From a virus, in the IMG/VR virus record IMGVR_UViG_3300038306_000001, positions 1-25,997 of that record: DNA of 25,997 bases, one strand, 5' to 3'. A model generated the notes under the pieces. It saw nothing but the letters and a program-made list of their open reading frames with translations, made no database searches and was not told the DNA's origin. Shown here one piece after another: positions 1 through 25,997 of the stretch. Position 1 is the first letter of the stretch, and each line of letters starts with the position of its first letter. Position numbers and translations under genes: made by a program.

Positions 1-423
1 AAGAAACTTGAAGGTGTAGAGAAAGACCTAGTGGCAGTTGTTATGGATGCTATTAAGTTGACTAAGGTAGACTTTGGAGTTACGTATGGTGTACGAACCC
101 TTGCTGAACAGGAAAAGCTATACGCATCTGGTAGATCACAGACCATGAAAAGTAAACACCTAGATGGTAGAGCAGTAGACCTAGTTGCATACTTTGGCTC
201 AGACATCTCATGGGAACTGAATGTGTATGATGACATCTGTGATGCAATGGCTGAAGCAGCTAGACGTAACAGTGTAGCAATCAAGTGGGGTGCAGCTTGG
301 TCGGAGGGAGACATTCGTATGTATCAGGGTACAGCAGAAGATGCTATGAATGCCTATGTGGATTTACGTAGATCACAAGGACGTAGACCATTTATTGATG
401 CCCCACATTTTGAAATGATGTAA
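1..423 (+). CDS. M15-family peptidoglycan peptidase (endolysin), 5' end outside window
   Basis: Predicted zinc peptidase that cuts the peptide stems of peptidoglycan (L-alanyl-D-glutamate or D,D-carboxypeptidase type), most likely the phage endolysin. The frame is open from base 1. A GTG at 31 could start translation, but the ten codons before it read KKLEGVEKDL, which matches the usual N-terminal stretch of this family, so the gene probably begins upstream. Counting from codon 31, the zinc-site motifs are SKHLDGRAVDL (His43, Asp50) and DAPHFE (His126). The conserved TxGxRT-type segment YGVRTLAEQ lies at 19-27. The size, about 140 residues, is that of a single-domain phage M15 enzyme. No signal peptide is visible in the part present. 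It sits one base upstream of the terminase small subunit-like gene, so lysis and packaging genes abut here. The family call is firm; the exact bond cleaved is not shown by sequence. Confidence 0.88.
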   Translation, partial: KKLEGVEKDLVAVVMDAIKLTKVDFGVTYGVRTLAEQEKLYASGRSQTMKSKHLDGRAVDLVAYFGSDISWELNVYDDICDAMAEAARRNSVAIKWGAAWSEGDIRMYQGTAEDAMNAYVDLRRSQGRRPFIDAPHFEMM

Positions 424-424
424 T

Positions 425-799
425 ATGGCTAGAGAATTAACAGAACGTCAACAAAAGTTTTTAGATGTCCTTATGGATGAGGCAGGTGGTGATATTACCA
501 CTGCTAAAAAACTTGCTGGCTACTCTCCCAACACTACTAATCGTGAGATTACAAATAGTTTAAAAGAGGAGATACTTAGTGTTACCCACAGTTATCTGGC
601 ACGTAACGTGCCTAAAGCTGCAATGGCAATGGTTGGAGCTTTGCATGACCCAACTGAGCTAGGCATTCGTGACAAGATGGCAGCAGCCAAAGAACTACTA
701 GATCGTACTGGCCTAGTAAAAACAGAGAAGATGCAAGTAGAAGCAAAGGGTGGTGTAATGCTTATGCCCCCAAAACAATCACAGGATGAAGATGACTAA
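425..799 (+). CDS. Terminase small subunit-like DNA-binding protein
   Basis: Predicted small terminase component that recognises phage DNA and recruits the large subunit for packaging. The 124-residue protein starts LTERQQKFLDVLMDEAGGDI and continues through TTAKKLAGYSPNT. This is the layout of small-terminase helix-turn-helix domains (LTxRQxxF, then an alanine-rich helix, then AGYS). Residues 55-95 are predicted helical and could form the oligomerisation region. The C-terminus is acidic (QSDEDD-like), as is common where the small subunit contacts the large one. The ATG follows the M15 stop by one base. The large terminase is encoded after one further small gene, which supports the role. What is seen is the HTH-like pattern and the position; packaging function is inferred from family and context. 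Confidence 0.75.
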   Translation: MARELTERQQKFLDVLMDEAGGDITTAKKLAGYSPNTTNREITNSLKEEILSVTHSYLARNVPKAAMAMVGALHDPTELGIRDKMAAAKELLDRTGLVKTEKMQVEAKGGVMLMPPKQSQDEDD

Positions 800-1220
800 A
801 CCACTAGGTACGTGGAAACTACCCCAACCAACAGACCTACAGGAAGACAATGAATGGGTTCCGATCCCACGTGTTGCAAGAACAGTTCCCTTTGGATATG
901 AATTAGACCCAAATGATGACGGAATACTCTTGCCAATTGATCACGAACTTGATATGCTTATGCAAGCAAAGAAATACTTGAAACAGTATTCTTATCGTGA
1001 AGTAGCTAACTGGCTCACACGAAATACGGGCAGAGACATATCACATGTTGGATTAAAGAAACGGTTGGACAATGAACGAAGAAGAAAAAACAAAGCTGGA
1101 AGCCTACGCAGATGGGCAGACTATGCGAAAAAGGCAATCGCCAAAGCGGAAGAAATTGAACGTACAAGGCTCGGTGCAAAAGCCCAAAGCAACGAAACCC
1201 AAGAAAGCAGTGCAGCCTAA
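786..1220 (+). CDS. Helix-turn-helix protein between the small and large terminase genes
   Basis: Unnamed 144-residue protein of a type recurring next to the large terminase in marine phages. An N-terminal segment IPRVARTVPFGY (27-38) precedes a helical part with a clear HTH-like pattern at about 69-94: YREVANWLTRNTGRDISH, then VGLKKRL. The C-terminal third (95-130) is strongly basic and helical. It looks like a DNA-binding protein, perhaps a second small packaging factor or a resolvase-type HTH without a catalytic domain. Starts at 786 or at the in-frame ATG 792 are both possible and both overlap the TerS-like stop by a few bases. Its last 149 bases overlap the longest reading of the large terminase in another frame. 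DNA binding is inferred from the motif and the basic tail; the biological role is unknown. Confidence 0.7.
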   Translation: MKMTKPLGTWKLPQPTDLQEDNEWVPIPRVARTVPFGYELDPNDDGILLPIDHELDMLMQAKKYLKQYSYREVANWLTRNTGRDISHVGLKKRLDNERRRKNKAGSLRRWADYAKKAIAKAEEIERTRLGAKAQSNETQESSAA

Positions 1221-2658
1221 ACCTGCTGTAATAGTTGAAGAGTTAGCACCAGTAGAAGAGCAGCATAATGTTATCTTCAAACCAAATGCTGGGCCACAGA
1301 CTAGCTTCCTAGCTGCTGGTGAACGTGAAGTACTATATGGTGGTTCTGCAGGTGGTGGTAAGTCATACGCAATGTTGGCAGACCCTCTACGTTTTATGGG
1401 GCATCCAGATTTTTCAGGTTTGCTATTGCGGCATACCACAGAGGAACTAAGGGAACTTATATTTAAGTCCCAAGAAATGTATCCTAAGATATGGCCCGGT
1501 ATTAAGTGGTCAGAACGTAAGATGCAGTGGACTGCACCCTCTGGTGCTAGACTGTGGATGTCCTACCTAGATAGGGAAGATGATGCACTAAGATACCAAG
1601 GTCTTGCATTTAGTTGGATTGGCTTTGACGAACTTACCCAGTGGCCTACACCATTTGCTTGGAATTATATGAGGAGTCGTTTGAGATCGACAGCGCACGA
1701 TCTTCCTGTATATATGAGAGCTACTACTAACCCCGGAGGTAGAGGACATCATTGGGTTAAAAAGATGTTTATTGATCCTGCCCCACACGGTACATCGTTT
1801 GATGCAACAGACATTGAAACAACTGAAGTATTACGTTATCCTGCTGGACATGCAAAAGCTGGTAAACCTTTATTCAAACGTAGGTTTATACCTGCCCGTC
1901 TTTCCGATAATCCTTACTTAGCAGAACAGGGTGACTATGAGGCAATGCTTCTATCACTACCAGAGCAACAACGTAGGCAACTACTTGAAGGTGATTGGGA
2001 TATTAAAGAAGGCGCAGCCTTTACAGAGTTTGATAGAAACATACACGTAGTTGAACCCTTTCACATCCCTAGTAACTGGATTAAGTTTAGGGCATGTGAC
2101 TATGGATACGGAAGTAAATCTGGTGTGGTATGGTTTGCCATAACACCCAATGAACAATTAGTAGTTTATAGAGAGTTATACGTAAGTAAAGTTCTTGCTA
2201 CAGATTTAGCAGACATGGTATTAGACCTAGAGGCTGAAGATGGAAACATTAAATACGGAGTTCTGGACTCTTCTCTTTGGCATAAGCGTGGTGATACTGG
2301 CCCTAGTCTCGCTGAACAAATGATTATGAGAGGCTGTAGGTGGAGGCCATCAGATAGATCAAAAGGTTCAAGGGTATCAGGCAAGAACGAAATACACAGA
2401 CGATTACAGGTAGATGAGTTTACAGAAGAACCACGTCTAGTCTTTTTTGATAACTGTGTTAATATAATATCTCAGCTACCAGCATTACCTATTGACAAAA
2501 AGAATCCAGAAGACATAGATACATTATCAGAAGACCACTTGTATGATGCACTGCGCTATGGCATAATGTCAAGACCAAGATTTAGTGTATTTGATTTTGA
2601 TACACAAAATAATAACTCAAGCGGTATGAGAGTGGCAGATGCTACATTTGGCTATTAA
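1072..2658 (+). CDS. terL: Terminase large subunit (packaging ATPase and nuclease)
   Basis: Motor that pumps DNA into the prohead through the portal and cuts concatemers. In the 528-residue reading the ATPase Walker A is GGSAGGGKS (90-98) and Walker B is WIGFDE (182-187, catalytic Glu187). The ATTNPGG coupling motif is at 217-223. The C-terminal RNase H-like nuclease has acidic residues in ACDYG (Asp343), VLDSS (Asp399) and YDALRYG (Asp492). The first ~60 residues are Lys/Pro-rich linker. The start is uncertain: ATG 1072 and ATG 1123 lie inside the preceding gene with weak ribosome sites, and an in-frame GTG at 1210 would reduce the overlap to about 11 bases. The conserved part begins near residue 69 (FKPNAGPQT), so any of these starts leaves it intact. 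The portal gene follows 10 bases later. The identification is very secure. Confidence 0.96.
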   Translation: MNEEEKTKLEAYADGQTMRKRQSPKRKKLNVQGSVQKPKATKPKKAVQPKPAVIVEELAPVEEQHNVIFKPNAGPQTSFLAAGEREVLYGGSAGGGKSYAMLADPLRFMGHPDFSGLLLRHTTEELRELIFKSQEMYPKIWPGIKWSERKMQWTAPSGARLWMSYLDREDDALRYQGLAFSWIGFDELTQWPTPFAWNYMRSRLRSTAHDLPVYMRATTNPGGRGHHWVKKMFIDPAPHGTSFDATDIETTEVLRYPAGHAKAGKPLFKRRFIPARLSDNPYLAEQGDYEAMLLSLPEQQRRQLLEGDWDIKEGAAFTEFDRNIHVVEPFHIPSNWIKFRACDYGYGSKSGVVWFAITPNEQLVVYRELYVSKVLATDLADMVLDLEAEDGNIKYGVLDSSLWHKRGDTGPSLAEQMIMRGCRWRPSDRSKGSRVSGKNEIHRRLQVDEFTEEPRLVFFDNCVNIISQLPALPIDKKNPEDIDTLSEDHLYDALRYGIMSRPRFSVFDFDTQNNNSSGMRVADATFGY

Positions 2659-2668
2659 GGAAAAATAA

Positions 2669-4807
2669 ATGGCAGAAGAAAACGAAGGTTTTATTGAGGA
2701 CGATGCAATTGTCTTAGCTGATAGTGATGACTCAGGCGTAGACGATGTGGATACCTCTAACATAATTCCATTTATTATGGAAAAGTATAATCGTGCTGAT
2801 GACTATCGCCAACAAGATGAAGAACGTTGGCTACGTGCTTACCGTAACTATAGGGGTATTTATGGTTCTGATGTACAGTTTACTGAAGCTGAGAAGTCAA
2901 GAGTATTTATTAAAGTAACTAAAACTAAAACACTTGCTGCATACGGTCAGATTGTAGATGTGTTGTTTGCTGGACAAAAATTTCCATTAACGGTTGATCC
3001 TACGGAACTTCCTGATGGCGTAGTGGCTGATGTAAACTTTGACCCCAAAGAACCAGAGCAACTAAAAAGGTCTGGTATGGATGAGGCGGTAAATCCGTAT
3101 GGGTTTAAAGGTGATGGTAAAGACTTACCAGCAGGTTCTACCGCTAGAACACTATCCGAAAGTCTTGGTCCACTAGAAGATAAACTAAAAGATATTGACG
3201 GTGTACGTGAGGGTGTAGGTAAAACCCCTACTGCAATTACCTTTAGTCCAGCTATGGTAGCATCTAAGATGATGCAAAAGAAAATACACGATCAGCTAGA
3301 GGAATCTAGCGCAAGTAAACATTTGCGTAGTACTGCCTTTGAAATGGCTTTGTTTGGTACTGGCGTAATGAAAGGTCCGTTTGCTGTAGATAAGGAATAC
3401 CCTAACTGGGGAGAAGACGGTGAGTATTCACCCACTATGAAAACTATTCCTCAAGTATCCCATGTATCTGTGTGGAACTTTTACCCAGACCCAGATGCAA
3501 ACAATATGGATGAAGCTCAGTTTGTTATTGAACGCCATAAGATGTCACGTACACAATTGCGTGGATTAAAAAGGCGACCACACTTTAGACCTTCTGTGAT
3601 TGATGAAGCAGTTCAGCTAGGCGAAAACTATAGTAACGAATCTTGGGAAGATGATTTGTCTGACTATGCACCAGAGCATGGTGTTGAACGTTACGAAGTT
3701 CTTGAGTATTGGGGTATGTGTGATACCGACATGCTCATGGAACAAGGCGTAGATATACCAAGTGAACTGCAAGATGTAGATGAGTTGCAAGCAAACATAT
3801 GGATTTGTAATGGTAAACTCCTGCGTATGGTGCTTAATCCATTCAAACCTGCCCGTATTCCGTATATGGCTGCACCCTATGAACTTAACCCATACTCATT
3901 CTTTGGGGTAGGTATTGCAGAAAATATGGATGATACCCAAACTCTTATGAATGGGTTTATGCGAATGGCTGTTGACAATGCTGTATTATCTGGTAATCTT
4001 TTAATTGAGGTAGATGAAACTAACCTAGTGCCGGGACAAGACCTATCAGTGTACCCCGGCAAAGTGTTTCGGAGACAGGGGGGTGCACCCGGACAGGCCA
4101 TCTTTGGCACTAAGTTTCCTAACGTTGCTTCAGAGAACTTACAGCTATTTGATAAGGCACGAGTACTGGCAGATGAGTCTACAGGCTTCCCATCCTTTGC
4201 ACATGGACAGACAGGTGTTTCAGGTGTAGGCCGTACTGCTTCTGGTATTAGTATGCTTATGGGTGCTGCGCAGGGTGGCATTAAGAATGTTATTAAGAAT
4301 GTAGATGATTACTTACTACGCCCTCTTGGTGAGGGACTATTTAGATTTAATATGCAGTTTGACTTTGATCCCAACATCAAAGGAGACTTAGAAGTAAAGG
4401 CACGTGGTACAGAAAGTCTTATGGCTAATGAAGTACGCAGCCAACGTTTGATGCAGTTTATGCAAATATCTTCTAATCAAGCACTTGCACCTTTTGCAAA
4501 ATTCCAGTATATTATCAGAGAGATTGCAAAGTCTCTTGACCTTGACCCTGACAAAGTAACTAATAATATGGATGAGGCAGCTATTCAGGCTGAACTTATG
4601 AAGGGCTTTCAACAGCAGCAACCCCCTGAAGGACAAGCACCAGCAGGTGCAAACCCAGCAGACCCAACGGGTGCAGGTGGGGGCACTATAGGTACAGGAC
4701 AAGTTCCAGTACCACAGGAACAAGGATTTAGTGGAAATGAGCAAGGAGCAGTTGAGCAGTCTCAAGGGTCTGGTGAACAACCACCAGCAATGGGAACAGT
4801 TCAGTAA
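2669..4807 (+). CDS. Portal protein
   Basis: Dodecameric ring at one head vertex through which DNA enters and leaves, and on which the head assembles. The 712-residue length is usual for podovirus portals. Near the N-terminus, after an acidic leader (1-33), comes an ERWLRAYRNYRGIYG segment (about 53-67). The middle has the ATG-type region with FGTGVMKGPF and the 'WNFYPDP' motif (SVWNFYPDPDANN), which is characteristic of this portal family, followed by a long stem/wing region. The final ~65 residues are Gln/Pro/Gly-rich and low in complexity, as in portal tails that become disordered. The ATG is preceded by AAGGAAAA. Its position directly after the large terminase and before the scaffold and capsid genes supports the call. 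Its end overlaps the next gene by about 70 bases. Confidence 0.9.
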   Translation: MAEENEGFIEDDAIVLADSDDSGVDDVDTSNIIPFIMEKYNRADDYRQQDEERWLRAYRNYRGIYGSDVQFTEAEKSRVFIKVTKTKTLAAYGQIVDVLFAGQKFPLTVDPTELPDGVVADVNFDPKEPEQLKRSGMDEAVNPYGFKGDGKDLPAGSTARTLSESLGPLEDKLKDIDGVREGVGKTPTAITFSPAMVASKMMQKKIHDQLEESSASKHLRSTAFEMALFGTGVMKGPFAVDKEYPNWGEDGEYSPTMKTIPQVSHVSVWNFYPDPDANNMDEAQFVIERHKMSRTQLRGLKRRPHFRPSVIDEAVQLGENYSNESWEDDLSDYAPEHGVERYEVLEYWGMCDTDMLMEQGVDIPSELQDVDELQANIWICNGKLLRMVLNPFKPARIPYMAAPYELNPYSFFGVGIAENMDDTQTLMNGFMRMAVDNAVLSGNLLIEVDETNLVPGQDLSVYPGKVFRRQGGAPGQAIFGTKFPNVASENLQLFDKARVLADESTGFPSFAHGQTGVSGVGRTASGISMLMGAAQGGIKNVIKNVDDYLLRPLGEGLFRFNMQFDFDPNIKGDLEVKARGTESLMANEVRSQRLMQFMQISSNQALAPFAKFQYIIREIAKSLDLDPDKVTNNMDEAAIQAELMKGFQQQQPPEGQAPAGANPADPTGAGGGTIGTGQVPVPQEQGFSGNEQGAVEQSQGSGEQPPAMGTVQ

Positions 4808-4955
4808 GTATTTAGATACAGTAATAGCACAGCAGCATCGTGCTATGGAACAATCTGATAACAGTATTGCTATGTATAGAGCACAGGGTGCAATATATCA
4901 ATTACGTAGATTACAATTACTACGAGATGAGGTTTTAAAACATGGGTCTTCTTAG
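4737..4955 (+). CDS. Small conserved protein overlapping the portal gene end
   Basis: A 72-residue protein of unknown function. The ATG at 4737 (MSKEQLSSLKGL) is preferred. A GTG six bases upstream would add two residues. The body (QQWEQFSKYLDTVIAQQHRA to LRRLQLLRDEVL) is amphipathic helix rich in Gln, Leu and Arg with no membrane segment, and could form a small helical bundle or coiled coil. It overlaps the 3' end of the portal gene by 71 bases in another frame and the next gene by 14 bases, which suggests translational coupling. Small proteins of this pattern occur just after portal genes in marine podovirus-like phages, so a portal- or head-associated role is a reasonable guess only. Confidence 0.65.
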   Translation: MSKEQLSSLKGLVNNHQQWEQFSKYLDTVIAQQHRAMEQSDNSIAMYRAQGAIYQLRRLQLLRDEVLKHGSS

Positions 4956-7900
4956 TTCTGGTATAAAGGCAGCACGTACAGCTACTCGTTCTATACCTGA
5001 TATTACCAATTACACTAAACCTAAGAAAAAAATAAACCCTTTAGTAAAGCCAAGGGAGCAGATTTTTGAATCTCCTGACTTGATAGAAACACCAACAGAT
5101 TATTTTGGTGATCCAGTTGAGCCTGATTTAGAAATAATAGGAAAATTATATTCTCCTGTTTATTCTGCTATTGAAGAAATGCCTATAGGTAAGCAAGGAA
5201 CTAAAGGGGAAAACATTAGTGCATATCTTAATAAACGTGCTCCCAACGTAGAAAAAGCAGAGCTAGAATCTTTTGGTCTTGAACTTGATCCTAATCGCCG
5301 TTATACTAAAGAAGAAGTTTTATCATTAGCAAAAGAAAAAGGCACTACAGATTACACAATTGAAAAACATAAATACACAGAGTATGAAGACGACCAAAGA
5401 CAGGGTATAACAGACAAAGAAGTAGACTATGTAGAATTAACGGTGCAAGGTAAGCAGGAATATGCAGGTTCTGAGGACTATACACATCTAGGTGGAAAAC
5501 AAAATATAGCCCATACACGTTCTTCTATTAGAAGTGAATTGCCTGAAGGTGGACCACTGGCTCAAAAAATATCTGATCGTCCTCGTTATCTTTTAATTGA
5601 GGAAATGCAAAGTGATTTAGTTAAAAATCGAAATAACCCTGAACTAAAAGAAGAAAATTGGTATATTTCACGTGAATACGATATGTATGTACCAACGGCT
5701 TTTGATGATTTTGCAGACAACATGGATATAGATTATAATTTCTATATAGATAGAAATATTATTAGAACTATTCAAAAACATTACTATGATATGTATAGCC
5801 CTGACAGACTAGAGGGATTAGACGAACTAAAAAAAGTAAGAGAAGATGATAGTTTTAGAAAAGGTTTAATAAAAAAATTAAAAGAAGAACACAATATTGA
5901 TGCACAAGGTAAAGATATAGATACAGTTTCTTTAGATGCTATTAGAAAATCTTCAGATACTTCACGGGGTGAAGGTGATTGGAACTCTGGAGGCGAATAT
6001 CAAATAGAACCAGATCAACAATTAGAAAATGAAGCAAAAGATTTATTTAGACAGATTGAAAATACTGTAGGTTCGATATACGGCAAAGAAGCTACTCAAG
6101 CAGATGTTAAAAAGCTACCTATTGCTACTAGAACTGAATATGTAAAAAAACTTCTTTTAGCAAATATTACATACGCAAAACAAAACAACATTACTAAAAT
6201 AGTTATTCCTAATTATAAAGAAATTGCAAAACAAAGACTAGACAATTTTCAAATGACTATTTCTAGCCTACAAGAAACAGACCCCTTAGTTATAAAATAT
6301 AACAAAGCAGTTAAAGAGGGTACTGTAAACGAATTAGCACAAGAATACTATGAAGGCGTATTTAAAACTATATATAAAGACGCAGTAAAAAAAGCTATTA
6401 ATCAACTAAACAATGAAACAAATAATGCCCTTAAAACTAAAACAAAGGAATTAACGTACCCTGATTTAACTGAACCTAATCGGGTTCGTAAATCAAATGC
6501 TTTAGAAATAGACATTACTAACTTTGAGTATGACCCAAAAACAGATGCTTTTAGATTTAAAGAAGGCGGTGTGGTAGGTACAAAAACAAATAAAAAAACA
6601 CAGGCAGGAAGGGATGTATATGAAACTCCTGAAGGTGAAATGGTGTCTGAAAAATCTACTACTTTTAAATACAAAGGTCAGTGGATAAATATTCCTAGTA
6701 TACACGAGGGTCATAGATACGACGATGATACACTAATACTTATGTTAGAAGCAGGTCTTATTGAGCCTACTAGTGTACATAAAAATAAAGAAGAGGCAGA
6801 ACAAGCTGCACGTAAACGCAGTGATAGTTTAAAATTTAACCAAGGTGGAACCCCAATGCTAGAACAACAAATGGAAATTTTTGAAGACGGTGGCCTAAGA
6901 GATGAGGGTGGTGAAGTAGACGAAGTATCTGGGAATGAAGTTCCTATTGGTGGGACTAAGGAGGGTGTTCGTGACGATGTACCTGCTATGGTCAGTGAAG
7001 GTGAGTTTGTTTTTCCTGAAGATGTAACACGGTACATTGGTCTAGATAAACTAATGCAAATGCGTCAAGAAGCTAAGATGGGTTTGAAACGTATGGATGC
7101 CATGGGTCAAATGGGTAATGGTGATGAAGCCACTATGCCTGACGATATGCCGTTTAGTATGGCTGATCTTATTGTAGTTGCTGGTGATACTGGTGAAGAA
7201 TTAGAGATGGCAGATGGTGGATTTGTAAGACGATCAACTACAGCCAGACGTACTGAGCAACAACCTACGTATGCGCAACCAACAGATCAAGATGCTCAAC
7301 AGCCTGTGTTTAAAACTACACGTAGGCTGTTGCCAGAAAGAGAAGCACCAGAACCCATTAATTTAGATTTTAGTGGTATTATGGGTGAAAGTAAAATATC
7401 ATTTAAAGAGTACCGTAATGAAGAAGGTAAAAGTGTTCTTATGCCCTTTATTGGTGGATCACCTGTATTTCCAATTCCAGATGGTTACACATTATATACA
7501 GCGGAAGACTCTTCTGCTAATACAAATGAAGTGGCATCTAAGGTAAATGAAATAGCCCAAGCTCAAGAAAAAGATACATATGAAGTACCAGACTTTTTAA
7601 AGCCAAAGCCACCAGAAGCTAAAAATTGGGCTTCTATGTCTACAGATAAATTAATTGATGAGCTAGGTAGTGTTACAGGAACATCTAGACTAATAACAAA
7701 AGGTGCTATGATGTTAATGGGGCCAGTAGGTCTAGCTGGTAATCTGATGATGAGACATCAAGATAAAAATATTGTAGCTGCTATTGATGCTGCCCTTGCT
7801 AGAGGTGGCCTGTCTGCAGAATATAAAACTACACTTACTGCCGCAAAAGAAGAGTTAACTAAGTCTGGTATGCTAGGCTTCCTTGACCCTATTATTGATG

Positions 7901-9519
7901 GGATTGCTAATGTACTTGGTGTACCTGAAGAGCAGGTAATTGCGTCTGTTAATGCAAACGTACAAAGTGGTGCTGTAGAAGTTTCACTTAGACCACGAGC
8001 ACGTCCTGTTGCAGAAGAACCTGAAATAGATAGTGCAATATCTCCACAATTAATATCTGGACCAAAGCAATCTGAATTAGATGGTGGTAAAGCAACTATA
8101 CCAACTGAGGCAGCAATGGATGCAAGTAATTATTTAACACAAAGACTTGCTTCAAGCCAAGGGGGAGACAGTTTTACAGGCGGTGATTATGATGTAGCAA
8201 GTAATGACCCTAATTTTGTATCAGATGCAGACGAAAAGTATCGCAAGGATTACCCAGAAATTCGTAAGGCATTTTATGGTGATGGGTCGGCTACACCACA
8301 GGTAGAACTAACACAACAACCTGCACCTGTTACTGATGCATATGTAGGTAGTTTAGATGCAGCTAGTCAATATAGACAACAGCCTACAACAACACAACCT
8401 GTTGAATCTATAGTAAATGCACCGCCTAGAAAAACAGATGTAGTAACTACGGATATGCAACTAGCCCCTGTACCACCTAGTTTTTCTGCTGTGCCTGAGT
8501 ATATGGATACAGACACTGGCACACCTTCTTATGGTCCTGTACCTGCTGACCCACGTATATCACGAAGATTTACTGGTGCTGATCCATTTGAACGACAAGA
8601 TACAGCAAATACATTAGCTGCATTTGGTCGTGGTACTGCACCACAAAAAGTTGTACCAGCTCCAGAAGGCTCGAAAGAAAACACTTCATTACTAGATAAA
8701 GCATTAAGACTATTAGATAAAGATGCTCAAACCAGAGTACTAAAGCAAGATATTGATGCCACAATTGCAAATGCAAATACAGTAATGAGTGATATTGATC
8801 GCAGACGTGCTGAAGATGCTGAAGATGCATCTAATGTACCTGAACCTCAAACAGATGCGTCTGCACTACAAACAGGTCCAGCAGTAAGAGGAAGAAACTC
8901 ATTTGGTCGGCCCCCACTTAGTATACCTGCAACAGCACCAACTGTTAAGCCTGTTAGTGAGGTAACTACAGATAGAGGTTACGTACCTACTAATGAAGCT
9001 AAACGTGCTGCTAAAGTAGATTATAACGACTATGCTGATCCTCGTGGTCGTGAGCAACTACCAAGTGTAGAACAAAAGTTGAGTAGTTTACGCCCTAAAG
9101 AAGAAACTTTTGGTGAGGCATTTGCTCGTAATAGAAAAGAAAATAAAAAAACATTTACCTATAAAGGTAAAAAATATACAACAGAAACAGCAGAAGAAAA
9201 AGCACCTAAAGAAAAAGCAGCTAAACCTAAAAGGGATACAGGCTCAAAAAGTAATAGGTTAGATCAATCTAATCCCAATACAGAAATAAACTTTAATGCT
9301 AATCTCGCTGAATGGGAAAAAGATATGGCTAGAAGTAATCCTGCATTAGCCCAACACTTTATTGCCACTGCTAATAGGCGACAAAACGATATAGAAAAAA
9401 CAGGGAAAGACCCAGAAGATAAAATATCTGCAAAGAAAACAGATGAGTCTGGTGGTCTTGGTGGCTGGATTAAAAAACAATTCGGCAAAAAGAAGGGTGG
9501 ACTAGCAACCCGATACTAA
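4942..9519 (+). CDS. Very large multidomain phage protein with 'IEEMQSD' polyvalent-type domain
   Basis: A 1525-residue protein with no single assigned function. Domain 1 (about 165-530) carries HLGGKQNIAHTRSSIR (182-197), YLLIEEMQSDL (216-226), then LLANITYAKQNNITKIVIP (404-422) and EYYEGVFKTIYKDAVKK. This succession resembles the 'HW..PNv.aH.R...fIEE.QSD' region of large polyvalent phage proteins. Domain 2 (about 558-633) has GRDVYETPEGEMVSEKS, WINIPSIHEG and EPTSVHKNKEEAEQAA. Domain 3 (about 660-725) has GVRDDVPAMVSEGEFVFP and LMQMRQEAKMGLKRM, a module recurring in marine podovirus virion-region proteins. A short hydrophobic stretch is at 916-936. The C-terminal ~450 residues are Pro/Thr/Ala-rich and low in complexity. 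Gly-Gly motifs recur (EGGVVG, DGGL, DGGFV, KKGGLATRY at the end). Position between portal and scaffold suggests a virion-internal or ejected protein; this is inference. Confidence 0.8.
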   Translation: MGLLSSGIKAARTATRSIPDITNYTKPKKKINPLVKPREQIFESPDLIETPTDYFGDPVEPDLEIIGKLYSPVYSAIEEMPIGKQGTKGENISAYLNKRAPNVEKAELESFGLELDPNRRYTKEEVLSLAKEKGTTDYTIEKHKYTEYEDDQRQGITDKEVDYVELTVQGKQEYAGSEDYTHLGGKQNIAHTRSSIRSELPEGGPLAQKISDRPRYLLIEEMQSDLVKNRNNPELKEENWYISREYDMYVPTAFDDFADNMDIDYNFYIDRNIIRTIQKHYYDMYSPDRLEGLDELKKVREDDSFRKGLIKKLKEEHNIDAQGKDIDTVSLDAIRKSSDTSRGEGDWNSGGEYQIEPDQQLENEAKDLFRQIENTVGSIYGKEATQADVKKLPIATRTEYVKKLLLANITYAKQNNITKIVIPNYKEIAKQRLDNFQMTISSLQETDPLVIKYNKAVKEGTVNELAQEYYEGVFKTIYKDAVKKAINQLNNETNNALKTKTKELTYPDLTEPNRVRKSNALEIDITNFEYDPKTDAFRFKEGGVVGTKTNKKTQAGRDVYETPEGEMVSEKSTTFKYKGQWINIPSIHEGHRYDDDTLILMLEAGLIEPTSVHKNKEEAEQAARKRSDSLKFNQGGTPMLEQQMEIFEDGGLRDEGGEVDEVSGNEVPIGGTKEGVRDDVPAMVSEGEFVFPEDVTRYIGLDKLMQMRQEAKMGLKRMDAMGQMGNGDEATMPDDMPFSMADLIVVAGDTGEELEMADGGFVRRSTTARRTEQQPTYAQPTDQDAQQPVFKTTRRLLPEREAPEPINLDFSGIMGESKISFKEYRNEEGKSVLMPFIGGSPVFPIPDGYTLYTAEDSSANTNEVASKVNEIAQAQEKDTYEVPDFLKPKPPEAKNWASMSTDKLIDELGSVTGTSRLITKGAMMLMGPVGLAGNLMMRHQDKNIVAAIDAALARGGLSAEYKTTLTAAKEELTKSGMLGFLDPIIDGIANVLGVPEEQVIASVNANVQSGAVEVSLRPRARPVAEEPEIDSAISPQLISGPKQSELDGGKATIPTEAAMDASNYLTQRLASSQGGDSFTGGDYDVASNDPNFVSDADEKYRKDYPEIRKAFYGDGSATPQVELTQQPAPVTDAYVGSLDAASQYRQQPTTTQPVESIVNAPPRKTDVVTTDMQLAPVPPSFSAVPEYMDTDTGTPSYGPVPADPRISRRFTGADPFERQDTANTLAAFGRGTAPQKVVPAPEGSKENTSLLDKALRLLDKDAQTRVLKQDIDATIANANTVMSDIDRRRAEDAEDASNVPEPQTDASALQTGPAVRGRNSFGRPPLSIPATAPTVKPVSEVTTDRGYVPTNEAKRAAKVDYNDYADPRGREQLPSVEQKLSSLRPKEETFGEAFARNRKENKKTFTYKGKKYTTETAEEKAPKEKAAKPKRDTGSKSNRLDQSNPNTEINFNANLAEWEKDMARSNPALAQHFIATANRRQNDIEKTGKDPEDKISAKKTDESGGLGGWIKKQFGKKKGGLATRY

Positions 9520-9579
9520 ATGCTAGATATGCTGGCTACTCATCCCCCATCCAACATGGCTACGGTGGCCCCAGTTTAA
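9520..9579 (+). CDS. Possible 19-residue peptide ORF
   Basis: An ATG directly after the stop of the 1525-residue gene opens a 19-codon frame (MLDMLATHPPSNMATVAPV) ending nine bases before the next start. It fills nearly all of the 69-base gap. There is only a weak, distant purine-rich stretch upstream (AAGGGTGG within the preceding gene), so translation would depend on coupling. It could equally be chance or a decayed gene end. No function can be proposed. Confidence 0.2.
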   Translation: MLDMLATHPPSNMATVAPV

Positions 9580-9588
9580 GGAACTATA

Positions 9589-10458
9589 ATGTCAGATACT
9601 AATACTATGGCTTCAGAAGTACAGCCTGAAAAGAAAGTTGCATTTGCAAATCGTAAGTACAGCAACGAAGAAAAGATTAAAAAAGAAGAAGAAGAATTAG
9701 AACAGCTTATCGCAGAGCAAAAGGGTGAAGCTAAAGAGGAAGAACCTCAAGAAGCTGAACCAGCCAATGCGGAAGAAAAAAGTTTTAAGAAACGGTATGG
9801 TGATCTTCGACGCCACGTGCAGGAAAAAGAAAAAGAGTGGGAAGAAAAATTTAATGAGGTTCAAAAGCAACTTAAAGAAGTAACCCAAAAAGAAATTAAA
9901 CTACCTAAGTCTGACGAAGACATTGAGGCTTGGGCTATACAGTATCCAGATGTAGCAGCTATTGTAGAAACTATTGCAATTAAAAAGGCACGTGAGCAAT
10001 CTGCTGGACTAGAGGATCGTGTAAAAGAAATTGATGAGATGAAAGCTACTGCATCTCGTGAGAAAGCTGAAGTTGAATTGATGAAAATTCATCCTGACTT
10101 TGGTGAGATTCGTGACAGTGATGAGTTCCATACTTGGGCAGAGGAGCAACCTAAGTGGGTACAAAATGCCCTATATGAAAATGACCATGATTCTCGTTCT
10201 GCTGCTAGGGCAATTGATCTGTATAAAACAGATATGAATATTAAACCCAAAAAGACTAGTGACGCAAAAGATGCGGCACGATCAGTAAATAGTCGTAATA
10301 GTAGAAGTCAGCCAGATACAAGTAGTGAAGCTGGTGTGTTTAAAGAGAGTGACGTTAACAGTATGACACCTCACCAATACGAAGAATCTGCTGATGTCAT
10401 TATGGAAGCTATCCGTACAGGCAAATTTATTTACGATATGTCGGGTTCTGCCCGATAA
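9589..10458 (+). CDS. Scaffold-like capsid assembly protein
   Basis: A 289-residue, highly charged, mostly helical protein placed immediately before the capsid gene, the classic scaffold position. Residues 25-100 are dominated by Glu/Lys heptad-like sequence (KKEEEELEQLIAEQ, then KSFKKRYGDLRRHVQEKEKE), and 130-165 is a second helical, coiled-coil-like part. The middle contains IKLPKSDEDIEAWAIQYPDV (103-122) and MKIHPDFGEIRDSDEF (165-180), segments often seen in scaffolds of marine podovirus-like phages. The C-terminus has a Ser/Lys-rich linker and a final helical patch (HQYEESADVIMEAIRTGKF), a likely coat-binding end by analogy with other scaffolds. The ribosome site is AAGGAA at 9578-9583. 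The role rests on position and composition rather than a catalytic motif; no protease domain is seen. Confidence 0.8.
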   Translation: MSDTNTMASEVQPEKKVAFANRKYSNEEKIKKEEEELEQLIAEQKGEAKEEEPQEAEPANAEEKSFKKRYGDLRRHVQEKEKEWEEKFNEVQKQLKEVTQKEIKLPKSDEDIEAWAIQYPDVAAIVETIAIKKAREQSAGLEDRVKEIDEMKATASREKAEVELMKIHPDFGEIRDSDEFHTWAEEQPKWVQNALYENDHDSRSAARAIDLYKTDMNIKPKKTSDAKDAARSVNSRNSRSQPDTSSEAGVFKESDVNSMTPHQYEESADVIMEAIRTGKFIYDMSGSAR

Positions 10459-10464
10459 AACCTA

Positions 10465-10492
10465 TTGACATATAGAAATATTCTGGTATAAC
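10465..10492 (+). promoter_or_regulatory. Strong sigma70-type promoter for the capsid gene
   Basis: TTGACA (10465-10470, perfect -35) is followed after 16 bases by TATAAC (10487-10492, five of six -10 bases) preceded by TGG, an extended -10. The site lies just after the scaffold stop in the largest spacer of the window, 218 bases before the capsid ATG. Transcription would begin near 10499, just before a perfect hairpin. It implies use of host RNA polymerase and extra transcription of the capsid gene. Confidence 0.7.
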
Positions 10493-10505
10493 TATGTGTA
10501 CAATC

Positions 10506-10542
10506 GTATAGTGTGGCCCTATTATAGTTACCCACACTATAC
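10506..10542 (+). promoter_or_regulatory. Perfect 11-bp inverted repeat in the capsid leader
   Basis: GTATAGTGTGG (10506-10516) pairs exactly with CCACACTATAC (10532-10542) across a 15-base loop. It begins about seven bases after the predicted transcription start, so it would be the 5' stem of the capsid mRNA. No T-run follows, so it is not an ordinary terminator. mRNA 5' stabilisation, an operator, or RNase processing are the options. Confidence 0.6.
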
Positions 10543-10607
10543 CTTAACTATCCTACGCAAACAACAATACGCTTTCGGACAACCTAATGTCTCATGGCCC
10601 ACTTGAT

Positions 10608-10627
10608 TAAGCATAGGCCAATGCTTA
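10608..10627 (+). promoter_or_regulatory. Second leader hairpin, 7-bp stem and 6-base loop
   Basis: TAAGCAT (10608-10614) and ATGCTTA (10621-10627) form a perfect stem around AGGCCA. It is located mid-leader between the first hairpin and the capsid ribosome site. It is short and AT-rich, so it may be chance; it is listed because it lies in the same non-coding leader. Confidence 0.3.
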
Positions 10628-10695
10628 TAATAGTGCACCCTAGTAGAGTTAGCCTCTGTGTAACGATTGAAGGTTTGCATCTGTATCTTTATGCT

Positions 10696-10703
10696 AAAGG
10701 AGA
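10696..10703 (+). promoter_or_regulatory. Strong Shine-Dalgarno site of the capsid gene
   Basis: AAAGGAGA lies six bases before the ATG at 10710, among the best ribosome sites in the window. It fixes the capsid start over an overlapping out-of-frame ORF that would begin at 10594 without such a site. Confidence 0.75.
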
Positions 10704-10709
10704 ATTAAA

Positions 10710-11780
10710 ATGGCATTTGGAAAGGCTTCGGGCTACTCAAACTTACCTAATGGTAATTTCTCGCCCGTCATTTATAGCAAACAGGTGCAACTTGCTTTTC
10801 GCAAATCTGCAGTATGTGAAGCTATTACTAACTCTGATTATTTCGGAGAGATTGCCCAGATGGGTGATTCAGTTAAGATCATTAAAGAACCTGAGATTTC
10901 AGTAACAGCGTACCTACGTGGTACAACTATTGCAACTCAAGACCTTAGTGATAACGACTTCTCATTGACAATTGATAAAGCTAACTATTTTGCTTTCAAG
11001 ATTGACGATATTGAAGAAGCTCATTCGCACGTAAACTTCCAAAGTCTTGCAAGTGATCGTGCTGCGTATCGTTTGGCTGATCAGTATGACCAAGATGTTC
11101 TTGGCTACTTGTCAGGTTACAAACAGTCTGCACTTCATGCAAATGCAGGTGTAGTAAACGACACAGTTAACGGCACTAAAGCAAACACATCTGCAGGTTC
11201 AGACGAATTGCTTGCTGCCAATAAACTGAAAAAGGGTGACTTTGGTAACATCACTACTACAAGTGCTGCCGACCACTCAATTCCAGTTGCTGCTCGTTTG
11301 CCCGGTGCTACTGCACTGCCAACCGCAACCGCTTCACCAGCAATGGTTGTAGCTCGTATGAGTCGTTTGATGGATTCTCAAAACGTAGACACCCAAGGTC
11401 GTTGGATCGTAATTGACCCAGTGATGATGGAAGTTCTTCGTGATGAAGATTCACGTTTCTTGAACGCCGACTTCGGTGGTTCTGGTCTACAAAACGGATT
11501 GGTTATTAAAAACTTCCACGGCTTTAACGTGTACGTTTCAAATAACTTGCCATCTGTAGGTACTGGTGCTGCTACTACTGGAACAGCCAACCAAAACACT
11601 AACTATGGTGTTATTGTTGCTGGTCACAGTTCAGCCGTTGCTACTGCCGAGCAGATCAACAAGACTGAAACTTACCGTGATCCTGACAGCTTTGCTGACA
11701 TTGTTCGTGGTATGCATCTATATGGTCGCAAGATTCTTCGTCCAGAAGCTCTTGTTACTGCTAAGTATAACTTGGCGTAA
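10710..11780 (+). CDS. Major capsid protein
   Basis: Shell-forming head protein of 356 residues, probably HK97-fold. The N-terminus (MAFGKASGYSNLPNGNFSPV) is followed by a helical segment YSKQVQLAFRKSAVCEAITN. Then comes the pattern MGDSVKIIKEPEISVTAYLR and ANYFAFKIDDIEEAHS, typical of the marine podovirus-like major capsid family. The C-terminal half contains WIVIDPVMMEVLRDEDSRFL (about 231-250) and KNFHGFNVYVSNNLP, the region that forms the P- and A-domains in related capsids. No N-terminal delta domain is seen, consistent with a separate scaffold gene just upstream. It has its own promoter and leader (10465-10709), an excellent ribosome site and a downstream hairpin, all fitting very high expression. 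The fold is inferred from family; the identity is secure from position and pattern. Confidence 0.9.
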   Translation: MAFGKASGYSNLPNGNFSPVIYSKQVQLAFRKSAVCEAITNSDYFGEIAQMGDSVKIIKEPEISVTAYLRGTTIATQDLSDNDFSLTIDKANYFAFKIDDIEEAHSHVNFQSLASDRAAYRLADQYDQDVLGYLSGYKQSALHANAGVVNDTVNGTKANTSAGSDELLAANKLKKGDFGNITTTSAADHSIPVAARLPGATALPTATASPAMVVARMSRLMDSQNVDTQGRWIVIDPVMMEVLRDEDSRFLNADFGGSGLQNGLVIKNFHGFNVYVSNNLPSVGTGAATTGTANQNTNYGVIVAGHSSAVATAEQINKTETYRDPDSFADIVRGMHLYGRKILRPEALVTAKYNLA

Positions 11781-11791
11781 CTTTAAAACTT

Positions 11792-11821
11792 TAAGTGGGC
11801 TGCTTAATTGTGGCCCACTTA
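11792..11821 (+). terminator. Hairpin after the capsid gene, possible leaky terminator
   Basis: TAAGTGGGC (11792-11800) and GCCCACTTA (11813-11821) form a perfect 9-bp stem with a 12-base loop, 12 bases after the capsid stop. The downstream sequence TCTATAAAAGG has only a poor T-run, so efficient intrinsic termination is doubtful. A partial terminator or an RNA 3' end stabiliser or processing site for abundant capsid mRNA is plausible. Confidence 0.45.
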
Positions 11822-11839
11822 TCTATAAAAGGTTTAAAC

Positions 11840-12277
11840 ATGGGAATTACAACAGCGGTTTGTAACACATTTAAACAAGAACTGCTTGGTGGTACACATG
11901 ATTTGGACACCGATACAATAAAGGTTGCATTAATTAAAGTATCTCCAACAGGTACATATAATGCAGGTACAACTAACTATTCAGACGTTACAGGAAATTC
12001 CGACGAAGCTGTAGGAGTAGGGTACACAGCAACAGGTAATACCCTTGCTAATCCCTCTATCACTTTAAGTGGTTCTACTGCCATAGTCGATTATGACAAT
12101 ACAACATGGTCATCTGTAACTGTTTCTGCTGATGGGTGTATCATATATAACTCATCCAAATCTAATAGGGCTATCGCTGTAATAGCTTTTGGTAGTACTA
12201 AAAAATCTATCAATGGGGATTTTACAATACAGTTTCCCACAGCAGACGCATCTAACGCCATAATACGTATTGCATAA
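11840..12277 (+). CDS. Conserved small phage protein, probable virion component
   Basis: A 145-residue protein starting MGITTAVCNTFKQELLGGTH. The ATG at 11840 is chosen because AAAAGG lies seven bases upstream. A longer reading from 11795 would start inside the capsid-downstream hairpin. The sequence DTIKVALIKVSPTGTYNAGT, then YSDVTGNSDEAVG and a beta-rich C-terminus (GDFTIQFPTADASNAIIRIA) match a family very common just after the capsid gene in marine phages. It is beta-rich with no cysteine pairs, signal peptide or membrane segment. A head decoration or tail-related structural role is likely from position, but is not shown by any motif. Confidence 0.75.
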   Translation: MGITTAVCNTFKQELLGGTHDLDTDTIKVALIKVSPTGTYNAGTTNYSDVTGNSDEAVGVGYTATGNTLANPSITLSGSTAIVDYDNTTWSSVTVSADGCIIYNSSKSNRAIAVIAFGSTKKSINGDFTIQFPTADASNAIIRIA

Positions 12278-12289
12278 GGAGTAAACAAA

Positions 12290-12727
12290 ATGGCATCGTT
12301 TAATAAAGTAAATGACTTCGTTAAGAACGCAGTTCATAATATGGACCTAGAGTCCGATCAGTTTGTAGTTGCACTGTCTAATACAGCACCTGCATCTGAG
12401 TCACCTAACCCTGCAACAGATGGTAATGGTACATTAAGTAATATTACACAGGTAAGTTATAGTAATTTATCTTCCCGTAGTATTACAACTACTTCATCTG
12501 CACAGGCAAGCGGCACATATAAGTTAGTTCTTTCCGACATCACACTGACATCGACGGGTGGATCAACTGGCCCGTTCCGTTATATTTATATTTATGATGA
12601 TACGGTAACAGCACCTGCTGATCCTATTGTTGGTTACTATGATTATGGTTCATCTCTTACACTAAACGATGGCGATAGTTTCACTGTAGACTTTAATGCT
12701 ACTAATGGTGTAATCCAACTTACATAG
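12290..12727 (+). CDS. Conserved small phage protein of unknown function
   Basis: A 145-residue protein with a short helical start (MASFNKVNDFVKNAVHNMDL) followed by beta-rich sequence. DQFVVALSNTAPASES echoes the 'IKVALI' strand of the preceding gene product, and it ends GDSFTVDFNATNGVIQLT, close in style to the neighbour's GDFTIQFPTADASNAIIRIA. The two neighbours may therefore be distant paralogues of one beta fold. Its ribosome site is TAAGGAG just after the previous stop. It is probably structural (decoration or tail-associated). The paralogy is based on eye alignment of both ends only. Confidence 0.7.
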   Translation: MASFNKVNDFVKNAVHNMDLESDQFVVALSNTAPASESPNPATDGNGTLSNITQVSYSNLSSRSITTTSSAQASGTYKLVLSDITLTSTGGSTGPFRYIYIYDDTVTAPADPIVGYYDYGSSLTLNDGDSFTVDFNATNGVIQLT

Positions 12728-12737
12728 GATTTAACTG

Positions 12738-13112
12738 ATGGTCACTCTTGTAAATAGAGCAAAAATGGGAACTAGCACTACTGGTACTGGCACAATAACA
12801 TTGGGCAGTGCTGAGTCTGGCTATCAAAGTTTTGCTTCTGCAGGGGTGACTGACGGTACTACTATAAGATATACGATTGAAGATTCTACAGCTTTTGAGA
12901 TAGGAACTGGTGTATATACTGCATCAGGCACAACATTAACTAGGGTGGTTACAGAAAGCTCTAACTCCAATAATGCTATTAACTTATCTGGTAACGCAAA
13001 GGTTTTTGTAACCGCTACTGCAGATGATATTATAGATAGACTTATTGATGGTGGTGCAGCAGCTTCTACCTACGACACTACTCTGGGTGATATTGATGGG
13101 GGTTCTGCCTAA
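12738..13112 (+). CDS. Small fibre-region protein with phage tail-protein N-terminal module
   Basis: A 124-residue protein beginning MVTLVNRAKMGTSTTGTGTI, then LGSAESGYQSFASAGVTDGT, IRYTIED and TASGTTLTRVVTESSNS. This arrangement is the small beta module often placed at the N-terminus of, or just before, phage tail or fibre proteins. Here it is a free-standing gene. It ends in a flexible Gly/Ala-rich tail (GGAAASTYDTTLGDIDGGSA). Its stop codon overlaps the next start (TAATG at 13110-13114), so translation is coupled to the first adhesin. An attachment or collar role for the adhesins is a contextual guess. Confidence 0.7.
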   Translation: MVTLVNRAKMGTSTTGTGTITLGSAESGYQSFASAGVTDGTTIRYTIEDSTAFEIGTGVYTASGTTLTRVVTESSNSNNAINLSGNAKVFVTATADDIIDRLIDGGAAASTYDTTLGDIDGGSA

Positions 13113-14818
13113 TGGCAAATAAAATACAAATACGTAGAGACACTGCCTCTAACTGGACTAGCAGTAACCCCACACTTTCTCAGGGTGAGCAAGGTTATGA
13201 AACTGATACAGGCAAGTTAAAAATTGGTGATGGCTCTACTGCATGGACTAGCTTAGGTTATTCTTTTGAAAGTAGTGGACTTTCTAATATTGTTGAAGAC
13301 ACTACTCCACAACTTGGCGGTGATCTTGATGTAAACTCTAAGGCCATAAACTTTGGTGATAGCAACGGCACTACTACAAATATGCTTACATTTGGTGATG
13401 GAAATGATTTGAAAATTTATCACCATGCGACTGCAGGTACATACATAACTGAAGAAGGCACTGGAAACTTAAACTTTAGGGCGGGTGACTTGCGCCTAAT
13501 GAATGATGCGGGATCAACAACCCTTCAGTCCCTCCTTAGTGGCATACGGATAAGCAATAGCTACACTTTACCTACTTCAGATGGCACATCAGGTCAGGTA
13601 ATGACCACAGATGGTTCAGGGGCAGTTACTTTTGCGACTGCTAGTGGAGGTGGCGCTGATCTTTATGCTGCGGAAACAACAGGTTCTACTGATCCCACAG
13701 CAAGCGGAACAAGGTCGATAGCTATTGGTTCAGGTGCAGATGCAAATGGAACAAGTTCAATTGCTATTGGTAGTCTTTCAGATTGCTCTACTACAGAAAG
13801 TTATCAAATCGCCATTGGGCATAATGCTACTACTACTTATGGTCATATAGCTATAGGTTATAATACTACTGCTACCGCTTCATGGGCTACAGCCGTTGGT
13901 TACGATGCTTCTGCGGGATACCAAGGTAGTGCTTTTGGTATTCAGGCTGAAAGCACTTCAAATTTTGCAACAGCTTTAGGGCATTCATCAAGAGCAGCAG
14001 GGACATACAGTACAGCTTTGCCGTATAGCCGTACATCGGGTAGTCACAGCTTGGCAGCGGCTATATCGACTAACTCATCGTCTTACGGTGCTACTGGTGC
14101 TAATAGCGTGGCGATTGGGTATCAAGCCAAAGCGACAAATACCTATTCTACGTCGATTGGTTCATTGAATAACGTGACGGCCTACGGCGCTTTTGGTGCG
14201 GGTGATGCCAACACTGTTAGCGGTGACTATGGGGTTGCGATTGGTAGGGGGAACACATCAGGCGCAACTGTATCATCTCGACCCAATGTTGCATTAGGGT
14301 ACACAAACATAGCAACAGGTGGGGTGGCCCTTGCTGTAGGTGGCAACTCAGACACACAGGGTATTTGGGGTAAGATGTCCCATGCTGGTGGTAGATTTTC
14401 CGTAAATGGTGATGCACAAAACGGTCGTTTTGTCTTCCGTTCAGACACTACAGATGCAACTGCTGAAGCCATGACAACAAACAATAATACTGCATCTACT
14501 AACAACCAAGTAGTCTTGCCCAACAACTCAGTTTATGGCTTTACAGGTACAGTTATTGCTCGTGAAAACTCAGCGCAAACAAACGACTTTGCTGTATGGG
14601 AAATCAAAGGTGGTGCAGTCAGAGCAGCAACAGCGGCAACGACAGCCCTTGGCTCGTACAACATCAACAAAATTAGTGAAAGCACGGGCGCTGCAAACTG
14701 GAGTATTGCTCTTTCAGCAGACACAACAAATGGTGCGGTGGCAATCACAGTAACAGGTGAGGCATCACACTCCATTAGGTGGGTGGCAACCGTGAACACT
14801 ACGGAGGTAACGTACTAA
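13112..14818 (+). CDS. Adhesin A: tail fibre-like protein with YadA-head-like repeats
   Basis: A 568-residue predicted host-contact protein. The N-terminal module (1-50; IQIRRDTASNWTSSNP, then GEQGYETDTGKLKIGDGST) is a widespread phage tail-fibre N-terminus resembling the tropism-determinant N-domain. The region from 95 to 131 (GDGNDLKIYHHATAGTYITE) is a fibre module common in marine phages. A linker at 147-186 contains SYTLPTSDGTSGQVMTTDGS and GGGADLY. Residues 200-410 hold many imperfect 14-16-residue SIAIGxxAxA repeats like the beta-roll head of trimeric YadA adhesins, including SSYGATGANSVAIG (323-336). The C-terminal domain (430-568) contains SDTTDATAEAMTT, LPNNSVYGFTGTVIARE and SIRWVATVNTTEVTY, and recurs in the next two gene products. 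Trimeric assembly on the virion is expected from the family. Both junctions use TAATG overlaps. Confidence 0.82.
   Translation: MANKIQIRRDTASNWTSSNPTLSQGEQGYETDTGKLKIGDGSTAWTSLGYSFESSGLSNIVEDTTPQLGGDLDVNSKAINFGDSNGTTTNMLTFGDGNDLKIYHHATAGTYITEEGTGNLNFRAGDLRLMNDAGSTTLQSLLSGIRISNSYTLPTSDGTSGQVMTTDGSGAVTFATASGGGADLYAAETTGSTDPTASGTRSIAIGSGADANGTSSIAIGSLSDCSTTESYQIAIGHNATTTYGHIAIGYNTTATASWATAVGYDASAGYQGSAFGIQAESTSNFATALGHSSRAAGTYSTALPYSRTSGSHSLAAAISTNSSSYGATGANSVAIGYQAKATNTYSTSIGSLNNVTAYGAFGAGDANTVSGDYGVAIGRGNTSGATVSSRPNVALGYTNIATGGVALAVGGNSDTQGIWGKMSHAGGRFSVNGDAQNGRFVFRSDTTDATAEAMTTNNNTASTNNQVVLPNNSVYGFTGTVIARENSAQTNDFAVWEIKGGAVRAATAATTALGSYNINKISESTGAANWSIALSADTTNGAVAITVTGEASHSIRWVATVNTTEVTY
14402..14815 (+). 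repeat. Adhesin C-terminal domain, copy 1
   Basis: First of three homologous ~138-codon units ending the tandem adhesin genes. Markers are NGDAQ, SDTTDATAEAM, LPNNSVYGFTGTV and SIRWVATVNTTEVTY. The encoded proteins are clearly related while the DNA has diverged at many third positions. Confidence 0.75.
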
Positions 14819-16590
14819 TGGGTTCAGTTAATTTAGATAACACAGGATCAGGTAGTGCAATTACACTATCGTCGGACGGCACTAGCCTTCTTTTAGATGG
14901 CACAGCAATCGGTGGTGGTGGCTCAAGTTTTACAATGATTGTAGAAAATTACAGTAATGGTACTGCACCAAGTGTAACAGGAAATGATGCTGTAGGTATC
15001 GGTGATAATGTTACTGTTTCTGCAAATGATAGTTACGCAATTGGTCATTATGCAACTTGCGCAGGAGCAATGTCAATTGCACTTGGTCTGCAAGCTAACG
15101 TAACGAGTGGAGCATCTCAAGCAGTCGCTCTAGGTGATAATGCGACCGTCAATGCAGGAACATCAGGGGTCGCATTGGGGACGAGTTATGTCTCAGCGAC
15201 TGATGCTTTTGCAGCAGTCATTGCTAACAACACGTCATCCTACGGCGCAACTGGTGCTAATAGTATTGCTATTGGGCAGCTTTCAAAAGCGACTGCGACA
15301 AATAGCATTGCAATTGGCGACACTGCAACAAGCACAACAGCAAATCAAATTGCTTTAGGCGGCACAACAGACACCGTAAGGATCAGCGGTACTTACACCT
15401 TACCAACGGCTGACGGCAGTGCCAATCAGGTGCTTACGACAAATGGTTCAGGTACTGTTACGTTTGCAGATGCTGGTGGTGGTGGTAGTGACCCTGATCT
15501 TTATCGTGACAATGCTTCCTCTGCCACTACTCCTGTCGCAAGTGGTACAAATGCTGTGGCTATGGGAGATACAGCCGTAGCCTCTGGTGATAATGCTTTC
15601 GCATTGGGGAATGATACTGACGCAACTGGTCTTAATTCTTTAGCTCTTGGAAAAGGGGCGCAAGCGGTTTCTACCAGATGTATAGCGATTGGGTTAAATT
15701 CCTCAGCCTCGGCAGACAGGTCAATCACGATTGGTAATAATGGCAATGTCGCCACTGCAACGTATGCGACAAGCATAGGCAGTGGGTCAAATGGTAGTGG
15801 TTCTACGGCGGCTGGCAGCGGATCAGTTGCTCTTTCTAACGCACGGGCGGGGGGTGCAGACAGCCTTGCGGCAGTAATATCTAATAACACAAGTTCTTAT
15901 GGCGCTACTGGCTCTTATAGTATGGCAGGTGGTTATCTTAATAAAGCTACTGCAACTGATACCTTATGTTGGGGCGGTGATAGTAATCTAGTTACCAGTG
16001 GGCAAGCTGCTGTCGTAGGCGGCTGGATGAACCAAGCAGAAGGGGGCTATTCCTTTATAGGAGGCGGTCGCAATAATCGTGCGTTAGCTACTTATTCAAG
16101 AGCAGGTGGACATGATGCTGATACCAATGATAATCATGGTAAAGACGTATGGGCCAGTGGTGATTTTTCTAGCAGAGGCGATGCACAAACAGCCAAGCGT
16201 GTTTTGCGGTCTGACACCACAGATGCTACCGCTGAAGCACTAACAACCGATAAAAGTACGGCAGGGACAACAAACCAAGTCATCCTGCCCAACAACTCTG
16301 CTTACAGCTTTTCAGGTACAATTATTGCCCGTGAAAGCGCAGCGGCTGGGTCAGACTATGCTTCATGGGAAATCAAGGGTGCATTGCTGCGTGATGCTAA
16401 TGCTGCATCGACTGTGTTGGGCAATGGCATTCAGAATAAATTATACGCTACATCAGGTGCATCAGCATGGGCAATTGCTTTGTCGGCAGACACTACAAAT
16501 GGCGGCTTAAAGATTGAGGTCACTGGCGCAGCAAGCACAAACATTAGGTGGGTTGCCACAGTCAATACAAGCGAGGTTACATACGCATAA
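14818..16590 (+). CDS. Adhesin B: double YadA-head-like repeat protein
   Basis: A 590-residue paralogue of adhesin A. The ATG at 14818 overlaps the previous stop, with GGAGG at 14803-14807. A longer GTG reading from 14779 lacks a ribosome site. It has a different N-terminus (MGSVNLDNTGSGSAITLSSD, then LLLDGTAIGGGG), shared with adhesin C. YadA-like block 1 spans 55-185 (NNTSSYGATGANSIAIG at 137-153). The linker SGTYTLPTADGSANQVLTTN to GGGGSDPDLYRDN (190-232) matches the adhesin A linker. YadA-like block 2 spans 240-400, with a second NNTSSYGATG at 356-365. The region 400-440 carries GGWMNQAEGG and IGGGRNNRA repeats. The shared C-terminal domain occupies 453-590. It therefore looks like a fusion of two adhesin units. 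The DNA has more GCG and GGC codons than the flanking genes. Host-range binding is the likely role; the receptor is unknown. Confidence 0.82.
   Translation: MGSVNLDNTGSGSAITLSSDGTSLLLDGTAIGGGGSSFTMIVENYSNGTAPSVTGNDAVGIGDNVTVSANDSYAIGHYATCAGAMSIALGLQANVTSGASQAVALGDNATVNAGTSGVALGTSYVSATDAFAAVIANNTSSYGATGANSIAIGQLSKATATNSIAIGDTATSTTANQIALGGTTDTVRISGTYTLPTADGSANQVLTTNGSGTVTFADAGGGGSDPDLYRDNASSATTPVASGTNAVAMGDTAVASGDNAFALGNDTDATGLNSLALGKGAQAVSTRCIAIGLNSSASADRSITIGNNGNVATATYATSIGSGSNGSGSTAAGSGSVALSNARAGGADSLAAVISNNTSSYGATGSYSMAGGYLNKATATDTLCWGGDSNLVTSGQAAVVGGWMNQAEGGYSFIGGGRNNRALATYSRAGGHDADTNDNHGKDVWASGDFSSRGDAQTAKRVLRSDTTDATAEALTTDKSTAGTTNQVILPNNSAYSFSGTIIARESAAAGSDYASWEIKGALLRDANAASTVLGNGIQNKLYATSGASAWAIALSADTTNGGLKIEVTGAASTNIRWVATVNTSEVTYA
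16174..16587 (+). repeat. Adhesin C-terminal domain, copy 2
   Basis: Second ~138-codon copy. Markers are RGDAQ, SDTTDATAEALTT, LPNNSAYSFSGTIIARE and NIRWVATVNTSEVTYA. It is closer to copy 1 in the first half and to copy 3 at the very end (GAASTNIRWVAT is identical in copies 2 and 3). Confidence 0.75.
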
Positions 16591-17687
16591 TGGGTAAGGT
16601 TGAATTAGATCACACAGGCTCAGGCAGCGGTATTACACTTAGCTCTGATGGTACAAGTTTATTATTAGGTGGCACAGCAATCGGTGGTGGCGGGGGCGAC
16701 CCTGACCTTTACGCTGACAATTATGATGGCTCATCCACTCAGCCCTCTGCTAGTGGCACTAATAGTGTGGCGCTTGGCAAAAATGCTGTATCAGGTGGTG
16801 GATCAAGTATTGCATTTGGGGCATCCGCTTCTTCCGCAGGTAATCTGAGTTCTGCGATAGGTTTTAATGCGGCAGTTGGGAGTAGTGGAGCATATGCCGC
16901 AGCAATAGGTCAAGCGTATGCTAACGGACAAGACTCATTTGCAGCAGTCATAGGCAATAACACCTCAAGTTATGGCGCTGGTGGTTATAGTAATATTGCA
17001 ATTGGAGCAAACGCAAAAGCAACATCAGGCGGCAGCACTGTTGCTATTGGCGCTGGTACTGTTGCAAGTGGCAATTTCGCTGCTGCTGTTGGGGCAAATT
17101 GTGAAGCAACAAATGGTGGTTCTGCTTTTGGCCGTGCTAGTGATGCTACGGGTGGTTATTCTCTTGTTTTGGGCGCTAGTAATCTTGCTTCACAGTTTTA
17201 TTCTGTTGCTATTGGGAATAATGCTAAGTCTGAAATAAAAGGAAAACTTGCTTATGGCTCAGGACGATTTACAACAAACGGTGATGTTCAAGCTGGTACT
17301 TTTATATTGCGGATGGCTTCGACAAGTGGATCACCCGTTGTTTTAACATCAGATGGCAGCACCACTGCGGATACTCTTAACCAAATCATCCTACCCAACA
17401 ATAGCGCATATGCATTCCACGGCACCATTGTAGCCCGTCAAAAGGCGGGTGATGGTACAGCAAGTGCAGCATGGAAGGTAGAGGGCTTGATCCGCAGGGA
17501 AGGTTCTGCTGGTACAACAGTGCTAGTCAACAGTGCAACAACAGTCCTAGACAACACACCATCTTGGGGCATGGCTCTAAGTGCTGACACAACAAACGGT
17601 GGTCTAGCAATCACAGTAACTGGTGCAGCATCAACAAACATTCGCTGGGTCGCTACGATCCATACATCTGAAGTAACCTACGCCTAA
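16590..17687 (+). CDS. Adhesin C: short YadA-head-like repeat protein
   Basis: A 365-residue third paralogue. The ATG at 16590 overlaps the stop of adhesin B (TAATG); an in-frame upstream reading from 16548 would lie inside the conserved end of adhesin B. The N-terminus MGKVELDHTGSGSGITLSSD, then LLLGGTAIGGGGGDPDLYAD, fuses the adhesin B type leader directly to the linker end that occurs in the middle of B. Residues 55-212 hold YadA-head-like repeats (NSVALGKNAVSGG, then NNTSSYGAGGYSNIAIGANA at 123-142). The C-terminal domain at 230-365 is the shared type (LPNNSAYAFHGTIVARQ, ALSADTTNGGLAITVTGAAS). Being the shortest, it may represent the minimal adhesin unit. It is followed by a very good ribosome site (AAAAGGAG) for the next gene. 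Function as part of a multi-adhesin host-contact apparatus is inferred. Confidence 0.82.
   Translation: MGKVELDHTGSGSGITLSSDGTSLLLGGTAIGGGGGDPDLYADNYDGSSTQPSASGTNSVALGKNAVSGGGSSIAFGASASSAGNLSSAIGFNAAVGSSGAYAAAIGQAYANGQDSFAAVIGNNTSSYGAGGYSNIAIGANAKATSGGSTVAIGAGTVASGNFAAAVGANCEATNGGSAFGRASDATGGYSLVLGASNLASQFYSVAIGNNAKSEIKGKLAYGSGRFTTNGDVQAGTFILRMASTSGSPVVLTSDGSTTADTLNQIILPNNSAYAFHGTIVARQKAGDGTASAAWKVEGLIRREGSAGTTVLVNSATTVLDNTPSWGMALSADTTNGGLAITVTGAASTNIRWVATIHTSEVTYA
17277..17684 (+). repeat. Adhesin C-terminal domain, copy 3
   Basis: Third copy. Markers are NGDVQ, LPNNSAYAFHGTI, MALSADTTNGGLAITVTGAA and NIRWVATIHTSEVTYA. It is the most divergent in its first half, where SDTTDAT is replaced by unrelated Ser/Thr-rich sequence. 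Confidence 0.75.
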
Positions 17688-17700
17688 AAGGAGAAATCAA

Positions 17701-18006
17701 ATGGCTATACAACACAACATCGCAGAAGGTGCAAGTCAGTACGGCATTGCATTTAATAACGCTTACTACCGCATCGTGACAGCGGCTGTGTCACGTCAAC
17801 GTGGGTCAGACCCAAAGTTCACCGTGATGATTGACCTGTCAGCTTATGCTACAGCAACACCCACAGATGATACACGTGAGGTAGACTTTAAGCGTTACAA
17901 CGCAAACCTCACAGACATCGAAGCTGCATCAGGCTCAACATTCTTAGATAAGTGCTATGCTTGGGTTATGGCTCAGTCTGACATGGACGGATCAACGGCG
18001 GTATAA
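17701..18006 (+). CDS. Small conserved phage protein, unknown function
   Basis: A 101-residue protein starting MAIQHNIAEGASQYGIAFNN, with PKFTVMIDLSAYATATPTDD and VDFKRYNANLTDIEAASGST. It has no membrane segment, signal or catalytic motif. AAAAGGAG (17686-17693) precedes the ATG by seven bases and overlaps the stop of adhesin C. Small proteins of this pattern recur in marine phage tail regions. Position between adhesins and further tail genes suggests a structural or fibre-assembly role, not supported by any specific motif. Confidence 0.65.
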   Translation: MAIQHNIAEGASQYGIAFNNAYYRIVTAAVSRQRGSDPKFTVMIDLSAYATATPTDDTREVDFKRYNANLTDIEAASGSTFLDKCYAWVMAQSDMDGSTAV

Positions 18007-18009
18007 ACA

Positions 18010-18120
18010 ATGAGCCTAACGATAAACCATCAGACGAATGACATCAGTGCTACCAGTGGCAGTGTGACCCTTGATGGAGCTGCTGTTGGCGGTGGGTCGT
18101 GGAACCAACGGAATAAATAA
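18010..18120 (+). CDS. 36-residue ORF resembling an adhesin N-terminus
   Basis: The reading MSLTINHQTNDISATSGSVT, LDGAAVGGGS, WNQRNK starts three bases after the previous stop. DISATSGSVTLDGAAVGGGS mirrors the adhesin B/C leader (ITLSSDGTSLLLDGTAIGGG), so this is either a very small stand-alone fibre-associated peptide or a leftover N-terminus of a lost fourth adhesin. After its stop the same frame continues for 12 codons (MKQTVHSAQIFD), and an adjacent frame reads NETDSTFSADF before a stop, which could be a remnant of a body. No strong ribosome site is seen, so it would be translated by coupling. Confidence 0.45.
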   Translation: MSLTINHQTNDISATSGSVTLDGAAVGGGSWNQRNK

Positions 18121-18176
18121 ATGAAACAGACAGTACATTCAGCGCAGATTTTTGATTAGAGGACGAGGAAAACTAA

Positions 18177-19799
18177 ATGCTAGGCTTTTCCCCATTAGCA
18201 TCTGCTCCACTTGCTGATGATGGGGCCATTGGTGTTGTATATCAAATTACAGCAGCCAGTGGTAGCTTTGCACTTACAGGTCAAGCATCTACTCTAACAT
18301 CTGTACGCAGTGTAGATGTAACTCACGGTAGCTTTACTCTTACAGGTATTACTCTAACTAACCTGTCTGTACAAGATAACTTCTTGGCTAACACAGGTAG
18401 CTTTACTCTTACTGGTCAAGACGTAGAGTTTATTGAGAGTAAGTCTCTAGCCGTAGATGCAGGTACATTTACTACTACAGGACAAGACTCTGTACTAAAT
18501 ATCAATACAGTAGAGCAAGTCACTACAGGTAGCTTCACTCTTACTGGTCAAGACTCTATACTAAACGTTGATAGTGTTCTATCTGCAGATGCAGGTACAT
18601 TTACCGCTACAGCACAGGCTGCGGATGATCTTATCAGAGGTCAAATACTCACAGCCGATACAGGTTCGTTTAGTCTCACAGGTCAAGACAGCTTCTTATA
18701 CGGCACTGCTCAGGCTGGCAGCTTTACCTTAACAGGACAAGATGCCAGTATATCTGCGCAGCTTAATGTCACAGCAGACGCAGGTACATTTACTCTAACT
18801 GGCATAGATGCTGATCCTAGAAAAGTACAGGCTCTTGTTGCAGACACAGGTACGTTTGCACTTACGGGTCAAGATGCTAATGCTGACATTGTTGAGATTG
18901 TCGAAAGCAATAGCTACTCTTTAACAGGACAAGATGTAAATCTAACTAAGTCTGTAGTAGAGAGTACAGTAAGTGAAACGTTTGCCCTAACAGGCCAAGA
19001 CTCTGATCTAAATATTAACAGAGTTATATCTGCATCTGCAGATACATTTAGCCTAACAGGACAGGCTCTTGTAATAGGCGTGACAGGTGCAGTACAGGTA
19101 GGTGATTTTACTTACACAGGTCAAGCTGCAAATGTTAATGCGCAACTAAACGTAGCAGCAGATCAAGGTAGCTTTACAACTACAGGTCAAAGTGCTGATC
19201 TAATAAGAGCTATTGGTGCTGATACAGGCAGCTTTACATTATCTGGTCAAGACACAGACTTTATTAAGTCGCTTAACTTGTACCCAGAAGCTGGTGTATT
19301 TACACTAGAAGGTCAAGAAATTGACAGAGGAATATCTGAACTAGCGCAAGTTGGTTCCTTTACCCTAACAGGACAAACTGCTACACTAGAGTATCTACCG
19401 GGCATTATACCTGCTACAGCTACCTTTAGTGTCAATGGACAGGATGCTGTATTTAATACAAGTAGACCTGTAAGTGAAGGTTCATTTACTTTAACGGGTC
19501 AGCCTTTAAGTATTAATACAACTGTACCTGTAACATTAAATGTCTTGACAAGTTCTGTCGGTACGGTTACAATAGTAGAGAACTCTACTGATTACAGCCA
19601 AGAAGATTACAGTAAACAAAGAGTAGTATATATTCTAGGGCAGGATACAGACTATAATGTTACTGTACAAAAAGAAAATAATGTTGTATTTTTACACACA
19701 TTAAGTTCAGTAAATACTGTGTACATACAAAAAGAAAATCGTACAGTACACATACTAGCAGAAGACGCACGTGCTAAAACAGTGTTCATAGCAGCATAG
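18177..19799 (+). CDS. Repeat protein with 20 GSFTLTGQ-type units
   Basis: A 540-residue protein. After a short leader (MLGFSPLASAPLADDGAIGV), residues 29-442 contain 20 copies of a motif with consensus G-S/T-F-T-L-T-G-Q-D/A, spaced 21 residues on average. The spacers include alternating patterns such as ADAGTFT and linker strands with 'Vxxx'. Near-perfect copies include GSFTLTGQD at several positions; degenerate ones are NSYSLTGQD, GVFTLEGQE and ATFSVNGQD. Each unit looks like two short strands with a turn, so a beta-solenoid or a string of small beta units is expected. The last ~100 residues are different (VVYILGQDTDYNVTVQKENN and related VYIQKENRTVHIL repeats). No Cys or catalytic pattern is present. 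Its neighbours are adhesins and tail adaptor genes, so a tail or fibre component is likely. The family name is not known to me. Confidence 0.75.
   Translation: MLGFSPLASAPLADDGAIGVVYQITAASGSFALTGQASTLTSVRSVDVTHGSFTLTGITLTNLSVQDNFLANTGSFTLTGQDVEFIESKSLAVDAGTFTTTGQDSVLNINTVEQVTTGSFTLTGQDSILNVDSVLSADAGTFTATAQAADDLIRGQILTADTGSFSLTGQDSFLYGTAQAGSFTLTGQDASISAQLNVTADAGTFTLTGIDADPRKVQALVADTGTFALTGQDANADIVEIVESNSYSLTGQDVNLTKSVVESTVSETFALTGQDSDLNINRVISASADTFSLTGQALVIGVTGAVQVGDFTYTGQAANVNAQLNVAADQGSFTTTGQSADLIRAIGADTGSFTLSGQDTDFIKSLNLYPEAGVFTLEGQEIDRGISELAQVGSFTLTGQTATLEYLPGIIPATATFSVNGQDAVFNTSRPVSEGSFTLTGQPLSINTTVPVTLNVLTSSVGTVTIVENSTDYSQEDYSKQRVVYILGQDTDYNVTVQKENNVVFLHTLSSVNTVYIQKENRTVHILAEDARAKTVFIAA
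18261..19502 (+). repeat. Twenty tandem in-frame coding repeats (GSFTLTGQ type)
   Basis: DNA units around GGTAGCTTTACTCTTACTGG recur at irregular intervals of about 55-80 bases, with high similarity between early copies (for example near 18397 and 18529). The repeats are coding and in frame throughout. Recombination between copies could change length without breaking the frame. Confidence 0.75.
19545..19573 (+). promoter_or_regulatory. Promoter-like site inside the repeat protein gene
   Basis: TTGACA (19545-19550) and TACAAT (19568-19573) are separated by 17 bases. It lies within coding sequence upstream of the tail adaptor genes. Chance matches occur in AT-rich coding DNA, so this is weak. 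Confidence 0.25.
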
Positions 19800-19809
19800 A
19801 GGAAACTAC

Positions 19810-20127
19810 ATGGCATATAAGTGGCCCGATAAAGATAAAGATGAAACAATAGATTACAGTGTAGATTGGTCTAGATTTTTAGGCACGGATACTATTGCTT
19901 CTGTTACATGGTATATTGATAATGCTTCTGATGTAAAGACACAAGTAGCAGATGCTGATACTGTTAATGGTTTGCAGTTTGTTACAGGAACAAATACAAA
20001 CACAGTATCTACGATACGATTATCTTTAGGAACTAATAACTTACGTTATAAAATAACGTGTGGTATAACTACAGCTAGTTCTCTTACATACGAGCGATCT
20101 ATATTTTTACGTATTAGGGAGAAATAA
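19810..20127 (+). CDS. Small fibre-tail adaptor-type protein
   Basis: A 105-residue beta-rich protein beginning MAYKWPDKDKDETIDYSVDW, followed by DTIASVTWYIDN and ending NLRYKITCGITTASSLTYER and IFLRIREK. The layout (KWPxKDPDExxDYxxDW, then strands and a final 'R...LRIR') matches small immunoglobulin-like proteins annotated in phages as fibre-tail adaptor proteins. It sits immediately upstream of the tail connector genes and is preceded by AGAGGA. The function is inferred from this resemblance and the neighbourhood. Confidence 0.65.
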   Translation: MAYKWPDKDKDETIDYSVDWSRFLGTDTIASVTWYIDNASDVKTQVADADTVNGLQFVTGTNTNTVSTIRLSLGTNNLRYKITCGITTASSLTYERSIFLRIREK

Positions 20128-20130
20128 AAT

Positions 20131-20820
20131 ATGGCATACGACTTCTTGGGTATAGTTAACGATGTTAACCGAAGGTTAAACGAAGTAGAATTAAACACAA
20201 CTAATTTTGCTACAGCTACGGGGTTTTATAGTTTTGCTAAAGAGGCTATTAACTCTTCTATTAGACATATACACCATGAAGAGTTTGAGTGGCCTTGGAA
20301 CCATGCAGAAGAAACAGAAGTTTTACTAGCAGGTGAAGTTAGGTATGGATTACCTACAGATTGTAAAACGGTAAACATGAATAGCTTTAGAATAAAAAGG
20401 GACACTACATTAAATGTAGATACTATTAAATTAAAATCAATGACATATGAAGAATATCTTGACAAACATGCGGATATAGAGTATAACTCAAGTACTGATA
20501 TAAGAGGTGTTCCTAGATATATAATCCGTGCACCTAGTAAAGAAATACTTGTATACCCCTCTCCAGATAAAGCATATGAAGTAGTATATGAATACTACAC
20601 GTTAGGTTTTAATCTAGAGCTACACAGCGATGTTCCTAGTATACCAGAGCAGCATAGACACGTTATTGTTGATGGCGCTATGTACTACGCATACCAGTTT
20701 AGGGGCGACAATCAATCATCACAACAGTCCTTTGTAAAGTTTCAACAAAGTATAAAACACTTACGTAGTATAAATATAAACCGTACAGACTACATAAGAG
20801 ATACACGAGTTCACTATTAA
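20131..20820 (+). CDS. Tail adaptor (tail tubular protein A / gp11-like)
   Basis: Predicted ring protein joining portal to the short tail. It is 229 residues long, close to the usual length of podovirus gp11-like or P22 gp4-like adaptors. The N-terminal helical region (FLGIVNDVNRRLNEVELNTT, then KEAINSSIRHIHHEEFEWPW at about 37-56) is typical: a helix pair followed by E-W-P-W/F. The middle is beta-rich (RYGLPTDCKTVNMNSFRIKR; PRYIIRAPSKEILVYPSPD) and the C-terminus is helical (HRHVIVDGAMYYAYQFRGDN), again as in the family. It starts three bases after the preceding stop and overlaps the next gene by one base (TAATG). Identification rests on length, motif pattern and linkage to the nozzle-like gene. 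Confidence 0.75.
   Translation: MAYDFLGIVNDVNRRLNEVELNTTNFATATGFYSFAKEAINSSIRHIHHEEFEWPWNHAEETEVLLAGEVRYGLPTDCKTVNMNSFRIKRDTTLNVDTIKLKSMTYEEYLDKHADIEYNSSTDIRGVPRYIIRAPSKEILVYPSPDKAYEVVYEYYTLGFNLELHSDVPSIPEQHRHVIVDGAMYYAYQFRGDNQSSQQSFVKFQQSIKHLRSININRTDYIRDTRVHY
20459..20487 (+). promoter_or_regulatory. Promoter-like site inside the tail adaptor gene
   Basis: TTGACA (20459-20464) and TATAAC (20482-20487), spacing 17, are the same two hexamers as in the capsid promoter, although here there is no extended -10. It is intragenic, so it may be chance. Confidence 0.25.
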
Positions 20821-22379
20821 TGGCAACCCAATGGCAAACATTTCCTATAGAGTTTAGAGGTGGGCTTATTTCTAATCTCAGTAAACTTCAGCAAGGTATA
20901 AATGCTGTTGGTTCTGCTACTATTTTGCAAAACTTTGAACCTAATACAGAGGGTGGTTACTCTAAAATACTTGGGTATCAGAAGTATTCTACAAATGCTT
21001 TAGCAGGTACAGGCCCAACGTTAGCCCTTAAGGTAATTAACTCTAGTAAAATTATTGCCGCTAGAAAAAACAGCAGTAATAAAACTGAATACTTTTTAAA
21101 CACTGGGGGAAGTAATGCGTGGACACCTTTTGCAAATAACTCAGGGGTAGCAGTAGGGGTAGGTGGTAAAGTAAGAAGTGCCACGTACAATTTTTCGGGA
21201 TATGATAATACTATATTTGTAGACGGGGCAAACTATCCAGCAATATACAGTACATCGGGAGATTCTTTTACATTTTTAACTTCAGCAAATTCTACAGCAA
21301 TATCAGGTGCAGATCACGTAGCTATATATAAGAATGCCGCTTTTTATGCTGTAAACAATGTGTTAGTATATTCAGCCCCAGAAACAGTAGATAATTTTGA
21401 GGCAGGTTTAGGTGGGGATAAACTTGTAGGCCAAAATATAACAGGTCTTATTGTTTTTAGGGATCAACTTATAATATTTACTAAAGATACTATTTCCGCT
21501 TTACGAGGTTCTAGTTCTGCAGACTATACCATATCTCCTATTACAACTAGAACAGGATGCATAGACGGTAATACGATACAAGAAGTTGGTGGTGACATTA
21601 TGTATCTTGCTCCTGATGGTTTACGTCTATTAAGTGCAACAGATCGTATAGGTGACTTTGCCTTAGACGTAGCCTCTAATAAAATACAAAAAGATGCTAG
21701 TACTTTATTAAACATAACATCTAATTTTTGCTCTGTCATTCTTCGTGAAAAAGCACAATATAGACTATTTTCGTATATTGAAAATGAAACAGATTCTGTG
21801 GCTAAAGGTTTAATAACAACAAAGTATGTATCACAAGGTGCAGGAGGCTTTTCTTGGGCAACTACACAGGGCATAAAGGCAACAGTAGCAGACAGTAGGT
21901 ATGTTAATAATATAGAAACTGTAGCATTTTCAAATGAAGATGGGTACGTTTATATAATGGATACAGGTTCTAACTTTGATGGGTCTAATATAGAAGCTAT
22001 ATATGAGTCTCCTTATATGCCTATAACAGACCCACAAACAAGAAAAACGTTTTACAAAATGACTTTGTATGCTCAACCTGCTGGAGCAATGTCACTAGAC
22101 TTTAACATTAAATACGATTTTGATGCGAAAGTCGAAGCAGGTACAGTACAGCCGCCAACACAGCAACTCGTAGGAACAGGTACATCTGTGTTTGTATATG
22201 GTGCATCTAATGCTATTTATGGTACAGCTAGTTATGGTGGTGAATTAGATAATATATATAACACAAATGTTATAGGGTCGGGTAAAACTGTAGCGTTACG
22301 TATTGTAGATAATACAACTAATCCAACATTTACTCTTGATACTGCTGTAATAGAGTACGCTCAGAATGACAGACAATAA
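20820..22379 (+). CDS. Tail nozzle / tail tubular protein B-like protein
   Basis: A 519-residue protein expected to form the tail nozzle below the adaptor ring (T7 gp12-like / P22 gp10-like role). It starts MATQWQTFPIEFRGGLISNL, then QNFEPNTEGGYSKILGYQKY (about 37-56), the conserved opening of this family. The body is beta-propeller-like: repeated hydrophobic strand pairs such as NTIFVDGANYPAIY, HVAIYKNAAFYAV, GLIVFRDQLIIFTKDTISAL and GDIMYLAPDGLRLL. The C-terminal part (YKMTLYAQPAGAMSLDFNIK and later strands) is also beta. Its start overlaps the adaptor stop (TAATG), so the two partners are translationally coupled. The role is inferred from family pattern and pairing with the adaptor. Confidence 0.78.
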   Translation: MATQWQTFPIEFRGGLISNLSKLQQGINAVGSATILQNFEPNTEGGYSKILGYQKYSTNALAGTGPTLALKVINSSKIIAARKNSSNKTEYFLNTGGSNAWTPFANNSGVAVGVGGKVRSATYNFSGYDNTIFVDGANYPAIYSTSGDSFTFLTSANSTAISGADHVAIYKNAAFYAVNNVLVYSAPETVDNFEAGLGGDKLVGQNITGLIVFRDQLIIFTKDTISALRGSSSADYTISPITTRTGCIDGNTIQEVGGDIMYLAPDGLRLLSATDRIGDFALDVASNKIQKDASTLLNITSNFCSVILREKAQYRLFSYIENETDSVAKGLITTKYVSQGAGGFSWATTQGIKATVADSRYVNNIETVAFSNEDGYVYIMDTGSNFDGSNIEAIYESPYMPITDPQTRKTFYKMTLYAQPAGAMSLDFNIKYDFDAKVEAGTVQPPTQQLVGTGTSVFVYGASNAIYGTASYGGELDNIYNTNVIGSGKTVALRIVDNTTNPTFTLDTAVIEYAQNDRQ

Positions 22380-22388
22380 GGAAAAACT

Positions 22389-24518
22389 ATGTCAAATAAC
22401 GGGTATATAAGACAGGACAATGATGATAACATTTCTAATGGTAATGTTATTAATGCTAATGATCTTGATAACGAGTTTAATGCCATTAAGACTGCCTTTA
22501 GTTCAGTAGATGGACACACCCACGACCCTACTGTAACGGGCGGTGGTGCGGCTATTGAAAAAATAGGACCGCAGCAAAACCTTGTTGTATCGGCAACTAG
22601 TGTACTACCAAAAACAACAAACACTTTAGATGTAGGTTCAAGTGGAGCACAGTTTAAAGATGCGTACTTTGACGGTATTCTAAAAGCTCACACTGTATAT
22701 GCAGGAGATAATGCTGGTTTAATACTAACAGATAATAACTTAGTTTCTAGTAACACTTTAACTATTAATGGGATTGTTAGTTCTGGTATTTTACTGCAAC
22801 AAAATACGGCAAACATTGGTGGCATAGTAAAAAAGAGTAGTACAAATGATATTGTTATTAAGTCTGGTACAACTACAGCAGCTACGTTTACAGCAGCAGA
22901 CGTAGATTTTTCAGGTAAGGTAGACATTACAGATGAAACAACCTTAGATGATAAGCTAACAGTAACAGGTGAAACCGCACTTAATGGTGGTCTTGTTATG
23001 GACACAGATAAGTTTACCGTGGCTGATACTACTGGTAACACAGCAATAGCTGGAACCTTAGATGTTACAGGAACTACCACACTAAGTAGACTAGAGCTAG
23101 ATGATTTTGTTTTAGATTCTACTACTTTGAGTTTAACTAGTGGCAATCTTACTTTGGATGCGGCAGGAGATATAAACTTAGATGCTGACGGTGGAGATGT
23201 AATACTCAAAGACGGTGGTACTGTTTTTGGATCATTTAATTCTAATATAGGTTCTAATAGGCAGCTTGTAATTAAAAGTGGATCAAGCCAAACTACAGCC
23301 GCCACATTCAATGATGCTAATGTAACATTCGCTAACAATGCTACAGTTAATGGTAACACAACATTAGGCAATGATGCTGCTGCTGATCAAGTAGTTCTCA
23401 ATTCAAAAGTAGCTTCTAACATTATTCCTGATAGTTCTTCTCGTACCATAGGCGATGGAAGTACTTCTTGGAATCATGGTTATTTTGGTGCGGTAACAAC
23501 TTCAGGTAATGTTATAGTAGGTGGTGACTTAACTGTATCGGGAACTATGACTACTATAGATACAGCAAATCTTTCTGTAGAAGATTCTTTAATAGAACTA
23601 GCAAGAGCTAATACATCTACAGATTCTTTAGATGTAGGTATCTTTGGTACATATTATGGCAATAGTGCTATAAGACGTGCTGGTTTATTTAGAGATGCTA
23701 GTGATAGTTCTAAGTGGAAACTATTTAATAATACTCTACAAGACCTAACTTCTTCCACAACAGTAGATACAGGTGCTACAGGGTACACTGTAAGTACACT
23801 TGTAGCAAACCTTGAAGGTAATGCTGACACAGCAGCTACTCTGGAGACAGCAAGAACTATTGCTGGTGTAAGTTTTGATGGTGGTGCAGATATAGACATT
23901 GGTTTAAATGGTTTATCTGACATAAACATAGCCTCAGTACCGTCTAATGGAGAGATTTTAAAGTATGATACTACTACATCTAAGTGGATAGTAGGTAGTA
24001 GTGCAAGTAGTTTGTCTAGCTTAACAGATGTAAATAGTTCTATGTCTCCTTCGGACGGACAGTTACTTCGATATGATAATGCGAACACTGAGTGGACTGC
24101 AGTTACTGCTGGTATCAGTGACATATCAGGCTTGCAAACAGCATTAAATGATAAAGAAACTGCAGATGCTGAAATATTAAAAGCAGATACAGACGATAAC
24201 ATTACTGCTGGTTATACAGCAACAGCAGATGATGATGGTACTAAATCAAGTGGTACGTATACTCCTTCTCCTGCAGGTGGTAACTTAAAACGTATTATTA
24301 ATGGCGGTGCTTTTACCTTAGCTGCACCTACAGCAACAGGTGATTATACTATGGTTATTCAAATGACAAATAATTCATCTGCTGGAACAGTTACATTATC
24401 AGGGTTTACTAAACTTGTAAACCAAGGATATTTAACCACCACAAACGGAGATGATTTCTTTATATATGTAACGAAAATAAATGGGTTTACTTCCTTGACG
24501 GTACAGGCACTACAATAA
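22389..24518 (+). CDS. Long tail fibre protein
   Basis: A 709-residue predicted receptor-binding or fibre protein. The N-terminal virion-attachment-like region has NVINANDLDNEFNAIKTAFS (19-38) and a GHTHDPT motif (42-48), followed by DVGSSGAQFKDAYFDG, a common marine fibre opening. Repeated TLDV/TLTV and 'GNxxTLxxxG' strand motifs suggest a trimeric beta-helical shaft through about 100-370. Residues 377-446 carry LTVSGTMTTIDTANLSVEDS then GLFRDASDSSKWKLF, a module often seen in marine phage fibres. The region 516-575 has two copies of a 'L.D.N...P..G.(I/L)L.YD' motif. The tip domain begins near 623 (TYTPSPAGGNLKRI to LTVQALQ). No intramolecular chaperone peptidase domain is seen. AAGGAAAA precedes the ATG; the stop overlaps the next start (TAATG). 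Confidence 0.8.
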   Translation: MSNNGYIRQDNDDNISNGNVINANDLDNEFNAIKTAFSSVDGHTHDPTVTGGGAAIEKIGPQQNLVVSATSVLPKTTNTLDVGSSGAQFKDAYFDGILKAHTVYAGDNAGLILTDNNLVSSNTLTINGIVSSGILLQQNTANIGGIVKKSSTNDIVIKSGTTTAATFTAADVDFSGKVDITDETTLDDKLTVTGETALNGGLVMDTDKFTVADTTGNTAIAGTLDVTGTTTLSRLELDDFVLDSTTLSLTSGNLTLDAAGDINLDADGGDVILKDGGTVFGSFNSNIGSNRQLVIKSGSSQTTAATFNDANVTFANNATVNGNTTLGNDAAADQVVLNSKVASNIIPDSSSRTIGDGSTSWNHGYFGAVTTSGNVIVGGDLTVSGTMTTIDTANLSVEDSLIELARANTSTDSLDVGIFGTYYGNSAIRRAGLFRDASDSSKWKLFNNTLQDLTSSTTVDTGATGYTVSTLVANLEGNADTAATLETARTIAGVSFDGGADIDIGLNGLSDINIASVPSNGEILKYDTTTSKWIVGSSASSLSSLTDVNSSMSPSDGQLLRYDNANTEWTAVTAGISDISGLQTALNDKETADAEILKADTDDNITAGYTATADDDGTKSSGTYTPSPAGGNLKRIINGGAFTLAAPTATGDYTMVIQMTNNSSAGTVTLSGFTKLVNQGYLTTTNGDDFFIYVTKINGFTSLTVQALQ

Positions 24519-25408
24519 TGCTTCCATTTCCTACTTTACCTATTGTCAGTGCTTTTGATGCGGATTTGCTAGGGGTATCTGCTACAGCAGAAACTTCTGT
24601 AGTTTTTGAGCCTACGGGAAATCAGAGCAATAAAAGTATTTATATTTCTCCTGATGGTTTAAATTTGTATGCAGGGTATTATCAATACATGTATCAATAT
24701 TCTATGTCTACTGCATGGGATTTAAGTACCCTATCTTATGTACGGTCAAGCTCTCAGGAAAGCTATAGTTTTGGGGGTATATTTTTTAAGGAAGATGGCA
24801 GTAAATATTTTACAATAGATAACGCCAGCAACAGACGCCTTAGAGGATATGATTTAAGTACAAATTGGGACATTAGCACCGCCTCTAGTGATGGCACTTT
24901 AATTTGGGGAGATTCTAATTTTAGTCCGTCTTTTAGTAACGGTATGCAAGGAATATCTGTGCAAGGTTTGTACATATCTCCTAGTGGTAAAGAAGTATAT
25001 ACAGTAAATAGTTCAGGTTCTACTGGCTACAATAAAGCATATCAAATAACTCTTAGTACTCCTTGGGATGTTACTACAGGAACTTTTACAACAGCTAAAT
25101 CTACAACTAACCATAGTCAACGGGGTATATGGTTTAATCCTAACGGTGAAAGAATGTGGGTAGGTATGAGAGCAAATTCTTCTTCTGTTGTTCAGTATAA
25201 CCTTACTACGCCTTGGGATTTAACAACGGCTTCTTTTGATAGGCAATTAACATCTATAGAAATTAATCAGGGTGTAGACCCTGCCCAAAACAAATTAATT
25301 TCTACAGGGTCTGGTCCCGTTTTTAAATTTGATGGGAGTAAAATGTATCTTCTTATGGCGGCTGTATCAAGTAGTTATGACGATAAAATATTTCAGTTTG
25401 ATATATGA
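24518..25408 (+). CDS. Five-unit beta-propeller-like protein with TPWDLTTAS repeats
   Basis: A 296-residue protein of five visible repeat units at about 40-74, 87-123, 150-190, 203-240 and 267-296. Four units contain a strand with SPDG/KEDG/SPSG/NPNG plus an aromatic, then a STAWDLSTLS, STNWDISTAS, TPWDVTTGTF or TPWDLTTASF signature; the last unit has only the strand half (KFDGSKMYLLM). The pattern is that of a small beta-propeller. The N-terminus (MLPFPTLPIVSAFDADLL) shows no clear signal peptide. The start overlaps the stop of the tail fibre gene, so it is expressed with it, and it may form a fibre tip or an associated receptor-binding or carbohydrate-binding unit. No enzyme motif is apparent. 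The propeller fold is an inference from repeat spacing. Confidence 0.72.
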   Translation: MLPFPTLPIVSAFDADLLGVSATAETSVVFEPTGNQSNKSIYISPDGLNLYAGYYQYMYQYSMSTAWDLSTLSYVRSSSQESYSFGGIFFKEDGSKYFTIDNASNRRLRGYDLSTNWDISTASSDGTLIWGDSNFSPSFSNGMQGISVQGLYISPSGKEVYTVNSSGSTGYNKAYQITLSTPWDVTTGTFTTAKSTTNHSQRGIWFNPNGERMWVGMRANSSSVVQYNLTTPWDLTTASFDRQLTSIEINQGVDPAQNKLISTGSGPVFKFDGSKMYLLMAAVSSSYDDKIFQFDI

Positions 25409-25429
25409 TAATAAATAAAGGAATAAATA

Positions 25430-25702
25430 ATGACTACCAATAGTTGGCATCTAAGTAAATCTGTACCTATTTCTTTTATATTGGCTATTGTAGCTCAAAC
25501 CGTAGCACTTGTGTGGTATGTGTCTAGTCTTGACAATAATATAAAAAATAATCAACGTGAGCTTATACGGCACGAAACAAGGATAGAGGCTATAGAAAAG
25601 GTGGTGCAAAGCCAAGCCGTAACCCTCGGACGTATGGATGAAAACATAAAAGCTATACGTCACTCAGTGGAAAAGACGGCAAACAGGGACACTGAAAACT
25701 AA
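25430..25702 (+). CDS. Membrane-anchored coiled-coil protein, possibly lysis-related
   Basis: A 90-residue protein with one clear transmembrane segment at about 12-34 (VPISFILAIVAQTVALVWYV), preceded by a short polar N-terminus and followed by a charged helical part at 38-85 (NNQRELIRHETRIEAIEKVV). The pattern of N-terminal membrane anchor plus extended coiled coil fits an inner-membrane spanin or a holin-associated protein. Similar short proteins occur at the end of tail gene blocks in marine phages. No second membrane span or lipoprotein signal is visible in this frame, and no overlapping outer-membrane spanin partner was found. AAAGGAATA before the ATG is the ribosome site. The membrane topology is well supported; the lysis role is inferred. 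Confidence 0.65.
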   Translation: MTTNSWHLSKSVPISFILAIVAQTVALVWYVSSLDNNIKNNQRELIRHETRIEAIEKVVQSQAVTLGRMDENIKAIRHSVEKTANRDTEN

Positions 25703-25724
25703 TACAATCAATGAGGGGGTAGTT

Positions 25725-25997
25725 ATGATTGATCCAGTAACAGCTATAGCTGGTGCTACTGCAGCCTTCAACGCAATAAAAAAGGGTATACAGGTTGGTC
25801 GTGATTTGCAAGACATGGGTGGTCAACTGTCTCAGTGGGCAGGAGCAGTAGCAGACCTAGACTTTGCAGATAGACAAACCCAAAAGCCACCTTGGTATAA
25901 GGCTCTAGGCAGTGGTGTTGAAGCACAGGCAATGGAGATATGGCAAGCTAAACAAAAAGCCGAAGCCATGCGTAAGGAATTAAAAGATTACATATCG
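25725..25997 (+). CDS. Conserved phage protein of unknown function, 3' end outside window
   Basis: The first 91 codons are visible and no stop is reached. A strong GAGGGGG (25713-25719) lies five bases before the ATG, and a tiny upstream ATG AGG GGG TAG overlaps it. The sequence MIDPVTAIAGATAAFNAIKK, then LSQWAGAVADLDFADR, KPPWYKALGSG and EAMRKELKDYI follows a pattern seen in proteins of marine cyanophages and podovirus-like phages: a hydrophobic Ala-rich start, then an amphipathic helical body. The first helix could be membrane-active. No function is established, and its location next to the membrane-anchored protein leaves a lysis link open. Confidence 0.7.
   Translation, partial: MIDPVTAIAGATAAFNAIKKGIQVGRDLQDMGGQLSQWAGAVADLDFADRQTQKPPWYKALGSGVEAQAMEIWQAKQKAEAMRKELKDYIS

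What the first reader, a model, noticed from the sequence alone, without database searches (positions are those of the whole stretch)
13112..17687. Three tandem modular YadA-head-like adhesins with shuffled parts
Three consecutive genes encode proteins with one shared C-terminal domain (~138 residues), SIAIG-type beta-roll repeats, and interchangeable N-terminal and linker modules. A uses a tropism-type N-terminus. B and C use a 'LDxTGSGSxITLSSDGTS' leader. The linker ending GGG(x)DPDLY lies mid-protein in A and B but right after the leader in C. The SSYGA(T)G signature recurs four times. This suggests gene amplification and module exchange giving several host-binding proteins in one phage. 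Multiple adjacent head-repeat adhesins in a phage are unusual, as these repeats are best known from bacterial trimeric autotransporters.
Basis: partly seen in the sequence, partly recalled or inferred. Interest (0 to 1): 0.6.

Follow-up and report, generated by a model that had tools for sequence, protein, structure and literature searches.

The report
Domino-like chain of phage adhesins
A marine bacteriophage carries a row of shuffled, YadA-like adhesin genes, and across more than 160 related arrays the tail end of each protein predicts the start of the next, as if the proteins plug together like dominoes into one long, easily re-mixed host-binding fibre.

Summary
Genes A, B and C (13112-17687) encode fibre proteins with YadA-type beta-roll heads (homologous by sequence and predicted fold) and one shared C-terminal domain. 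The window is a fragment of an HMO-2011-type podovirus. I collected 268 related loci (162 clusters). Module shuffling is real: near-identical phages carry different adhesins, and window A and B heads are found fused in one gene of a close relative.

The first gene of an array has a variable virion anchor; later genes begin with a short leader in a few classes. The last 106 residues of each protein predict the class of the NEXT element (leader K, S or A, or the 101-aa gene 17701-18006) in 215/216 cases. Flanking or own-gene sequence predicts at chance, and no tile matches itself. The C-terminal domain's best fold match is T4 gp9, the socket for the long tail fibres.

Best explanation: each protein is a domino. 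Its C-terminal socket receives the next protein's N-terminal plug, giving one ordered serial fibre that can be re-mixed. The physical docking is inferred, not shown.

The parts
12738..13112 (+). 124-aa gene; the same domain is the N-terminal anchor of the first adhesin in many relatives, but stands alone here
   Evidence: tblastn and ORF boundaries in relatives
13112..14818 (+). Adhesin A (568 aa): first tile, virion-anchor type N-terminus, YadA-like head, shared C-terminal domain
13124..13240 (+). Mtd_N (PF18454) anchor module of A
   Evidence: Pfam E 3.1e-17
13568..13666 (+). Linker joint LPTSDG...GGGADLY in A
   Evidence: linker is a mosaic joint
14078..14098 (+). SSYGATG joint in A
   Evidence: mosaic switch to L075 AD2
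14402..14815 (+). C-terminal domain of A; its last 106 aa (14498-14815) are the S1-class connector (socket for an S leader)
14818..16590 (+). Adhesin B (590 aa): S-leader tile with a K-class connector
14818..14919 (+). S-class leader (plug) MGSVNLDNTGSGSAITLSSDGTSLLLDGTAIGGG
15235..15255 (+). SSYGATG joint, first copy in B
15400..15504 (+). Linker joint LPTADG...GGGGSDPDLY in B
15892..15912 (+). SSYGATG joint, second copy in B; left end of the B segment found in L075 AD2
16171..16587 (+). C-terminal domain of B; last 106 aa (16270-16587) are the K-class connector
16590..17687 (+). Adhesin C (365 aa): K-leader tile with a terminal ('cap') connector
16590..16697 (+). K-class leader (plug) MGKVELDHTGSGSGITLSSDGTSLLLGGTAIGGGGG; low confidence (about 50 pLDDT) in the monomer model
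16698..16712 (+). DPDLY linker joint right after the leader in C
16965..16985 (+). SSYGAGG joint in C
17274..17684 (+). C-terminal domain of C; fold like T4 gp9 residues 172-286; last 106 aa are the terminal connector class
17701..18006 (+). 101-aa conserved gene that directly follows the last adhesin in 136 of the arrays; possible adaptor or cap
18010..18120 (+). Orphan 36-aa T-type leader without payload; in relatives the same leader heads unrelated proteins

Best explanation
The cassette encodes one composite, serial side fibre built from interchangeable tiles. (1) The first adhesin (A) attaches to the virion through its own anchor, here Mtd_N. (2) Each adhesin probably forms a trimer whose YadA-like head presents binding surface. 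(3) Its gp9-like C-terminal domain is a socket with a class-specific surface. (4) The N-terminal leader of the next gene product is the matching plug, so gene order dictates assembly order: A -(S)- B -(K)- C -(terminal)- gene 17701-18006. (5) Because plug and socket classes match only between neighbours, and no tile matches itself, tiles can be added, lost, re-ordered or given new heads by recombination at conserved joints (SSYGATG, GGGxDPDLY, NQxxLPNN) while the fibre still assembles in one defined order. Shown: modularity, shuffling, joint positions, the connector-to-next-leader rule and fold similarity to T4 gp9. Inferred: trimers, physical plug-socket contact, location on the tail, and receptor binding.
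For: Connector (last 106 aa) predicts the class of the next element by nearest neighbour from other loci below 90% identity in 215/216; shuffled labels average 44% (max 53%); the 100 aa just upstream give 51%. Leader class is not predicted by the 100 aa after it (31/74) or by the protein's own connector (33/74); shuffled mean 41%. Subclass match: S1 connectors precede mostly SVN leaders (9/12), S2 precede SIN/EIN (14/14), Fisher p 7e-5. No self-matching tile among 15 internal tiles (4.5 expected, p 0.004). First genes of arrays never carry the leader (0/50); later genes mostly do (72/83). Close relatives switch connector and next leader together: window S then K, L075 S then A, L071 K then S. 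C-terminal domain best matches T4 gp9 residues 172-286, Z 10.5, 2.7 A over 107 residues; T4 long tail fibres attach coaxially to the gp9 C-terminal domain and gp9 is called their socket protein (PMC3004832). In L085, L095 and L111 the first adhesin begins with the tail-fibre N-terminus of cultured phages CRP-1 (46-52%) and HMO-2011 gp43 (41-49%). Heads match TAA heads: CbpF Z 20.9, BpaC 20.1, YadA 19.0; sequence E 2e-21 to BpaC.
Against: No interaction was measured and no complex was modelled. The connector classes form few clades (4 minimum changes on the tree), so the 215/216 score rests on about five ancient connector lineages. One exception (L027, third gene). Part of the similarity to gp9 could reflect a common phage beta-sandwich, since tailspike C-termini also match (Z 8.0-8.6). 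In the window the cassette lies between capsid and tail genes, so a head-attached fibre is not excluded.
Confidence: 0.62

Rival explanations
1. Independent parallel adhesins: A, B and C are separate receptor-binding fibres amplified to widen host range. The leader is a common virion-attachment tag, and the connector-leader match only reflects that neighbouring DNA travels together.
For: Heads are hypervariable between near-identical phages, as for host-recognition genes in metaviromic islands (PMC3909814). Connector and next leader are adjacent in DNA, usually overlapping by 1 nt.
Against: Linkage should act on both sides of the leader, yet the 100 aa following it in the same gene predict its class only at chance. 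Mosaic junctions fall inside genes, at the joints, not at the gene boundary. The fold match is to a socket domain. No locus repeats a leader class.
Confidence: 0.22
2. Branched complex on one hub, as in phage CBA120 or RaK2: the first protein carries several docking sites and the other proteins dock on it by their N-termini.
For: One anchor-bearing protein plus several leader-bearing partners resembles the TSP4 organiser scheme (PMC8825819; PMC10253068).
Against: The match is pairwise along gene order, including second-to-third and third-to-fourth genes (L116), which a hub does not need. Single-gene arrays have the same socket domain.
Confidence: 0.09
3. The connector-leader match reflects co-translational assembly or translational coupling: the C-terminal domain acts as a trimerisation or chaperone domain tuned to the next ribosome start, with no contact in the finished fibre.
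For: Overlapping stop-start (TAATG) at 69 of 84 adhesin-leader junctions.
Against: Classes differ at protein level in both connector and leader, and leaders share a protein consensus; the terminal class precedes a gene with a 10-14 nt gap.
Confidence: 0.07

Closest known systems
T4 gp9 and the serial T4 long tail fibre (gp34-gp37)
   Same: A trimeric beta-sandwich C-terminal domain that receives the next fibre coaxially; several gene products joined end to end. The fold of the C-terminal domain matches gp9 (function from PMC3004832).
   Different: T4 has one fixed gp9 and a fixed fibre. Here every segment carries its own socket in one of several classes, and the number and order of segments vary.
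Branched multi-tailspike complexes of CBA120, G7C and RaK2
   Same: One virion-anchor protein plus partners that assemble by dedicated docking modules; glycine-rich flexible joins.
   Different: Docking there uses N-terminal XD domains on a hub. Here the pairing is C-terminus to the next N-terminus along gene order, and heads are YadA-like rather than depolymerases.
Trimeric autotransporter adhesin heads (YadA, BpaC, CbpF, UspA1)
   Same: Head residues 49-235 of C match by sequence and fold.
   Different: No membrane anchor, neck or secretion part; phage anchor and gp9-like domain instead. The SSYGATG layer doubles as a recombination joint.
Mosaic phage tail fibres and tailspikes
   Same: Ongoing domain shuffling in receptor-binding proteins is well documented (PMC10684548).
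   Different: Here the exchange points are a small recurring set of motifs, and the swapped unit preserves a connector-leader match across the gene boundary.

Membership tests
HMO-2011-type podoviruses | Capsid, terminase and portal homologous to HMO-2011/CRP phages in the same order | tested here: met
   MCP 86% to CRP-1 and TerL 91% to CRP-345; order as
HMO-2011-type podoviruses | HMO-2011-type DNA polymerase and replication module | not testable with these tools
   The 26-kb fragment holds only the structural and packaging region
Trimeric autotransporter adhesin (type Vc) | YadA-like left-handed beta-roll head | tested here: met
   Pfam YadA_head in A, B, C; BpaC E 2e-21; Z 19-21 to CbpF, BpaC, YadA
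Trimeric autotransporter adhesin (type Vc) | C-terminal YadA membrane anchor | tested here: not met
   C-terminus is a gp9-like beta-sandwich; no anchor family in Pfam scan. So these are not TAAs, only TAA-like heads
Mtd / diversity-generating retroelement system | Mtd-type N-terminal domain | tested here: met
   PF18454 in A only, E 3.1e-17
Mtd / diversity-generating retroelement system | Reverse transcriptase near a template/variable repeat pair | tested here: inconclusive
   No RVT_1 match in the 26-kb window, but the record is a fragment
T4 gp9-like fibre socket | gp9 C-terminal domain fold | tested here: met
   Z 10.5, rmsd 2.7, 107 residues, model 236-365 to gp9 172-286; predicted monomer, 8% identity
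T4 gp9-like fibre socket | Binds the N-terminus of a fibre protein coaxially | not testable with these tools
   Only monomer prediction was on hand; the class match is indirect evidence
Branched anchor-hub tailspike system (CBA120 type) | XD2/XD3 (T4 gp10-like) docking domains | tested here: inconclusive
   None seen in Pfam or PHROG scans of A, B, C; no fold search made on A or B

The most novel reading that the evidence does not exclude
A coded, self-ordering adhesin chain: a small alphabet of orthogonal plug/socket pairs (K, S1, S2/E, A, terminal, and probably T) lets uncultured marine phages compose multi-segment fibres from interchangeable YadA-head tiles, with genetic order equal to physical order, as docking domains order modular enzyme assembly lines.
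Probability: 0.55. Interest if true: 0.86.

Novelty: new variant of a known kind. Interest (0 to 1): 0.74.

Why it matters
If true, it explains how a phage can change its host-binding fibre by swapping, adding or removing whole segments without losing assembly. It also offers a natural set of orthogonal protein connectors, and it makes the physical order of fibre segments readable from sequence. The system is essentially absent from 50,697 catalogued phage records (no match for gene 17701-18006; 3 weak matches for the C-terminal domain) yet common in marine viral contigs (at least 405 relatives of that gene), so it would be part of the uncultured majority's host-recognition machinery.

Tried and rejected
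(1) Capsid decoration: considered because the cassette follows the MCP gene. Weakened by relatives in which the first adhesin carries the tail-fibre N-terminus and sits after the tail genes; not excluded for this window. (2) Site-specific recombination at SSYGATG: the four copies use different codons, so the conservation is at protein level; a DNA-site mechanism is unlikely. (3) DGR: no reverse transcriptase in the fragment. (4) Pure hitchhiking: tested by flank controls, does not fit. (5) Leader-subtype non-repetition by coarse letter typing was only marginal (p 0.044); the tile-level test is stronger (p 0.004). (6) My first leader pattern was wrong and found none; fixed. (7) Gene 17701-18006: no PHROG, no PDB sequence match, no structural match above Z 3.5; the best viral models are weak and mostly unnamed; function left open. 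(8) tblastn of all of C against cultured phages found nothing, partly because low-complexity filtering hides heads. (9) Homology of T leaders to K/S/A leaders is only weakly supported (best E 0.0085 for a T leader among 419 candidates). (10) Genome collection: one match only, a Rhodobacteraceae metagenome bin.

Full report
SETTING. The window is a 25,997-bp IMG/VR viral fragment with the packaging and structural genes of an HMO-2011-type podovirus. The major capsid protein is 86% identical to Roseobacter phage CRP-1 and the large terminase 91% to CRP-345. In HMO-2011, CRP-1, CRP-2, CRP-9 and ctYwJ313 the capsid gene is followed within 0.1-1 kb by the tail genes. In CRP-345 the gap is about 2.3 kb and holds small genes but no adhesin. 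In the window 8.35 kb intervene, including A, B and C. G+C rises to 0.47-0.485 over 14-18 kb, against 0.33-0.45 in the rest of the window, as expected for an acquired or separately evolving region.

OBSERVATION. All stated features were found. A, B and C share a C-terminal domain of about 138 residues, have YadA-type head repeats, and use the leader and linker modules as described. Stop and start codons overlap by one base (TAATG).

RELATIVES. Scans of viral contigs with B, the 101-aa gene, the capsid protein and three adhesin alignments gave 268 loci with the C-terminal domain, 162 after merging. The cassette order is stable: [11795-like and 12290-like genes]-[12738-like]-[adhesins]-[17701-like gene]. 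Adhesin number is 1 in 98 clusters, 2 in 46, 3 in 16, 4 in one and 5 in one (contig ends make these lower bounds). The cassette also occurs at another site: in L077, L085, L095, L107, L111, L115, L117 and L137 the first adhesin follows the tail genes. In L085, L095 and L111 it begins with the N-terminus of the tail fibre of cultured phages, 46-52% to CRP-1 gp43 and 41-49% to HMO-2011 gp43. This places the adhesins on the tail in those phages; for the window it is inference.

SHUFFLING. L075 (capsid protein 97% identical, long backbone stretches 93-94% identical in DNA) has three other adhesins. Its second one is the leader, then the first half of window A's head (89.6% DNA identity), then the second half of window B (78.5%), with the switch at SSYGA(T/S)G. 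Window A's C-terminal domain plus the B leader match L075's first C-terminal domain plus second leader (87.7%). L071, 96.7% identical over 18176-24141, differs again. Systematically, 229 non-redundant adhesin genes gave 98 candidate mosaic junctions. 51 lie within 10 residues of SSYGA (25), the start of the connector, NQxxLPNN (15), or the DLY linker (11), against 16 expected, and 22 expected under a null allowing 25 residues either way (p < 1e-4). Conserved motifs attract alignment ends; the wider null is meant to absorb that.

THE DOMINO RULE. First genes of multi-gene arrays never have the leader (0/50) while later ones do in 72/83. Leaders fall into classes K (MGKIELDH), S (MGSVNLDN or MGSINIDN, with a minor E form) and A (MGAINIKH). 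The last 106 residues of an adhesin predict the class of what comes next (K, S, A, or the 17701-like gene) in 215 of 216 cases using the nearest sequence below 90% identity from another locus. Shuffled labels give 44% on average; the 100 residues just upstream give 51%. The leader's class is unpredictable from the 100 residues behind it (31/74) or from its own protein's connector (33/74). Thus a leader is tied to the previous gene, not to its own. Even subclasses match: S1 connectors precede SVN leaders in 9 of 12, S2 connectors never (0 of 14), p 7e-5. None of 15 internal tiles has plug and socket of the same class (4.5 expected, p 0.004), as needed to avoid endless self-polymerisation, though loss by recombination between repeated units would have the same effect. 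Close relatives show joint switches: window anchor-S-K-terminal, L075 anchor-S-A-terminal, L071 ...K-S-terminal. Caveat: on the connector tree the classes need only 4 changes, so the rule rests on few ancient lineages that have stayed matched through heavy recombination around them.

STRUCTURE. The model of C (mean pLDDT 88) has a disordered leader (residues 1-50), a beta-roll head and a well-predicted C-terminal beta-sandwich. The head matches TAA heads (CbpF Z 20.9, BpaC 20.1, YadA 19.0). Residues 236-365 match T4 gp9 residues 172-286 best (Z 10.5, 2.7 A, 107 residues), followed by a Klebsiella phage KP1 tail/baseplate-interface chain (Z 8.7) and two tailspike C-termini (8.6, 8.0). In T4 the long tail fibres attach coaxially to the gp9 C-terminal domain, and gp9 is called their socket protein (PMC3004832). 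The 101-aa protein has a confident model (pLDDT 91) but no clear relative.

DOWNSTREAM SLOT. After the 17701-like gene many relatives have a protein with another leader, T (MSLTINHQTNDISATSGSVTIDGAAVGGGG), heading quite different payloads. In the window only 36 residues of such a leader remain (18010-18120). This suggests a further plug-in position, empty here.

CONCLUSION. The better reading of the tandem genes is a serial fibre of interchangeable segments with matched ends. Physical docking is an inference that a binding matrix or cryo-EM could settle.

Noticed in passing
window 18010-18120: 36-aa ORF that is only a T-type leader followed by a stop; relatives carry full proteins with this leader at the same place. 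An empty or decayed fourth position.
   Followed up: partly
window 17701-18006: 101-aa protein, up to 96% identical in relatives, directly after the last adhesin in 136 arrays, with no PHROG, PDB or clear fold relative and no match in 50,697 phage records.
   Followed up: partly
window 14001-18000: G+C 0.47-0.485 against 0.33-0.45 in the rest of the window, suggesting a distinct origin of the cassette.
   Followed up: no
window 11795-12277 and 12290-12727: Two neighbouring proteins that both match phrog_644 (unknown function) and usually precede the adhesin arrays.
   Followed up: no
window 18177-19799: 540-aa protein made of about 20 repeats of a GSFTLTGQ-type unit, length-variable in relatives.
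   Followed up: no
window 4942-9519: 1525-aa ORF between portal and scaffold, much longer and more divergent than its counterparts in cultured relatives.
   Followed up: no
L366: The only genome-collection match is a contig binned as Rhodobacteraceae (Water_Bin34) with a K leader and the 17701-like gene; probably a phage contig, hinting at the host family.
   Followed up: no
L075:10310-12175, L129:6455-8272: 46-aa T-leader protein followed by a large protein similar to window 24518-25408, perhaps an alternative fibre tip.
   Followed up: no
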